Shown here: positions 1-64,000 of the stretch, in pieces
Layout of the letters: every line of letters begins with the position of its first letter
How positions within the stretch are numbered: position 1 is the stretch's first letter
The notes under the pieces: generated by a model
What the model saw: only the letters and a program-made list of their open reading frames with translations
The model's database searches: none
Told to the model about the DNA's origin: nothing
Position numbers and translations under genes: made by a program
Assembly (NCBI GenBank): GCA_938092005.1
Contig: CALKOU010000015.1
Coordinates: 1 to 64,000, forward strand
Length of the DNA stretch: 64,000 nt
Direction: 5' to 3'
From: an uncultured Flavobacteriaceae bacterium
GTDB lineage: Bacteria > Bacteroidota > Bacteroidia > Flavobacteriales > Flavobacteriaceae

Positions 1-699
1 GCAAAGCGCCTAGGGAATGAAGGTTGCACCGTTATCTTAAACGGTATTGAAGAAACGCAAGGAGCAGCACGTGTTGCTGAACTAACTTCCGAAGGGATTA
101 CTGCCGAGTATTATGGCTTTGACGTCACTGACGAAAACGAAGTAAACAAAAACATCAACGCCATTGGTAATAAGTACGGGAAAATAGATGTTCTCGTAAA
201 CAATGCTGGTGGTCTGGGCGGGAGATCGCGCTTTGAAGAAATGACAACAGAATTTTATAGATCTGTTATGGCGCTAAACTTAGATTCAACCTTTTTTGTT
301 TCAAGAGCAGCAATACCATTTCTAAAGAAGGGAAAAAACGCTACTATAATAAATTATACTTCTAACGCTGGTTGGAATGCAGGTGGCCCCGGTGCTGGAA
401 TTTACGGCACATCAAAGGCTGCTGTTCACGCCATTACACGTGCTTTAGCAAAAGATTTAGCTGAATACGGAATTCGCGTCAATGCTGTTTCACCAGGAAC
501 TATTGATACGCCATTCCACGCACAGATCAAGTCTACTAAACCTGAAGTTTTTGCTTCTTGGAAAAACAATATCATGCTAGGACGTCTTGGCCAACCAGAA
601 GAAGTAGCTGCTGTTGTGTCTTTCCTTGCGAGTGATGACGCTTCATTTATGACGGCAGAAACGGTTCAAATAGGTGGTGGACAAGCCTTAGGGATCTAA
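1..699 (+). CDS. SDR-family oxidoreductase, 5'-truncated by the window edge (probable uronate/DEH reductase)
   Basis: The reading frame is open from base 1, so the N-terminus, including the Gly-rich nucleotide-binding loop, lies outside the window. Visible short-chain dehydrogenase marks are NNAGG (about window residues 65-69), the serine strand IINYTSNAG, and the catalytic YGTSK (Tyr135, Lys139 in window numbering), followed by the usual IRVNAVSPGTIDTPF segment and the C-terminal GGGQALGI. These support an NAD(P)H-dependent ketone/alcohol oxidoreductase. The substrate is inferred from context: KDG kinase, KDPG aldolase and fbp follow on the same strand, an arrangement known from flavobacterial alginate loci, where an SDR reduces 4-deoxy-hexoseulose uronate (DEH) to 2-keto-3-deoxygluconate. 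A KduD-type function on pectin-derived sugars is the main alternative. Confidence 0.85.
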   Translation, partial: AKRLGNEGCTVILNGIEETQGAARVAELTSEGITAEYYGFDVTDENEVNKNINAIGNKYGKIDVLVNNAGGLGGRSRFEEMTTEFYRSVMALNLDSTFFVSRAAIPFLKKGKNATIINYTSNAGWNAGGPGAGIYGTSKAAVHAITRALAKDLAEYGIRVNAVSPGTIDTPFHAQIKSTKPEVFASWKNNIMLGRLGQPEEVAAVVSFLASDDASFMTAETVQIGGGQALGI

Positions 700-746
700 T
701 TATTTTTTATTTTGTTTTTTGCGTATTTAGATCACTAGTATTTGAT

Positions 747-754
747 TAAATTTG
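747..754 (+). promoter_or_regulatory. Candidate -7 element (TAAATTTG) upstream of kdgK
   Basis: The octamer matches the Bacteroidota -7 consensus TAnnTTTG. No well-spaced -33 TTTG is present. It implies transcription starting near 760, which would leave the in-frame ATG at 752 outside the transcript and supports 794 as the kdgK start. Confidence 0.45.
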
Positions 755-793
755 CAATCGATTGTTAATGTTTTACTAAACCAAAATTATATC

Positions 794-1840
794 ATGAAAA
801 AAGTAGTCACCTTCGGTGAAATTATGTTGCGCTTAGCGCCTCCAGGATTTTTACGATTCTCTCAAACAAATTCATTTGATGTCATCTATGGAGGCGGCGA
901 ATCTAACGTTGCTGTTTCTTTGGCCAATTATGGCGTACCTGTACGTTTTGTTTCGCGCGTACCTGGTAATGATATTGGTGAGTGTGCGCTTATGGAAATG
1001 CGTAAACGCGGTGTAGATACGGAGTTTATGCTACGCGGAGGTGATCGTTTAGGAATTTATTTTCTAGAAACAGGAGCCGTTTCAAGAGGTTCTAAAGTAG
1101 TATATGATCGTGCGCATTCAGCTATGTCTGAAATCCAGCCAGGTATGGTAGACTGGGACAAGGCTTTTGAAGGAGTTGAATGGTTCCATTGGACTGGTAT
1201 TACGCCTGCTATTTCACAATCAGCAGCTGATGCTTGCCTTGAAGCGGTGAAGGTTGCTAGTGAAAAAGGAATTACCATTTCAACCGATTTAAATTACAGA
1301 GCTAAGTTGTGGAAATATTGTGACGATGCACATCGTGAAGCGATTATGACCGAACTCACTTCATACTGTGATATTGTTCTAGGTAATGAAGAGGACGCTG
1401 AAATGCACTTTGGTATCAAACCTGAAGGACTAACAGTTCAAACCCAAGGACATGATGTAAAAGCAGAGGCTTTCCTTTCTGTTTGTAAGCAAATGATGGA
1501 GAAGTTTCCTAAAGCAAAAAAGGTAATTACCACGCTTCGTGGCTCTATATCAGCTTCACACAATACCTGGGCGGGTGTGTTGTATGATGGGAAAACCATG
1601 TTTGAGACAACACAATATCAAATCACAGATATCGTTGACCGCGTTGGTGGAGGTGATTCGTTTATGGGAGGTCTTATTTACGGCTTACTAAAGTATCCTG
1701 ATAATGATCAACATGCACTGGATTTTGCAGTTGCGGCCTCTTGCTTGAAACACACAATTAAAGGAGATGCAAATCTTGTAACAGTAGCAGAAGTAGAAAA
1801 ACTAATGGGCGGTGACGCCTCTGGACGAGTAGCTAGATAA
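794..1840 (+). CDS. kdgK: 2-keto-3-deoxygluconate kinase (PfkB family)
   Basis: A ribokinase/PfkB-fold sugar kinase of 348 residues that would phosphorylate 2-keto-3-deoxygluconate to KDPG with ATP. It begins with the typical strand KVVTFGEIMLRL, has the GGGESNVAVSLANYG substrate-binding segment, and near the C-terminus the PfkB signature DRVGGGDSFMGG, whose Asp is the catalytic base. The start at 794 is chosen because family members begin right before this strand; an in-frame ATG at 752 overlaps a promoter-like octamer. The eda gene follows after 8 bases, so the two consecutive steps (KDG to KDPG, then cleavage) are surely co-transcribed. Other PfkB sugars are possible from sequence alone, but the aldolase next door makes KDG the best reading. 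Confidence 0.9.
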   Translation: MKKVVTFGEIMLRLAPPGFLRFSQTNSFDVIYGGGESNVAVSLANYGVPVRFVSRVPGNDIGECALMEMRKRGVDTEFMLRGGDRLGIYFLETGAVSRGSKVVYDRAHSAMSEIQPGMVDWDKAFEGVEWFHWTGITPAISQSAADACLEAVKVASEKGITISTDLNYRAKLWKYCDDAHREAIMTELTSYCDIVLGNEEDAEMHFGIKPEGLTVQTQGHDVKAEAFLSVCKQMMEKFPKAKKVITTLRGSISASHNTWAGVLYDGKTMFETTQYQITDIVDRVGGGDSFMGGLIYGLLKYPDNDQHALDFAVAASCLKHTIKGDANLVTVAEVEKLMGGDASGRVAR

Positions 1841-1848
1841 TACAAATA

Positions 1849-2514
1849 ATGGCACAGTTTACACGAATTGAAGTAGCACAAACAATGAAAGAAAGCGGTA
1901 TGGTACCGCTTTTCTTTCATCAGGATATTGAAGTAGCAAAAAAAGTACTTAAGGCATGTTATGACGGTGGCGCAAGACTTATGGAATTTACCAGCCGCGG
2001 TGATTTTGCCTTAGAGGTATTTGCCGCACTGACCAAGTACGCCATCAAAGAACTCCCCGGTATGATTATGGGTGTGGGTTCGATTACTGATGCAGCAGCG
2101 GCATCGGCCTATATGTTACATGGGGCCAACTTTATTGTTACCCCAGTGCTAAGAGAAGACATTGCAATTGTTTGTAACCGAAGAAAGGTGCTTTGGTCAC
2201 CTGGGTGTGGTTCACTAACCGAAATTGCGAAAGCAGAAGAAATGGGATGTGAAATTGTTAAGTTATTCCCAGGGAGTACTTACGGACCAGGCTTTGTAAA
2301 AGGCATTTTGGCTCCACAACCGTGGACCAATATCATGCCTACAGGGGGCGTTTCACCAACAGAAGAAAACCTTAAGGGTTGGTTTGATGCTGGGGTTACT
2401 TGTGTTGGTATGGGCTCTAAGCTGATGGCAAAAAAAGCTGATGGCTCTTTTGACTATGATAAAATAGCTCTACAAACTAAAGAAGCATTAGCCATTATTG
2501 CTAGCATACGTTAG
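1849..2514 (+). CDS. eda: KDPG / 4-hydroxy-2-oxoglutarate aldolase
   Basis: A class I aldolase of 221 residues that cleaves 2-keto-3-deoxy-6-phosphogluconate to pyruvate and glyceraldehyde-3-phosphate in the cytoplasm. The Schiff-base lysine is in CEIVKLFPG (Lys138), the acid/base glutamate in LMEFTSRGD (Glu46), and the phosphate-binding MPTGGVSP segment follows. The length fits Bacteroidota Eda (usually 210-225). It lies 8 bases after kdgK and 29 bases before fbp. Together with the SDR it completes the lower uronate (alginate or pectin) degradation route; no gene for the glucose Entner-Doudoroff dehydratase (edd) is visible here. Confidence 0.93.
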   Translation: MAQFTRIEVAQTMKESGMVPLFFHQDIEVAKKVLKACYDGGARLMEFTSRGDFALEVFAALTKYAIKELPGMIMGVGSITDAAAASAYMLHGANFIVTPVLREDIAIVCNRRKVLWSPGCGSLTEIAKAEEMGCEIVKLFPGSTYGPGFVKGILAPQPWTNIMPTGGVSPTEENLKGWFDAGVTCVGMGSKLMAKKADGSFDYDKIALQTKEALAIIASIR

Positions 2515-2543
2515 ATTTCGTTTAATTTTTTAAACTTCGGTTT

Positions 2544-3545
2544 ATGACCGCTAAACATACACTCGGTGAATTTATCATCGACAATCAAAATCAGTTTGAG
2601 TATTCCACGGGTGAGCTATCTCGACTACTTAACGCAATTCGCTTAGCTGCAAAAACGGTAAATCACGAAGTTAATAAAGCGGGTCTTGTCGATATTATTG
2701 GTGCAACCAACCAAACCAATCATTCCGACGAACAACAGCAAAAATTAGATGTTTTAGCGAATCAAGCATTTAAGAATGCACTAATAAATCGCGATATTGT
2801 TTGTGGATTTGCTTCAGAAGAAGAGGATAGCTTTGTTAGTATTTCGTCTAATAATAAGACAGCTCAAAATAATTATGTGGTTTTAGTAGACCCATTAGAC
2901 GGCTCTTCAAACATTGACACCAATGTTTCTGTGGGAACTATTTTTTCAATATTTAGAAGGGTAACTTCACAAGATCAACCTGTGGAGGAGAAAGATTTCT
3001 TGCAAAAAGGAATTTATCAAGTTGCTGCTGGATATGTCCTGTATGGAACTTCAACTATGTTGGTTTATACAACAGGTCATGGAGTAAATGGCTTTACACT
3101 TAATCCAGCATTGGGTACATTTTATTTGTCTCATCCTAACATGAAATTTCCCAAGGAAGGACATATATACTCGATTAATGAAGGAAACTATGTTCATTTC
3201 CCAACAGGTGTCAAAAAATACATCAAATACTGCCAAGAGGACAATGACAACAGGCCTTACACGTCTCGCTATATAGGCTCATTGGTTTCTGATTTTCATC
3301 GAAACTTGATTAATGGTGGCATTTATTTATATCCACCAACGTCAAAACATCCAAAAGGAAAATTACGGTTGCTTTATGAATGCAATCCTATGGCATTTCT
3401 TGCAGAACAGGCAGGAGGTGAGGCTTCAGATGGACAGCAGCGAGTTATGGAAGTAGATCCATACGAACTTCACCAGCGCATTCCTTTTTATTGCGGCAAC
3501 AAAGAAATGGTTCGTAAAGTAGATTCTTTTATAAATGAAAATTGA
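2544..3545 (+). CDS. fbp: Fructose-1,6-bisphosphatase, class I
   Basis: This 333-residue protein is a class I FBPase, the gluconeogenic enzyme converting fructose-1,6-bisphosphate to fructose-6-phosphate with Mg2+. It shows the metal-binding motif [10 protein letters not shown], the upstream acidic stretch FASEEED that supplies further metal ligands, and the conserved C-terminal segment [20 protein letters not shown]. The length is normal for the family. Its place 29 bases after eda is informative: the aldolase yields glyceraldehyde-3-phosphate, and a dedicated FBPase would let the cell turn this into hexose phosphates while growing on uronic acids. Whether it is the only fbp of the genome cannot be seen. 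A hairpin just downstream probably ends the operon. Confidence 0.95.
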
Positions 3546-3592
3546 TCTAACAGACATACTCTGTTTAATCTTACTTCAAAATGCACAACAGG

Positions 3593-3617
3593 TTAATCTA
3601 GTATAGCACTAGATTAA
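3593..3617. terminator. Inverted repeat between converging fbp and PQQ-dehydrogenase genes
   Basis: A perfect 9-bp stem (TTAATCTAG / CTAGATTAA) with a 7-base loop lies between the convergent genes and overlaps the stop codon (3614-3616) of the minus-strand gene. The stem is AT-rich and has no long T-run, so it may serve as a weak bidirectional terminator or mRNA 3' end structure. Confidence 0.45.
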
Positions 3618-4732
3618 TTAAAGCTTGGTTTTATCCGGTAAATCCCTTCATACTCAACCGCAATGTGGATAAACCCATAAGGGCCTATAATAACATCACG
3701 AACGCGCCCAATGTCTTCAGCGATTTTTTCCCGCGCCACTATTTTATTGTTACGAATCACAAGCCGTTCCAAATACGTTTTCTTAAGTGAGCCTACCAAT
3801 AGATCCCCTTCCCAATCTGGGTATTTTTTTCCGGTAATAAATGTCATTCCCGAAGCTGCAATAGAGGGTACCCAATAGTAAAAGGGTTGCTCCATGCCTG
3901 GCAGTGATCGGTTTTTTGTTATGGAAGTACCACTGTAGTTTTTCCCGTAAGTAATCTTAGGCCAACCGTAGTTTTTACCCGCTTTTATGACATTGATTTC
4001 ATCTCCACCACGTGGTCCATGTTCGTGCTCCCAAACTGCGCCTGTTTCAGGATGAAGGGTTAGTCCTTGCGGGTTTCGATGCCCATAAGAATAAATGGCT
4101 TCTTTTGCTCCTGTTACTCCTACAAATGGATTGTCTGCTGGAATGGTTCCATCATCGTTTAATCTATAAATTTTACCGTTATCACGGGTTATGTCTTGTG
4201 GGTTTTGATCCCGTTCCCCTCTATCACCAACCGAAAAGTATAAATAGCCATCGTTATCAAACACAATCCGCGAACCAAAGTGATTTCCTTTATTGGTGTC
4301 TGGTGTTGCTTTGTAGAGTAATTGAACATCTTGAAGGGCATTCCCCATAAGTGTAGCTGTGTACAGTCCAGTGTTGCCACCCGAGGCATCAGCGTTTGGG
4401 GTAGCCATCGTAAAGTAAATCCGATTGTTTTGATCAAATTTTGGATGTAGCGCTAGTCCCATTAACCCTCCTTGACCGCGAAGATATGGCTTGGGAAGAC
4501 CACTAATTTTATATTTCTTTCCGTATTGAAAACGAATCAATTTCCCTTCCTTTTCAGTATAGAGTAAGCTTCCGTTTGGCAAAAAAACCATTCCCCAAGG
4601 CACCTCAACATCTGGTACAACAAGCTCTGTTGTGTATGTAATTTGCGTTGGAGTTTTTAGTTCAGGTGTGTTTTTTACTTGTGCGTATGAATACTGCGCC
4701 AAAACAACGAATAGTAACCAATATCTTTTCAT
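3614..4732 (-). CDS. PQQ-dependent sugar dehydrogenase (soluble GDH/Asd-like beta-propeller), exported
   Basis: 372 residues with a signal peptide (MKRYWLLFVVLAQYSYAQ) and a six-bladed glucose/sorbosone dehydrogenase propeller. Motifs seen: VPWGMVFLPNGSLLYTEK at the first blade, KGNHFGSRIVFDNDGYLY with the His matching the catalytic base of soluble glucose dehydrogenase, and RNPQGLTLHPETGAVWEHEH followed by GPRGGDEIN. It should oxidise an aldose outside the cytoplasmic membrane using PQQ; the substrate is unknown. The start at 4732 is chosen because it opens the signal peptide; a start at 4777 would add 15 residues and overlap the receptor gene upstream. The gene lies 31 bases after a PqqU-like TonB-dependent receptor, which fits import of the cofactor. 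No pqq biosynthesis genes are in the window. Confidence 0.88.
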   Translation of the reverse strand: MKRYWLLFVVLAQYSYAQVKNTPELKTPTQITYTTELVVPDVEVPWGMVFLPNGSLLYTEKEGKLIRFQYGKKYKISGLPKPYLRGQGGLMGLALHPKFDQNNRIYFTMATPNADASGGNTGLYTATLMGNALQDVQLLYKATPDTNKGNHFGSRIVFDNDGYLYFSVGDRGERDQNPQDITRDNGKIYRLNDDGTIPADNPFVGVTGAKEAIYSYGHRNPQGLTLHPETGAVWEHEHGPRGGDEINVIKAGKNYGWPKITYGKNYSGTSITKNRSLPGMEQPFYYWVPSIAASGMTFITGKKYPDWEGDLLVGSLKKTYLERLVIRNNKIVAREKIAEDIGRVRDVIIGPYGFIHIAVEYEGIYRIKPSFN

Positions 4733-4763
4733 AGTGTTTAGGAATTTTCCTTTGTAAATATAA

Positions 4764-6686
4764 TTAAAACGAAACAAGACATTTTAAAAACAACAAGCGC
4801 GTTGCAGCAGGCTCAAAATAACGCCTTCCAAATGCATTAATTCGTATGTTGTCAAAATACAATGTGTTGGCAATATTGGTGATACCCAATGTCCAGGTTG
4901 TCATTCCCCAAGAACGCTGCACATACATATCACTTGTCCAAAAGCGAGGTACTTCCACTGTGTTGTCGCTATTGGCATATCGGCTTCCAACATACCTTAG
5001 TTGTGCGTTTAAAACGGTTCTTCCAATGTGTTGTTTTAATGAGCTGCTAAATTGTTTGCGCGGAACGTTCGGTAAATCTTTTTTGGCAACTGTCTTGTAG
5101 TCGCCATAATGAAAACTAACGGCTATGTTTCCCGTTGACGAAAACGACCAATTGCTTTCAAATTCGATTCCTTTGCGATTGACCCGACCTGTATTTGCAT
5201 AAAAGGTTTGTCCAGGAAACTGTGCCGTTTCATACGGGATAATTTCATTTTTAGTTTCCGTATAAAATAGAGTAAGCTGACTGTTGAATGTTGCTATATT
5301 GTGTCGTAAGCCTAATTCTATACTGCTTGATTGTTGTGGTTTTAAGGAAGGATTAAATCCTGTTTCACCAGACGGATTTGCTGAAAGTTCGTTTAGAGCG
5401 GGTGTTTCATAGCCTGTGCTGTATTGTAAATAACCATCCCAATATGCCGTTAATTGTCGGTGTATGGCTAAGGAAGGTGAAACAACTGCTATAGTATTGT
5501 TTCCAGAACTATCCCCGTAAAAATCATCAATCGAAATACGATACCAATCGGAGCGGAGTGTCCCCCTTATGCGCCAGTGATTTAGTTGTGTTTCTAAAAC
5601 GCCATATCCACCTATGGTTTGAAAACGCTCATCTTGATTCAGCGTTTGCGCACCTGTTATCCCTTCAAGATTTTTGTACCGTTTTCGGCTGTCAAACTGT
5701 GCAGCCATATCCCATCCATATTGCCACAACCAGTTGTTTTTGCGTCCATTATGATGCATTCCTGCTCCTGCATAATCTCTTGACAAATCTATTTGACCAC
5801 TATTTTCAAAAGGCAACATAGCGTCTAGTTGTCGGTGTGTATAAAACACATAAGAAGACCAAGATTTACGTTTCCACCGTGCTGAAAACATATGATGTTG
5901 TACTTTTTCACCTGCCTGATATAAAACATTTGCACTACGTGCCTGCTTACGGTTCTGTTCTGTTTGTTCTCGTGTTATCCCGCCTGGATCTTGCGCAAAA
6001 GGGCTATTAAAATAAAAATAGTTTAGCTCGAGGCTGTTATGGTTTTTGAGCAAGAATTTCTTTGTTAACGAAAGGGCACTATTTTCATAGGCACTCCACG
6101 CACGATATCCTGCTTGTTTTTTGTGCTCAAGCGTAATGCGAAATTGGTTTTTTTCTTTTGCCTTACTTAAATGTGCAACAATGGATTGTGTATTAAAATC
6201 ACCAAGTGTAGCTGTTATGTTTTTTTGGTTCGTAATAGGCGAACTTTTTAGAAAAAGGACACCTCCAGATGCATTTCCGTAAAGACCACCCGAAAGTCCG
6301 CGAAGCACTTGAACATTGCTTATTTGAGATAAGGGGACATGATCAAGTTGTGTTTGCCCGTCTGCCGTTGTAATAGGAATGCCATCCAGCAAAACCTTAA
6401 TCCCACGAATCCCAAAAGCGGCTCGTGTCCCAAATCCCCGAATTGAAATTCGAGTATCTTGGGTATAATTTTGTTGACTGCTAACAAATAGCCCGGGAAC
6501 AGCAGTTAAAGAGGTGCCAATTTCTTGTTGCAGTAAAAGACCCAATGTGTCCGAAACTATCGAAGTGCTCATAGGACTTACATTACTTGGTAAGCGTTGT
6601 GCATTTAGGATCACTTCATCTAATTGTTGTACTTGACTTTTTACAACGAAGCTTGTCAATACCACTAAGAGATATAGCTTTCTCAT
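4764..6686 (-). CDS. TonB-dependent outer-membrane receptor, PqqU (YncD)-like
   Basis: A 640-residue TonB-dependent transporter with an N-terminal signal peptide, a plug domain (about residues 25-155) and a 22-strand-type barrel ending in FLKCLVSF. It lacks the carboxypeptidase-like extension and the large size of SusC proteins. The plug segments QNYTQDTRISIRGFGTR, VLLDGIPITTADGQTQ and LRGLSGGLYGNASGGV, and the barrel segments TGYETPALNEL and GRRYFEPAATR, closely resemble what I remember of E. coli PqqU (formerly YncD), the importer of pyrroloquinoline quinone. The neighbouring PQQ-type dehydrogenase 31 bases downstream supports that substrate, but this is inference; a siderophore or other ligand remains possible. 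Its ATG directly abuts the rimM stop codon, so it is probably read from the rpsP-rimM transcript. Confidence 0.85.
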   Translation of the reverse strand: MRKLYLLVVLTSFVVKSQVQQLDEVILNAQRLPSNVSPMSTSIVSDTLGLLLQQEIGTSLTAVPGLFVSSQQNYTQDTRISIRGFGTRAAFGIRGIKVLLDGIPITTADGQTQLDHVPLSQISNVQVLRGLSGGLYGNASGGVLFLKSSPITNQKNITATLGDFNTQSIVAHLSKAKEKNQFRITLEHKKQAGYRAWSAYENSALSLTKKFLLKNHNSLELNYFYFNSPFAQDPGGITREQTEQNRKQARSANVLYQAGEKVQHHMFSARWKRKSWSSYVFYTHRQLDAMLPFENSGQIDLSRDYAGAGMHHNGRKNNWLWQYGWDMAAQFDSRKRYKNLEGITGAQTLNQDERFQTIGGYGVLETQLNHWRIRGTLRSDWYRISIDDFYGDSSGNNTIAVVSPSLAIHRQLTAYWDGYLQYSTGYETPALNELSANPSGETGFNPSLKPQQSSSIELGLRHNIATFNSQLTLFYTETKNEIIPYETAQFPGQTFYANTGRVNRKGIEFESNWSFSSTGNIAVSFHYGDYKTVAKKDLPNVPRKQFSSSLKQHIGRTVLNAQLRYVGSRYANSDNTVEVPRFWTSDMYVQRSWGMTTWTLGITNIANTLYFDNIRINAFGRRYFEPAATRLLFLKCLVSF

Positions 6687-7211
6687 TTACAGGTATAAAT
6701 CAACTAATCCAGGAGGCGTTTCAACCAAAATCATTTTTGTATCTCGATTAACCTGTATGATAATGTCATCAACAATAGGGATCAAAACCGTTTTATCTCC
6801 GGCAGAAACTTCAAACGTGGCTTGAGCAGTATGCTCATTGACCTTTGTTATGGTACCAATTACACCTAGATTCTTATCGGATACGGTAAATCCAATAACT
6901 TCATGATAATAAAAGGCGTTACCAGTGAGCTTTGGAAGTTTGGTAAGCGGTAAATACGCTTTTGATTTGACAATACGATCAGCGTCTTCCTCGCTATTCA
7001 CGTCTTCAAGTCGTAGTCTTAACAGACCAGGCTTGTGCATGACGCACTTTTCTAGGAAATATGGAATGAGTCCGTTGTGATGTTCTAGAAATAAACTGTC
7101 GAGAGATTGATATAACGCTGGCTCATCGGTATCAAGCTTTAGGAGTACTTCCCCTTTAAAACTGTATTTACCAACTACTGTTCCAAGAAAAAAACAGTCC
7201 TCGAAGCGCAT
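6687..7211 (-). CDS. rimM: Ribosome maturation factor RimM
   Basis: 174 residues with the two RimM parts: an N-terminal beta-barrel beginning FFLGTVVGKYSFKGEVLLKL (residues 7-26) and a C-terminal PRC-barrel around AFYYHEVIGFTVSD (about 100-113) ending in ETPPGLVDLYL. RimM binds ribosomal protein S19 and helps mature the head of the 30S subunit. It lies 3 bases after rpsP, the classical arrangement. Here the trmD and rplS genes that often follow in other phyla are absent; instead a TonB-dependent receptor begins on the very next base. Confidence 0.93.
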   Translation of the reverse strand: MRFEDCFFLGTVVGKYSFKGEVLLKLDTDEPALYQSLDSLFLEHHNGLIPYFLEKCVMHKPGLLRLRLEDVNSEEDADRIVKSKAYLPLTKLPKLTGNAFYYHEVIGFTVSDKNLGVIGTITKVNEHTAQATFEVSAGDKTVLIPIVDDIIIQVNRDTKMILVETPPGLVDLYL

Positions 7212-7214
7212 GAG

Positions 7215-7844
7215 TTATTCAGCGTCCTCAGCTGGCTTTTCTTCAGCAGCAGGTGCTTCTTTGGCAGCAGGTGCTTCTTCGGCAACTGGAGTTTCTTCAG
7301 CAGCTTTTGCTTCTTCAGCTTCAGCGGCCTCAGCGGCTTCTGCTTCAGCGGCAGCTTTTGCTTCAGCGGCAGCTTCTGCTTCTTGTGCAGCTATGGCAGC
7401 TTCAGCGTCTGCTTTACGTTTGTCGCTAACTTCTTTTTCAGCAGCTATTAGTTTTGCTTTTTCATCCGCTTTTACTTTCGATGCCTTATCAAGAGCAGCG
7501 TTATTTCGCGCTTCTTTATCAGAAACCCAAGCGGCATATTTAGCTTCAACATCTTCTTCTTTCAGCGCTCCTTTGTGAACACCATTTACAAGGTGGTTCT
7601 TAAGCAAAGCCCCAGTTTCAGACAATAAGTTACGAGCCGTATCGGTTGGTTGCGCTCCGTTTTGAAGCCAAGTTACCGCGCGGTCTACTTTAATGTTGAT
7701 GGTTGCTGGTTGGGTGTTAGGATTGTAAGTTCCAATTTTCTCGAGATAACGACCATCTCGTTTTGAACGTGCATCTGCTGCAACTACCCAATAAAAGGGT
7801 TTTCCTTTTTTACCGTGTCTTTGAAGGCGAATTTTTACTGACAT
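7215..7844 (-). CDS. rpsP: 30S ribosomal protein S16 with long Ala/Glu/Lys C-terminal tail
   Basis: The first 80 or so residues are standard S16 (MSVKIRLQRHGKKGKPFYW, the DGRYLEKIGTYNP block, and AQPTDTARNLL). E. coli S16 stops soon after this point; here the protein runs to 209 residues. Residues 85-150 are Lys/Glu/Ala-rich and residues 150-209 consist almost only of Ala, Glu, Pro and Lys (EAPAAKEAPAAEEKPAEDAE at the end). Long S16 tails are common in Bacteroidota, but this one is near-pure low complexity. It is the first gene of rpsP-rimM, read from a good promoter at 7892-7922, giving a leader of about 40 bases. Confidence 0.95.
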   Translation of the reverse strand: MSVKIRLQRHGKKGKPFYWVVAADARSKRDGRYLEKIGTYNPNTQPATINIKVDRAVTWLQNGAQPTDTARNLLSETGALLKNHLVNGVHKGALKEEDVEAKYAAWVSDKEARNNAALDKASKVKADEKAKLIAAEKEVSDKRKADAEAAIAAQEAEAAAEAKAAAEAEAAEAAEAEEAKAAEETPVAEEAPAAKEAPAAEEKPAEDAE

Positions 7845-7891
7845 ATCAAATTAAATTTTGGGGGTTCGAAACCCTGGTTATTAATGCGAGG

Positions 7892-7922
7892 CAAAGCTAC
7901 ACTATTTTTTGATTTGACCAAA
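7892..7922 (-). promoter_or_regulatory. Promoter of the rpsP-rimM operon
   Basis: On the minus strand the sequence reads TTTG (7922-7919), 19 bases, then TAGCTTTG (7899-7892), an exact match to the Bacteroidota -33/-7 promoter pattern with ideal spacing. Transcription would begin near 7886. Confidence 0.75.
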
Positions 7923-7996
7923 CGTTAATAACTTCAGCTTTAAGAGCGTATATTTTACTGCCTAACTTCGCTAAATTAGAGGGCTAATCCGCAACT

Positions 7997-10900
7997 ATGT
8001 TTTTAGTCTTTGATACCGAAACGACAGGCTTACCCAAACGATGGGATGCCCCTATTTCAGATCACGAAAACTGGCCTCGCTGTATTCAAATTGCATGGCA
8101 ACTTCACGACGCCTCTGGCGCTTGTATGGATCACAAGGACTATATTATTTCTCCTGACGGCTTTGATATTCCTTTTGAATCAGAGCAAATCCACGGCATA
8201 AGCACTGCCTTAGCAGAAAAATTGGGAACACCGATTGATACGGTACTAGCAGATTTTATGCATGCCTTGTCACAAACCCAATATGTTGTTGGTCACAATG
8301 TCAACTTTGATGTTAACATCATTGGGGCAGAATTAGACCGTCTTGGGCTAGATACTACTGTTGCAGCACTTCCTGTGCTGGATACCTGTACAGAACATAC
8401 CGCTACCCTTTGTCAACTTCCTGGTGGGCGAGGTGGAAAATTTAAATTACCTACACTATCCGAACTATACAAACATCTTTTTGATGATCGTTTTGATCAA
8501 GCGCACAATGCCACCGCAGATGTTGAGGCAACAGCACGAGCGTTCTTTGAACTATTGCGTGTAAACCAGTTTCCATTAACTTCTGTTTCTGATGGTGAAA
8601 CCCTTCTTTCAAAAATAAGAGAGACCTATGCTAATCCCGTCCCATTAATCGGGTTATCGCATACTAATCTCAAAGACGCATCGGCTAAACTGACGAAGCC
8701 AGAACAAGGTTCAGTGGCTCCCCCTTCTTCAACAACGACAAAAACAACAAGCGACGTTCCTTTTGCGCATTTGCATACCCTTTCCCAGTTTTCGGTTTTA
8801 CAATCTACCATAGGAGTAAAAGAATTGGCTGAAACCGCAGATGAATTGGGGATGCCAGCAGTTGCACTGACAGATTTGGGGAACTTAATGGGTGCCTTTC
8901 ATTTTGTGAAATCTGTAAAACAGGTCAATGCAAAACGCGACGAAAATGACAACAGACCACCTTTAAAACCCATTGTTGGGATTACGCTTAATGTATGTGA
9001 AGATCACAAAGATCGAAGTCGCAGAGACAATGGCTACCAAATGGTTTTTTTGGCAAAAAACAAAGCGGGGTATCAGAACCTCTCAAAGCTTTCGTCCCTA
9101 GCCTACACACAAGGTTTTTATTATGTGCCTCGGGTGGACAAAAATCTGATTCAACAGTACAAAGACGAGCTGATTGTTCTTACGGGGAATACCTATGGCG
9201 AAGTACCATCTAAATTGCTTAACGTTGGTGAGAAGCAAGCCGAAGAAGCCTTGTTGTGGTGGAAAGCGCAATTTCAAGATGATCTTTATATTGAAATCAT
9301 GCGGCATCAGCAAGAGGATGAAAACCGCATCAACCCCGTTCTGATTCAGTTTTCACAAAAGCATGACATCAAGTTGGTAGCTACCAATTCGGTGTTTTAT
9401 ATGCGTCAGGAAGAGGCTAACGCGCATGATATTTTGTTGTGCGTAAAAGATGGCGAAAAGCAAGCAACGCCTATAGGTCGTGGTCGTGGTTATCGATACG
9501 GACTTCCAAATCAAGAGTATTATTTTAAAACACCTGAACAAATGCAAGCGTTGTTTGCAGATGTGCCACAGGCTTTGGCGAGTATTGCGGAAATCGTAGC
9601 CAAAATAACCCCTTTTGATTTGGCTCGAGAAGTGTTGCTGCCAAAATTTGATATTCCAGATGCATTCCTTTCTAAAGAAGATGAGAGCGATAACGGAAAA
9701 CGAGGGGAGAATGCTTTTTTACGCCATATTACATATGAGGGTGCTAAGGTTCGTTATGGAACACTTGATGATGCACTAACAGAACGCATTGATTTTGAAC
9801 TTAGCGTTATAGAAAATACAGGATACCCAGGCTATTTTCTTATTGTACAAGATTTTATTACAGCGGCTCGGGAAATGGGCGTTTCGGTTGGCCCTGGCCG
9901 TGGATCTGCTGCGGGTTCTGTGGTGGCATATTGTCTTAAAATCACCAACATTGACCCTATTAAATACGACTTACTTTTTGAGCGGTTTCTGAACCCTGAT
10001 CGAGTTAGTTTGCCTGATATTGACATTGATTTTGATGATGAAGGTCGTTCCAAAGTCATGGATTATGTTATTGAAAAATATGGCTCTAATCAAGTAGCGC
10101 AAATAATCACGTACGGTACCATGGCAGCTAAATCTTCCATTCGTGACACGGCACGTGTACTCGATCTTTCACTAGGGGATGCCGATAGAGTTGCCAAGCT
10201 TGTTCCCAACATGAAGTTGAAGAAAATTTTCAACCTCGAGGACAAAGCCCTAAAAGCAGATTTGCGTGCAGATGAATTTGCTCGCGTTACCCAATTAAAA
10301 GCAATTGCTGAAGGGAATGATTTAGAGGCGGAGACCTTAAAGCAAGCCCAAATACTGGAAGGTTCAATACGCAATACGGGCACACACGCCTGCGGGGTTA
10401 TCATTACTCCCGATGATATCACCGAGTTCGTTCCTATTGCTACTGCAAAGGACTCAGACTTATATGTTACCCAATTTGACAATGCTGTTGTTGAGGATGC
10501 GGGTTTACTTAAAATGGACTTCCTAGGTCTAAAGACGCTTACGCTAATCAAGGACACGGTTAAAATTATCAAATACCGACACGATATTGATCTAAACCCT
10601 GATGAATTTCCGCTTGATGATACGCCAACATATGCCTTGTTTCAACGCGGCGAAACGGTTGGTATTTTTCAGTATGAAAGTGCTGGAATGCAAAAATACC
10701 TTCGTGATTTAAAACCGAATGTTTTTGAAGACCTCATTGCGATGAATGCGTTGTACCGACCAGGGCCTTTAGAATATATTCCCAGTTTTGTTCGTAGAAA
10801 AAATGGACAGGAAGACATCACGTATGACCTCCCTGTGATGGAGCAATACCTAAAGCAGACCTATGGAATAACGGTATACCAAGAGCAAGTAATGCAGCTT

Positions 10901-12331
10901 TCCCAAGCGTTGGCGGGCTTTAGTAAAGGTCAGGCAGATGTGTTGCGTAAGGCCATGGGAAAAAAGATTTTCGCATTACTAGAACAACTTAAGCCTCAGT
11001 TTTTAAATGGAGGAGAAGAACGTGGACATCCTAGAGAAGTTCTTGAAAAAATCTGGAAAGACTGGGAGGCGTTTGCTTCCTATGCGTTTAACAAGTCGCA
11101 CTCCACTTGCTATGCTTGGATTGCTTATCAAACGGCTTACCTAAAGGCGAATTATCCAGCAGAATATATGGCTGCTGTACTGTCCAATAACATGAACGAC
11201 ATCAAACAAGTGAGCTTTTTTATGGAAGAATGCCGAAGAATGGGTATTTCGGTTCTTGGCCCTGATGTAAATGAATCATTTTATAAGTTTACGGTTAACG
11301 ATCAAGGGGCAATTCGTTTTGGTATGGGAGCCATTAAAGGGGTGGGACGTGGTGCCGTGGAAACCATAGTGGCACACCGTCAAGAAAAGCCATATACCTC
11401 TATTTTTGATTTAACACAACGTATTGATCTTCGTTCAGCCAATAAAAAATCGTTTGAGAGTTTAATTCTTGCTGGTGGACTTGATTCGCTTTCTGATGCA
11501 CATCGTGCCCAATATTTTCATCATAATGGCGATGGCGTAACCTTTGTAGAAAAAGCCTTAAAATACGGAGCAATACACCAAGAAAACGAACAATCTTCTC
11601 AAGTGAGCTTGTTTGGTGGCGATGCTGCAATTAGTATTCCAACACCCGAACTTCCAGCGTGCGAGCAATGGGCTGCACTCAAAGAGCTAAAACAAGAAAA
11701 AGAAGTTGTTGGTATTTATTTATCAGCCCACCCACTTGACGATTTTGCTCCTGCCATGAAACATTTTTGCAACGCCAAACTCGGGGTATTCAATGACTTG
11801 GATGCGTTGGTTAACAAAGAATTGAGTTTTGGTGGAATGGTTGGTGAGGTAGATCATCGTGTGTCTAAAAATGGAAAAGGATGGGCGCTTTTTGTTTTGG
11901 AAGATTTTGAAGAATCCTATCAATTTAGAATTTTCGGTGAGGAGTATCTTAAGTTTCGTCATTTTTTGGTGGAGGATAACTTTATTCATGTTCGGGCTTC
12001 TGTTCGAGAGGGTTGGCTGAATCGAGAAACGGGCAAAAGGGGTGAGCCCAGGTTGCAATTTAATGCCTTTCAGTTGCTTCAAGACACCTTAACTACAAAT
12101 ACGAAAAAGATTACGCTTCGCTTAGATGTTGCACAAATGGACGATGAATTGGCACTTTTTCTAGAAGCGTTGTTCAGTTCAAACAAAGGCGATCACAAAG
12201 TGGACATGACCTTTTATGAGATCGAAGATCAAATAAAACTGCATACATCAAGTCGAAAATTAAAGGTTAATGTCGGGGAGGCACTCTTAAGTGCCTTGGA
12301 CGAATATCCAATTTCATATAAACTAAACTAA
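7997..12331 (+). CDS. dnaE: DNA polymerase III alpha subunit with fused N-terminal DEDDh (DnaQ-like) exonuclease
   Basis: 1444 residues, about 280 longer than E. coli DnaE. Residues 1-180 form a proofreading exonuclease (FDTETTGLP, HGIS, GHNVNFDVN, HNATADVEAT). After a Ser/Thr-rich linker (about 235-253) comes the PHP domain from HLHTLSQFS (His258, His260), then the polymerase core with GPGRGSAAGS, catalytic aspartates in PDIDIDFDD (Asp676, Asp678) and MDFLGL (Asp841), the helix-hairpin-helix region and a C-terminal OB fold. The gene makes replicative polymerase and its own proofreader in one chain. In the PHP domain several usual metal ligands are replaced (see findings), so proofreading should rest on the fused exonuclease. 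trxA follows after 99 bases, with its own promoter. Confidence 0.96.
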   Translation: MFLVFDTETTGLPKRWDAPISDHENWPRCIQIAWQLHDASGACMDHKDYIISPDGFDIPFESEQIHGISTALAEKLGTPIDTVLADFMHALSQTQYVVGHNVNFDVNIIGAELDRLGLDTTVAALPVLDTCTEHTATLCQLPGGRGGKFKLPTLSELYKHLFDDRFDQAHNATADVEATARAFFELLRVNQFPLTSVSDGETLLSKIRETYANPVPLIGLSHTNLKDASAKLTKPEQGSVAPPSSTTTKTTSDVPFAHLHTLSQFSVLQSTIGVKELAETADELGMPAVALTDLGNLMGAFHFVKSVKQVNAKRDENDNRPPLKPIVGITLNVCEDHKDRSRRDNGYQMVFLAKNKAGYQNLSKLSSLAYTQGFYYVPRVDKNLIQQYKDELIVLTGNTYGEVPSKLLNVGEKQAEEALLWWKAQFQDDLYIEIMRHQQEDENRINPVLIQFSQKHDIKLVATNSVFYMRQEEANAHDILLCVKDGEKQATPIGRGRGYRYGLPNQEYYFKTPEQMQALFADVPQALASIAEIVAKITPFDLAREVLLPKFDIPDAFLSKEDESDNGKRGENAFLRHITYEGAKVRYGTLDDALTERIDFELSVIENTGYPGYFLIVQDFITAAREMGVSVGPGRGSAAGSVVAYCLKITNIDPIKYDLLFERFLNPDRVSLPDIDIDFDDEGRSKVMDYVIEKYGSNQVAQIITYGTMAAKSSIRDTARVLDLSLGDADRVAKLVPNMKLKKIFNLEDKALKADLRADEFARVTQLKAIAEGNDLEAETLKQAQILEGSIRNTGTHACGVIITPDDITEFVPIATAKDSDLYVTQFDNAVVEDAGLLKMDFLGLKTLTLIKDTVKIIKYRHDIDLNPDEFPLDDTPTYALFQRGETVGIFQYESAGMQKYLRDLKPNVFEDLIAMNALYRPGPLEYIPSFVRRKNGQEDITYDLPVMEQYLKQTYGITVYQEQVMQLSQALAGFSKGQADVLRKAMGKKIFALLEQLKPQFLNGGEERGHPREVLEKIWKDWEAFASYAFNKSHSTCYAWIAYQTAYLKANYPAEYMAAVLSNNMNDIKQVSFFMEECRRMGISVLGPDVNESFYKFTVNDQGAIRFGMGAIKGVGRGAVETIVAHRQEKPYTSIFDLTQRIDLRSANKKSFESLILAGGLDSLSDAHRAQYFHHNGDGVTFVEKALKYGAIHQENEQSSQVSLFGGDAAISIPTPELPACEQWAALKELKQEKEVVGIYLSAHPLDDFAPAMKHFCNAKLGVFNDLDALVNKELSFGGMVGEVDHRVSKNGKGWALFVLEDFEESYQFRIFGEEYLKFRHFLVEDNFIHVRASVREGWLNRETGKRGEPRLQFNAFQLLQDTLTTNTKKITLRLDVAQMDDELALFLEALFSSNKGDHKVDMTFYEIEDQIKLHTSSRKLKVNVGEALLSALDEYPISYKLN

Positions 12332-12332
12332 C

Positions 12333-12357
12333 TATTGAAATTCTATATGTTTCAATA
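12333..12357. terminator. Inverted repeat after dnaE
   Basis: TATTGAAA and TTTCAATA form a perfect 8-bp stem around a 9-base loop one base after the dnaE stop codon. No T-run follows directly. A second palindrome (ATGCTTAAGCAT, 12368-12379) followed by TCTTTTT lies just downstream. Either could end or stabilise the dnaE mRNA. Confidence 0.4.
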
Positions 12358-12402
12358 ACGACTCTTGATGCTTAAGCATGTCTTTTTGACAAAAAAACAA
12401 TG

Positions 12403-12410
12403 TACATTTG
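12403..12410 (+). promoter_or_regulatory. -7 promoter element (TACATTTG) of trxA
   Basis: Exact TAnnTTTG match 21 bases before the trxA ATG, implying a very short leader. A TTTG lies upstream at 12385-12388, but the 14-base spacing is shorter than usual. Confidence 0.55.
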
Positions 12411-12430
12411 GACTTTAAAAATAAACCGTT

Positions 12431-12748
12431 ATGGCACTAGAAATTACAGACGCAACTTTTGAAGAAGTTGTTTTAAAATCATCTCAACCTGTTTTAGTCG
12501 ACTTTTGGGCAGAATGGTGCGGTCCTTGCCGTATGGTTGGTCCCATCATTGATGAGCTTAGTCAAGATTATGACGGCAAAGCTGTTGTTGGAAAAGTTGA
12601 TGTAGATAACAATCAAGAATTTGCAGCCAAATACGGCGTGCGAAACATCCCAACGGTGTTGTTGTTTAAGAGCGGAGAGCTTGTTGATCGTAAGGTTGGT
12701 GTTTCCCCAAAGGCTGTTTATGCTGCTGCAATAGACGAACAGTTATAG
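12431..12748 (+). CDS. trxA: Thioredoxin
   Basis: A 105-residue cytoplasmic thioredoxin with the canonical active site FWAEWCGPCRM (Cys30, Cys33), the buried Asp in VLVDFWAE (Asp24), and the cis-proline loop RNIPTVLLF. There is no signal peptide, so it is a general disulfide reductase working with thioredoxin reductase. Length and all key residues are typical of TrxA. It has its own promoter element 21 bases upstream and sits between dnaE and tRNA-Asp. Confidence 0.96.
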   Translation: MALEITDATFEEVVLKSSQPVLVDFWAEWCGPCRMVGPIIDELSQDYDGKAVVGKVDVDNNQEFAAKYGVRNIPTVLLFKSGELVDRKVGVSPKAVYAAAIDEQL

Positions 12749-12765
12749 GTAAAAGTTTTTTTGCC

Positions 12766-12796
12766 TTTGTGTATCCGAAAAGACGATGTATATTTG
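12766..12796 (+). promoter_or_regulatory. Promoter of tRNA-Asp
   Basis: TTTG (12766-12769), exactly 19 bases, then TATATTTG (12789-12796): a full Bacteroidota consensus promoter placed 17 bases before the mature tRNA 5' end. Confidence 0.8.
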
Positions 12797-12813
12797 CAGG
12801 CGTCTAACAAAAA

Positions 12814-12887
12814 GGTCTGGTAGTTCAGCTGGTTAGAATACATGCCTGTCACGCATGGGGTCGCGGGTTCGAGTCCCGTCCAGACCG
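12814..12887 (+). tRNA. tRNA-Asp (anticodon GTC)
   Basis: A 74-base cloverleaf: acceptor GGTCTGG/CCAGACC with discriminator G, D-arm GTTC/GAAT, anticodon stem CATGC/GCATG with loop CTGTCAC (anticodon GTC), and T-arm GCGGG-TTCGAGT-CCCGT. The 3' CCA is not encoded. It has its own consensus promoter and an intrinsic terminator downstream (12972-12999), so it forms a single-gene unit with a trailer of about 85 bases holding a long palindrome. Confidence 0.97.
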
Positions 12888-12926
12888 CAAAGCAGCAATG
12901 CTTTCATTATCAACCGCGTTGTGTTG

Positions 12927-12948
12927 CTTGCAAACACGTGTTTGCAAG
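12927..12948. repeat. 22-bp perfect palindrome in the tRNA-Asp trailer
   Basis: The two 11-base halves are exact reverse complements (CTTGCAAACAC / GTGTTTGCAAG), centred on CACGTG. It lies 39 bases after the tRNA and before the terminator. It could be a processing hairpin in the trailer RNA or a protein-binding DNA palindrome. Confidence 0.6.
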
Positions 12949-12971
12949 AGGTTCGTAGGAGAACCCATGAG

Positions 12972-12999
12972 AAGCTTTCCTGAATAGGAGGGCTTTTTT
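12972..12999 (+). terminator. Intrinsic terminator of the tRNA-Asp transcript
   Basis: AAGCTTTCCT and AGGAGGGCTT pair over 10 bp (two G-U) around a GAAT loop and are followed by TTTT. Confidence 0.7.
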
Positions 13000-13043
13000 G
13001 TTTTATATGTACGCAGTAACTTTAACCCCACAATATTCATAGT

Positions 13044-13424
13044 ATGACCTACCTAAAGAGTATTTTATCTCTACGCTGCCCAAAGTGCAGAGCCGGAAAA
13101 ATGTTTCAGCACAAACCTTTCAGTTTCAAAGGATTGTCATCAATAAATAAAACTTGTCCACACTGCAAAATATCTTACCAACTTGAGCCATCTTTCTTTT
13201 ACGGGTCTATGTACGTGTCTTATGCTTTAGGTGTTGGGCTTGCGGTAGCTGTTTATGTGATATTGCTTCTTTTGGGATTAGGAAGCAACCTATTAATGTC
13301 TTTTTTTATAATAGCGGCCACAATAGTGGTGATGGCACCCTATGTTTACCAGCTTTCTAAAGTGATTTGGGCAGGATTTTTTATAAAATACGACCCTCAG
13401 AAATCTAAAAACACTACCCTATAG
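13044..13424 (+). CDS. DUF983 family membrane protein
   Basis: 126 residues. The N-terminal half carries a zinc-ribbon-like pair of motifs, LRCPKCRAGKMF (about 11-22) and KTCPHCKISYQLEPSFFYG (about 37-55); the C-terminal half has two hydrophobic segments (about 58-78 and 82-104), as expected for DUF983 proteins. The function of this family is not known. The 3' end overlaps the converging MscS-type gene by 11 bases. A near-consensus -7 element (TAACTTTA, 13017-13024, one mismatch) lies 19 bases before the ATG. Confidence 0.75.
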   Translation: MTYLKSILSLRCPKCRAGKMFQHKPFSFKGLSSINKTCPHCKISYQLEPSFFYGSMYVSYALGVGLAVAVYVILLLLGLGSNLLMSFFIIAATIVVMAPYVYQLSKVIWAGFFIKYDPQKSKNTTL

Positions 13425-14640
13425 CTTGCTGTTCGTATTCAAATAATCGAAGGTGAAAGAAGGATGCGGCTGCCAGTATGTGGTCAAAGATATCCGCTGA
13501 AATGGCTTCGTGGGTTTTCCAAACTTTATCGGTTGTAAACGCGTATACTTCAAGTGGTATTCCGTGTGGTGTAGGTGGCAATTGACGGCACATAACCGTT
13601 AGTTTTTGATTAATGCTAGGGTGTTGCGTTAAGTAGGTTTGGATGTAAGCTCTAAACAACCCTAGATTTGTGAGGTTCCTACCATTTAACGGAATAGTAG
13701 TGTTGGCTTTTTCAGACGCATTGTAGGCTTCAATCTCATTTCTTTTAGCTTGAATAAAGGGTTTGAAACGATCGAGTTGTTCAATAGGTTCCAATTCATG
13801 TACGTTTAAAAAACGTACAGAAGATGCCCGAATATAGAGCGGGCGTTTGATGCGGCGTCCGTCCGATTCGCTCATGCCGCGCCAGTTTTTTATAGAACTC
13901 GATAGAAGCTTATAGGTTGGAACTGTCGTAATGGTGTTGTCAAAATTGCGAACTTTAATGGTAGATAGGTTTATTTCAATAACATCACCATCGGCACCAT
14001 AGGATTCCATTGTAATCCAATCTCCAATCCGTACCAAATCATTTGCACTGATTTGAATACTAGCAACAAAACCCAAAATAGTGTCTTTAAATACCAATAA
14101 AATAACAGCCGATAATGCCCCCAATCCAGTAAAGAAATAAACCAACTCTTTTCCTGAGAGAATCGAAAAGGCTAATAATATTCCAATGCCCCAAAGGAAA
14201 ATCATTACAACTTGAATATAACTGTCAATGGGTTTGTCTCTAAATTGTTGTCGTTGTTGCAGTTCTTGTTTTAAGGTTCTTAATAGACTCCTTATAATGA
14301 GTATTGATATTAGAACGGCATATACATCAACAATCGCGGTAATCCATTCGCCGACCTTTTCATTTCCGTTACTCCAAATTGCAATTGTTGCATGTAGGAA
14401 GAAATATGGAATAAAACGCGCCACATTTTTTGGGAGCTTATGTGCTATAAGTGTATCATCAATAGTAGTTTTTGTTGCACTTGAAATTTTGTGAAATAGA
14501 TTTACAAGTATAAAACGTGCAATAACACGTAATATCCACGAAACAAATAAGAGTACAATGGTCACAGCTGTGAAGTCAGCCCACCACGCCCAAGAAGTGG
14601 ACCAGCCGTGGTTGATTAGAAAATCAAAAAGAATATGCAT
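13414..14640 (-). CDS. MscS-type mechanosensitive ion channel protein (YbdG-like)
   Basis: 408 residues with about five N-terminal transmembrane segments (residues 12-40, 66-86, 95-115, 140-165, 170-190), the MscS pore helix region GLGALSAVILLVFKDTILGF, and the cytosolic beta domain signature ISANDLVRIGDWI followed by GDVIEINLSTIKVRNFDNT. The extended C-terminal part (RGMSESDGRRIKRPLYI) resembles the YbdG/mini-conductance subgroup instead of the short MscS. It would be an inner-membrane channel that opens under hypo-osmotic stress. Its end overlaps the DUF983 gene by 11 bases, tail to tail; upstream it faces a histidine kinase gene transcribed the other way. Confidence 0.88.
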   Translation of the reverse strand: MHILFDFLINHGWSTSWAWWADFTAVTIVLLFVSWILRVIARFILVNLFHKISSATKTTIDDTLIAHKLPKNVARFIPYFFLHATIAIWSNGNEKVGEWITAIVDVYAVLISILIIRSLLRTLKQELQQRQQFRDKPIDSYIQVVMIFLWGIGILLAFSILSGKELVYFFTGLGALSAVILLVFKDTILGFVASIQISANDLVRIGDWITMESYGADGDVIEINLSTIKVRNFDNTITTVPTYKLLSSSIKNWRGMSESDGRRIKRPLYIRASSVRFLNVHELEPIEQLDRFKPFIQAKRNEIEAYNASEKANTTIPLNGRNLTNLGLFRAYIQTYLTQHPSINQKLTVMCRQLPPTPHGIPLEVYAFTTDKVWKTHEAISADIFDHILAAASFFHLRLFEYEQQAIG

Positions 14641-14689
14641 TTGGCTAAATTATGTATTAATTTGTACACAAATGGTATATTTATAAAGC

Positions 14690-14722
14690 CAAATAAAAAA
14701 CCCGCACCTAAAAAGATGCGGG
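14690..14722 (-). terminator. Strong intrinsic terminator pointing left, between divergent genes
   Basis: Read on the minus strand: CCCGCA, a 10-base loop, TGCGGG, then a run of TTTTTTATTT. This is a good rho-independent terminator, but it lies between two divergently transcribed genes, where no minus-strand gene ends. Confidence 0.6.
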
Positions 14723-14745
14723 CGTCAAAACAATAACCAATAAAA

Positions 14746-15963
14746 ATGTTACGACATTACAAACTAAATTATCACGAATCGTGCCAAAGTATCACAACGT
14801 ATTTTTTTAATTTTATTTTAGGAGTATTTTTCCTCTTTTTTTGCTTAAAAACACAAGCACAAGACCCCCAAAACTTTACAATTAAGCTCGAGCAATTGTC
14901 ATTTGTTGAAGCAGATCAAAAGGAACCAACTTTTCTAGATGCCTCACACGAAAGTAAAAAAATAGCCTTGTCTCCAAATTACAATTACATTCATGTTACG
15001 CTTCCCGACGACCCTGGTATTGCGTATTCCCATAAAGTAACGGGAGAAACGGGGCTTACGGATTGGCAGGAAACAGGATCAAATATTCATTTGGTTGGAT
15101 TGAGTAGGGGTGAGCATAGGCTTTGTATACGCGGTGAACGCGATGGAGTTGTTTCTGAAAATTTATTACAATATGATATTTATGTAAAAGCCCCTTTTTA
15201 CCTCAGTTGGTGGTTTATTTCCATAGTGTTAATATTAACTGTACTGCTGTTTTATGCTTTCTTGTCGCTTGAAAGCAAGCTATTAAAGGAACGCCGTGAT
15301 CGAAACTTACAAGTTTCAAATCTAGAAGCAAAAGCCTATCGTGCGCAAATGAATCCACATTTTATTTTTAATGCACTCAACGGTATGCAAACCGCCATGG
15401 TTTTGGGCGGAGAAAAAGAGTTTAATGCCTACATTACTTCCTTTTCAAAGCTTATTCGAGATACTATTGAGATGAGTAGCGTTGATAAAATCACAGTTGA
15501 AGCAGAAATGAAGTACATCACAAACTATGTGAAGTTACAAGGCCACCGGTTGGAGCAAGAAATTGAACTCACCATCAATATTGACCCAAAAATTGATCAA
15601 AAAGTAGTCTATTTACCTTGTATGATGCTGCAACCTATTGTTGAAAATGCTATTGTACACGGGATCATTCCTAAAAACGAAAAAGGTGAAATTACGATTG
15701 ATTTGCTGCATGAAGATGGAATGTTAAAAATAAGCGTTACAGATAATGGCATTGGCCGAGAAGCGGCAGCAAAACAGAAAGCAAAGTATGCAAAGCATAA
15801 GTCGTTTGCTACGCAAATTATGCGCGATAGGATTGATATTTTCAATTACTACAATGACAGAAAGCTTGCGTTTCGGATCGAAGATTTATACCACGATGAC
15901 GGAACTGCTGCGGGAACACGAGATATCCTTTTCGTTCCTTTAGAACTTAAGACACGGCATTAA
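14746..15963 (+). CDS. LytS/YehU-type sensor histidine kinase
   Basis: 405 residues. An N-terminal hydrophobic segment (about 18-36, possibly a signal peptide ending in TQAQ) is followed by a periplasmic domain of about 110 residues resembling the Y_Y_Y domain that normally caps two-component beta-propellers, a transmembrane helix (about 154-176), a short coiled linker and a His_kinase/HATPase pair. The phospho-acceptor is in NPHFIFNALN (His205), the N box in QPIVENAIVHG and the G box in VTDNGIGRE. Such kinases normally pair with LytTR response regulators, but none is adjacent, so this is an orphan. It is short compared with propeller-bearing relatives. The 3' end overlaps the converging GHMP kinase gene by 17 bases. 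Confidence 0.88.
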   Translation: MLRHYKLNYHESCQSITTYFFNFILGVFFLFFCLKTQAQDPQNFTIKLEQLSFVEADQKEPTFLDASHESKKIALSPNYNYIHVTLPDDPGIAYSHKVTGETGLTDWQETGSNIHLVGLSRGEHRLCIRGERDGVVSENLLQYDIYVKAPFYLSWWFISIVLILTVLLFYAFLSLESKLLKERRDRNLQVSNLEAKAYRAQMNPHFIFNALNGMQTAMVLGGEKEFNAYITSFSKLIRDTIEMSSVDKITVEAEMKYITNYVKLQGHRLEQEIELTINIDPKIDQKVVYLPCMMLQPIVENAIVHGIIPKNEKGEITIDLLHEDGMLKISVTDNGIGREAAAKQKAKYAKHKSFATQIMRDRIDIFNYYNDRKLAFRIEDLYHDDGTAAGTRDILFVPLELKTRH

Positions 15964-16855
15964 TAAGACTGCTGTAGGCAAGGCAAGTAGTAAAGCCTTT
16001 TTTGGCAAAGTAAGCAGGCGTTGTCGTAGCACCACACGCTAGGACAAAGTCACCACCCCACGCGCCTAAACTTTTAATGGTACCGTTATAATCTCTAAAA
16101 TAACGCTGCTGAACAGGTTTTTGGTCAAGTATACGCCCAACAAGCGCTTCGTGTTTGTGCATCAGTTCTTGAAATAAAGAAGCGTTTTGTGCGTTCAAAA
16201 AAGCAGCTGTTAATGCATTTATTTCATTGATTTTTGATGTTGTTAACTTGCTGTTGTCAAAGGCAGCAACCGCTTGCTGGCTATCTTGTTTTTGATTTAG
16301 ATGAACAAAAAACAGTTGATCTTTAAATACTGGATCAAAATCGACAGTTTTGATTTTTGGTTGTAACGGATTGGTGCGTTCATATAAAAGTGCTCCCGTA
16401 GCTGTTGCGCAAGCAACATCATATCCACTACCTCCAAATACGTTTTGTTGTAGGAGATACGGATTTACTCCCGACCATTGGGATAGCAGGGATAGCAATG
16501 TGGAGGAGCTTCCTAGCCCCCAACTGCGATTGAATTCAAGTGTCGTAACAAATGATATACCACCAAGGTCTTTCCAACATGCTGGATTTTCTTTGCGGAG
16601 TTCAATAAAAAGCTGTTGCAAACGCTGACTTACTACATCATCACCGTCAAGTGGTGAAAACGTGTTTATGTCAAAGGTTTTAGTATACCATGTATTCCCT
16701 GATTCATCAATACTTTCCCAACTAAGGACACCCGAATTTGTTTTTGAAACTTTTAGCGATTGTCCGAGTTTGGTGGGTATAGCAAGTGCCTTTGCGCCAC
16801 CCAAAACGGCGTATTCAGCAGTGATCAATATTTTTCCACTCGCGTAAAATTTCAT
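15947..16855 (-). CDS. GYDIA-type GHMP kinase, probable mevalonate-pathway kinase
   Basis: 302 residues with GHMP-kinase marks: the N-terminal GKILITAEYAVLGGAKALAI strand and loop, and the ATP-binding motif NRSWGLGSSSTLLSLLS. The FGGSGYDVACATATG segment corresponds to the GYDIA signature used to name this group in flavobacteria. The start codon overlaps the stop of HMG-CoA reductase upstream by 4 bases (ATGA), so the two are translationally coupled. Mevalonate kinase and phosphomevalonate kinase both belong to this superfamily, and pairing with HMG-CoA reductase suggests one of these roles in isoprenoid synthesis. Which phosphorylation it performs cannot be told from sequence. Confidence 0.82.
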   Translation of the reverse strand: MKFYASGKILITAEYAVLGGAKALAIPTKLGQSLKVSKTNSGVLSWESIDESGNTWYTKTFDINTFSPLDGDDVVSQRLQQLFIELRKENPACWKDLGGISFVTTLEFNRSWGLGSSSTLLSLLSQWSGVNPYLLQQNVFGGSGYDVACATATGALLYERTNPLQPKIKTVDFDPVFKDQLFFVHLNQKQDSQQAVAAFDNSKLTTSKINEINALTAAFLNAQNASLFQELMHKHEALVGRILDQKPVQQRYFRDYNGTIKSLGAWGGDFVLACGATTTPAYFAKKGFTTCLAYSSLINAVS

Positions 16856-18156
16856 GAAGCGCGTAGTTTTTCCAGTACTTCAACAACAGCGTGATGCGAA
16901 ACAGTGTTATACTTAAAGTGTTCCACTACTGTTTGTTTTTCGTTCTCTGTAGCTCCCATTTGATTGAGGATATTGAGCAGGTGCATTTTCATATGCCCTT
17001 GTTGGATGCCTGTGGTTACCAAGCTTTTCACTGCAGCAAAGTTTTGTGCCAACCCTGCTACTGCAATAATGTGCATGAGTTCTTTTGCGTTTGGCGTTCC
17101 CATGAGTTCATGGCACCAACGCACGAGTGGGTGCAGTTTCGTTAATCCACCAACAGTTCCAACAGCTAATGGTATTGTGAGCGAAAAGTGAAATACATCG
17201 TCTTTTATTTCGGCTTTGGATAGGCTGCGGTATTGTCCACTCATTGCCGCAAAAGCATGAACACCAGCAGCTACGGCTCTAAAGTCGTTTCCACTTGCAA
17301 TAACTACGGCGTCAATACCATTCATGATCCCTTTGTTGTGAGTAACTGCACGATAAGGTTCAGCATCAGCAATGCGAATGGCTTGCACAAACTTCTCAGC
17401 AAATAAGCGACTATCTTCTGGCGTTGCTAATAGTTCATCAACAGGGCAAGAAACAGAAGCCTTTACCAAGCAGTTTGGAACATAATTTGACAAGATGCTC
17501 ATGACAATTTCAATGTCTTTTTCGATTTCCGAAAATTCGGCATATTGACCTGCTAACTCTCGTAGTGTTTTAGCCAATTGCTCTAGACACGAGTTGATAA
17601 AATTTGCCCCCATAGCATCTAGGGTTTCAAACCGTACATCAAGCTGGTAATAGCCAGATATCGCATCGCGCTTATCTACTAACGTTAGCGCTGTGATACC
17701 ACCACCTCGAGAACGCATATTCTGCGTTATGGCTTCGGTTGAAGCTAGAAGGACATCCTTTTGTTTTTCAAAAAAACGCTGTAATTTAATGGGGTCACCA
17801 TGATACATAAAATGTACGTGTCCTACTTTTTCTGTTCCGAGAGTTTGTGCTTTAAAGCCTCCTTTGGCACTCCAAAACTTAGCAGCATTGGAAGCAGCCG
17901 CTACAACCGAACTTTCTTCAATAGCCATGGGGATGGTTAGGGTAGTGCCATTGATGTTAAAATTAGGCGCTATGCCAAGCGGCATATAAAAATTGGTTAG
18001 GGCATTTTCAATAAACTCATCATGTAGGGTTTGCAGTGTTTTGTCACTGTGGTTGTATGTGTTTAGTACTTGCAGTGCCTCTTTGGGATTGTGGAACTGC
18101 TGGCTGATCCAAATCATTTTTTCGGCTTTGGTTTTTTTGGAAAACCCTGAAACCAT
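16852..18156 (-). CDS. mvaA: Hydroxymethylglutaryl-CoA reductase (class II type)
   Basis: A soluble HMG-CoA reductase without membrane anchor, as in bacterial class II enzymes. Visible active-site segments: MAIEESSVVAAASNAA (catalytic Glu), DAMGANFINSCLEQL, and HNKGIMNGIDAVVIASGND with the catalytic Lys and Asp; the C-terminal His flap is around VSHHAVVEV. It makes mevalonate from HMG-CoA for isoprenoids. In-frame starts exist at 18216, 18183 and 18156; I choose 18156 because a consensus promoter at 18188-18216 places the transcript start near 18182, and family members begin with a segment matching VSGFSKKTKAEKM. The GHMP kinase follows with a 4-base overlap. Confidence 0.92.
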   Translation of the reverse strand: MVSGFSKKTKAEKMIWISQQFHNPKEALQVLNTYNHSDKTLQTLHDEFIENALTNFYMPLGIAPNFNINGTTLTIPMAIEESSVVAAASNAAKFWSAKGGFKAQTLGTEKVGHVHFMYHGDPIKLQRFFEKQKDVLLASTEAITQNMRSRGGGITALTLVDKRDAISGYYQLDVRFETLDAMGANFINSCLEQLAKTLRELAGQYAEFSEIEKDIEIVMSILSNYVPNCLVKASVSCPVDELLATPEDSRLFAEKFVQAIRIADAEPYRAVTHNKGIMNGIDAVVIASGNDFRAVAAGVHAFAAMSGQYRSLSKAEIKDDVFHFSLTIPLAVGTVGGLTKLHPLVRWCHELMGTPNAKELMHIIAVAGLAQNFAAVKSLVTTGIQQGHMKMHLLNILNQMGATENEKQTVVEHFKYNTVSHHAVVEVLEKLRAS

Positions 18157-18187
18157 ATTGCCTTGCCCCTTGCTTTTTGTCATAAGG

Positions 18188-18216
18188 CAAAGATACAACT
18201 GTTGGGGGAAGAACAA
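18188..18216 (-). promoter_or_regulatory. Promoter of the HMG-CoA reductase operon
   Basis: On the minus strand: TTG (18216-18214), 18 bases, TATCTTTG (18195-18188). It overlaps two upstream in-frame start codons of the reductase and so argues for the later start at 18156. Confidence 0.65.
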
Positions 18217-18259
18217 CTTTCTATAAAAATCCTATATTAGCTTATTAACAACCAACAAT

Positions 18260-19999
18260 ATGGAAGCACAATTTGGCGGTTCCGCCCTTAACCAACGTAC
18301 TATTTTTGGTCATCCAGTAGGTCTTTTTATGTTATTCTTTACCGAGATGTGGGAGCGTTTTAGCTACTACGGCATGCGCGCGCTTTTGGTATTGTTTTTA
18401 ACGGCACCTTTCTCCGAAGGGGGGTTCAATTGGACACGTAGTCATGCACTTGAATTAATGGCATTGTATACAGGGCTTGTGTATGTAACGCCTATTATAG
18501 GAGGTTATTTAGCCGACAAGGTAATGGGTTCACGGTTGGCTGTATTAGCAGGTGGGCTGCTTATGACACTAGGACATGGATCATTAGCCTTCGAAACCCC
18601 TGTTTCATTCTACATTGGTTTGTTGTTATTAATTTTAGGAAATGGTTTTTTTAAACCAAATATTTCTTCCATTGTTGGGGATATGTACAAGCAAAAAGAA
18701 GCGCTTAAAGATTCCGCCTACACCATTTTTTATATGGGAATCAACGCGGGGGCATTTCTAGGTATTTTGTTGTGTGGTTGGTATGGCGTAAATGAAGGTT
18801 GGAGCTATGGTTTTGGCTTGGCTGGTGTTTTTATGCTTTTTGGAACCCTACAGTTTTATTACGGTCAAAAGATATTAGGAGATTTAGCATCGAAACCTTC
18901 AAAAAAACCTGTTGTTGTTGATCAAGACACACCAAAAAAAGTACCCTTTACCCAATTGGATACGGTATTATTTGCCTTTGCATCTGTTGCAGGTGTCTTA
19001 TTAATGGCGAATAATATTGCGGAGGTAGTATTTAGCACTTCGCTTATTTCAACAGAAATAAATCAGCTGTCTTTTTATGTGGCAGTACTAGGTTATTTAA
19101 CACTTATTGTCAAGCGTTTATTACGATATGAGCGTATTGAGCGTGATCGTTTAATTGTCGTTTCTGTTTTAACATTTGCGTCCATATTTTTCTGGGTAGC
19201 CTTTGAGCAGGCCAGCGGCACCATGACCATTTTTGCTCGTGACTATACAAATAGAGTTTTGGAAGCAGGCTTTCAAGCAAATGCCTTTAGAATAGTCGAT
19301 GGTCTGTTTTTGTTTGTTCCTTTGATACTGCTTTCGGGATTGCTCTATATGCTGGGAATGCGTGTGTTTAAGAGCACGCCCATTACAATAATTGCTACCG
19401 CAATAAGTTTTACCATTATCTGGTACGTTGCTATTTACAAAACCAAAATTGATATTTCATCAGAAGTTCTTGAAATACCCGCTTCGTGGTTTAGTTCTCT
19501 CAACTCTTTTTTTATTATCGTTTTTGCACCAATATTTTCACTTATTTGGGCAAAACTTAGCAAGGTTAATAAAAACCCCTCAGGGCCTATGAAATTTGCA
19601 CTTGGACTGTTTGTTTTGGGATTAGGGTACGTAGCCCTTGCTTATGGCTCAACTGATATATTACCAGGAGCTAAAACAGCATCTGTTAGCATTCTCTGGT
19701 TGATACTAGCCTATCTATTTCATACCCTTGGAGAGCTTTGTCTATCGCCTGTTGGCCTCTCATACATCAGTAAGCTTTCACCCAAAAGACTCGTTGGTTT
19801 TATGTTTGGTATTTGGTTTTTTGCTTCTGCTATTGGAAACTTTATGAGTCATAAGCTAGGTAGTTATATTGATGAAATTTCGTCCGAAACATCAATGAGT
19901 TCTTTTTTCATGATTTTTTTCATTGCACCCACAGTTATGGCACTACTTTTGGTCATTCTAAATAAACCCTTAAAACGCATGATGCATGGCATGGAATAA
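18260..19999 (+). CDS. Proton-dependent oligopeptide transporter (POT/PTR family)
   Basis: 579 residues, a major-facilitator protein with about 14 hydrophobic segments, longer than E. coli DtpA-D (about 490-500) but normal for Bacteroidota. The POT signature is at the N-terminus (FTEMWERFSYYGMRALLVLF, residues 23-42, containing ExxERFxYY), and the second family motif FYMGINAGAFLG follows around residue 156. It should import di- and tripeptides with protons across the inner membrane. A periplasmic thioredoxin gene begins within its last 14 bases, so the two are coupled. Confidence 0.92.
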   Translation: MEAQFGGSALNQRTIFGHPVGLFMLFFTEMWERFSYYGMRALLVLFLTAPFSEGGFNWTRSHALELMALYTGLVYVTPIIGGYLADKVMGSRLAVLAGGLLMTLGHGSLAFETPVSFYIGLLLLILGNGFFKPNISSIVGDMYKQKEALKDSAYTIFYMGINAGAFLGILLCGWYGVNEGWSYGFGLAGVFMLFGTLQFYYGQKILGDLASKPSKKPVVVDQDTPKKVPFTQLDTVLFAFASVAGVLLMANNIAEVVFSTSLISTEINQLSFYVAVLGYLTLIVKRLLRYERIERDRLIVVSVLTFASIFFWVAFEQASGTMTIFARDYTNRVLEAGFQANAFRIVDGLFLFVPLILLSGLLYMLGMRVFKSTPITIIATAISFTIIWYVAIYKTKIDISSEVLEIPASWFSSLNSFFIIVFAPIFSLIWAKLSKVNKNPSGPMKFALGLFVLGLGYVALAYGSTDILPGAKTASVSILWLILAYLFHTLGELCLSPVGLSYISKLSPKRLVGFMFGIWFFASAIGNFMSHKLGSYIDEISSETSMSSFFMIFFIAPTVMALLLVILNKPLKRMMHGME

Positions 20000-20531
20000 A
20001 CTAATTACCCTGATTTTTCTACTTTATGTTGGCTCGCTGTCAGCGCAAGTCAATTGGTACACGCTAGAAGAAGCTTTTGAAGCGCAAAAAAAAGCGCCAC
20101 GTCCCATCATGATTGACGCTTACACGGTCTGGTGTGGCCCCTGTAAGCTACTCGATAAAAATACCTTTGGAAATAAAGACGTTTCCGATTACTTAAACAC
20201 TCATTTTTACCCTGTTAAATTTAACGCCGAGGGCAACGAAGTTGTTACGTTTCAAGGAGAAACGTATGACAACCCTGGCTACGATCCCAAGCGAGCAAAG
20301 AGCCGCAATAGTGCGCATACCCTAACGCGCTACTTGGGCGTTTCGGGTTACCCAACGCTGGTGTTTTTTGATAAAAGCGGAAACTATATTACTCCAGCAG
20401 TTGGATATATAACGCCTACCCAAATTGAAATCTACCTTAAAATGATACATCAACAAGATTACCTAGATTTTAAGTCTTCTGAAGATTTTACAGCATATAT
20501 CAAAGCTTTCGAGCATCAGTTTAAAGGGTAA
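19986..20531 (+). CDS. Exported thioredoxin-like protein
   Basis: 181 residues with a signal peptide (MAWNKLITLIFLLYVGSLSAQ) and a thioredoxin fold: active site TVWCGPCKLLDK with the pair of cysteines, and the cis-Pro loop LGVSGYPTLVFFDKSG. Between them is an insertion of about 45 residues (GNEVVTFQGETYDNPGYDPK), typical of thioredoxin-fold proteins of the DUF255/Thioredoxin_7 sort. It probably reduces disulfides in the periplasm; a partner reductase is not visible. It overlaps the peptide transporter by 14 bases and the converging comEC gene by 16. Confidence 0.85.
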   Translation: MAWNKLITLIFLLYVGSLSAQVNWYTLEEAFEAQKKAPRPIMIDAYTVWCGPCKLLDKNTFGNKDVSDYLNTHFYPVKFNAEGNEVVTFQGETYDNPGYDPKRAKSRNSAHTLTRYLGVSGYPTLVFFDKSGNYITPAVGYITPTQIEIYLKMIHQQDYLDFKSSEDFTAYIKAFEHQFKG

Positions 20532-22435
20532 CCCCCTTCAGAAGCTGTAGCGTGAAACGTGATGTTTTTTGCCGCACACGTTTTTTGCCATCTTGAAACA
20601 AAAGAAGGATAATTGCTACCATCGGCAATGACGACGATGGGTTGTAGGCTGTCAATCAAATCGATTAGATGCACTTTGGGACTTTGTCGCAACATAATGA
20701 CCTTGTGAGCTCCAATGTTTGTGTAAACGCCAATGCTATCTATTACGAGTAAATCATCATAGGTGTTTTGTAGGGGTTTATAACAAATGGTATCCAGTCG
20801 GTTCATGAGCTGATAGCGTTGTGCTAACGCTACAACTTTAGTTGTTTTGTTGCCATAATAAGCAATGCCTGCGTCACCTTGTGTTGTTAGCACCAAAGAG
20901 TTTTTGTAAACATGTGCTATAAATGCTTTAGACGGATGTTTCCACGTCCAATATAACTGTCCGTGAAAAAAAATTGAAGTAACACCCAACAGCATTGCTT
21001 TTTTTTGAGTAGGAACTTCCATAAAAAGAAATAATACAAGGACAACCACTCCCAACAGAATGGCATCTGTTGTGCGAAAAGGAATACTATGGATAAAAAA
21101 TTGTTCCCATTGCGCGATCCATGCTACCATATTTTGGTAGTACTCAATGATGTGGTTCGGGACGGTATAGGCATAATGCTTCAATGTGAAAAAGCTAAAC
21201 CCAAGGCATCCTATTCCAAGCACGATAATCAATCCTAACAACGGAACCAACACCAAATTGCTTACCCAAAATAGAAGTGGGAATTGATGAAAGTAATACA
21301 GACTCAGCGGTAAAATGGCAAGTTGTGCAATACAACCAACTCCAAGTAAATCAGCGGTATAACGAATGAACCTGCGCTGTTTTGCATACAACCGTTGCCA
21401 ATGCGGCATCATCCATACGATTCCGAAAACAGCGGCGTAACTCAACTGAAAGCCAACATCAAAGATGAGTCGTGGCACAACAAAAAGCAGTACCACAAAA
21501 CTTACCCACACACTTTGAACTCCTGCATTTTTTCGCCCTAGCATAAGTCCCAATTGTAGAAAAGAAAACATGGTAACGGCACGGGTTACCGAGGCAGACC
21601 CCCCTGTGATAAGCACAAAACACCACAGAAACAGCAACGGGACTACAGCAGTGATTGTCGTACCATATTTGAATCGTTTGAAGGGCCGAACGGCAAAACG
21701 CAATAGTATAAGTACGATGCCAATATGCAGCCCCGAAATTGCCAATAGGTGCATGGCTCCAGCACGCTGATACTGCTCCTTTCGCTCTTCTGATAATTCT
21801 GCTTTATGACCTAGAACCAATGCCATGATAAGTGCTTTGTTGTTCTGGTGTAATGGCGTTTTATGAAGTTGACTGATAAGGCGTAGCTGCACCTTGTGCG
21901 CCCAGCGCTTCATACTTTGTTTTGGTGGTAGTACTACAGTGTTGTTTTCTAATAGTTCAATTTTCCTGACGATTCCTTTTCGCAACAAATAACGCTTAAA
22001 GTCAAAGTCGAATGGGTTTTTGGGTGGCTCAATTGGAGTAAGCGTGGCGAATGCTCTAATGCGATCGCCTACGGTTAGCGGTTGTGTATGTTGGGTTTGT
22101 ACTAGTGTACGTTCTTTAGTATGGAGTTGCCCTATGTATTGATATCCATAGGCACTTGTGTTGAGTGGCTTTATGATGGTAATGTCGTGTGGTCCTTCTT
22201 GGGATGAGGTAATTTCTTTTAACGGTGCATGGCGTATCATGCCTAAAAACAAAAAACAGCAAAACACGCTTCCCAAAAAGAGATAATGCCATTTTTTGAC
22301 ATGACTTATCCCCAACAATAATAGAATTACTGCAGCATAGAAATAGTTAATTTCTGGTTGAATAAACGCTTTCAAGACGATACCCAAACCGAATGCAGTG
22401 CCAATAACGGCAATAGGTGTACTAGCATGAGGCAT
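20516..22435 (-). CDS. comEC: ComEC/Rec2-family competence protein lacking the nuclease domain
   Basis: 639 residues: an N-terminal pair of membrane segments and soluble OB-like domain (DUF4131 type, about 30-150), then the ComEC competence core with the hallmark GAMHLLAISGLHIGIVLILL (about 230) and about eight transmembrane segments. The last 140 residues (from about 500) have two short beta-rich stretches but none of the HxHxDH metal motifs of the metallo-beta-lactamase domain that ends longer ComEC proteins. It should form the inner-membrane channel for single-stranded DNA uptake. It is the last gene of the surE-lpxB-nlpC-comEC run, 20 bases after the NlpC gene. Confidence 0.9.
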   Translation of the reverse strand: MPHASTPIAVIGTAFGLGIVLKAFIQPEINYFYAAVILLLLGISHVKKWHYLFLGSVFCCFLFLGMIRHAPLKEITSSQEGPHDITIIKPLNTSAYGYQYIGQLHTKERTLVQTQHTQPLTVGDRIRAFATLTPIEPPKNPFDFDFKRYLLRKGIVRKIELLENNTVVLPPKQSMKRWAHKVQLRLISQLHKTPLHQNNKALIMALVLGHKAELSEERKEQYQRAGAMHLLAISGLHIGIVLILLRFAVRPFKRFKYGTTITAVVPLLFLWCFVLITGGSASVTRAVTMFSFLQLGLMLGRKNAGVQSVWVSFVVLLFVVPRLIFDVGFQLSYAAVFGIVWMMPHWQRLYAKQRRFIRYTADLLGVGCIAQLAILPLSLYYFHQFPLLFWVSNLVLVPLLGLIIVLGIGCLGFSFFTLKHYAYTVPNHIIEYYQNMVAWIAQWEQFFIHSIPFRTTDAILLGVVVLVLFLFMEVPTQKKAMLLGVTSIFFHGQLYWTWKHPSKAFIAHVYKNSLVLTTQGDAGIAYYGNKTTKVVALAQRYQLMNRLDTICYKPLQNTYDDLLVIDSIGVYTNIGAHKVIMLRQSPKVHLIDLIDSLQPIVVIADGSNYPSFVSRWQKTCAAKNITFHATASEGGYPLN

Positions 22436-22455
22436 GCCCCAAAGTACGGAACAAT

Positions 22456-22917
22456 TTATTTTTTAAGCAACCTTCGTGTTTGCGCGTAGGCTTTTTTCCA
22501 GTAGGCATTTTCCATAGACGAAACCATTACACCTCTTGAAGTGGAAGCGTGAATAAACTGGGGTACGTCACGTTTGAATCCCACTACAATACCCGCATGG
22601 GTTAGCTTTCGCCTTTTTGATGTTCTAAAGAAGATAATATCTCCTTTTTTGGCTCGGTCAATCGAAATTCGTTTTCCTTTTTTGCGCAATTCATTAACTG
22701 TCCTTGGAATACGTATTCCCTGTTTTTGGTAGGCGTTGTAGATTAACCCTGAACAATCCACCCCGCTTTTGGTATTGCCACCCAAAACATAAGGTGCTCC
22801 CATGTATCCCTTTGCGAAAAATACAACTCCGTCTCGGGGTTTCATTTTCTTTCCTTTTCGTAAGCTGCCACAAGAAGTAACGCTTAACGCAAGAACTAAA
22901 ATAAAGAGGTTACGCAT
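22456..22917 (-). CDS. NlpC/P60 family cysteine peptidase, lipoprotein
   Basis: 153 residues from the start at 22917, chosen because it opens a lipoprotein signal (MRNLFILVLALSVTSCGS, lipid-modified Cys in VTSC); an upstream in-frame start would bury it behind 36 residues that lie inside lpxB. The C40 peptidase triad is seen as GVDCSGLIYNAY (Cys), KLTHAGIVVGF (His) and QFIHASTSRG (third polar residue His). It probably cuts peptidoglycan stem peptides (D,L-endopeptidase) from the outer or inner membrane. The start overlaps the lpxB stop by 8 bases. Confidence 0.9.
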   Translation of the reverse strand: MRNLFILVLALSVTSCGSLRKGKKMKPRDGVVFFAKGYMGAPYVLGGNTKSGVDCSGLIYNAYQKQGIRIPRTVNELRKKGKRISIDRAKKGDIIFFRTSKRRKLTHAGIVVGFKRDVPQFIHASTSRGVMVSSMENAYWKKAYAQTRRLLKK

Positions 22918-24016
22918 GTGTTCGTTGTTTGATAAGTTGTGCAACCTTATCGCTTGCGCCGCTACCACCAAGTGTTGTTTTAAGTGCTTGATACGCCTTG
23001 AGTTGTGCCGCTCGCTCTGGACCATTAAGCAATCCCTTTAAGTCTGCGGTCAATTGTTTTGCATGGCAATCACCTTGAATGCGTTCCGGTACAGCGAGTT
23101 TGTCTAAAATCAGGTTTACTAATGAAATGTACGGAAGCTTGACAAGTTGTTTACCAATAGCATAGCTCAGTGCACTGGTCTTGTAACAAACTACTTGAGG
23201 TACTTCAAATAGTGCGGTTTCTAAGGTTGCCGTTCCACTGGTTACCAAAGCAGCGTGGGCATGTGACAATAGCTTATAGGTGTCGTTTTTGATGACGTGT
23301 AATCCTAAATTTTCAAAAACGGTGTTGTCAAGATGTGGAGCTGCTCCAATCACAAAGCAATAATCAGGAAAGCTTTTTGCGGTTTCCGCCATTATGGCTA
23401 CCATCTTTTTGACTTCTTGCGCTCTGCTTCCTGGGAGTAACGCTACAATGGGTTTTGCTTTAGGTAAGTTGTGTGTCATTCTAAATGCTGGATCTGTTCC
23501 TGGATCAAATTGTGCTATTTCGTCCAACAATGGATGCCCAACAAAATCAACAGGGAGTTGGTGCTTGTCTTGAAAAAAGGATGCTTCAAAGGGAAGGATT
23601 ACATACAAGTAATCAATTACCTGTTTCATTAAACGAACTCTATTCTCTTTCCACGCCCAAACTTGCGGGCTAATGTAGTAGTGAATGGGGATATTGCGCG
23701 CTTTGGCCCATTTGGCAATACGAAGATTGAATCCTGGGTAGTCAATCAGAATAATGGCATCGGGCTCAAAGCTTGTGATATCTGCTTTGCAAAACCGTAT
23801 GTTTTTAAAAATGGTTCGTATGTTTTTGGCTACTTCCCAGAATCCCATAAAAGCCAAATCACGATAGTGTTTTATTAGGGTTGCTCCTTGCGTTTTCATG
23901 CGGTCGCCTCCCCAAGCGCGTACGTTGGCAGATGGGTCCTGTTGTAATAGTGATTTTATTAGATTTGCACCGTGCAAATCACCCGATGCTTCTCCAGCAA
24001 TGATATAATACTTCAT
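22910..24016 (-). CDS. lpxB: Lipid-A-disaccharide synthase
   Basis: 368 residues of a GT19 glycosyltransferase that joins UDP-diacylglucosamine and lipid X in lipid A synthesis at the inner membrane. Motifs: the N-terminal YYIIAGEASGDLHGANL, DYPGFNLRIAKWAK, YYISPQVWAWKENRV, LLPGSRAQEVKK and VTSGTATLETALFEVPQVVCYK, all classical for LpxB. The start at 24016 is preferred to 24052 because it sits directly before the first strand and overlaps the previous gene by ATGA. It belongs to an operon with surE upstream and an NlpC/P60 lipoprotein downstream. Confidence 0.96.
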   Translation of the reverse strand: MKYYIIAGEASGDLHGANLIKSLLQQDPSANVRAWGGDRMKTQGATLIKHYRDLAFMGFWEVAKNIRTIFKNIRFCKADITSFEPDAIILIDYPGFNLRIAKWAKARNIPIHYYISPQVWAWKENRVRLMKQVIDYLYVILPFEASFFQDKHQLPVDFVGHPLLDEIAQFDPGTDPAFRMTHNLPKAKPIVALLPGSRAQEVKKMVAIMAETAKSFPDYCFVIGAAPHLDNTVFENLGLHVIKNDTYKLLSHAHAALVTSGTATLETALFEVPQVVCYKTSALSYAIGKQLVKLPYISLVNLILDKLAVPERIQGDCHAKQLTADLKGLLNGPERAAQLKAYQALKTTLGGSGASDKVAQLIKQRTHA

Positions 24017-24279
24017 CCAAAAAGCTTTAATCCAAAGGTAAACAAAGCCCACAAGATGCTACTGACTAAAACACCATAAGCAAAGGGGTCGTTATTTTTT
24101 CGGAGCGCACAAAAAAACAACACAAGATTTGGCAAAGCACAAAGGGAAGCAATTCCTGCTAATGTGTTTATTTCTGTTGGTTCAAAATCAAAATAAACCA
24201 AAGAAGCTCCCAAGAAGAATATGGGCAGTCCAAATCCTAACAATACGCCTACACGCATTTTTTTTGTTAAAAGTCCCAT
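24013..24279 (-). CDS. Small membrane protein between surE and lpxB
   Basis: 88 residues with three hydrophobic stretches (about 10-29, 39-57 and 66-86), basic at the start (MGLLTKKMRVG) and no recognisable catalytic motif. I do not recognise a named family. It looks like a real gene: it overlaps the surE 3' end by 13 bases and the lpxB start by 4 (ATGA), a compact operon structure with no room for another reading. An inner-membrane location is likely; a role in envelope or lipid A biology is a guess from context only. Confidence 0.75.
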   Translation of the reverse strand: MGLLTKKMRVGVLLGFGLPIFFLGASLVYFDFEPTEINTLAGIASLCALPNLVLFFCALRKNNDPFAYGVLVSSILWALFTFGLKLFG

Positions 24280-25034
24280 GTATTAAGTTTTTGTATGCTG
24301 TGGTGAGCCGTCATGTCAAAATGAACAGGCACTACACTTACATATCCATTTTCCAGTGCCCACTCGTCCGTATCTTCTCCTTTATCTTCATTAATGAATT
24401 TGCCGGTAAGCCAATAGTATTCTTTTCCAGTAGGATCGTTTCGTTTATCAAACTCTTCAACCCAATAGGCCATGGCTTGTCTGCAAACACGAATACCTTT
24501 AATGTCTTTTTCTTTTAGTTTGGGTAGGTTAACATTTAGTACAACACCTTCAGGAATGCCGTTATCTAAGGCCGACAACGCGATGCGCTTCACAAAAGCA
24601 TTCACTTGTTCGAAATCGGCATCCCACGCATAATCAAGCAACGAAAAACCAATAGCGGGTATTCCTTCAATGCCCGCCTCAACGGCAGCACTCATGGTTC
24701 CAGAGTAAATGACGTTTATAGATGAATTTGAGCCATGGTTAATTCCTGAAACACATAAATCTGGCTTTCGTTTTAAAATTTCATGTACTCCCATTTTGAC
24801 ACAATCAGCAGGTGTGCCTGAGCAAGCGTATTCTGCTTGTGGACCTTCATCAATGGTCACTTTTTCACACCTTAGCGTACTGTTAAGGGTTATGGCATGC
24901 CCCATTCCAGACTGCGGGCTATCGGGCGCAACAACTACGACATCTCCAATGCTATTCATGACTTGAATAAGGTTGCGTAACCCAGGCGCACTAATGCCAT
25001 CGTCGTTTGTTACTAGGATTAAAGGCTTCTTCAT
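24267..25034 (-). CDS. surE: 5'/3'-nucleotidase SurE
   Basis: 255 residues of the SurE phosphatase, which removes phosphate from nucleoside monophosphates with a divalent metal. The N-terminal metal-binding motif LVTNDDGISAPG, the APDSPQSGMGHAIT segment, and SGINHGSNSSINVIYSGTM with the conserved Asn are all present. The length is typical. It is the first gene of a five-gene minus-strand run (surE, small membrane protein, lpxB, nlpC-like, comEC) that reaches 20516 without gaps above 20 bases. Confidence 0.96.
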   Translation of the reverse strand: MKKPLILVTNDDGISAPGLRNLIQVMNSIGDVVVVAPDSPQSGMGHAITLNSTLRCEKVTIDEGPQAEYACSGTPADCVKMGVHEILKRKPDLCVSGINHGSNSSINVIYSGTMSAAVEAGIEGIPAIGFSLLDYAWDADFEQVNAFVKRIALSALDNGIPEGVVLNVNLPKLKEKDIKGIRVCRQAMAYWVEEFDKRNDPTGKEYYWLTGKFINEDKGEDTDEWALENGYVSVVPVHFDMTAHHSIQKLNTWDF

Positions 25035-25160
25035 ACATTATTTTGAAGCATAAAAATACGCATTGGCAGCGTTATATTTATTTTTTTGGCATGGTTATGG
25101 AATAGTTTTTTTAAAACTTACCAAAAAACTGTACATTTAACCTTGCTTCCAAACACAAAT

Positions 25161-27299
25161 ATGAAGAAGAAAATATTTATACCCCTATTGTTGTTCGCAT
25201 GTATGCTTGTAGCATGGACGCGCTTCAACACAGCTGTTGATCACTCCTTTTCAAGCGATACCTCTAAGGACAAACTCCTAATGGAACTCATAAGCTATTT
25301 TATGCAGCGCGGTCATTTTGATCCAAAGGATATTGGAAATGATTTTTCAATAGAACTACATGCTACTTTTATAGAGATGTTAGATGGGCAGAAGCGTTAT
25401 TTTTTGAAAAAGGATATTGTTCAATTTGAACGCTATAAGTATGCACTCGATGATGAGTTTAGGGCGTTGCAAACCACTTTTTTTGATTTGGCATATGAGC
25501 GATATGTGCAACGCAGAAATGAAGCAAAGCTATTTTACAGTGAGCTTCTGGCGAAACCTTTTGATTTTACCAAAGAAGAAGAAATAAACCTTGATTATGA
25601 CAATCAAGACTTTGCAATTAACGCTCGACAAAGACGAGACAAATGGCGAAAACAACTTAAACTTTCAACGTTGAATATTTTGCACACCAAGTTGGAGGAA
25701 GAAGAAAAACAAGCCGCAAAAGACACAGATTATACACCCAAGTCATTTGCTGTTTTGGAGCAGGAGTCTCGTGACATTACGCTTGAAAATATCGAAAATT
25801 ACTTTTCTCTTATGGATGATGTGCGAGAAGAAGACTGGTTTGGAAGTTACCTAAACGCTTTTGTCAGTCAATTTGATCCACATTCTGTTTATTTCGCGCC
25901 TGTTGATAAAGATCGTTTTGATGCATCTATGTCGGGAAAATATGAGGGAATTGGTGCGCGTTTAACAAAGCGTAACCAGGTCATAAAAATTGTCGATGTG
26001 ATTTCGGGCGGTCCCATTTGGCGTGCTCAATCAGTTGAAGTTGGCGATCAAATCATGATGGTGCGTCAAGAAGAAGGCGAGCCTGTTGATGTGCAATCCA
26101 TGCGTTTGGATGATGCGATTAAACTTATAAAGGGCCCCGCAGGTACTACGGTTTATTTGACATTAAAAAGAGTCGATGGTACGATTGAAGAAGTGCCTAT
26201 AATACGCGATACGGTTGAGTTGGAAGAATCGTATTTAAAATCCACACTTATTGAAAAAGCAGGGAGAAAGTATGGCTTTATTCACTTGCCAAAATTTTAT
26301 GTTGACTTTAGGGATTATAAAGAACGAAATGCTGCCAAAGATATGGAGCGCGAAATTATCCGCTTGAAGCAGCAAGGCGTACAAGGACTGGTTATTGATC
26401 TTCGGAATAATGGCGGTGGTTCTTTACAAACCGTAGTGGATATGGCTGGATTTTTTATTGATGAAGGTCCAATTGTGCAAGTAAAAACAACGGAAGAAAA
26501 AAGTAGGATTTTAAAAGATCGCGATGGTAAAACACTTTGGGATGGTCCTTTGGTAATCATGGTAAATGAGCTTTCTGCTTCTGCTTCTGAAATTTTAGCT
26601 GCCGCCATGCAAGACTATGAGCGCGCTATTGTGTTGGGAAGTAAGCAAACCTTTGGTAAGGGAACAGTTCAAAATGTTTTAGAACTCAACCGTTTTGTTT
26701 CTAAAGGAACGTATGGAGATTTGGGTGCTTTAAAATACACTACTGAAAAGTTTTATCGTATTACGGGAAAATCAACTCAGTTGGAAGGCGTTAATAGCGA
26801 TGTGGTAGCGCCAGATCGATATGCCTATGTGGATATTGGTGAGAAAGATCAAGAAAACCCATTGATTTGGGATCAAATTCCAGCGGCTCCGTTTACCAAA
26901 TGGAACGGTTACCAAAACTATAAAGAAGTTATAGCGCGTAGTTCCAAACGTATCGCAAGCGATTCGTTGTTTCAGCTTATTGACAAAAACGCTAAATGGG
27001 TACGCCAACAGCAAGATAAAAACGATTTCTCATTGAATTTTGATCATTTTTCATCTGAAATTGATAAAGATGAAGATTTTGTAAATCAATTCGACGCTTT
27101 AGATGACTACAACAACAAACTCACATTTAAATCGTTGCCTTACGAGCTAACAAAAATGAAGAAGGATACCATCCTTGCGGAAAAACGCAAGCGCTGGAAA
27201 AAAGTGCTGAACAAAGATATTTACGTTGAAGAAGCAATTTCTATTCTCGAAGATTTAGATTTAAACTTCATTTCGAAAAAACCACTAGCACTGCAGTAG
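25161..27299 (+). CDS. prc: Carboxy-terminal (tail-specific) processing protease
   Basis: 712 residues of the large Prc/Tsp type. A membrane/signal segment (KKKIFIPLLLFACMLVAW) is followed by an N-terminal helical domain, a PDZ domain (about 235-320: GKYEGIGARLTKRNQVIKI), the S41 protease core with GLVIDLRNNGGGSLQ, the catalytic serine region NELSASASEILAAAMQDYE and lysine in GKGTVQ, and the C-terminal DUF3340-like domain. It degrades periplasmic proteins from their C-termini and may trim envelope proteins. The start at 25161 opens the signal segment; an upstream ATG at 25086 would only add a hydrophilic leader. The stop lies 4 bases from the end of the converging rodA. Confidence 0.93.
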   Translation: MKKKIFIPLLLFACMLVAWTRFNTAVDHSFSSDTSKDKLLMELISYFMQRGHFDPKDIGNDFSIELHATFIEMLDGQKRYFLKKDIVQFERYKYALDDEFRALQTTFFDLAYERYVQRRNEAKLFYSELLAKPFDFTKEEEINLDYDNQDFAINARQRRDKWRKQLKLSTLNILHTKLEEEEKQAAKDTDYTPKSFAVLEQESRDITLENIENYFSLMDDVREEDWFGSYLNAFVSQFDPHSVYFAPVDKDRFDASMSGKYEGIGARLTKRNQVIKIVDVISGGPIWRAQSVEVGDQIMMVRQEEGEPVDVQSMRLDDAIKLIKGPAGTTVYLTLKRVDGTIEEVPIIRDTVELEESYLKSTLIEKAGRKYGFIHLPKFYVDFRDYKERNAAKDMEREIIRLKQQGVQGLVIDLRNNGGGSLQTVVDMAGFFIDEGPIVQVKTTEEKSRILKDRDGKTLWDGPLVIMVNELSASASEILAAAMQDYERAIVLGSKQTFGKGTVQNVLELNRFVSKGTYGDLGALKYTTEKFYRITGKSTQLEGVNSDVVAPDRYAYVDIGEKDQENPLIWDQIPAAPFTKWNGYQNYKEVIARSSKRIASDSLFQLIDKNAKWVRQQQDKNDFSLNFDHFSSEIDKDEDFVNQFDALDDYNNKLTFKSLPYELTKMKKDTILAEKRKRWKKVLNKDIYVEEAISILEDLDLNFISKKPLALQ

Positions 27300-27303
27300 T
27301 TTA

Positions 27304-28545
27304 TTATTGAATTCTTTGGTAATACATGCGTAAGTAAATCCCTAAAAAAATACTGAAGGCCAAAAGGCTTGATCCTCCATAGCTCATAAGAGGTAGGGGG
27401 ATGCCAATGGTAGGTACTAATCCTAAGACCATTCCTAAGTTTATGGCAACGTGTATGAACAGCATACAAGCAAAGCCAAGGCAAAAAACCCTGCTAAAAG
27501 TATTTTTTTGTTTATACGCAGTTTTGACAATACGCAGCATAAGTATCGTGAACAGCCCCAAGACAACAACGGTCCCAAAAAATCCCCACTCCTCTCCAAC
27601 GGTTGTGAAAATATAATCTGTTTGTTGTTCGGGGACAAACCCTCCTTTTGTTTGTGTTCCTTGCAAATACCCTTTTCCAAACCCACCTCCTGATCCTATG
27701 GCTATTTGAGACTGATTAATGTTGTAGCCAACACCTCTCATATCAACTTCTTTCCCCAATAATATATTGAATCTGTCTCTGTGGCGTTGCTCAAATACAT
27801 TTTCAAAAATATAAGATACCGAAAGCGTAAAAGCAGCACATACAATTCCAATAAGGATAACAGGTCTTAACAGTTTCTTAGCTATTCGTTTTTTCTGCAA
27901 AACAACAATAAGGGTTGCTAAAACACTAATAATGATGAGTGTGCCGAATGAACCAATTAACAGCGTAAGTATAAATAGCCCTAATAAGCAGAGGATAGCA
28001 TAAAAGAAAAAAACAGGTAATCCCTCGGCGTGGAGTACCAAGAAAAATCCAAGAAGGATTATAGCAGTACCAGGGTCGGGCTGGAGAATGGTAAGTAAGG
28101 CTGGAATTGCCATAATAACAAAAGCCCCCATATAATCCCTAGGCTTGCTTATTTGCGTGTTAAATCCTCCCAAGTGTTTGGCTAATGCAAGTGCAACGCC
28201 AACTTTAGCAAATTCTGAAGGCTGCAAACTAAATCCGCCAATAGTATACCAAGATCGCGCTCCAGAAACTTCGGTACCAAACACCCACAGTCCTAATAAA
28301 CTCATAATAGACACCAAAAAGAGAATGCTTGCATAGCGTTCAAAAAATTTGACATCAATAAATTGGAACAGGAAAATCAGGATTAAGCCAATGCCAAGCG
28401 AGATGAGTTGCTTTTGCATAAAACTAGTAGCAATAGCCGTATTTTCTGCATCATAAACCGCCGAGTAGATATTTGCTAAACCAATACCCACCAAAATGAG
28501 GTAAAGAAACAAACTGACCCAATCAAAACGTAAGTACTTATTCAT
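27304..28545 (-). CDS. rodA: Rod-shape peptidoglycan polymerase RodA (SEDS family)
   Basis: 413 residues with about ten transmembrane segments and SEDS motifs: GARSWYTIGGFSLQPSEFAKVG, QPDPGTAIILL, and near the end LPLMSYGGSSLLA. RodA polymerises glycan strands together with PBP2 in the elongation complex. It is the last gene of the purH-mreBCD-mrdA-rodA run and overlaps mrdA by 8 bases from the ATG at 28545 (an alternative ATG lies at 28554). The length and motifs separate it from FtsW mainly through this context. Confidence 0.94.
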   Translation of the reverse strand: MNKYLRFDWVSLFLYLILVGIGLANIYSAVYDAENTAIATSFMQKQLISLGIGLILIFLFQFIDVKFFERYASILFLVSIMSLLGLWVFGTEVSGARSWYTIGGFSLQPSEFAKVGVALALAKHLGGFNTQISKPRDYMGAFVIMAIPALLTILQPDPGTAIILLGFFLVLHAEGLPVFFFYAILCLLGLFILTLLIGSFGTLIIISVLATLIVVLQKKRIAKKLLRPVILIGIVCAAFTLSVSYIFENVFEQRHRDRFNILLGKEVDMRGVGYNINQSQIAIGSGGGFGKGYLQGTQTKGGFVPEQQTDYIFTTVGEEWGFFGTVVVLGLFTILMLRIVKTAYKQKNTFSRVFCLGFACMLFIHVAINLGMVLGLVPTIGIPLPLMSYGGSSLLAFSIFLGIYLRMYYQRIQ

Positions 28546-30400
28546 TAATTTCAAAAGGTTTGTTGCTTGTTACTTTGGCATACTCCGCTTCAAGGCTTCC
28601 ATTCAACATTCGCTGTTCAAGCCATTTTCGTTTAACAGTGCCCTTGAGGTATTTTTCAATCACCAGACTTGCAATGGGTGCTGCCCAACGCCCTCCCCAA
28701 TAGCCATTTTCAACAATAACAGCGAGCGCAATTTTAGGATTGTCTTTTGGTGCAAAGGCAATAAATACAGAGTGATCGGTTAATTGGGTTCTAACCCCAT
28801 CGATTTTTGTGAAATTTTCGATGGTTCCTGTTTTTCCACACACTTCAATTCCAGGTATGGCTGCCACACGTGCTGTACCTCTTCTAACAACATCAGCCAT
28901 CCCTTCAACAACATGTGTGAAGTGTTCTTTTGAAATGGTGGTTGTGCGTTTGGTTTTGTATTTGGGATCAATAAAATCGCCTTGCACACCTCTTACAAAG
29001 TGAGGGGTAAAGAAATACCCTCGATTGGCAATAGTAGTGGCTACATTCGCTAGCTGAATGGGGGTCATCAGAATTTCTCCTTGTCCAATGGCATTGGAGA
29101 CAATGGTTGCCCCGCGCCAACGCTGATTTGGATACCACAAGTTATAAAAATTAGCGTTTGGAACATAGCCGGGTTGCCCCACGGGATGATCATAGCCCAG
29201 GTAATTTCCTAGTCCAAAGCTTCTCAAGTGGTTGTGCCAGTTATTAATATTTTCTTCAACAGCATTGTCTTTGTCAATAATGCGTCTGTAAACATTAGAA
29301 AAATAAGTGTTACAAGACCTATAGATGCCTTTGTTTAGTGTGTTTTTTGAACCTGGACTACACTTACATGCCATAAATTGATTTCGCGCGTAATAATGCC
29401 CACCGTAACATTTAAAACTCATTTTGGGATCAACAACACCTTCTTCTAAAGCGACTAACGCATTCAATACTTTAAAGGGTGATCCTGGGGCATATTGCCC
29501 TTGCAATGACCGATCAAATAGGTAGCGGTTAAGCGTGTCTTTTTTTAACGCTTCAAAGAGCGTTGAACGTTCGCGCCCAACAAGAGCGTTGGGGTCATAG
29601 GTTGGTGTGCTGACACTCATTAAAATCTCTCCAGTGTTGGGTTCAATGGCTAAAACCCCCCCACGCTTATTTGCTAAAAGAGCTGTGCCATATTCTTGCA
29701 ATGCTATATCAATAGATAGTGTAAGATCCTGAGCGGCAGTGGGTAGGGTGTCTAACATGCCGTTTTTGTACGGACCAATAATTCGATTAAACTTATCACG
29801 TTGCAAGTAAGAAACCCCTTTTTTTCCACGTAGTATTTTTTCATAGGTTTTTTCAACACCTTGCCGACCGATTAGTTCTCCCTTAACATAATAGGGATTG
29901 GTTTGAATATCGTAGTTATTTACTTCGCTTATATACCCCAAGATGTTAGAAGCAACATTGGTATGGTATTGCCGAACGGATTTTCGCTGAATGTACATGC
30001 CCGGAAACTTCCACATTTTTTCCTGCAGTACGGCATAGTCTTGTTTGGAAATTTGATTCAACAGCACGGAAGGAGCTCGGAGGGAATAACGTTTTGCTTT
30101 ATATAACCTATCTTCCAATTCAACTTTGGTTAAACGCAACATCTCACATAAGTCAAGTGTGTCAAAAACCTTAAGGTTTTTAGGAATCACCATTAAGTCA
30201 TACATGGGTTGATTGGAAATCAAAAGCGTTCCATTTCTGTCAAAAACATAGCCCCTTTCTGGATATACATATTGTTTTAGAACCGAATTTTTTAATGAAA
30301 GATTGCCGTACTCATCTGACAGGATTTGTAAGTTGAACAGCCTCAAAAAAAGAACAAGACTCAATAAACCAATAGCAATGGTAAAAAAGCGAGTTCTCAT
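28538..30400 (-). CDS. mrdA: Penicillin-binding protein 2 (peptidoglycan transpeptidase)
   Basis: 620 residues: one N-terminal transmembrane anchor (about 7-24), the PBP dimerisation domain beginning YPERGYVFDRNGTLLISN, and the transpeptidase domain with the three catalytic motifs SxxK (YAPGSPFKVLNAL), SxN (YRSCNTYFSN) and KTG (EVCGKTGTIENF). The insertion with HYYARNQFMACKCSP between the first two motifs is typical of Bacteroidota PBP2. It crosslinks side-wall peptidoglycan with RodA and MreBCD. It overlaps mreD by 4 bases and rodA by 8. Confidence 0.95.
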   Translation of the reverse strand: MRTRFFTIAIGLLSLVLFLRLFNLQILSDEYGNLSLKNSVLKQYVYPERGYVFDRNGTLLISNQPMYDLMVIPKNLKVFDTLDLCEMLRLTKVELEDRLYKAKRYSLRAPSVLLNQISKQDYAVLQEKMWKFPGMYIQRKSVRQYHTNVASNILGYISEVNNYDIQTNPYYVKGELIGRQGVEKTYEKILRGKKGVSYLQRDKFNRIIGPYKNGMLDTLPTAAQDLTLSIDIALQEYGTALLANKRGGVLAIEPNTGEILMSVSTPTYDPNALVGRERSTLFEALKKDTLNRYLFDRSLQGQYAPGSPFKVLNALVALEEGVVDPKMSFKCYGGHYYARNQFMACKCSPGSKNTLNKGIYRSCNTYFSNVYRRIIDKDNAVEENINNWHNHLRSFGLGNYLGYDHPVGQPGYVPNANFYNLWYPNQRWRGATIVSNAIGQGEILMTPIQLANVATTIANRGYFFTPHFVRGVQGDFIDPKYKTKRTTTISKEHFTHVVEGMADVVRRGTARVAAIPGIEVCGKTGTIENFTKIDGVRTQLTDHSVFIAFAPKDNPKIALAVIVENGYWGGRWAAPIASLVIEKYLKGTVKRKWLEQRMLNGSLEAEYAKVTSNKPFEINE

Positions 30401-30900
30401 GACTTTCTTTTTTGCGTTAATACAAGTATTAAGTAACAGGCTAATATGGATAAAATGCTATTGGCTAACCACGCGCTTAAAAAATACCCTATCCTAGTCC
30501 ATGTTCCAACCAAAACGGTAAAGAGAAAAAAGTGATGAACTAAAACAATCAACATGGTGTAGAGGCAAAGGCTTCCAAACGATTCTTGCTCAATTTTAAG
30601 GTCTCTTAAGGAAATGGTATCTCTGTATGCAGCACGCATAAGTAAGGGGCGGCTAAAACAAACAATCAAACTTGAAATGGTGTGCACACCTCCCGACAGG
30701 AAAAGTAAATCAATGCATACTCCAATAAAAAAACCAACTAAAAGAACTACCCATGATTCCCATTGGTGTGGTAACATTACAAATAGCAGTACATAGATAA
30801 ACGGTGAATAGGGAATCCCCAGCATTACAGGATCGAGCATAAAAACTTGGGTAAAAACAAGTCCCAAGAACCAAAACAGTAGTATTGGAAGCCTATTCAT
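30397..30900 (-). CDS. mreD: Rod shape-determining protein MreD
   Basis: 167 residues, strongly hydrophobic with about five transmembrane segments, and little strict sequence signature, as is usual for MreD. The assignment rests on size, membrane topology and position between mreC (8-base overlap) and mrdA (4-base overlap). It would link MreC and the RodA-PBP2 pair in the inner membrane. Confidence 0.88.
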   Translation of the reverse strand: MNRLPILLFWFLGLVFTQVFMLDPVMLGIPYSPFIYVLLFVMLPHQWESWVVLLVGFFIGVCIDLLFLSGGVHTISSLIVCFSRPLLMRAAYRDTISLRDLKIEQESFGSLCLYTMLIVLVHHFFLFTVLVGTWTRIGYFLSAWLANSILSILACYLILVLTQKRKS

Positions 30901-31693
30901 TGTCTTGTATCATTTCTTTAATGGTTTCAGCATTGGGCATTACAACTGCATATACATAGTCCAAGTTGGTTATGTCTTGAAAGAGCGAAACAGATAGCGT
31001 GTAATAATTGTCATTCTTTGCAACAGTAACCTCTCGGACAACGCCAAGTTCAATGTTTTTAGGGAAAATAGCCGACATTCCGCCACTTACAATTGTGTCG
31101 CCAACGGCTACATCGGCTGCTACGGGAACGTCTGATAACATCATGTTATCGGGGGAGTCACCGTTCCAAAATAAACTTCCAAAATGATTGCTTTTTTTGA
31201 GCTTCGCATTTACGCGTAGCGACATGTTAAGTAAGGATATGACACTACTAGTTTCCTTATTTGTGTTATGAACGACACCCACAATACCCCTCGAAGTTAT
31301 GACACCCATTTCTGGTGTAATACCTTGGTTTTCGCCAGCATTCAACGTAATGTGGTTGTAGTTAAGTTGAATGCTATTTCGGATTACCTGAGCAGGAATA
31401 ACCTCAAAAGGGATACTGTCTAATAAAAGTGTTTTGCTCTGCTGATTTATAAGCTTCTCCAGCAAGTATTGATTGTCTTCAAGTAGTTGCTGATTGTGTG
31501 TTTTACGCTTGAAATGCGAAAAGAATTGATGGCGAATTTCAAAAAAAGGAGCAAATACAACGTTGTTAAGTGCTAAAAAGTTGTTGCGTTGATAATTTTG
31601 ATTTCGTGCAACAAAGCGAAGGGATAGTGCTAGTAATAAAATGAACAGCAGTAGCGTTCTGTTTCGCAATATGCTGTTCAGTAATTTTTGCAT
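30893..31693 (-). CDS. mreC: Rod shape-determining protein MreC
   Basis: 266 residues: a short cytoplasmic start, one transmembrane helix (about 12-27), a coiled-coil region (about 55-90) and the MreC beta-domain with LNAGENQGITPEMGVITSRG, a very characteristic segment, plus GDTIVSGGMSAIFPKNIELG. It is the periplasmic scaffold that activates PBP2-RodA. It starts 8 bases after mreB and overlaps mreD by 8. Confidence 0.95.
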   Translation of the reverse strand: MQKLLNSILRNRTLLLFILLLALSLRFVARNQNYQRNNFLALNNVVFAPFFEIRHQFFSHFKRKTHNQQLLEDNQYLLEKLINQQSKTLLLDSIPFEVIPAQVIRNSIQLNYNHITLNAGENQGITPEMGVITSRGIVGVVHNTNKETSSVISLLNMSLRVNAKLKKSNHFGSLFWNGDSPDNMMLSDVPVAADVAVGDTIVSGGMSAIFPKNIELGVVREVTVAKNDNYYTLSVSLFQDITNLDYVYAVVMPNAETIKEMIQDNE

Positions 31694-31701
31694 GCGCTAC
31701 A

Positions 31702-32730
31702 CTACTTTATCAAAACAGACTTATATCGTTCAATGTTTTTAAGAACAGTGCCCGTTCCTCGAACTACCGCTCGAAGCGGATCCTCAGCAATGAAAATCGG
31801 AAGTTCTGTTTTTTGTGAAAGTCTTTTGTCTAAGCCTCTTAACATAGAGCCTCCACCAGCAAGATAAACACCTGTGTTGTAAATATCCGCAGCAAGTTCT
31901 GGTGGTGTTTGTGCAAGTGTTTCCATAACCGAATCTTCAATTCTGATAATGGACTTGTCAAGTGCTTTATGAATTTCGCGATACGAGATAAGAATTTCCT
32001 TGGGTTTACCTGTCAACAAATCGCGTCCTTGTACCGACATGTCTTCTGGCGGATTTTCCAATTCTTCTGTAGCAGAACCTATGCTTATTTTGACACGTTC
32101 AGCTGTTCGTTCCCCAATATAAAGATTGTGTTGGGTACGCATGTAGTAAATGATATCGTTGGTAAATACATCACCTGCAATTTTAACCGATTTATCACAT
32201 ACAATTCCCGATAGAGCAATAACAGCAATTTCGGTAGTACCACCGCCAATATCTACAATCATATTCCCCTTTGGTTGCATGATGTCAATACCAATACCAA
32301 TGGCCGCTGCCATAGGTTCATGGATAAGGTAAACTTCTTTTCCATTCACACGTTCTGCAGATTCACGAACCGCTCGCATTTCAACCTCAGTAATACCAGA
32401 AGGGATGCAAATCACCATTCGAAGTGATGGCGTGAAAAAACGCTTTTTTAGCGAAGGGATGTTCTTGATAAACAAACTTATCATTTGTTCAGAAGCATTA
32501 AAATCGGCAATAACACCATCCTTTAGCGGTCGGATTGTTTTGATGTTTTCGTGGGTTTTCCCTTGCATTTGGTTGGCTTCCTGCCCCACCGCAATAATTT
32601 TGTTGCTAACCCTGTCCATAGCTACTATGGAAGGACTGTCTACTACCACTTTATCGTTGTGGATAATAAGCGTGTTAGCAGTACCTAAGTCAATTGCTAT
32701 TTCTTCCGTTAAAAAATCAAAAAATCCCAT
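31702..32730 (-). CDS. mreB: Rod shape-determining protein MreB (actin-like)
   Basis: 342 residues of the bacterial actin MreB with ATPase phosphate loops EEIAIDLGTANTLI and GNMIVDIGGGTTEIAVI, and adenosine loop GVYLAGGGSMLRGLD. It forms membrane-bound filaments that direct the elongation complex. It starts the shape operon after purH, from which only 30 bases separate it, so it is probably read through from the purH promoter as well. Confidence 0.97.
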   Translation of the reverse strand: MGFFDFLTEEIAIDLGTANTLIIHNDKVVVDSPSIVAMDRVSNKIIAVGQEANQMQGKTHENIKTIRPLKDGVIADFNASEQMISLFIKNIPSLKKRFFTPSLRMVICIPSGITEVEMRAVRESAERVNGKEVYLIHEPMAAAIGIGIDIMQPKGNMIVDIGGGTTEIAVIALSGIVCDKSVKIAGDVFTNDIIYYMRTQHNLYIGERTAERVKISIGSATEELENPPEDMSVQGRDLLTGKPKEILISYREIHKALDKSIIRIEDSVMETLAQTPPELAADIYNTGVYLAGGGSMLRGLDKRLSQKTELPIFIAEDPLRAVVRGTGTVLKNIERYKSVLIK

Positions 32731-32760
32731 GAATCCGGTATTGGTAGGTAATATTACGAA

Positions 32761-34287
32761 TTAATGTTTAAAATGCCTTACGCCTGTCATCACCATTGTC
32801 AAATTATTTGCATTGCAATAATCAACACTTAGTTGATCTTTGATAGAACCACCAGGCTGAATTACGGCTTCAACACCTGCGTTGTGTGCAATTTCAACAC
32901 AATCTGGAAAAGGAAAAAAGGCATCACTTGCCATAACAGCACCTTTGAGGTCAAACCCAAAATGATTTGCTTTTTCAATAGCCTGCTTCAGTGCATCAAC
33001 CCTTGATGTTTGTCCGGTTCCAGCTGCAAATAACTGCCCGTTTTTGGCTAACACGATTGTGTTTGATTTGGTGTGTTTGGCAATTTTTGATGCAAATAAC
33101 AAATCTGTTATTTCTTGCTCAGTTGCTTTGCGGTTGGTCACACCTTTAAGCATGGATGCATCATCCGTTACGGCATCACGTCCTTGCGTTAGGTGTCCGT
33201 TTAGGCATGAGCGTACCAACACACTTGGTTGTGGGTAGCTTTTTAAATCCAATAGGATGCGATTCTTCTTTTGCTTTAATTCGTCCAGAGCACTTCGTTC
33301 AAATGATGGTGCAATGACAACCTCACAGAAAAGCGTATTGATTTTTTCAGCTGTGGCTAGATCAATAGTGGTGTTGGCAATAAGGACACCTCCAAAAGCT
33401 GAAACGGGGTCTCCCGCAAGGGCATCAACGTAGGCTTCTGAAATGGTATTGCGTGTAGCCAAACCACAAGCATTGTTGTGTTTTAAAATAGCAAATGTTG
33501 GCGCATCGTTTTTAAACTCTGCCATCAACTGAACCGCTGCGTCTACATCTAAAAGATTATTATACGAAAGTTCTTTTCCGTGATGCTTGTGAAACACTTC
33601 ATCAAAATCACCAAAAAAGTTTCCTTTTTGATGCGGATTTTCTCCGTATCTAAGTGCTTTCACGTTGTTTTGACTAAGCTTTAGCGTATTGTGGTCTTCG
33701 TCAAAAAAGGAAAAAATCTGCGTGTCGTAATGTGACGACACTTGAAAGGCGTTTGCTGCAAATCTTTTGCGATCTGATAAATCCGTTTTGCCTTCTTTTT
33801 CTTCTAGTAAAGTTAAGAATGAATCGTAATCATCAACTGATGATACACACAAAACATCTTTATAGTTTTTAGCAGCAGCACGAATTAGTGATATGCCACC
33901 AATATCTATTTTTTCAATAATATCAGCCTCAGAAGCACGTGATTTTACCGTTTCTTCAAAGGGATATAAATCCACAAGAACAATGTCTAAGTGTGGGATG
34001 TCGTATTCTTCTATTTCTTTTTGATCGTTTGCGTTTGATCTACGATTTAAGATTCCGCCAAAAACCTTTGGATGCAACGTTTTTACACGACCGCCCAAGA
34101 TTGAGGGGTAAGAAGTTAGGTCTTCAATATGTTGTACGGGAATTTTTAATCCTTTAATAAAAGCTGCTGTTCCACCTGTTGAGTACAAGGTGATGCCCAA
34201 CTCATGCATTTTAGTTACAATGGGGGCAAGCCCTCCTTTATTAAATACAGAAATGAGGGCGGACGTTGCTTGAATGGCTTTTTGCAT
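32761..34287 (-). CDS. purH: Bifunctional AICAR transformylase / IMP cyclohydrolase
   Basis: 508 residues performing the last two steps of purine synthesis. The N-terminal IMP cyclohydrolase domain shows ALISVFNKGGL, STGGTAAFI and GGRVKTLHPKVFGGIL; the C-terminal transformylase domain has RYGENPHQKGNFFG and KHNNACGLA (with the catalytic Lys-His), and ends SDAFFPFPDCVEIAHNAGVEAVIQPGGS-like. The start at 34287 is chosen because the family begins with QKAIQATSALIS; an in-frame ATG at 34308 overlaps the promoter. The mre genes follow after 30 bases, an order I recall from other flavobacteria. Confidence 0.96.
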   Translation of the reverse strand: MQKAIQATSALISVFNKGGLAPIVTKMHELGITLYSTGGTAAFIKGLKIPVQHIEDLTSYPSILGGRVKTLHPKVFGGILNRRSNANDQKEIEEYDIPHLDIVLVDLYPFEETVKSRASEADIIEKIDIGGISLIRAAAKNYKDVLCVSSVDDYDSFLTLLEEKEGKTDLSDRKRFAANAFQVSSHYDTQIFSFFDEDHNTLKLSQNNVKALRYGENPHQKGNFFGDFDEVFHKHHGKELSYNNLLDVDAAVQLMAEFKNDAPTFAILKHNNACGLATRNTISEAYVDALAGDPVSAFGGVLIANTTIDLATAEKINTLFCEVVIAPSFERSALDELKQKKNRILLDLKSYPQPSVLVRSCLNGHLTQGRDAVTDDASMLKGVTNRKATEQEITDLLFASKIAKHTKSNTIVLAKNGQLFAAGTGQTSRVDALKQAIEKANHFGFDLKGAVMASDAFFPFPDCVEIAHNAGVEAVIQPGGSIKDQLSVDYCNANNLTMVMTGVRHFKH

Positions 34288-34305
34288 GAAATAAAATTGA
34301 AAAAA

Positions 34306-34313
34306 CAAAAGTA
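34306..34313 (-). promoter_or_regulatory. -7 promoter element (TACTTTTG) of purH
   Basis: Exact TAnnTTTG match on the minus strand, 18 bases before the purH ATG. No well-spaced -33 was found. Probably also drives part of mreB expression. Confidence 0.5.
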
Positions 34314-34327
34314 GGAATTTTATCCCA

Positions 34328-34798
34328 CTAAAAATTGCTTTTTGAACGCAATAAATAAGAAGCTACTAGGCTATTTACATGTTCCAAAAACGCTTCATCA
34401 GCTATGCTAAATGCAGCAGCCGTGTTAGAATCTATATCAATTTGACCCACGTTTTCTCCGTGTATAAAAAGCGGCACTACAATTTCAGACTTTACATCAA
34501 TATTACATGCAATATAATTGTCTTGTGCTGCAACGTCATCTACCACAAAATTTTTATTGCTTAGGGCTACTTGACCACATATTCCTTTTCCAAAAGGGAT
34601 TACCGTATGATCGGTGGTTTTACCAGCAAATGCCTTGAGGTGTAGCTCTTTTTTGTTGTCGGCATGGAAATAATATCCAACCCAGTCGTAGTTGGGTAAT
34701 TCTCGTTGTATTTCATTACAAACCCAAGGCAACGCCTCTTCTACAACAGGAGTTTGATTTAAATAATCTGATATGCTTTTAAGTAGGAGTTTGTACAT
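34328..34798 (-). CDS. GAF-domain protein related to free methionine-(R)-sulfoxide reductase
   Basis: 156 residues, a single GAF domain. YDWVGYYF, IPFGKGICGQVA (Cys74), DNYIACNIDVKSEIVVPL (Cys98) and GQIDIDSNTAAAF match the layout of E. coli fRMsr (MsrC/YebR). E. coli has three redox cysteines; the one equivalent to Cys84 falls in AGKTTDHTVIP here and is absent, leaving the catalytic-type Cys98 and Cys74. It may still reduce free methionine-R-sulfoxide with a changed disulfide relay, or may only bind a ligand. The ATG follows the U-tract of the groEL terminator directly, so its expression may depend on read-through or a promoter inside groEL. Confidence 0.75.
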   Translation of the reverse strand: MYKLLLKSISDYLNQTPVVEEALPWVCNEIQRELPNYDWVGYYFHADNKKELHLKAFAGKTTDHTVIPFGKGICGQVALSNKNFVVDDVAAQDNYIACNIDVKSEIVVPLFIHGENVGQIDIDSNTAAAFSIADEAFLEHVNSLVASYLLRSKSNF

Positions 34799-34825
34799 AA
34801 CAAAACTGCCCCTTAGCGGGGCAGT
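34796..34825 (-). terminator. Intrinsic terminator after groEL
   Basis: On the minus strand ACTGCCCC, loop GCTAA, GGGGCAGT, then TTTTGTT. The T-run touches the ATG of the GAF-domain gene (34798-34796). Confidence 0.75.
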
Positions 34826-34840
34826 AATTTGGATTAAGGT

Positions 34841-36487
<1,647 letters not shown>

Positions 36488-36769
36488 TTAAGAGATTGTA
36501 CCTAAGATATCGCTTTCGCGCATGATGATATAATCACCACCGTCTAATTTGAGTTCTGTTCCAGCATATTTGCCATACAACACCGTATCCCCAACTTGAA
36601 CAGTGATGACATCGTCTTTTGTTCCAGGTCCTGTTGCAACAACAGTTCCTTTTTGTGGTTTTTCTTTGGCAGTGTCTGGAATGATAATTCCCGACGCTGT
36701 AGTTGTTTCTGCAGCCAACGGCGCAATAACTACTCTATCAGCCAAGGGTTTGATATTGATCTTACTCAT
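36488..36769 (-). CDS. groES: 10-kDa co-chaperonin GroES
   Basis: 93 residues, with [12 protein letters not shown] at the start, the mobile loop [12 protein letters not shown] that contacts GroEL, and the C-terminal [13 protein letters not shown]. The ATG at 36769 gives the standard family start; 12 more in-frame residues upstream (ATG at 36805) have no family counterpart. No CIRCE-like inverted repeat or consensus -7 element is visible in the 92 bases upstream. Confidence 0.97.
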
Positions 36770-36861
36770 GTCTAAAAGTTTAAATTTATAAGTGTTTAGC
36801 AGCAATTATGCCACAGCAAAATTTCGAAAAAAGCAGTTAAAAAACTGACAGGTTGACACGA

Positions 36862-37218
36862 TTAGTTGTCGCCCTCAGTTTCTGGTAATGATGGAAGTTC
36901 CTCAAGAATTTCTTCAGGAATTGCCTCGGGAATTGTTTCTTCAATTGCAGCTTCATCGATAAGTGTTGACTCACTGGTGCTCGATGGTAAACTGATCATG
37001 GAGTTTGAAATTAAAATCAGCACCAATAGAAGTGCAGCAAGCACCCATGTGCTTTTATCTAAAAAATCAGTTGTTTTTTGAACGCCTCCAAGTTGTTGAG
37101 AGCTACCGCCAAATGCAGATGAAAGCCCTCCACCCTTTGGGTTTTGTACCATTACAACCAATACTAATAAAAAGCAAACGATAATGGTTAGTGCTAAAAA
37201 AATGGAAAATGTACTCAT
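36862..37218 (-). CDS. secG: Preprotein translocase subunit SecG
   Basis: 118 residues with two transmembrane helices (about 3-22 and 52-72) joined by the SecG signature VQNPKGGGLSSAFGG. The C-terminal tail of about 40 residues is acidic (EEILEELPSLPETEGDN at the end), longer than in E. coli but usual for Bacteroidota. It assists SecYE in protein export. The start at 37218 opens the first helix; upstream in-frame codons lie inside the preceding gene, from which it is separated by one base. Confidence 0.93.
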   Translation of the reverse strand: MSTFSIFLALTIIVCFLLVLVVMVQNPKGGGLSSAFGGSSQQLGGVQKTTDFLDKSTWVLAALLLVLILISNSMISLPSSTSESTLIDEAAIEETIPEAIPEEILEELPSLPETEGDN

Positions 37219-37219
37219 A

Positions 37220-37837
37220 TTAGCTGTGGTTTTGTGCCTTTTTAATTTTTTTAATTTGGTCTGCAAATAAACCACTTTTTTCTGGATATTTCAATGCCAA
37301 TATCTCATAGGCATTTATTGCATTTTTAAACTTCCCCTGTTTTAGATAGACCTCAGCTAGCGTTTCGGTCATCAGTGATTTATCGTCAAAGTCTTGTTTC
37401 TTTGTTAAATCCTTTTTCTCTGTCTTTGTTTTAAGCGCGGTAATTTTTGGAGACGTAGCAATAAATTTGTCAATCAGCCTGTCTTGATTTGATTCATTTG
37501 AAACGGAACCGTCAATTTGGTGGAGCCAATCTACAAATGACATTACTTCGTCAGCGGCATCAATATTTTGCGCTAACACAATGTTTTCTTCTTCTTGATT
37601 TCCAGGAGTTGGTATGAGGTGCAACCTGTTTTTGGTATGTACAGCACATGAATGCAACAATGCAGGTGCTTGATCTTGCAGATGTTTGTCGGCAATTTGC
37701 CATCCCAAATGATGTAGCGCCTGGAAGTAGGGGTATTGCTGTACGAGTGTTTGCACATGCATTAAGGTAGCCTCCGGGTCTTCGTTACCCTTTTCAAGCA
37801 GTTTTGTCAAATATGTTCGATTACTACTTGTTACCAT
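37220..37837 (-). CDS. Tetratricopeptide-like protein of the secG-lptE cluster
   Basis: 205 residues, cytoplasmic by composition (no signal or membrane segment). The last 50 residues contain one clear TPR-like helix pair (MTETLAEVYLKQGKFKNAI then YEILALKYPEKSGLFADQ); the first 70 residues contain another possible helical repeat (LMHVQTLVQQYPYFQALHHL). The linker between is charged. I do not know a specific function. It overlaps lptE by 7 bases and precedes secG by one, so it is likely part of one envelope-related operon. Confidence 0.75.
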   Translation of the reverse strand: MVTSSNRTYLTKLLEKGNEDPEATLMHVQTLVQQYPYFQALHHLGWQIADKHLQDQAPALLHSCAVHTKNRLHLIPTPGNQEEENIVLAQNIDAADEVMSFVDWLHQIDGSVSNESNQDRLIDKFIATSPKITALKTKTEKKDLTKKQDFDDKSLMTETLAEVYLKQGKFKNAINAYEILALKYPEKSGLFADQIKKIKKAQNHS

Positions 37838-38337
37838 TTTGCTAAAGACTCGTTAAAAATATCTTGTGTAATGCGTTCAAACAAAATTTCATGCGCTTCC
37901 GCTTGAATGGATTGCAGTTGATCCGCAGCATCAAAGTCATAAAAAAAGCTAAAACGCTTTTCAAAATCATCATCTTCGCCACGGGTGTTGAAATACCTTA
38001 CATTCACAGCCATCGTTAGCCTGTTTTGAGCAGCAGTTTCATCAGCGGTTGCTGTCATGGGGCTTACGGCATAGGTAATAATTTCCCCTTCATAGATCAA
38101 ATCGCCATTGACATTGGTTAGGTCTAAATTGGTTTGGTTCAATAGCATTTCTTGAACGGCATTTGTAAAATCACGATCCAACCCGGGCTCAAAAACAGAG
38201 CCTACCTCGTTGGCGGCGTTGTTCACAAAGAAATTTACCTGTACGGACTCAGCACCCTCAGGAATCGAAGCACCCGTAAAAGAGTAGTACTTACAACTCA
38301 CAAGTAAAACAAAAATCAGTACAACGGCTTTTTTCAT
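37831..38337 (-). CDS. lptE: LptE-family LPS-assembly lipoprotein
   Basis: 168 residues with a lipoprotein signal MKKAVVLIFVLLVSCKYYS (lipobox LVSC, Cys15). The body has the Bacteroidota LptE pattern: YSFTGASIPEGAESVQVNFF at the start, DGDLIYEGEI-like strand (GDLIYEGEIITYAV) and AQNRLTMAVNVRYFN. LptE plugs the LptD barrel that places LPS in the outer leaflet. The lptD gene is not in the window. The stop of the sigma-54 activator gene is one base upstream of its start. Confidence 0.85.
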   Translation of the reverse strand: MKKAVVLIFVLLVSCKYYSFTGASIPEGAESVQVNFFVNNAANEVGSVFEPGLDRDFTNAVQEMLLNQTNLDLTNVNGDLIYEGEIITYAVSPMTATADETAAQNRLTMAVNVRYFNTRGEDDDFEKRFSFFYDFDAADQLQSIQAEAHEILFERITQDIFNESLAKW

Positions 38338-38338
38338 A

Positions 38339-39583
38339 TTATTTTTCTAAATCAAATTGCTTGATTTTTCTGTAGAGTGTTCTTTCGGAAATGCCTAGTT
38401 CTGCGGCTGCGGCTTTTCTACGGCCGTTGTTGCGTTCTAATGCTTTAACGATCAACTCCAACTCTTTATCTTGTAAAGATAAGGTTTCTGCCTCTTCAAT
38501 TTCCTCGGCATATTCATACCTGTCATTAAATGTTTCGGTCTCGGCAATGTTGGTTGTTGTTGGCTCTAGTTGGAAGGTTTCATCCTGAGCAGGTTTGTCT
38601 CCGTAAATTTTTTCAATCAGTCCCTCGTGTTTTTCTTTTGCTTGATCCATATTGGAGGTGTTCATGAGTTCATGCGTTAGCTTTTTGAGGTCGTTGAGGT
38701 CGGCTTTCATATCAAAAAGTACTTTATAAAGAATTTCCCGCTCCGAAGCAAAATCACCACCTGAATCTTTTGTGTCAATAACTGCAGGTAGGTTAGCTTT
38801 TGTTGCAGGCAGATATTGTCTAAGAATAGCTGCGTTGATATTGCGCTCTTGCTCTAATACCGAAAGTTGCTCAGCTATATTGCGCAACTGACGAATATTT
38901 CCAGGCCATGGCTGCTGTTCCAAAACAGCTTGTGCTTGTTCGTCTAAGCGAACGGTTGGCATGCGGTATTTCTGAGCAAAGTCTGCAGCAAATTTTCTGA
39001 AGAGTAAATGAATGTCTTCTTTTCTAGTGCGTAGGGGGGGTAGGTTGATTTCAACGGTACTCAAACGGTAGTACAAATCCTCTCTAAACCTGCCTTTTTG
39101 AATGGCTTCAAGCATGTGTACATTGGTGGCGGCCACCACGCGCACATCTGTTTTTTGGACTTTGGAAGACCCCACTTTTAAAAACTCCCCATTTTCTAAG
39201 ACTCGTAACAATCGCACCTGGGTTGATAGTGGTAGCTCGCCAACTTCATCTAAAAAAATGGTTCCTCCGTTAGCAACTTCGAAATAACCACTTCGGGTTT
39301 GAGTTGCCCCCGTAAAGGCACCTTTTTCGTGTCCAAAAAGTTCCGAGTCTATGGTTCCCTCAGGGATAGCACCACAGTTGACCGCAATAAATTTTCCGTG
39401 TTTTCGATTTGAGAGTTGGTGGATAATACGTGGAAAAACTTCTTTTCCAACTCCAGACTCGCCCGTTACCAAAACGGATATTTCAGTGGGAGCCACACGA
39501 AGCGCTTTACCAATCGCAAAATTTAATTGCGCATCATTACCAATGATGCCAAAACGTTGTTTTATATTTTGAACATTATCCAT
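38339..39583 (-). CDS. Sigma-54-dependent transcriptional activator without receiver domain
   Basis: 414 residues. A central AAA+ domain starts almost at the N-terminus (Walker A GESGVGKE, the sigma-54-contact loop GAFTGATQT, Walker B GGTIFLDEVGEL, arginine finger region LRTRKEDIH); a variable, acidic linker of about 110 residues follows, then a Fis-type helix-turn-helix (RRKAAAAELGISERTLYRKI). There is no N-terminal receiver, GAF or PAS domain, so activity must be controlled in another way, as in PspF. The start at 39583 (MDNVQNIKQRFGIIG) is preferred to 39613, which would lie further inside miaB. Its place between miaB and lptE suggests a link with envelope functions. Confidence 0.9.
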   Translation of the reverse strand: MDNVQNIKQRFGIIGNDAQLNFAIGKALRVAPTEISVLVTGESGVGKEVFPRIIHQLSNRKHGKFIAVNCGAIPEGTIDSELFGHEKGAFTGATQTRSGYFEVANGGTIFLDEVGELPLSTQVRLLRVLENGEFLKVGSSKVQKTDVRVVAATNVHMLEAIQKGRFREDLYYRLSTVEINLPPLRTRKEDIHLLFRKFAADFAQKYRMPTVRLDEQAQAVLEQQPWPGNIRQLRNIAEQLSVLEQERNINAAILRQYLPATKANLPAVIDTKDSGGDFASEREILYKVLFDMKADLNDLKKLTHELMNTSNMDQAKEKHEGLIEKIYGDKPAQDETFQLEPTTTNIAETETFNDRYEYAEEIEEAETLSLQDKELELIVKALERNNGRRKAAAAELGISERTLYRKIKQFDLEK

Positions 39584-41045
39584 GATGGTATTTTTGTGTT
39601 GGACCGTAATCAACTGCTGTACCCATTAACGTAGCAGAGGTACATGAGGCTATAGTAACCCTAACAAAATCGCCTACATTGTAGTGTTCTTTTGGAAACA
39701 CAACTACCGTATTTTGCTGTGCGCGACCACTCCATTGTTCTGAAGATTTTTTAGATGTCTTTTCGATGAGAACCTCAACGGTTTTACCTATAAATTTTTC
39801 ATTTCTGTGGCGACTGTGTTGCTGTTGAAGCGCAACAATTTCTTGTAACCTTCTTTTTTTGATTTCGTTTGGAACATTGTCTTCTAGTTTTTTTGCCGCA
39901 GGTGTTCCAGGTCGTTCAGAGTACATAAACATAAACCCAAAATCATATTTGACATACTCCATAAGGCTTAGGGTGTCTTTGTGGTCTGCTTCTGTTTCGT
40001 TTGGGAAACCGGCAATCATGTCCTGTGAAATACCACAATCTGGTATAATAGTTCTCACATCATCAATAAGTTCCATGTATTCTTGGCGCGTGTGCTGGCG
40101 GTTCATGCCTTGAAGTACTGCATCGCTACCCGATTGCACAGGTAAGTGAATATAATTACAAATGTTGGGATGCTTGGCCATTATGTGCAACACATCACGC
40201 GTCATGTCTTGTGGGTTGGAAGTGGAAAAACGAAACCGAATTCCAGGGTGTTCTTGAGCAACTAAGTCTAAAAGTTGATGAAAATGTACGGCTGTTTTTT
40301 GCTGTAGTGACGTTGCCTTTTTAAAATCTTTTTTTGGACCCCCACCATACCAAAGATAACTGTCTACATTTTGACCTAGGAGGGTGACTTCTTTAAAGCC
40401 GTTGGCCGCTAGCGTATTGATTTCTTCTAATACACTTTTAGGGTCTCGACTACGTTCACGACCTCTAGTAAAAGGAACAACACAAAACGTACACATATTG
40501 TCGCACCCTCGTGTAATGGAAACAAAAGCGGTTACGCCGTTGGATTGTAAGCGCACAGGTTGCACGTCGCCGTAAGTTTCCTCTTTAGAAAGGATGACGT
40601 TAACGGCTTCACGTCCAGCTTCTACTTCTGCTACAAGATTGGGAAGGTCTTTATAAGCATCTGGGCCTACCACCAAGTCTACTATTTTTTCTTCTTCCAA
40701 AAAAGCACTTTTCAGACGCTCAGCCATACACCCAAGCACACCAACCTTAACATTTGGATTTGTTTTTTTTACTCCTTGAAAAGTCTCAAGACGTTTTCGT
40801 ACCGTTTGTTCGGCTTTTTCTCTAATGGAGCAGGTGTTTACCAAGATGAGGTCAGCATCACTAGCTTGCGAGGTTGTTTGATAGCCTGCTTCACCAAGAA
40901 TGGAAGCTACAATTTCGCTATCCGAAAAGTTCATTTGGCAGCCGTAAGACTCAATAAACATTTTTTTTCTGTCGGAAGATTTGTTGCGATCTTGTTCCAA
41001 CACATGGCCGTTATACGCATGAGGGTTTTTTTCCTCCATCTGCAT
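39576..41045 (-). CDS. miaB: tRNA-2-methylthio-N6-isopentenyladenosine synthase MiaB
   Basis: 489 residues of a radical-SAM methylthiotransferase that modifies A37 of tRNAs reading UNN codons. N-terminal UPF0004 domain with three cluster cysteines (ESYGCQMN, NTCSIREKAEQ, LGCMAERL), the radical-SAM CxxxCxxC in RGCDNMCTFC, and a C-terminal TRAM domain (about 425-485). It is longer at the N-terminus than E. coli MiaB (474). Two starts are possible, 41045 and 41039. It is the first gene of the miaB, sigma-54 activator, lptE, TPR, secG run; the next gene overlaps its end by 8 bases. Confidence 0.95.
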   Translation of the reverse strand: MQMEEKNPHAYNGHVLEQDRNKSSDRKKMFIESYGCQMNFSDSEIVASILGEAGYQTTSQASDADLILVNTCSIREKAEQTVRKRLETFQGVKKTNPNVKVGVLGCMAERLKSAFLEEEKIVDLVVGPDAYKDLPNLVAEVEAGREAVNVILSKEETYGDVQPVRLQSNGVTAFVSITRGCDNMCTFCVVPFTRGRERSRDPKSVLEEINTLAANGFKEVTLLGQNVDSYLWYGGGPKKDFKKATSLQQKTAVHFHQLLDLVAQEHPGIRFRFSTSNPQDMTRDVLHIMAKHPNICNYIHLPVQSGSDAVLQGMNRQHTRQEYMELIDDVRTIIPDCGISQDMIAGFPNETEADHKDTLSLMEYVKYDFGFMFMYSERPGTPAAKKLEDNVPNEIKKRRLQEIVALQQQHSRHRNEKFIGKTVEVLIEKTSKKSSEQWSGRAQQNTVVVFPKEHYNVGDFVRVTIASCTSATLMGTAVDYGPTQKYHHG

Positions 41046-41119
41046 GAATGAATTGTCGATTAAACTAAGTTGTAAAAGTACAAAATATCAATGGAATTGA
41101 CATTTTGTCAGTCTTTTTG

Positions 41120-41536
41120 CTAGTGTGGGAGCCGTGGTTTAAGCCAGCCATAACAGTAAGTTCCTAAAATAGCAAAAAATAAAACGACAAGTATTGGGAA
41201 ATATCCAGCCCCAATAAGAACATAAATAGGTCCTGGACATGCGCCGGCCAAGGCCCAGCCTAACCCAAAGATAATTCCACCAAATAGGGGAGCTTTGATA
41301 AGATTTGCTTTAGAGTCAATCTTGATTTCCTTTCCGAAAAACGACCGTAGTTTTAATTGTTTGATTGCTTGCGTAGTGATCACGCCAAGCGTTACCGCAG
41401 CACCAATGATCCCAAACATGTGAAAAGATTTAAACTGAAACATCTCATAAATCCTAAACCAAGAAGCGGCTTCTGATTTAATCATGATGATACCGAACAA
41501 GATTCCAATTAAAAAGTAAATAGATAGTCGTTTCAT
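41120..41536 (-). CDS. YeeE/YedE-type sulfur transporter, second half
   Basis: 138 residues with about four transmembrane segments and the motif GWALAGACPGPIYVLIGAG, matching the C-terminal half of TsuA/YeeE thiosulfate transporters. Such half-size proteins (DUF6691-like) work with a partner carrying the other half, here encoded directly upstream with a 4-base overlap. Probable function: uptake of thiosulfate or another small sulfur compound across the inner membrane. Confidence 0.83.
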   Translation of the reverse strand: MKRLSIYFLIGILFGIIMIKSEAASWFRIYEMFQFKSFHMFGIIGAAVTLGVITTQAIKQLKLRSFFGKEIKIDSKANLIKAPLFGGIIFGLGWALAGACPGPIYVLIGAGYFPILVVLFFAILGTYCYGWLKPRLPH

Positions 41537-42090
41537 AATAGATTAGGTAAAAGAATATGATTCATGAGTAGGCCTCCAATAAAGAAGCCAATTACAGCAA
41601 TTAAGGAGGGTAGTTGAAGGTTGCTAAGTCCCGAAATGGCATGTCCCGAGGTGCACCCACCAGCATAGCGGGTTCCAAAACCTATTAAAAAACCACCCAA
41701 AGCCAAAAGCCCTAACGTTTTTGGATTCGTGAAGGCTTCATTACCAAAAAAGGCTACAGGCATGTAGGCTTCACCAGCACCATAGACGCCCATTTCATTT
41801 AGTTCTACTACCACATCTTTATGTATGGCACCTACTGTTCCGTCTGACATGTACGTGGCAGCAATACTACCGCCCACTACAGCACCAAGCCCTACCATAA
41901 GGTTCCATTTATGTTGGCGCCAATCCACATTAAAAAAAGAGATTTTTTTTCCGGCTCCAGCTATGGTGCAAAGCGTTTTAAGATTTGATGACATGCCAAA
42001 TCGCTTTTCTGTGAAAAGTAGTAGCATTAAGACAACGGCAATGGCAGGTCCGCCAATATACCAAGGCCAAGGTTCTGTTAATAGATTCAT
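41533..42090 (-). CDS. YeeE/YedE-type sulfur transporter, first half
   Basis: 185 residues with about five transmembrane segments. The motif FGTRYAGGCTSGHAISGLSNL contains the conserved cysteine of the YeeE/YedE family that contacts thiosulfate. It forms a translationally coupled pair (ATGA) with the second half. No sulfurtransferase or persulfide dioxygenase gene is next to it. A promoter-like sequence lies at 42108-42141. Confidence 0.85.
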   Translation of the reverse strand: MNLLTEPWPWYIGGPAIAVVLMLLLFTEKRFGMSSNLKTLCTIAGAGKKISFFNVDWRQHKWNLMVGLGAVVGGSIAATYMSDGTVGAIHKDVVVELNEMGVYGAGEAYMPVAFFGNEAFTNPKTLGLLALGGFLIGFGTRYAGGCTSGHAISGLSNLQLPSLIAVIGFFIGGLLMNHILLPNLL

Positions 42091-42107
42091 TGTTAAAAAA
42101 AATTTTT

Positions 42108-42141
42108 CAAATATACAGTCTTGAATCTAGTCGTTAGCAAA
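42108..42141 (-). promoter_or_regulatory. Promoter of the YeeE-type transporter pair
   Basis: Minus strand: TTTG (42141-42138), 22 bases, TATATTTG (42115-42108). The -7 match is exact; the spacing is slightly long. Confidence 0.5.
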
Positions 42142-42229
42142 TCTCGCTATTTATATAAAAAAAGGTCGCAATCTCTCATGTTTTTGTAGACAAATCATCA
42201 AGACAATTTTTACAAAACATAAATTCTCC

Positions 42230-42237
42230 TACTTTTG
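42230..42237 (+). promoter_or_regulatory. -7 promoter element (TACTTTTG) of topA
   Basis: Exact TAnnTTTG match 19 bases before the topA ATG; no clear -33. The same octamer precedes purH. Confidence 0.5.
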
Positions 42238-42256
42238 CCCTATTAAAAATTCACAG

Positions 42257-44728
42257 ATGTCCAAGAATCTAGTTATCGTAGAGTCACCTGCAAAAGCTAA
42301 AACCATTGAAAAGTTTTTGGGTGAAAAGTTTAAAGTGGTTTCTAGTTATGGACACATTTCCGACCTTCCTGCTAAGGAGTTAGGGGTAGATGTGGAAGGC
42401 GACTTTAGTCCCAATTATATTGTAAATGACGACAAGAAGAAGGTTGTCAAAGAGCTTCGTTCGTTGGCTAAGAAAGCAGAAACGGTTTGGTTAGCGAGTG
42501 ATGAAGACCGAGAGGGTGAGGCTATTGCTTGGCATTTGGCTGAGCAACTTAATTTAGAAAAACAACATACCAAGCGTATCGTTTTTCATGAAATCACAAA
42601 AGGCGCGATTCAAAATGCCATTCAACATCCTAGAGCCATAAATCAACACTTGGTTGATGCGCAACAAGCACGTCGTGTGTTGGATCGTTTAGTAGGATAT
42701 GAACTTTCTCCCATTTTATGGCGCAAAGTAAAGGGAGGATTGTCTGCTGGACGCGTGCAATCGGTTTCGGTTCGCATTATTGTTGAACGCGAACGTGAAA
42801 TAGAAGCGTTTACTCCCAAAGCCGCTTACAAAATTCAAGCGTTGTTCACCACAACAAGTGGAAAAGTCATAAAGGCAACTTCCGCTGCAACATATGAAAC
42901 AGAAGCCGAGGCAAATGCTTTTCTATCACAAAATATGGGTGCTGCATTTTCGGTGTCACAATTGGAAAAAAAGCCAGCATCAAAATCTCCAACAGCTCCC
43001 TTTACAACTTCTACACTCCAACAAGAAGCCTCTCGCAAACTTGGTTTTTCGGTAAGTAGAACCATGTCAAACGCTCAACGTTTGTACGAAGCGGGTTCCA
43101 TTACCTACATGAGAACAGACAGTGTAAACCTTTCGAAGCAAGCACTTGATGAGGCTAGGGAAACGATCACGGATTCGTATGGCTCAAACTATGCAAAAAC
43201 ACGGGTGTTCAAAACCAAAAATAAAGGGGCACAAGAAGCGCACGAAGCCATACGACCCACCAAACTATCGCGAATGCATGTTAATGCTGCACCAGATGAA
43301 CAGCGTTTATATGAATTGATTTGGAAACGAACTATAGCTTCTCAAATGAGCGATGCCAAGTTGGAGCGTACAGTAGTTCAAATTAATGCAGATAAACACG
43401 ACAAAAAGTTTACGGCTCGTGGGGAGGTAATTACATTTGATGGTTTTCTTAAAGTGTATTTAGAAGGAAAAGATGATGAAGAGGACACAGAAGAAGGTTT
43501 GTTGCCAAAAGTAACAGAGGGCGAATCGTTAAACGTTAAGTCCATTACTGCTACTGAAAGATTTACAAGACCACCTGCACGATTTACAGAAGCTTCACTT
43601 GTAAAACGACTAGAAGAATTAGGTATTGGTCGCCCCTCCACATATGCGCCAACAATTACGACAATCATCAATCGTAAGTATGTTGAAAAAGGAACGGTTG
43701 AGGGCACCGAACGAAAGTACACACAGTTAGTTCTTAACCAAGGTGAAGTTAAGAAACACGAACTAAGTGAGCGCATAGGTTCTGAAAAAGGTAAGCTAGT
43801 CCCAACAGATGTAGGAATGCTGGTAAACGATTTTTTAGTTAAGAATTTCTCACGTGTTGTGGATTATAATTTCACAGCAAAAGTGGAGCGGGATTTTGAT
43901 TCCATTGCACTAGGTAATGAAGATTGGAAAAGCATGATGAAATCATTTTACAGTGATTTCCATCCTGTTGTTGAAGACGTACGTGAAAATGCACAACGTG
44001 AAATTGGGGAGCGTGTTTTAGGCGTTGATCCGAAAACAGGTCGACAGTTGAGTGTACGATTGGGTAAGTTTGGTGCTATGGCACAAATCGGTACAGCCGA
44101 TGAAGAGGAAAAACCGTTGTTTGCAAGTTTGCATCCAGATCAACAATTAACAAAAATTACGTTTGAAGAAGCATTAGATCTATTTAAACTTCCATTGAAC
44201 TTAGGTGAATTTGATTCCGAAGCTGTTGAAGTGAACAACGGACGTTATGGACCTTATGTGCGTCATGGCAAATCATTTATTTCACTTCCAAAGGGCAAAA
44301 ACCCCTTAACGACAACCTTTGACGAAGCCGTTGAACTCATTCGTCAAAAACGAATTGCAGATGCGCCCATTGCTACTTATGAGGAGTTGCCTGTGACCAA
44401 AGGTGTTGGCCGATTTGGTCCCTTTATAAAATGGAATGGCTGGTTTATTAACGTATCAAAAAAGTATGATTATGACAACTTATCTGAAGAAGATATCGTT
44501 CAACTCATAGAGGATAAAAAAGAAAAAGAAGCTGCTCGGGTTGTTCATCATTGGGAAGATGAAGGTGTTCGCGTAGAAAAGGCTCGTTGGGGACGCCACA
44601 ACATTATTAAGGGCAAACAAAAAGTAGAACTGTCTAAAGATATAGATGTTTCAAAAATGACCCTTACCCAAGCCATGGCTTATTTAGAGAAACAAAAGCC
44701 AAAGAAAAAGCGTACCAAAAAGAAATAA
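42257..44728 (+). CDS. topA: DNA topoisomerase I (type IA)
   Basis: 823 residues. The N-terminal TOPRIM domain has LVIVESPAKAKTIEKFLG and the acidic ASDEDREGEAIAWHL; the active-site tyrosine is Tyr284 in SITYMRTDS. In place of the C-terminal zinc fingers of E. coli TopA, the last 230 residues hold three or four Topo-C repeats (GVDPKTGRQLSVRLGKFG, VNNGRYGPYVRHGKSF, GVGRFGPFIKWN, KARWGRHNIIKGK) and a Lys-rich tail. It relaxes negative supercoils. The next gene starts one base after the stop, on a GTG codon. Confidence 0.97.
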   Translation: MSKNLVIVESPAKAKTIEKFLGEKFKVVSSYGHISDLPAKELGVDVEGDFSPNYIVNDDKKKVVKELRSLAKKAETVWLASDEDREGEAIAWHLAEQLNLEKQHTKRIVFHEITKGAIQNAIQHPRAINQHLVDAQQARRVLDRLVGYELSPILWRKVKGGLSAGRVQSVSVRIIVEREREIEAFTPKAAYKIQALFTTTSGKVIKATSAATYETEAEANAFLSQNMGAAFSVSQLEKKPASKSPTAPFTTSTLQQEASRKLGFSVSRTMSNAQRLYEAGSITYMRTDSVNLSKQALDEARETITDSYGSNYAKTRVFKTKNKGAQEAHEAIRPTKLSRMHVNAAPDEQRLYELIWKRTIASQMSDAKLERTVVQINADKHDKKFTARGEVITFDGFLKVYLEGKDDEEDTEEGLLPKVTEGESLNVKSITATERFTRPPARFTEASLVKRLEELGIGRPSTYAPTITTIINRKYVEKGTVEGTERKYTQLVLNQGEVKKHELSERIGSEKGKLVPTDVGMLVNDFLVKNFSRVVDYNFTAKVERDFDSIALGNEDWKSMMKSFYSDFHPVVEDVRENAQREIGERVLGVDPKTGRQLSVRLGKFGAMAQIGTADEEEKPLFASLHPDQQLTKITFEEALDLFKLPLNLGEFDSEAVEVNNGRYGPYVRHGKSFISLPKGKNPLTTTFDEAVELIRQKRIADAPIATYEELPVTKGVGRFGPFIKWNGWFINVSKKYDYDNLSEEDIVQLIEDKKEKEAARVVHHWEDEGVRVEKARWGRHNIIKGKQKVELSKDIDVSKMTLTQAMAYLEKQKPKKKRTKKK

Positions 44729-44729
44729 G

Positions 44730-45866
44730 GTGGATTTTGATTTTTTAAGCCCCATTGACGACCGACTTTTAGCACATAATTTAATGTTGCCAGAGCAAGT
44801 GATTGGCAGGAATCTTCGCATTCATACACAACAAGAGGGTATCCCTGATATAACAGATGTACGTATTGCTATTATCAGCATTGAGCCACGCTTGGCAAAA
44901 GGAACGCCTTTGCATTTGCGTTTTCGTCAACATTTTTATCAGTTGTTTTCTGGAAACTGGGATTTTGTGTGCGCTGATTTGGGTGTGCTGCATGTTGGCG
45001 AACAACAAAAAGACACCTTATTTGCCATACAATCCTTAGTGAAGGAGTTGTATCAACGTAATATCCTTACCATTGTAGTTGGAGGTGAGCAAGAAAATAC
45101 CCTTGGCATGTTTAGAGGTTTAAGTAATATGGACACCTATGTTAACATGTCCTCCATAGATGCTCGATTTGATTTCGGTGAGCCAGGTATGTTGGTTTCT
45201 GATGACAGCTATATGTCAAAAATTATTACCGAAAAACCAAATAATCTAAAACAGTTTACAAACCTTGGTTATCAGTCTTATTACGTGTCACAGGAGGAAT
45301 TGGATTTGATACAAAAGCTCTTTTTCGACGCGTATAGGCTAGGGGATATTACAGCTGATATACATGAGGCAGAACCTATCCTTCGTGACACAGACATTCT
45401 TTCTGTTGACATAAATTCGGTTAAGGCTAGTGAATTAAATACGCCAAAAGGTTTGCCAAATGGATTTGACGGCGCGCAAATTTGTGCATTGATGCGCTAT
45501 GCTGGGCTGAGTGATAGATTAAGTGTTTTAGGCGTTTTTGATATTCCTGAAAGCGAACGAACAGATCAATTACTCGCCCAAATGATTTGGTATGTGCTGG
45601 AGGGATATTGCCACAGAGTGAACGAATTTCCTTTTTCTACACACGAAGTTTGTACTAAATTTGTAGTTCCTCAAGATCATCAGGATTTAGTTTTTTTCCG
45701 AAGTGAAAAAAGTCAAAGGTGGTGGATTGAGGTTCCTAAAGAAGGAAAATATAATAATAATGAACAAACTACGTTATTACCATGTGCTGAAAAAGACTAT
45801 CGCCTGGCACAAAAAGGAGAAATTCCTGGACGTTGGTGGAAATCAGTGCAACGAAATATGCATTAA
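44730..45866 (+). CDS. Ureohydrolase (arginase/formiminoglutamase)-fold protein, probably without enzyme activity
   Basis: 378 residues from a GTG codon one base after topA. The order of strands and motifs is that of the arginase/agmatinase/formimidoylglutamase fold, but the manganese-binding positions are changed: GGDH is GGEQ (Gln121), DAHxD is DARFD (Arg146 for His, with Asp144 and Asp148 kept), and SxDxD is SVDIN (Asp227 kept, Asn229 for Asp). Three of six usual ligands are lost, so catalysis is unlikely. It lies 55 bases before gldK, and I recall a similar neighbour in other flavobacteria, which suggests a kept non-enzymatic role. If the GTG start is wrong, a later ATG at residue 19 or 20 is possible. 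Confidence 0.8.
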   Translation: MDFDFLSPIDDRLLAHNLMLPEQVIGRNLRIHTQQEGIPDITDVRIAIISIEPRLAKGTPLHLRFRQHFYQLFSGNWDFVCADLGVLHVGEQQKDTLFAIQSLVKELYQRNILTIVVGGEQENTLGMFRGLSNMDTYVNMSSIDARFDFGEPGMLVSDDSYMSKIITEKPNNLKQFTNLGYQSYYVSQEELDLIQKLFFDAYRLGDITADIHEAEPILRDTDILSVDINSVKASELNTPKGLPNGFDGAQICALMRYAGLSDRLSVLGVFDIPESERTDQLLAQMIWYVLEGYCHRVNEFPFSTHEVCTKFVVPQDHQDLVFFRSEKSQRWWIEVPKEGKYNNNEQTTLLPCAEKDYRLAQKGEIPGRWWKSVQRNMH

Positions 45867-45886
45867 ATTCCATATTTTTGGGAATT
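45866..45886 (+). promoter_or_regulatory. Promoter-like -7 element inside an inverted repeat, upstream of gldK
   Basis: TATTTTTG (45873-45880) matches TAnnTTTG and is framed by AATTCC (45866-45871) and GGAATT (45881-45886). It lies 42 bases before the gldK ATG. The repeat could be an operator over the promoter. No -33 element is evident. Confidence 0.4.
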
Positions 45887-45921
45887 ACTAAATGTAATTT
45901 AGGTATCTAATAAAAGATTGA

Positions 45922-47379
45922 ATGAAGAACAACGTACTGTTTTTATTGTTATCGTTCTTAGCCATAGTGAGCTGTGGTAAAAGTAATCAAGGTGAACTTG
46001 TTGGTGCAAAAAAAGAAAAGTTCTACCCTCTCAAGCCACATGGTATGGCTTTAGTTCCTGGCGGTTCCTTTATTATGGGGTCATCAGACGAAGATATTTT
46101 GGGATCGAACGACAATCCAACGCAAACGGTGAGTTTACGCTCTTTTTGGATGGATGAAACAGAAATCACAAATGCCGAGTACAAACAATTTGTGGAGTGG
46201 GTCAAAGACTCCATAATACGTACAGAGCTCGCAAAAAAGGCAGTTGAGGTTGGCGGTTACTTTGAAATGTCTGAATTTCCAACCACTGATGATGAGATTG
46301 AAGAAACCCCTATTCTAGCTTATTTACCTCTTTATGACATGGACGCCCTTGAAGAACAAGATGATGAGGATAAAAGCGGTTACCAACTTTATTTAGAGGA
46401 AAATTTTTCTGATTACCTATCGAAGTACTTCGATACTGAAGATGCTTCTGATGCTGTTTATCACTATCACTTACCCTTAAATCGTGACGTAGATATCATT
46501 ACAGAAAGGGAAGCGTATCCAGATGCTGAGTACGCTCGAGTCATGGAAGAAAAAATTTATTTACCAGAAACCGAATGGTTTACAGGAGTTCCTGTCATGG
46601 ACGTGAAACTGTTAAAGTACCGCTTTGCAAGTGTTGACTTAGTTGATGCTGTTGAAAATCCTGATAGTTCTCGTTCAAGCTTCACACGCTATGAGGCTCA
46701 TGAAATATATCCAGACACGACCGTTTGGATTAAGGATTTTAAATATAGCTATAACGAGCCCATGCATAACGATTATTTCTGGCATCAGGCATATGCAAGT
46801 TATCCTGTAGTTGGAATTTCTTGGAACCAAGCAAGGGCATTTGCTCACTGGCGAACCAAAATTAGAAATGATTATTTACGTAGCAGAAAAAAGCGAAAAT
46901 CTACTGTAGGTCGCTTTAGACTTCCTACCGAAGCGGAATGGGAATATGCTGCTCGTGGTGGTATAGAATCTGGGATTTACCCATGGGGCGGACCCTACCT
47001 CACAGATGATCGTGGCTGCTTTATGGCTAACTTTAAGCCAAAACGAGGAGATTATGTGTCTGACCAGTCTTTGTATACTGTAGAAGCAGATTCTTATGAG
47101 TCAAACGACTTTGGATTGTATAATATGGCAGGTAATGTTTCGGAATGGACGTATTCTACCTATACAAAATCTGCATATAATTTTATGACGTCTGTTAATC
47201 CTAATTACGAAAACTTCCCTGATGATCAAAAGGTTGTCCGTGGAGGTTCATGGAAAGATGTGGCATATTATTTGCGCGTTGCCTCAAGAGATTATGAATA
47301 TGCCGATAGCGCCCGAAGTTATTTAGGCTTCCGTTTGGTACGTGATTACTTAGGCACAAACGATTTACAACAACAATAA
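45922..47379 (+). CDS. gldK: Gliding motility / type IX secretion lipoprotein GldK
   Basis: 485 residues. Lipoprotein signal MKNNVLFLLLSFLAIVSCGK (Cys18) followed by a formylglycine-generating-enzyme (FGE-sulfatase) fold: GMALVPGGSFIMGSS, WMDETEITNAEYKQFVEW, and near the end FRLPTEAEWEYAARGG, NVSEWTYST and VRGGSWKD with SYLGFRLVRD. GldK/PorK forms the periplasmic ring with GldN around the outer-membrane translocon. About 150 residues between the two parts are a Bacteroidota-specific insertion. It is first of gldKLMN, with gldL 5 bases downstream. Confidence 0.95.
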   Translation: MKNNVLFLLLSFLAIVSCGKSNQGELVGAKKEKFYPLKPHGMALVPGGSFIMGSSDEDILGSNDNPTQTVSLRSFWMDETEITNAEYKQFVEWVKDSIIRTELAKKAVEVGGYFEMSEFPTTDDEIEETPILAYLPLYDMDALEEQDDEDKSGYQLYLEENFSDYLSKYFDTEDASDAVYHYHLPLNRDVDIITEREAYPDAEYARVMEEKIYLPETEWFTGVPVMDVKLLKYRFASVDLVDAVENPDSSRSSFTRYEAHEIYPDTTVWIKDFKYSYNEPMHNDYFWHQAYASYPVVGISWNQARAFAHWRTKIRNDYLRSRKKRKSTVGRFRLPTEAEWEYAARGGIESGIYPWGGPYLTDDRGCFMANFKPKRGDYVSDQSLYTVEADSYESNDFGLYNMAGNVSEWTYSTYTKSAYNFMTSVNPNYENFPDDQKVVRGGSWKDVAYYLRVASRDYEYADSARSYLGFRLVRDYLGTNDLQQQ

Positions 47380-47384
47380 TTATT

Positions 47385-47996
47385 ATGAAGAAAAATAAAT
47401 TCCCCATCCCTGAAAACGTATTGGAACTCCTTTTTGGAACAGGTGCATCGGTAGTTATTATCGGAGCGTTAATGAAAATTACCCACTTCAACTCTGAGTT
47501 TATTTCGGGTAACACCATGTTAACCATTGGTCTAGTCACAGAGGCGATTATTTTCCTTATCGCTGGTTTTAGAGGCTATATTACCCTTCGTGAAGACGCA
47601 CCCGCTGCAGCAACGGAAGATGCTACGGATTTAACAGATATTTCGCTAGAAGCAAATGCGCTAAAAGCAGCGTATCAAAAAGCTACTTCACAGCTCGAGA
47701 CGTTAGGCGATAACCTTACAAATGCGGTAAGCGCAACAGGTTCGATAGAAGTACCAGCAGATTTACCTCAAAATATGACGAGCCTTAACAGCAATGTTGC
47801 CCAAACAAATGAAGCACTCGAGCAACTTTCAAAAGCCTATTCCGAAACGAAAGATGCTGTTGCTACTGAACCTAAAGCTCACGGAGCTGTGGTTGACAAC
47901 ATGAACGACCTGCATACTGAGTTAGCTTCTTTAAAACAAACAATAGCAGATTTGAATGCTAAATATGCCGATATTTTAGGCGCAATGAAAAACTAG
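47385..47996 (+). CDS. gldL: Type IX secretion / gliding motor protein GldL
   Basis: 203 residues. Two N-terminal transmembrane helices (about 14-33 and 44-62) with the motor residues seen in other GldL proteins: Lys31 in GALMKITHF and Glu53 in GLVTEAIIF. The rest is a cytoplasmic helical, coiled-coil-rich tail (LEQLSKAYSETKDA; LHTELASLKQTIADLNAKY). GldL rings around GldM helices form the proton-driven rotary motor for secretion and gliding. gldM follows after 2 bases. Confidence 0.94.
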   Translation: MKKNKFPIPENVLELLFGTGASVVIIGALMKITHFNSEFISGNTMLTIGLVTEAIIFLIAGFRGYITLREDAPAAATEDATDLTDISLEANALKAAYQKATSQLETLGDNLTNAVSATGSIEVPADLPQNMTSLNSNVAQTNEALEQLSKAYSETKDAVATEPKAHGAVVDNMNDLHTELASLKQTIADLNAKYADILGAMKN

Positions 47997-47998
47997 AT

Positions 47999-49708
47999 AT
48001 GGCAGGAGGTAAGTTAGATTCTCGACAAAAAATGATCAATATGATGTACTTGGTATTCATCGCTATGTTAGCGTTGAATATAAGTAAGGAAGTATTGGCT
48101 ACGTTGGGATTAATCAATAGCGATATTGCTGCAGCGACACAAGATTTGGTTGCCGATAGTAATGAAAAATACACCTTGTTTAGCAACAATGCTAACAACG
48201 AATACTATAGAATAGCTGCTCAAAGCACCCCTGAAATACAGATAATTGCAGATGAGTATTTCAATTATATAGATACGCTTAAGCAACGTTTGATGAATAC
48301 CAGTGAAACGGGCTATAAAATGGCACGTGAAGACAAAGAAACTGGTGCAATTGATTCCATCATAGATTACCAAACAATGGACAAATCTCAGTATTTGGAT
48401 GAATTGTTTTTTGCAGGAGATCAATATTCTGAAAATGGGCAAGAGTTTGTCGACCGATTTTCATCGTTTCCAACAAAACTACAAACCGTATTAGATGCCT
48501 TTGTAGCTGCTGATTTAGAAAAAGATCCGCCTACAGAAGACGACCAGGATGGACAATACATTGATTTTGATTTTTCTTTCCTTGGCGAATTGAACAAACG
48601 ATTTGCGTATGCTGAAATGGTATTGAACAGAGATGGTAAGTACCAACCTTACCTCAATTATCATTTTGAAGGATTTCCACTTATTGCGTCGCTTTCCAAA
48701 CTCACAAAAATTCAATCGGATATTCGCTTTATTGAAAATAAGATTTTAGAGTACATCATTAGTGTTATCAATGAACACGAAGGCGGCATAAGTGCCAATA
48801 CCTATCAGACCTTGTTAGAATCGTCAAAGTCTTCTTTTTATACAGGAGACCTCGTTGATGCTTCGGTTGTTATGGGTAAAAAAGATTCCAATTTTGTTCC
48901 TAGCAGAGTAGAACTTTTCCTTAACGACCAACGCATGGTCCAAGGAAGAGACTTTACTATAGAAGGTGGAGGCGTGCAGCTGAATAAGCGATTTGGAGCA
49001 CCTGGTTCGTATAAACTGACTGGAAAATTATTCTTTGAACGTAATAAAGTAGAGCAATCTGTTGACGTTGCACAGGTTATATCTGTAATTGACAAGCCTA
49101 ATGATGCCGTTATCTCTGCAGATCAAATGAAAGTCGTTTATCGAGGTTTGCCCAACGATCTTTCTATTTCGATTCCTGGAATTCCAAACAACAAGCTTAA
49201 TGTACGTGCCGATAACGGAGTTGTTCGTAAAAAAGGCACCAAGTTTGAAGCGATTCCTGACGGAAATAAAGTAGGGAAAAGTATGCGTATCTACGTTTCT
49301 GGAGAAATTAATGGCGCTACCATCAATGCACCAGGACAAGATTTTAGAATCAAACCATTGCCACCAGCTCTAGGTTCTATAGACTTAGGATCACTTGGAA
49401 AATTTGACAGCGGTAGTAGTATTAATGGAGCTTACGTTGATGCTGGTATTATAGCAGCAAAGTTCCCTGAAGACTTTGATTACGACCTAAATGTTGAGGT
49501 TACTTCATTTACCATGGGCGTAGGAAGTAGATCAAGTGTTCGAGTAAACTCAAATAGAATAAACAATAACAACCTATTGGTGTCTTATATTGGCGGTTTA
49601 AATTCAGGAGACCGAATTTTTGTTTTCGATATAGAAGCTAAAGTAAAAACAGGCAATATTGTTTTGGATGGTATAAAAGTTACAGATTTTGCCCTAACAG
49701 TTGAATGA
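47999..49708 (+). CDS. gldM: Type IX secretion / gliding motor protein GldM
   Basis: 569 residues, somewhat longer than the roughly 510-520 I expect for the family; the extra length seems to be in the first periplasmic domain, including the acidic EKDPPTEDDQDGQYIDFDF. One transmembrane helix near the start (MINMMYLVFIAMLALNISKE, residues 11-30) is the motor shaft; four periplasmic domains follow (typical pieces YHFEGFPLIASLSKLTKIQSD, TLLESSKSSFYTGD, MKVVYRGLPNDLSISIPGIP). It transmits proton-motive energy from GldL to the GldKN ring. It overlaps gldN by 4 bases. Confidence 0.94.
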   Translation: MAGGKLDSRQKMINMMYLVFIAMLALNISKEVLATLGLINSDIAAATQDLVADSNEKYTLFSNNANNEYYRIAAQSTPEIQIIADEYFNYIDTLKQRLMNTSETGYKMAREDKETGAIDSIIDYQTMDKSQYLDELFFAGDQYSENGQEFVDRFSSFPTKLQTVLDAFVAADLEKDPPTEDDQDGQYIDFDFSFLGELNKRFAYAEMVLNRDGKYQPYLNYHFEGFPLIASLSKLTKIQSDIRFIENKILEYIISVINEHEGGISANTYQTLLESSKSSFYTGDLVDASVVMGKKDSNFVPSRVELFLNDQRMVQGRDFTIEGGGVQLNKRFGAPGSYKLTGKLFFERNKVEQSVDVAQVISVIDKPNDAVISADQMKVVYRGLPNDLSISIPGIPNNKLNVRADNGVVRKKGTKFEAIPDGNKVGKSMRIYVSGEINGATINAPGQDFRIKPLPPALGSIDLGSLGKFDSGSSINGAYVDAGIIAAKFPEDFDYDLNVEVTSFTMGVGSRSSVRVNSNRINNNNLLVSYIGGLNSGDRIFVFDIEAKVKTGNIVLDGIKVTDFALTVE

Positions 49709-50544
49709 TGAAAAAAGAATTTAAATACTTGATTTTATTAATTGGTTTTACTGGTTTCAGTCAAATCAACTTGCTCAATGCAGACAGACCTGAAGAGATA
49801 GGTGTATTATCAGATGAACAAAAAGACATGTTCAGTGAAAACAAGTATTTAAAATACCCTCATGTTGACGAAAAAGACGTCATGTGGAGTAAGATTGTAT
49901 ATGAAGAAATAGACCTTTCTGAGAAATTTAATCATCCGTTATTTTTTCCTAATGATAATTTATACGAAAGTGAGCGAAGATCACTTTGGCGAACTATTAG
50001 AGAGGCCATCTTAGCGGACCAAATAAAGGTTATTTATTTGGATGACAATTCAAAATTCAGAAAAGTCATGGATATTGAATCCGCTCGGAAAAAGATCATG
50101 AATACTGAAGTGATAAACGGCATTGATAAAAGTGAAGTATTGAGATCTACCGATATATCTTCTTATCGTATCAAAGGCGTTTGGTATGTCGATAAAAGAG
50201 TTAGCGAAATGCGGTACAGACTCCTCGGAATCATGCCGATAGGCAAGGATTTAATTAATAAAAAATCCAAGAAACACGTTCCTCTCTTTTGGTTGTGGTA
50301 TAAAGACTTACGCCCCATACTTCATAAACAACTTGTTTTTGATGATCGGAACAATGCAAGTCGTATATCATTTGATCAATTGCTTACTTCCAGAATGTTT
50401 ACTTCTAGAATTATCGGAATTGACAATGTTTTTGATGACCAGTACGTCGAGGATTATGTAACCGATCCTTTTATGCAACTTATTGAATCCGAACGACTCA
50501 AAAATGTTATTCGCGATTTTGAACAAGACCTTTGGTCTAATTAA
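49705..50544 (+). CDS. gldN: Type IX secretion / gliding protein GldN
   Basis: 279 residues with a signal peptide (KKEFKYLILLIGFTGFSQ). Family segments: KDVMWSKIVYEEIDLSEKFNHP, ERRSLWRTIREAI, YRIKGVWYVDKRVSEMRYRLLGI and KPLFWLWY-like VPLFWLWYKDLRP. GldN/PorN binds GldK to form the periplasmic ring. No gldO paralogue follows, unlike in F. johnsoniae. A strong terminator 7 bases after the stop ends the operon. Start may be 49705 or 49708 (two ATGs in tandem). Confidence 0.95.
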   Translation: MMKKEFKYLILLIGFTGFSQINLLNADRPEEIGVLSDEQKDMFSENKYLKYPHVDEKDVMWSKIVYEEIDLSEKFNHPLFFPNDNLYESERRSLWRTIREAILADQIKVIYLDDNSKFRKVMDIESARKKIMNTEVINGIDKSEVLRSTDISSYRIKGVWYVDKRVSEMRYRLLGIMPIGKDLINKKSKKHVPLFWLWYKDLRPILHKQLVFDDRNNASRISFDQLLTSRMFTSRIIGIDNVFDDQYVEDYVTDPFMQLIESERLKNVIRDFEQDLWSN

Positions 50545-50550
50545 TGAATC

Positions 50551-50575
50551 AAAACCCACAAATGTGGGTTTTTTT
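50551..50575 (+). terminator. Intrinsic terminator of the gldKLMN operon
   Basis: AAAACCCACA and TGTGGGTTTT pair over up to 10 bp with a tight A-rich loop, followed by TTT. The ATG of the next gene (50576) starts right at the end of the T-run. Confidence 0.75.
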
Positions 50576-51613
50576 ATGCAACATGATGTCCTTATTGTTG
50601 GTTTTGGTCTCGCCGGATGGGCGCTTACCGAGATGTTGAAACAAGAAGGTAAGTCGTTTGTTGTTTTTGATTCGCAGAAAGAATCCAGTTCAAGTGTGGC
50701 TACTGGGATTTATAACCCAGTTGTTTTAAAGCGTTTTACTGCTATTAATCGTGCGCAGGAATTAATGGATTACTCCATTCCTTTTTATGCTCGTAATGTT
50801 CATGCCAACCTTCTGCACAACATGCCTATTCATCGTGTGTTTGCTACAGCAGCTGAACAAAACAAATGGGCAGAAGCCTCAGACAAACCAGCTTTACGCG
50901 CCTACCTACATGATGCCGTTTTGGCTAATGCCCTCCCTTATATTAAAGCACCTAACGGTCTTGGAGAAATGCAGCAAACGGGCTGGGTTAACACGATGCA
51001 ACTTTTGACGAATGCACATCAAAGATTAACACAAGACGGTTTTTTTGTCAGCGAAAATTTTGATTATGCTTCGTTGGTCATTAAAGATGATGGTGTTCAG
51101 TATAGGGAATGGCGTGCAACACAAATTATTTTTGCTGAGGGTGTTGGTGTAAAACATAACCCTTGGTTTTCAGAACTTCCAGTTATTCCTAATAAGGGCG
51201 AGTGGTTGGTGGTTTTGTGTAAAGGTCTACAATTGAAGCACATTATTAAAGGGAGTGTTTTTATTGTACCTCTAGGAAATGACACCTATCGTGTAGGTGC
51301 TACTTATGCACGCGTTTTTGAAGATTTAAATCCTACTGCACAAAATAAAGCATGGCTCGTATCGCAATTTAAAAAATACGTATCGCTCCCTTTTGAAGTA
51401 GTGTCACATGGTGCAGGGCTTCGACCAACGGTTACTGATCGTAAGCCCATAATTGGGAAACACCCACAATACCCACAGTTAAGTTGTGTAAATGGCCTAG
51501 GATCTAGAGGCGTTTTGTGGGCTCCATTTCTAGCAAAGCTATTGATTGGACGTGTTTTTGATGACGCTTTTGTGCCAAATGACCTCTGTTTAAGCCGTTT
51601 TATGCCTTCTTAA
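50576..51613 (+). CDS. FAD-dependent oxidoreductase (DAO/MnmC-oxidase-like)
   Basis: 345 residues. N-terminal Rossmann motif VLIVGFGLAGWALTEML (GxGxxG) with the acidic ribose ligand in VVFDSQ. The C-terminal GLRPTVTDRKPIIGKHP and NGLGSRGVLWAPFLAKLL match the D-amino-acid-oxidase family and especially the FAD domain of MnmC, which oxidises carboxymethylaminomethyl groups on tRNA wobble uridine. It may be a stand-alone version of that domain, but an amino-acid or glycine oxidase role is also possible. The ATG at 50576 is preferred because earlier in-frame codons are inside gldN and its terminator. Confidence 0.82.
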   Translation: MQHDVLIVGFGLAGWALTEMLKQEGKSFVVFDSQKESSSSVATGIYNPVVLKRFTAINRAQELMDYSIPFYARNVHANLLHNMPIHRVFATAAEQNKWAEASDKPALRAYLHDAVLANALPYIKAPNGLGEMQQTGWVNTMQLLTNAHQRLTQDGFFVSENFDYASLVIKDDGVQYREWRATQIIFAEGVGVKHNPWFSELPVIPNKGEWLVVLCKGLQLKHIIKGSVFIVPLGNDTYRVGATYARVFEDLNPTAQNKAWLVSQFKKYVSLPFEVVSHGAGLRPTVTDRKPIIGKHPQYPQLSCVNGLGSRGVLWAPFLAKLLIGRVFDDAFVPNDLCLSRFMPS

Positions 51614-51626
51614 AGGCTTTTTTTTT
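51604..51626 (+). terminator. Intrinsic terminator overlapping the oxidoreductase stop codon
   Basis: GCCTT, loop CTTA, AAGGC, then nine T. The stop codon (51611-51613) is inside the hairpin. Confidence 0.7.
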
Positions 51627-51882
51627 GAGTATTATCGAACTTTTATTTTGCTGCATAAAGGCAATAAAATATTTTTTTAATTTTATTATTTAAATCAGAA
51701 ATTTTTTAATATTTCACAACTTACACATTATCAGTTATTTAAAAACAATCAACAGAGTAGAGTGCGTAAATCACTATTAAATTTCATTAAATTTTAGAAT
51801 TTGTGAATTAATCTCACATTTTTCTGTCATTTACAGGTTAGATATGTAGTTTTTTTACTAACTTTAGAAAAATTAAATAATT

Positions 51883-52077
51883 ATGGCTTACTCATTTGAA
51901 AACAGTAAAGGTAAAACGTATTACCTGCATACTAAAGATGTTACTCTAAAAGGAGGAAGAAACCAAACCATTTATTACTTTGCTAAAGATCAGCGCGACA
52001 ATGCCTGTGATTTGCCAGCTGGTAAGAAGGTAGTTGAAAACGAACGTACGGGACTTCCTTTTGTAAAGTCTGCTTAA
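51883..52077 (+). CDS. Small conserved protein of unknown function
   Basis: 64 residues, soluble and basic: MAYSFENSKGKTYYLHTKDV at the start, GGRNQTIYYFAKDQ in the middle, and the C-terminal VVENERTGLPFVKSA. I recall similar short proteins (N-terminal NSKGxxYYLH, C-terminal VxENxRTGLP) in several phyla, without known function. It stands alone between a terminator upstream and its own terminator (52107-52131), after an AT-rich 256-base leader region with a near-consensus -7 element (TAACTTTA, 51859-51866, one mismatch) 16 bases before the ATG. Confidence 0.8.
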   Translation: MAYSFENSKGKTYYLHTKDVTLKGGRNQTIYYFAKDQRDNACDLPAGKKVVENERTGLPFVKSA

Positions 52078-52106
52078 TTTATTAAGCAAATTACAATCTT
52101 TTTAAT

Positions 52107-52131
52107 CCCTGCCGTTAGGTGGGGTTTTTTT
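52107..52131 (+). terminator. Intrinsic terminator of the small-protein gene
   Basis: CCCTGCC, loop GTTA, GGTGGGG (7 bp, two G-U or T-G pairs), then seven T. It lies just before the end of the converging PorP/SprF-type gene. Confidence 0.7.
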
Positions 52132-52134
52132 ATG

Positions 52135-53151
52135 CTATAAATTATCTGTATTTAGACGTTTGTAGTACCCTCTTCTATTTGATAAAAATCGATCGAAACT
52201 AAATCGTAATCCTATTTCGAAAATAGAAGGAGTATTTGAAGTTTTAGAATCAGATTGAAATGTATAGCTCAAATTAAATAGAAAATTTTCGAAAGCGATT
52301 GTTGATACTAATCCAAGATCCATCGCGCTGTTCTCTTTATACCTTACTAATGATTCAAAAAAACCGATTGAGAAGTTAGAAAGTTGTAGTTCTTGACTGG
52401 AAACAAATCGTGTTGTACCTCCCTGAAGTTGTCCATATAGACTTCCAAAGAAAAAGGTGTTTTCGGGTAATATTCCTCTTCCGTATGGATTTATATCGAG
52501 TTCAAGTGCACTTATAAGTGTTATCGCAATTTCTTTTTTCGTTTGAGTCTCTTTATTGAATGAAATATTGGGCTGATTTAGATGAGCAAGATGTAGTCCA
52601 ATTAAATATTTTTCGCTGTAAATCAGTCCTGAGGCCCCAATTTCAAAATAATTTGTTGATGGTTTTAGTTTTGCTAGTGGATCAATTGAGCTGCCAATAA
52701 TGGTTCCCAGTTGCGCATTTAATTGATCTTGAAAAACAAGTACATCTTGATCAATAATTTGTGAGGTAACCCCAACATCGACCCCACCTATAAAGTACGA
52801 TTCATATCCAACTTTAAAATTATATGCATAACTCAGTCTTAAATTATTTTGTTTTAATCCAAACTGGTTTAAACTAAAAGAATTTACATCTACTCCAATT
52901 GAGAAGTTTAAATCTTGAAAGGCAATATTCCCATATAAATAATTGTTTTCAGCACTAGTGCCTTCACCATAATTAATATTCGAAAAGACCACACCAGCTT
53001 TAGAGTTAAGATTTATCCCGTGAATGTTTGGGTTTATTTTCTGTAGAGCACTTGTGTTGACAGGAAAATCTGATTGTGCATATCCACAAGCAGTACCCAT
53101 CAATAAAACTACTGTAATTCGAATCTGATATTGAAGTAATAATTTCATCAT
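52135..53151 (-). CDS. PorP/SprF-family outer-membrane protein, partner of the giant adhesin
   Basis: 338 residues with a signal peptide (LLLQYQIRITVVLLMGTACGYAQ) and a series of amphipathic beta-strands ending in the barrel-like IFEIGLRFSFDRFLSNRRGYY. The layout (DFPVNTSALQKINPNIHGINLNSKAGV after the signal, alternating strands throughout) fits PorP/SprF proteins, which help single surface adhesins cross or attach to the outer membrane in type IX secretion. In F. johnsoniae sprF lies directly after sprB and is needed for its secretion; here the gene overlaps the giant adhesin stop codon by 4 bases, the same relation. Start at 53151 or the tandem ATG at 53148. Confidence 0.85.
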   Translation of the reverse strand: MMKLLLQYQIRITVVLLMGTACGYAQSDFPVNTSALQKINPNIHGINLNSKAGVVFSNINYGEGTSAENNYLYGNIAFQDLNFSIGVDVNSFSLNQFGLKQNNLRLSYAYNFKVGYESYFIGGVDVGVTSQIIDQDVLVFQDQLNAQLGTIIGSSIDPLAKLKPSTNYFEIGASGLIYSEKYLIGLHLAHLNQPNISFNKETQTKKEIAITLISALELDINPYGRGILPENTFFFGSLYGQLQGGTTRFVSSQELQLSNFSIGFFESLVRYKENSAMDLGLVSTIAFENFLFNLSYTFQSDSKTSNTPSIFEIGLRFSFDRFLSNRRGYYKRLNTDNL

Positions 53152-56100
53152 TTTAATAATAATATAGTTCCAACATCAGTTACAATTTCATCATTTAATC
53201 TTGTCGCAATAATTTTATATACGTAGTAGTTTGAATTAGGGTCTGAGTTAGAGCCATCCCATCCATCAATAACAATTGGCGCGGTTACAACTAAGCCATT
53301 CTCTGACTTGATTTCTTCATAAATCAATACACCAGCTTTATTATACACATAAAAGTTAACTTCTTTGAGGCCAGTAAACTCGGGTCCTATACGATCATTA
53401 ATGCCATCGTTATTAGGTGTAAATGTATTTGGCATTAGTAACGAGTAACCTTTTCCAATAGTTATCTCTTGAACACTCGTTTTGAAACATCCTGAGCTAT
53501 TGTAAGCAGTTAAGGTAACATCATAAGTGCCTTCTGCTTGATATTGATGTGACGTCCGTACGCCAATTTCAATAGGAGAAGCGTCACCAAAGTCCCATTC
53601 TATACGATCGTATGAATTTATTCCTTCAAGGGTAAATGATACTCCTGTACGTTCACTAATTGTACCATAGCTTTCAAACTCGGGACTGGTGTAGTTAAAA
53701 CTTGGATCGTTTACCGAAATATCGAGTAGATCGGAATTGATAACAACACCGCAACCAAACTCATCTTGTATTTCTAAACTAGCACCGTCAACTGGATTTA
53801 AGATGTTTATTCGATAGCGTGTTGCCGCAAAAGTCTCCGAGATGATACTAACATTAATATCGGGCACTCTGTTTGTGTTGTAATAGAAGTATACATTAGC
53901 AGCAGTAGCATTAACGTCTAGATCAATATAACCACTGCTTGAAACACAATAAGAATTACTTACTTCAATATTAGCGTATGTGATTTCGTTTTTAGCGACT
54001 TCAAAAGTTTTTTCAATTTCACAATACTCAATATTTGTTGAGAACTCAACTTCTTTAAGAATAACTTTATATAACCCTTTTTTCAAACCACTGCCATAAC
54101 TACTTCCTCTTAATTCTGAGACTTCCACCCAATTTCCAGAAGAGCAAGAAGTGTCGCCGCCAGTAATAGTTACAGACGATATTGGACTAGTTGTGCTGTC
54201 AAGATCATGATCTAAGTTGTCATTAGAACTAACGGAATTAGGTCGTGCACAAACAAGTAAAATTCCATTAGAAGAGAAGTCATCTATGACTAAACTCAGA
54301 TTCGTGAATTGAGCTGATCCACAATTTTGATAGCTAATACTACTCAATTCATAATTTGGATCAATTGCACCGTCTAGGTCTGTGTCAGCGCTATCCATAA
54401 TTCCGTCATTGTTGCTGTCTACCTTGCCATTATCCGTGATGTTATCGTTATCAATATCTGCATCAACAATATCAAAGATGCCATCATTATCAGCGTCTTT
54501 TAAACGAATTTCGTAAGTAAAACAGCTAGAGCCTTCTTCGAAGTGGTACCATGTTAATTGTTTGTAAAAGTCGGTATTCCCACCTTTAGCCGTTACAGAA
54601 ACGACACCATCATCAACACCGTCACAGCTAACGGGTATAATTTCGTTTGTTACAATTTGTAGCGGATCAGGCTCACGAACCACAAATGTTTCAGAAACAC
54701 TACAGTCAGAGGTCTGTATGGCACTAACGCTTACCGTATATGTACCAGGTAGTAGATTGCTAATAACATTGGAGGTAGTTGTATTACTGTAGTTATTTGG
54801 CCCTGTCCATGAATACAAGTAAGTAATCGAATTATCAGACATTTCAACCTTAATCTCTCCAGTTCTTTCACCATAACACGCAATATTTTTAACCCTGGAT
54901 TTTCCGTTGTCTGGGGTCAAGTTTTCATTGTAATCTGCCTCAGTTTGACTTAAAATACTAAAGTTCGGTTGCACTTCAATCTTAATTGGAATCGCAATAG
55001 TATTCGTACAAACGGCATTGTTAGCTGTTACGTTAAAATTATAGGTGCCTCCAGTAGCAATACTTCCTGTTATTTCTAGTACGTCACCCACTACCTGTGT
55101 TGCTAAACCGGCAGGAAGACTCGAAACAGTTGGTACTGTACTATTCGTAAACTTAAGACTAATCTTGTCAATCGCAGTATCTATACAAACGGCTTGATCA
55201 AGGGTAGCAGACGACCCCGTATTTGTTAGCGCAGGACCTGCAGTAACATTGATAATACCATTTAGCTCTGGGCTATCACACGACGTTTCATTGAAGGCTT
55301 TAATGACGTAGTTGTAAGTTTGATCACTAGTAATATTTTCGGATGGGGTGCCTGTAATGGTAATAATATTTGTAGTTGTATCAATACTATGTGAAACACC
55401 ATTTGGTAAGCCACTCACGGTGTAGTCCCAAAAACCTTCAGTAACTTCATATAGTATGTCATCAATTGCGTCCCCTTCACAAATTATTTGATTCGTTGCG
55501 CCAGAGGCTAAAACATGCTCCAATTGAGAATCGGGTTTTAGCGTAATTTTACCACCAATGGATACGTTGTCACACGAATTACCAGTGGTTTCTACCACGT
55601 AATTTAGCACAGTATCGGTAGTTATATCTTGTATCGATGCTCCGCTAATAATGAGTTGACTACCGCTTATGACCCAATTAAATCCAGTTCCATTTAATCC
55701 CGCTACCTGTGCAGATGTAGCTCCGCCCACAAACTCATAGACAATATCAAACGGTAGCTGAGTTCCTTCGCATATCACCTGTGAGGCTGTTGTAGAACCT
55801 GAGACTAGACGCAATTCATGATTTGCAAAAACCTGTAAGATACCTGTTTGAACTTCAGAAGTGCATCCTGTGGATTGGTTTTTAGCAATAACAGTGTATG
55901 TATATGATGTGTCTGTATTAATATTCTGTGCAGATCCCGAAATAGTAAATAACCCAGTGGCTACATTAAACTGACCACTTACACCATTAGGAACATTGTC
56001 CCAACTTAAACGAACGGCATCAACGTCACTAGAAGCTTCGAAAACAATGTCTGAAATTGCCTCCCCTTCACATAGTTGTTGATTTAGTTGATTGCTAGAA

Positions 56101-59100
56101 GCATGAACGAATAGTTCTGATTTTGGTTCAAACGTTAACGCACCAGAAACAGAAGCCGTTGAACACAGGCCTGAATTAACACTTGTTATGGTATACGTAT
56201 ATACGTTTGAGGAGTTGCTAGCTATATTATAGGAACCTGATATAGTTACACTGTTAGCACCAAAATTAGTAGAAATACCTTGTGGATTTGATCCTATTGC
56301 CACACCATTTTCTTCCCATTGTATGCTTGCGCCTACAGTACCGCCAGCATATTGGTACGTAATTGGTGCAATCGGATCACCCACACAATAAGTACTAAAA
56401 TCAGTTCCTGGCGTACTTATTGAAAATTCGTCTTGCGCATGTACCTGTATATTTCCAACAATTGTTCCAACACAACCACCATTGACCGAAGCGACACTAA
56501 CAATGAAATTATACGAGCTTAAACGCGTCACATTTAATGGTGTTCCAGCAATTTCAACGGTATTGCCAATAGTATTAAAGTAGACTCCTTCAGGAAGGTT
56601 TGTAACGGTTACTGCTGGGTTTGGTGCAACATCAACCAAGTCAAGTGTTATGGTTTGAATTGGAGTTCCCTCACAAGCCACTTGCGATAGTGCTCCGGTA
56701 TTTGTGGCACTAGGTTCTATACGAGGTGTAGGTGTTGTGGTTATCTTACCTGATATACTTTCTTCCTGACATCCACTACCGATTGTTGTAACGGTAAAGT
56801 TGTATTCAGTTGTTGAGCTAATGTCTACAGTTGGGGTACCAGAGAGGGTAACCACACCGCTGCTAACAGAAAGGTTTATCCACGAGAGGTCATCTGCAGT
56901 AGTGCTAGTTAACGTTACGTTAGTTGCATCCCCACCAATGGTAAATAGGATAGGATCAATGGCATCATTCTCACAAAGTGTTTGGTTGATGTTTGATGAG
57001 TCAAGTGTAAGCTCACCGTCAGCATTAACCGTAATTTGCCCATTAACGGCCTCACCTGTACATCCTGTAGTTGTGTTTTCAGGAAGAATACTATATGTGT
57101 ATATGGTTTCCTGTGAAATATTTTGAGATACTCCAGAAATTATAAGGACATCATTTAATGCATCATAATTTATCGTAAAGCCAACAGGTGTTGAACCTGT
57201 CCAATTGAAAGTATAATCGTTAACATTTGATAAGGTGTAACGAATGTCAGAAATTGCATCTCCCTCACAAATAGATTGATCATCATCGCTTCCTGCTTCC
57301 AGACCAATACTTGGAGTAGCTTTTAAGGTTATTTCTCCTGTCTTTATGTCTGTATTTGTACAACCAACTGTTGTCGCTGTTAGTTTATATGTATATGTAG
57401 TGTCTGATGTTATAGTTGCATTAGGTGCGCCATTGATTTCAACGGTTGTAGCGTTTTCAACAAATGATATTCCAGTTGGCGCAGTGGTTAAAACACCACC
57501 AACAAACCACTCAATTGATACATCGTCAGTACCGCCTTTTAGTTCATAAACAACAGGGGTTAAAGACTCATTATAACAAAGTTCTGCTTGGTTTGAACCA
57601 CTAATTAGCGCTAATTCAGGGTCAGCAGAAACATCTATATCTAACACTATTGTATTATCCGAATTAGGACAATCGTTTGAAGCAATAACTGTTAGTTGAA
57701 CGGAAGTGTTTTGATTATACGAGTCAAATGTTACAACAATCCCATCTGTTCCTTGCCCAGAAATAATCGTAGCTCCAGCAGGCGCAATCCAATTGTAGTT
57801 TGTTTCTCCACTTAAACCTGTAAGTGTATATGTTGTTGTGTCTCCTTCACATACTGTATCAGTACCTTGGATTAATCCCGTACCTGTAACATTTTGGTCT
57901 ATTGTAAGTGTCATAGCACTTGTCATGGGTGCAGCTCCACATTCGGATTTAGGCGTTACACTCATGGTTAAGGTTACTTGGTTATTCCCCGACGCAAGAT
58001 CGCCAGCGCTTGGCGTATACTCGGGTGATATTGTATTAGCAAAACGTAGAATTCCAGAACCAGATGTCGACCAGCTTATTGCATCATAACTATTGGCTGT
58101 TACAGTCGCATCATTAACAACATATGGCGATCCATAGCATACACTAGCATCTGCGCCGGCAAATAATTCCACTTCAGGCACAAAAGTTAAGGTAATGCTG
58201 TCTTCGACAGTATTTGAACAACTAGCATCTCCGAAGCCTCTAAGAACTAGCGTTACAAACCCCGCTGTCTTATCCTCTGAAGAGAAGAAATATTGTGTTT
58301 GAACGGCACTAACGTCTGTAAACCCATCTGTACTACCGTCAGCTCGGGACCAACTTACCGCTTGCTGGTTTGTTGCAAAGGCGTCGGATAATGTGAAGCT
58401 TGTTTCTGAACTACACAATAGTGTATCATTTCCTGCAAAAGCATTTACAGTAGGATCTATTGTGAGGGTTATTTCATCATATACGTCTGTGCAATTTCCT
58501 TGACCATACCCAGTCAAACGAAGGTTGACGGACCCATTACTAATATCGTTAGGGCCAGGAGTATAAATTGGATTTAAGTTGGTTGTTGTTTCAGAAAACA
58601 CACCATCTCCACCCGTGTTTGTCCATTCATAGCTTATGGCATTTGCAACAGTCACATTGCTAATTTGGAACGTTTCATTTGCACATATTGCTATTTGATC
58701 TGTTCCAGCGTCTACAATAACTTCATCTACAAAATTTAGAGAAATTTGTTCAACAGTAGGAGTGGTACAAGCACCATTACCGTATGCTGTTAGCGTAAGC
58801 GTGACCCCTTGGTCAATATCATTACCTCCAGGAACATAAACCTGGTTTAATGCAGTGTTAGAAACCTTAAAGCTACCTTGGCCATTGTGACTCCAAATAA
58901 TAGAGCTTTGATCTTGAATAGTTACGCCAGTAATGGGTACTTCAATTTCATTAGAACAATTTGTGAATATGTTCTGACTTAGTGTTATGGTCGGATTCTT
59001 AGTAAGTGTTAGCGTAAGTTTATCATCTACGGTTGTACACCCTAGGCCACCCGTACCCACTAGTGTTAATTCAACGGTTCCGTTCACAATATCAAGCGCA

Positions 59101-62100
59101 CTTGGTGTGTACGTTGGATTCAGCGTCAAGCTATTGTCGAAGCTACCTGTTCCACTTGTTGTCCACTCAATACTTGCTCCGTCTCCTTTAGTCGCGTCAC
59201 TTATAGTATACGTGCTTTCGGTCAAACATATTTCAGCATTTGCGCCCGCATATACTTCAGGAGCAGGAGTGAAAATAACAGCAATTTCATCCGTAGAAAT
59301 GGCGTTGCTACATGCTTTATTGTCTTCGCCAGTTACTTGTACATAAAGTGTAACCCCATCGATTAAATCAGCTCCCTGCGGAAAATATACTGGGTTAAGC
59401 ACCGTATCATCAACAAAAGTACCTTCACCATTCGTAGTCCATTTTAAGGATAAGGGGTCGTAATGTTCACCGCTTACACCTGTTATATTTATTGAAGTAG
59501 CATCGTTACAAAAGATAACACTTGATTCAAGTATGCTTATTTGGGGTAGTGGTTGTATACTGAGTACAATTTCATCTGTGACTGTTGGACAATTGCTGTT
59601 TCCATCGGCACTTAATTTAAGGATTACTTCTCCGTTAGCAATATCTGTAGCAGAAGGAGTATATATAGGATTTGGATCGTTTTCAGTTGGACTAAATGAA
59701 CCGCTTCCGGAAGTACTCCAAGTGATTGATGCAGCATCTGAAATAGTAGCTAAGTCTAAAGGATAAGAATCTCCTGCACAAACAGATGCAGTTGCAGGGC
59801 CTGCGTCAATGCTAACTGCAGTTTCAAAATAAACCGTAATCAAGCTCGTGCTTTGAGTTGCACAAGGCACATTAGGATCGGCGGTCAAAATGATGCTTAC
59901 GAAGCCTTGATCAAGTTCTTGTACCGTTGGGCTGTATACAGGAACTAATGAACTTGTATTATCAGGAGTAAAAGTTCCATTTCCACCAGACCATGCAAAG
60001 CCACTCGCATTGCTTACAACTCCATTTAATGCGATGTCTCCGGCACAAGTGGTAAAGCTTGCACCTGCATCGGCTTGCGGATTTGCCACCAATTCTAATG
60101 TCAAGTTGTCTGAAAGAACACCATTACAAGGAGAAATCTCATCAGCTTCCAGCGTAAATGTGATGATTCCATTTTCACCGTTTGCTGGTGTATACGTTGG
60201 TGTCATGGTGTTTTGACCGCTTGAAATGGTTCCAATTCCGTCATGTGTCCAGCGAATATTTTCAACAGCAGCTACAACAGCTCCATTGTTAAATGTATAT
60301 GGATTGCCTTCACACGTTACCATATCAAGACCTGCATTAACAGCACCACTTGGATTTACAGTCAGCGTCACATCTTTTTGAGCAGTTGCAGCAGTACAAG
60401 CACCTTGTCCAGCTACTGTAGCACGTAGTGTTACACTTCCATTTGTAGCATCATTTGCGCCAGTGGTGTAGACAGGAACCAACTGGTCAGAAAACTGTAA
60501 TGAACCGTCACCATTGATAATCTGCCAATCAATAGTATCATAATTTGTAGCATTGGTTCCTGTAATGGTAAAGGCTCCTTCACAAATATCAAAAGAGGAT
60601 TGAACAGTTAGTTCTGGAAGTGCTGTAATAACAAGGGTAACTTCATCGCTCACGACCGTATCACATGGATTAATTCCCGTTGCTGTGAGGCGAAGCGTAA
60701 CCGTACCGTCAATCAAATCTTGACTTCCTGGAGTATAGATTGTATTAACGCTATTTAGGTTATCAAAGGAACCATCTCCATCAACAGCAGTCCATTGAAT
60801 GTTTTGTCCATTAATTGTCGTTGCATCTGTTAAATCATAAGCCTCACCCACACAAATTTCAGCATCATTACCCGCAAATACTTCAGGAATAGGAGCAAAG
60901 TTAGCAACCATACTATCCGATATGTCAGTACAACCATCAAGCCCAGTAGCAGTAAGCGTTAGCGTTACACTTCCATTAGCGAAATCGCTTGGTGCGGGTT
61001 GGTATTGAGCGTTTAAATCATTAATTGAAGGCACAAAACTTCCTGATCCTGTTGTACTCCATTCATACGCACTTTGATTTGTTACAGCCCCACTGAGGGT
61101 AACAATGTCTCCAACACATAGCTCTTGATCTGTATTTGCATTTGCAGTTGCAGGAGGGTTTATGGTCAATAATAATTCATCTGTGATTACAGCACTACAA
61201 CCATTGTCCGCTTGAGCAGTCAATACTAAACGTATGGTTCCAACTTCATTAGCAGCTGGTGTGTATATGGCCGTTAGGTCATTTGTTGCAGCCACTAGTG
61301 TTCCTGACCCGTCTGGTGTTGACCAGATAAAGTTATTTGAATGAATCACAGCAGCACTAGTTGTCGTAAATGAAGCATCTTGACAAACAGTTGCATCCAC
61401 TCCAGCATCAACAATAGGTGTTGGTGTTAAAGCTATAATAAGTTCATCAGTTGCATCTGCACAACCATTTGTTCCAAACGCACGTAATTCTAGTCTTACT
61501 TCGCCATTAATATAATCCTGCGCTGTTGGGGTGTAGCTTGGTGTTAACGAGGTGTTATTAAGTAGCGTACTACCTCCTGTAATAACACGCCAAGATACGT
61601 TTGCACCCGCGGTAGCAGTTGCATCAGTTATTGTAATTGTTCCATCTGTTTCACATGCGGCAATATCAGCACCTGCATTTACCGTTGGCGCAGCTACAAA
61701 GGTTACACTTTTGGTAAAGGTTTGAGAATCAGTACATGGAGCTTCAGCCTGAACAGTAAGATTAAATTCTACAACACCTATTTCATTTAATGCAGGGGTG
61801 TAAGACGGATTAGCTGTTGTTTCATTTGACAAAACACCTAAGCCAGAGGTTTGCCATAATATACCTGCAACGTTGGTGTAGGTTACATCACTAAATGTTA
61901 CAGTATCATTTTCACAGAATGTTAGATCACTACCAATAATTACTTCTGGATTTTGAGCAAAACTAACAGTAAGGTCATCAATTGATGGATCACAAGAAGC
62001 ATTACCTGTAGCTGTTAGCGTAAGTTTCACAGACCCATTTGCGACATCAGCAGCACTTGGAACATATGTTGGGTTTAAGGTATTGCTTACATTGTTTAGA

Positions 62101-64000
62101 AACGTCCCCGATCCGTCTGTTGTCCATGCTAGCGTAGTTTCAAAGTCTGCGGCTGCGTTAAGTACTACATTTTGATCTTCACAAACTGTTTGATCAACTC
62201 CGGCATCCACAACGGGTGCCTGAGCAAACGTAAGTACTAAGGTGTCTTCTTCTGCTTCGAGACAAGGAGTTAATGGATTTGCAATAAGTGTTATGGTAAC
62301 TTGACCATTCGTATAATCTTCTGCAGATGGATAATATGTTGTTGTTGTCGTACTGGTCGAAGCAAAAGTTCCAGAACTACTTGAAGAGCGCCATTCCACG
62401 GAGCTATAATTTTCTAGAAGCAATGGATTTATTGAAATGCCTGGTTCGTTGGTACAATAGTTCTGTGTATCATCCAAGTCTACAACAGGTGTTGGGATAA
62501 TATCAATACGCTTTGTGTCAAGTACGTCGGGGCAACTTCCATTTCCAGTACCTGTTAGCGTAAGGATGAAGAATCCATCGGCTTTATCTATATCACTTGG
62601 GGTGTACGTAGCATTTAAACTGTTTTGCGCTTGCCAAGTGCCCGTGCCATTCGATGTCCAAATTAATGAAGCAGTATTTGTTTCGGTTGCATCTGTAATA
62701 ACATAATCGCTATCAACACAAAGGGTGTCATCGGCACCTGCGTATACGGTTGCACCTTCTGTAAGTGTTAGTCTAAATGTTTGTGGTACGTTTTCAGCTG
62801 CCAAACATGGGCTGTCTGCAACAGCAACCATTGTTAGGTCAACAAAACCAGCGGCTACATCTGCAGCTGTTGGTGTGTACGTTGGGTTTTGAATATTCAA
62901 ATTGCTAAATGCACCTGTTCCAGTTGTGCTCCAAATTACATTTGCTTCATTTCCATTTGTTGTAACTCCAGCAATGGCGTATGGTGCACTATCACAGCTT
63001 TCTGCGTCAGTTGCAAAGGTTACAATTTCGGGGAGTTGCGTTACTGTGATTTCAAGATCTTGTGATAAGGAAGTAGTACAGGGGTTTAAACCAGTTGCTG
63101 TTACTCTCAAGCGTACTAATTCGCTATCTGCTGCGGGTTCATAAATTGGATTTTCTGAATTTCCGCCTGAAACTATAGTACCACCACCACTTACAATTTC
63201 CCAAGTTATGGTGTCGGCATTTGCTATTGTAGACGTTATGTTTAGCTGTGCGCCAAAACATATAGTTGTTTCCGATGCACTCAAGTCTATTGTTGGTGTT
63301 GGGTCAATAACTAAACCAAAGCTGTCTGAGGCTGTTGGGTTAATGCATGCTGCTTCAGCGTCTACGCTTAGTGTTAAGATAGCTCCACCATTTAAAACAT
63401 CTCCTGAACCAGGGGTGTATGTTGGTGCTTCTTCTTCGTCATCAGAGAAAACACCATCTCCTGAACTTTCCCATAAATAACTTACAACATGCTCATCAAC
63501 GATCTGACTTGCGTCAAAGGAATAGGTATCTGTTGCACATATCGTAGCTGTATCTGGGGTAATAGATACGGTTGCTTTTGGCGTAATTGTTAGTGTTAAA
63601 ACATCAGCAATTGGGTTTACACATGGAGCAACAGCATCGGCTGTTAATGTAAGTACGACCGATCCCGCATTGATATCAGCTTGTGATGGTGAATAGGTGG
63701 TATCTAAAGCTCCTGCATTTGTAAACGTACCCGAACCGTTGGTTGTCCAAGTTGCCCCACTAGAAAAGGATAATGTGGCTGTGTTGGTTTGGTATGTTTC
63801 ACCTTCGCAAATGGTAGTGTCGTCACCTGCTTCTACGTCAGGTTGGTTTTGAATGGTCAAAACCATAATATCGGTAACAGGAACAGCACATGGACTTTCC
63901 GGTTGTGCTGTCAGTACTAGCACGGCCTCTCCAGCTAAAATTTCAGCTACAGAAGGTGTAAATGTAGGCGTTAGTGTCGTGCCATTGGCAAAAGTACCAC
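53148..64000 (-). CDS. Giant SprB-like surface adhesin with C-terminal T9SS sorting domain; 5' end beyond window
   Basis: At least 3616 residues; the frame is open to the right edge, so the true start is outside. Order from N to C: 22 full Ig-like repeats of about 90 residues (57890-63850), a linker around GTDTVCEGDTTTYTL, nine repeats of a second class of about 98 residues (54985-57625), one SprB repeat (54670-54900, ACYGERTGEIKVE), a DxDxDG calcium-type segment (54357-54500), a PKD domain (53445-53705, WDFGDASP) and the gliding-motility C-terminal domain (NTFTPNNDGINDRIGPEF to the end, about 53148-53445). The last is the type B sorting signal for type IX secretion. It should be exported by the gldKLMN machine and held on the surface for adhesion or gliding. 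The SprF-like gene follows with a 4-base overlap. Confidence 0.9.
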   Translation of the reverse strand, partial: GTFANGTTLTPTFTPSVAEILAGEAVLVLTAQPESPCAVPVTDIMVLTIQNQPDVEAGDDTTICEGETYQTNTATLSFSSGATWTTNGSGTFTNAGALDTTYSPSQADINAGSVVLTLTADAVAPCVNPIADVLTLTITPKATVSITPDTATICATDTYSFDASQIVDEHVVSYLWESSGDGVFSDDEEEAPTYTPGSGDVLNGGAILTLSVDAEAACINPTASDSFGLVIDPTPTIDLSASETTICFGAQLNITSTIANADTITWEIVSGGGTIVSGGNSENPIYEPAADSELVRLRVTATGLNPCTTSLSQDLEITVTQLPEIVTFATDAESCDSAPYAIAGVTTNGNEANVIWSTTGTGAFSNLNIQNPTYTPTAADVAAGFVDLTMVAVADSPCLAAENVPQTFRLTLTEGATVYAGADDTLCVDSDYVITDATETNTASLIWTSNGTGTWQAQNSLNATYTPSDIDKADGFFILTLTGTGNGSCPDVLDTKRIDIIPTPVVDLDDTQNYCTNEPGISINPLLLENYSSVEWRSSSSSGTFASTSTTTTTYYPSAEDYTNGQVTITLIANPLTPCLEAEEDTLVLTFAQAPVVDAGVDQTVCEDQNVVLNAAADFETTLAWTTDGSGTFLNNVSNTLNPTYVPSAADVANGSVKLTLTATGNASCDPSIDDLTVSFAQNPEVIIGSDLTFCENDTVTFSDVTYTNVAGILWQTSGLGVLSNETTANPSYTPALNEIGVVEFNLTVQAEAPCTDSQTFTKSVTFVAAPTVNAGADIAACETDGTITITDATATAGANVSWRVITGGSTLLNNTSLTPSYTPTAQDYINGEVRLELRAFGTNGCADATDELIIALTPTPIVDAGVDATVCQDASFTTTSAAVIHSNNFIWSTPDGSGTLVAATNDLTAIYTPAANEVGTIRLVLTAQADNGCSAVITDELLLTINPPATANANTDQELCVGDIVTLSGAVTNQSAYEWSTTGSGSFVPSINDLNAQYQPAPSDFANGSVTLTLTATGLDGCTDISDSMVANFAPIPEVFAGNDAEICVGEAYDLTDATTINGQNIQWTAVDGDGSFDNLNSVNTIYTPGSQDLIDGTVTLRLTATGINPCDTVVSDEVTLVITALPELTVQSSFDICEGAFTITGTNATNYDTIDWQIINGDGSLQFSDQLVPVYTTGANDATNGSVTLRATVAGQGACTAATAQKDVTLTVNPSGAVNAGLDMVTCEGNPYTFNNGAVVAAVENIRWTHDGIGTISSGQNTMTPTYTPANGENGIITFTLEADEISPCNGVLSDNLTLELVANPQADAGASFTTCAGDIALNGVVSNASGFAWSGGNGTFTPDNTSSLVPVYSPTVQELDQGFVSIILTADPNVPCATQSTSLITVYFETAVSIDAGPATASVCAGDSYPLDLATISDAASITWSTSGSGSFSPTENDPNPIYTPSATDIANGEVILKLSADGNSNCPTVTDEIVLSIQPLPQISILESSVIFCNDATSINITGVSGEHYDPLSLKWTTNGEGTFVDDTVLNPVYFPQGADLIDGVTLYVQVTGEDNKACSNAISTDEIAVIFTPAPEVYAGANAEICLTESTYTISDATKGDGASIEWTTSGTGSFDNSLTLNPTYTPSALDIVNGTVELTLVGTGGLGCTTVDDKLTLTLTKNPTITLSQNIFTNCSNEIEVPITGVTIQDQSSIIWSHNGQGSFKVSNTALNQVYVPGGNDIDQGVTLTLTAYGNGACTTPTVEQISLNFVDEVIVDAGTDQIAICANETFQISNVTVANAISYEWTNTGGDGVFSETTTNLNPIYTPGPNDISNGSVNLRLTGYGQGNCTDVYDEITLTIDPTVNAFAGNDTLLCSSETSFTLSDAFATNQQAVSWSRADGSTDGFTDVSAVQTQYFFSSEDKTAGFVTLVLRGFGDASCSNTVEDSITLTFVPEVELFAGADASVCYGSPYVVNDATVTANSYDAISWSTSGSGILRFANTISPEYTPSAGDLASGNNQVTLTMSVTPKSECGAAPMTSAMTLTIDQNVTGTGLIQGTDTVCEGDTTTYTLTGLSGETNYNWIAPAGATIISGQGTDGIVVTFDSYNQNTSVQLTVIASNDCPNSDNTIVLDIDVSADPELALISGSNQAELCYNESLTPVVYELKGGTDDVSIEWFVGGVLTTAPTGISFVENATTVEINGAPNATITSDTTYTYKLTATTVGCTNTDIKTGEITLKATPSIGLEAGSDDDQSICEGDAISDIRYTLSNVNDYTFNWTGSTPVGFTINYDALNDVLIISGVSQNISQETIYTYSILPENTTTGCTGEAVNGQITVNADGELTLDSSNINQTLCENDAIDPILFTIGGDATNVTLTSTTADDLSWINLSVSSGVVTLSGTPTVDISSTTEYNFTVTTIGSGCQEESISGKITTTPTPRIEPSATNTGALSQVACEGTPIQTITLDLVDVAPNPAVTVTNLPEGVYFNTIGNTVEIAGTPLNVTRLSSYNFIVSVASVNGGCVGTIVGNIQVHAQDEFSISTPGTDFSTYCVGDPIAPITYQYAGGTVGASIQWEENGVAIGSNPQGISTNFGANSVTISGSYNIASNSSNVYTYTITSVNSGLCSTASVSGALTFEPKSELFVHASSNQLNQQLCEGEAISDIVFEASSDVDAVRLSWDNVPNGVSGQFNVATGLFTISGSAQNINTDTSYTYTVIAKNQSTGCTSEVQTGILQVFANHELRLVSGSTTASQVICEGTQLPFDIVYEFVGGATSAQVAGLNGTGFNWVISGSQLIISGASIQDITTDTVLNYVVETTGNSCDNVSIGGKITLKPDSQLEHVLASGATNQIICEGDAIDDILYEVTEGFWDYTVSGLPNGVSHSIDTTTNIITITGTPSENITSDQTYNYVIKAFNETSCDSPELNGIINVTAGPALTNTGSSATLDQAVCIDTAIDKISLKFTNSTVPTVSSLPAGLATQVVGDVLEITGSIATGGTYNFNVTANNAVCTNTIAIPIKIEVQPNFSILSQTEADYNENLTPDNGKSRVKNIACYGERTGEIKVEMSDNSITYLYSWTGPNNYSNTTTSNVISNLLPGTYTVSVSAIQTSDCSVSETFVVREPDPLQIVTNEIIPVSCDGVDDGVVSVTAKGGNTDFYKQLTWYHFEEGSSCFTYEIRLKDADNDGIFDIVDADIDNDNITDNGKVDSNNDGIMDSADTDLDGAIDPNYELSSISYQNCGSAQFTNLSLVIDDFSSNGILLVCARPNSVSSNDNLDHDLDSTTSPISSVTITGGDTSCSSGNWVEVSELRGSSYGSGLKKGLYKVILKEVEFSTNIEYCEIEKTFEVAKNEITYANIEVSNSYCVSSSGYIDLDVNATAANVYFYYNTNRVPDINVSIISETFAATRYRINILNPVDGASLEIQDEFGCGVVINSDLLDISVNDPSFNYTSPEFESYGTISERTGVSFTLEGINSYDRIEWDFGDASPIEIGVRTSHQYQAEGTYDVTLTAYNSSGCFKTSVQEITIGKGYSLLMPNTFTPNNDGINDRIGPEFTGLKEVNFYVYNKAGVLIYEEIKSENGLVVTAPIVIDGWDGSNSDPNSNYYVYKIIATRLNDEIVTDVGTILLLK
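54985..57625 (-). repeat. Nine tandem class-2 repeats within the giant adhesin
   Basis: Period about 98 residues with QxxCEGxAIxxI near the start, GLPxGV or similar in the middle, ISGxP, TxxTxYxYTV, then a second cysteine and SGxI. Quite different from the class-1 repeats in motif order, so the stalk is built of two domain types. Confidence 0.8.
57890..63850 (-). repeat. 22 tandem class-1 Ig-like repeats within the giant adhesin
   Basis: Each repeat spans about 90 residues (about 270 bases): PxVDAGxDxTxCEG near the start, WxTxGxGTF in the middle, NPxYTPSxxDxxNG, VxLTLTAxG and a second cysteine near the end. One cysteine at each end suggests one disulfide per domain. A further partial repeat reaches the window edge. 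Repeats are diverged, so the nucleotide repeat is imperfect. Confidence 0.85.

Follow-up and report, generated by a model that had tools for sequence, protein, structure and literature searches.

A probable pseudo-ureohydrolase, widespread in its bacterial class, encoded between topA and gldKLMN in a Flavobacteriaceae bacterium

The window analysed here, a 64,000-nucleotide stretch of DNA from an uncultured Flavobacteriaceae bacterium, carries an ORF (hereafter ARG) between topA and the gldKLMN genes of the type IX secretion system (T9SS) and gliding motor. The source genome is a 1.62 Mb draft, 84% complete, which holds one further arginase-family gene on another contig (178.6 bits). The closest match to ARG in the named genome collection was from a Flavobacteriaceae MAG (81% identity, L103). 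The genes at the locus, with the searches that identified them, are:

42257..44728, + strand: topA, upstream neighbour of ARG (Pfam)
44730..45866, + strand: ARG, putative pseudo-ureohydrolase ORF of 378 codons/amino acids with a GTG start (Pfam and profile searches)
45922..47379, + strand: gldK (NCBIfam TIGR03525, 535 bits, cut-off 350)
47385..47996, + strand: gldL (NCBIfam TIGR03513, 69.1 bits, cut-off 68.3)
47999..49708, + strand: gldM (NCBIfam TIGR03517, 247 bits, cut-off 180)
49705..50544, + strand: gldN (NCBIfam TIGR03523, 199 bits, cut-off 85.9)

A single base (44729) separates the start of ARG from the end of topA (42257-44728), and 55 bases (45867-45921) lie between ARG and gldK, which begins at 45922. 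These coordinates agree with the placement given in a preliminary description of this DNA, and its naming of the downstream genes as gldKLMN also held, all four scoring above their NCBIfam cut-offs. A promoter and terminator scan gave counts like those of shuffled sequences; from 44730 to 45922 the + strand showed nothing resembling a terminator. Beyond the operon, an ORF for an FAD-dependent oxidoreductase (DAO, 90 bits; 50483-51613, +) starts at the end of gldN. Further downstream, a 3591-aa ORF (53148-63923, −) with PKD and CHU_C type IX secretion signal domains in its C-terminal 250 residues is followed by a PorP/SprF gene (52135-53151, −); this pair likely represents a large secreted protein and its T9SS partner.

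The window ARG protein belongs to the ureohydrolase superfamily by its match to Pfam Arginase (PF00491; 29.9 bits, cut-off 22), and its score against NCBIfam hutG (TIGR01227) was 13.4 bits, below the equivalog cut-off of 229. An AlphaFold2 (AF2) model built with 48 homologues (pLDDT 87, pTM 0.88) aligned with Trypanosoma cruzi formiminoglutamase (4myk) over 258 residues (VIA-align, Z 29.9, rmsd 2.2), and a fifth or more of the VIA-align rows covered residues 14-297 of ARG. The model therefore confirms the ureohydrolase fold named in the preliminary description, but the stated extent of 378 residues was too wide, since the fold is limited to residues ~14-297 and residues ~298-378 form an extra module. 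The features of the protein are:

44769..45620, + strand: ureohydrolase-fold core, residues ~14-297 (AF2 model and VIA-align)
45081..45092, + strand: GGEQ, residues 118-121, with Gln at the metal-A His position (H101); Q121 ranks 46 of 372 columns in conservation
45159..45173, + strand: DARFD, residues 144-148, with Arg at the metal-B His position (H126); D144 and D148 kept
45402..45416, + strand: SVDIN, residues 225-229, with Asn at the metal-B Asp position (D234); D227 kept
45621..45863, + strand: C-terminal module, residues ~298-378 (..FYKS..RWW..PC..DY..IP.RWW; family conservation)

The C-terminal module (~80 aa) consists of strands and two helices in the AF2 model. At least three of its four signature residues (W331, W332, C352, Y357) were present in 185/187 family sequences, the exceptions being L102, with two, and a fragment (L192). 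The module was absent from all 12 canonical relatives read (8 from outside the class, 4 in-class paralogues). Its conservation matches that of the core (mean 2.14 versus 2.03 bits), and with 79 of the 372 columns it supplied 6 of the top 8 and 13 of the top 40. Neither Foldseek (best E 0.82) nor a PDB profile search (best E 0.69) gave a confident match to a known fold; the model of the module alone (85 residues; pLDDT 72.5, pTM 0.60) is only moderate, so this missing match shows little. Within the core, four polar residues (Q182, R203, E215, R219) are invariant or nearly so in the family, and HutG has different residues there in the alignment. In the AF2 model Q182 and R203 sit at the C-terminal strand ends, which would be the active-site side of the fold.

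Ligand positions are referred to by what we take to be rat arginase I numbering (H101, H126, D234, D124, D128, D232), and we assume from work on arginase the assignment of ligands to metals A and B, with two of the metal-A aspartates bridging both metals. In the window protein Q121 stands for H101, R146 for H126 and N229 for D234, with D144, D148 and D227 retained; three of the six manganese ligands are replaced, in exactly the three motifs to which the preliminary description had pointed. We then compared these positions across the family. One of 188 distinct rows was dropped (L201, the sole row with six ligands, a separate canonical arginase of genome G036 and not a family member), leaving 187 sequences, 181 complete at all six positions and six incomplete. 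None kept more than four of the six ligands: four were kept in 12 sequences, three in 153, two in 14, one in 6 and none in 2. The preliminary description had held that homologues with intact ligands would speak against its reading, and there were none among the 187. A binuclear ureohydrolase has six metal ligands; the window protein has three, and no census sequence exceeds four. Judged from sequence and model, ARG keeps the fold and has lost the binuclear cluster, as expected of a pseudo-ureohydrolase.

The losses were unevenly distributed over the site. Gln occupied the H101 position in 162 of the 182 rows with a letter there (His in 9, Asn in 6). Asp was kept at D124 in 176, at D128 in 170 and at D232 in 179 sequences, all three together in 164/181 complete rows and none of them in one (L102). 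The H126 position held Arg in 70, Lys in 52 and His in 5 sequences, and the D234 position Ser, Asn, Arg, Thr, Gly or Lys in 177 and Asp in 2. Weighted conservation followed the same division, with D144, D148 and D227 ranking 41, 40 and 31 of 372 columns, and residues 146 and 229 ranking 265 and 256. The ligands of metal B alone are thus lost and their positions unconstrained, and the metal-A aspartates are under selection. The change at H101 by itself says little of a dead site because HutG of Bacillus subtilis has Asn there (GGDN in the alignment); likewise, an N114H variant of the T. cruzi formiminoglutamase appears in a PDB title. The telling losses are the two ligands of metal B alone. Of the 'dead enzyme' proposed earlier, the loss of the metal-B ligands stands throughout the 187 sequences, but inactivity itself is unproven, because the metal-A aspartates are conserved. 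Histone deacetylases, which share this fold, retained the metal-B site, so the ARG family would be the mirror case.

Some members have gone further. In L102 (G028) D124, D128 and D232 are all replaced and the module is still present, with two of its four signature residues. L198 (G170) has lost the metal-A aspartates and retains the module. The matches of L199 and L200 (G096, G130) start after D128, with Asn at D232, and that of L197 (G220) also starts after D128, with both aspartates of the last motif present; all three retain the module. These five sequences lie in families f5, f64 and f75, and such lineages show that the protein can be retained without the aspartates. The L197 gene, when reread (L231, G220, 5954-6817), is a 288-aa frame on the opposite strand, 1.3 kb from gldK, which keeps the C-terminal half and the module and has no recognisable first half.

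These patterns bear directly on the possibility that ARG is an active enzyme of changed substrate that works with metal A only, which we consider unlikely, if the least so of the alternatives. In its favour, all three metal-A aspartates and Gln121 rank within the top 46 of 372 columns by conservation, B. subtilis HutG already has Asn at H101, and the (nearly) invariant polar residues Q182, R203, E215 and R219, two of them (Q182, R203) modelled at C-terminal strand ends, would furnish such a site. However, both ligands of metal B alone are lost at positions now unconstrained, members in f5, f64 and f75 lack the aspartates (L102, L198) and still have the module, and the first half that bears D124 and D128 is unrecognisable in L197, L199 and L200, which kept the module as well.

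We further investigated the occurrence of ARG across genomes, using the kinship labels of the genome collection for class, order and family. The class, whose name was inferred, is presumably Bacteroidia in GTDB; NCBI taxonomy places Flavobacteriaceae under Flavobacteriia. A single-sequence search gave matches in 35/40 genomes (own genome included; one match of just 35 residues). With a profile built from 17 members (A1), matches were found in 235/247 class genomes; the weakest were only partial, and counts at E ≤ 0.001 include such partial matches in f56, f64 and f75. In family f53 there was one strong A1 match per genome (101/101), split over two contigs in one of them. A second profile (A2, 390 model positions) was searched against 158 genomes of the phylum, 39 in the class and 119 outside it. 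In the class, 37/39 genomes scored above 300 bits and the other two 112 and 126 bits (G170, G220). Outside it, 54/119 had some match, the best covering model positions 16-307 of 390 with 161 bits; in none of the 119 did a match extend beyond model position 331. The 12 weaker matches read (8 outside the class, from among the 54 matching genomes, and 4 in-class paralogues) had near-complete ligands, with His at H101 (Asn in L224) and all others kept except for Asn in place of D128 in L218. All 35 A2 members matched Pfam Arginase at E ≤ 0.01 and 34/35 matched NCBIfam hutG at the same threshold (best E 1.2e-32), giving much stronger matches to it than the window protein.

When 46 chosen sequences were placed in a maximum-likelihood tree, a single branch (support 100/99) divided the 32 hand-picked members from the 14 canonical sequences; several branches were long. 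A single origin of the putative pseudo-ureohydrolase family fits this tree and is not proved by it. ARG is under purifying selection: dN/dS was 0.05-0.06 in 2/5 pairs, the two with unsaturated dS (gldK dS was saturated in 5/5 pairs). Together with the wide family matches, these values rule out a chance ORF or a decaying gene. Individual interrupted copies were seen. L015 (G004, same genus) has one in-frame TAG within its matched stretch, either an error or a true truncation. In the single-contig genome G092 (C1:921214-922347) the member was matched in three pieces, one of them with three TAGs, and is either a broken copy or the product of assembly errors.

The neighbourhood of ARG was also conserved. 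In a first sample of 30 loci, including that of the window, topA lay upstream in 29/29 evaluable loci and gldK downstream in 30/30; in G028 the ARG match is on a different contig from gldK. Among 80 named loci, nearly all from Flavobacteriaceae or its genera, topA was upstream in 77/77 and gldK downstream in 76/77 evaluable cases, the exception being Capnocytophaga leadbetteri (L170); the overlapping frames of L176 were read and this locus was counted as linked. In other families a single ORF separated ARG from gldK (18/18 loci), and this was PorP/SprF in 9/9 loci tested. GldM was encoded within 9 kb downstream of ARG in at least 57/86 class genomes with both listed, representing 24/34 families. 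The 57/86 is a lower bound, as 63 of the 149 genomes listed came without a GldM entry and a second-copy GldM was scored as unlinked (G121 and G061 are in fact linked). The order topA-ARG-(porP)-gldKLMN recurs in many families, and this conservation of the neighbourhood is evident both in the 76/77 named loci and in the 9-kb count. Families f26, f30, f53 and f63 showed no linkage to GldM (0/16 genomes; 0/7 evaluable in f53). We also read 40 stretches of 9.7-17 kb around ARG, chosen rather than random (20 apparently unlinked and 20 mostly linked). At 10/20 unlinked loci, from four families, a divergent Epimerase-family gene adjoined ARG (Pfam on 4/10; L064, L066, L067, L070-L075 and L081). The other neighbours there were varied (NqrF-like oxidoreductase, DUF3822, THUMP-like, HHH_3, methylmalonyl-CoA mutase), and the neighbours at these 20 loci gave no clue to ARG function.

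Occurrence of ARG was associated with that of GldM within the class. Of 247 genomes, 233 had both ARG and GldM, 2 ARG only, 6 GldM only and 6 neither (Fisher P = 8e-8, uncorrected for kinship among the genomes and hence too small). The six double-negatives comprise three members of a single family (f46), two genomes with sizes of 0.5 and 1.2 Mb, and G159, which has SprA. The association did not extend to every T9SS genome. Outside the class, 86/119 phylum genomes had SprA and no full-length ARG match was found there. Ten SprA-positive class genomes had no ARG (G032, G035, G036, G056, G137, G159, G193, G217, G238, G251), the lone profile match of G036 being the canonical arginase L201. In G035 (L232, 2234-10194) topA is followed directly by porP-gldK-L-M-N, with nothing between topA and porP. 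G033 has GldK, and neither SprA nor ARG was found in it. ARG is not, on these data, present wherever the T9SS is, as a core component would be. Nor is it lost with the T9SS: G264 and G296 (f53), with no GldM and no SprA match, encode full-length ARG (525 and 568 bits), i.e. it was kept in 2/2 GldM-negative f53 genomes. The absence of SprA in the genus of G264 is weak evidence, because its genus mate G076 (f53, single contig) has GldM above cut-off and no SprA match. G094 also has ARG without GldM or SprA, but its assembly, in about 130 contigs, is 95% complete. The 26 and 35 genomes entered into follow-up searches (for SprA and ARG, respectively) were chosen as exceptions.

The preliminary description had suggested a structural or regulatory role in T9SS or gliding. 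Of this, the recurrent place of ARG before gldK, under selection, stood, and the linkage suggests some functional tie; that it is a needed part is not supported, given the SprA-bearing genomes without ARG. Since T9SS genomes without ARG exist and ARG is kept without GldM, a role in the motor is possible and cannot be essential in general. That ARG is a component of the T9SS/gliding motor, structural or regulatory, for instance by partnering GldL in the cytoplasm or by controlling gldKLMN output, we hold to be decidedly unlikely. In favour of such a role are the association of ARG with GldM in the class, the proximity of GldM in at least 57/86 genomes and 24/34 families, gldK downstream in 76/77 named loci, and the PorP/SprF identity (9/9 tested loci) of the gene that intervenes before gldK elsewhere. 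Against it stand the 119 out-of-class genomes without full-length ARG, 86 of them with SprA, the ten SprA-positive class genomes without ARG and the ARG-free operon of G035, the retention of ARG in G264 and G296 without GldM, and the 16 genomes of f26, f30, f53 and f63 without linkage. It is quite improbable that ARG binds a guanidino-type metabolite or one metal and, through its module, adjusts T9SS/gliding motor expression, assembly or energy use, as a metabolic sensor that joined the operon in this class and in some families was split off afterwards.

The explanation that we favour, with moderate confidence, is that ARG is a class-wide pseudo-ureohydrolase, probably a binding or regulatory protein, that sat ancestrally beside the T9SS operon and is at most accessory to the T9SS. 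Near-universal occurrence, purifying selection, the lack of a complete metal site and a module of its own fit a pseudoenzyme that works by binding. The family would be related to formimidoylglutamase/agmatinase-like enzymes and would no longer hydrolyse a guanidino or formimino substrate, acting instead in the cytoplasm as a binding protein. The old pocket (Q121, D144, D148 and D227 with the family-specific Q182, R203, E215 and R219) may serve in structure or sensing, occupied by one metal ion or a ligand, with the C-terminal module as the possible contact for a partner. The job of ARG would be general in the class, with adjacency to gldK reflecting inherited gene order and possible co-expression. 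Counting against this explanation are the conserved aspartates, which may point to an active one-metal enzyme, the association with GldM, the recurrent gldK linkage and the much stronger hutG matches of other members. Among the publications listed by searches of the open-licence PMC literature, none dealt with this family or with an arginase-like neighbour of gldK. We regard the family as new and class-wide, within the known kind of pseudo-ureohydrolases.

Very improbable, finally, is that ARG is the inactive subunit of a pair whose other half is a catalytically active ureohydrolase paralogue, on the pattern of MetCb and MetCa: that precedent (PMC11271267), the one canonical paralogue in the window genome and a Pfam Arginase match above 150 bits, exceeding the family members listed there, in 66/70 class genomes would support it, but metCa and metCb are adjacent whereas in 40/40 stretches no active paralogue lay beside ARG and neither the family profile nor a 14-sequence canonical profile found a second arginase-family ORF, and the sole Arginase match of G082 is its ARG family member.

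Reading ARG as a class-wide pseudo-ureohydrolase has consequences for annotation. It is matched in 235 of the 247 class genomes, and family models recognise it only as a relative of formimidoylglutamase/agmatinase, chemistry that it very likely does not perform; automated annotation could assign it to histidine degradation. Within the family, metal sites also range from half kept to completely lost, a natural series in which the module outlasts the active site. Moreover, it warns against inferring motor function from operon position, because T9SS genomes without ARG and ARG genomes without a detected T9SS both exist.

Several known systems resemble ARG in part. According to PMC11271267, MetCb is the inactive subunit of metformin hydrolase, which binds and enables an active partner encoded next door; like ARG it is an arginase-family pseudoenzyme whose metal ligands were lost and which was kept, in its case as a protein binder. 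It differs in that metCb and the gene for its active partner are neighbours, whereas ARG has no paralogue in the 40 stretches and carries the C-terminal module. HutG/formiminoglutamase shares the core fold (Z 29.9 over 258 residues) and the metal-A aspartates, and a HutG structure (3m1r, E 2.1e-16) was the best PDB sequence match of the A2 profile. In contrast to HutG, ARG lacks H126 and D234, has the extra C-terminal module and scores 13.4 bits against the cut-off of 229. GldK/PorK, encoded in the same operon as ARG, is likewise an enzyme fold, that of the formylglycine-generating enzyme, used as a ring subunit without the role of the enzyme; GldK is a T9SS component, whereas the ARG family is missing from many T9SS genomes. 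An arginase-like protein of Trypanosoma brucei, reportedly described by Hai in 2015, is said to have no binuclear manganese cluster, and would share with ARG a ureohydrolase fold free of that cluster. Judged from the titles of its PDB mutant entries (S149D/R151H/S153D/S226D), it has Arg at the H126 position, as in ARG, and Ser where the ARG family keeps its aspartates. As far as the available entries go, it is a single protist protein, whereas the ARG family is spread over a bacterial class.
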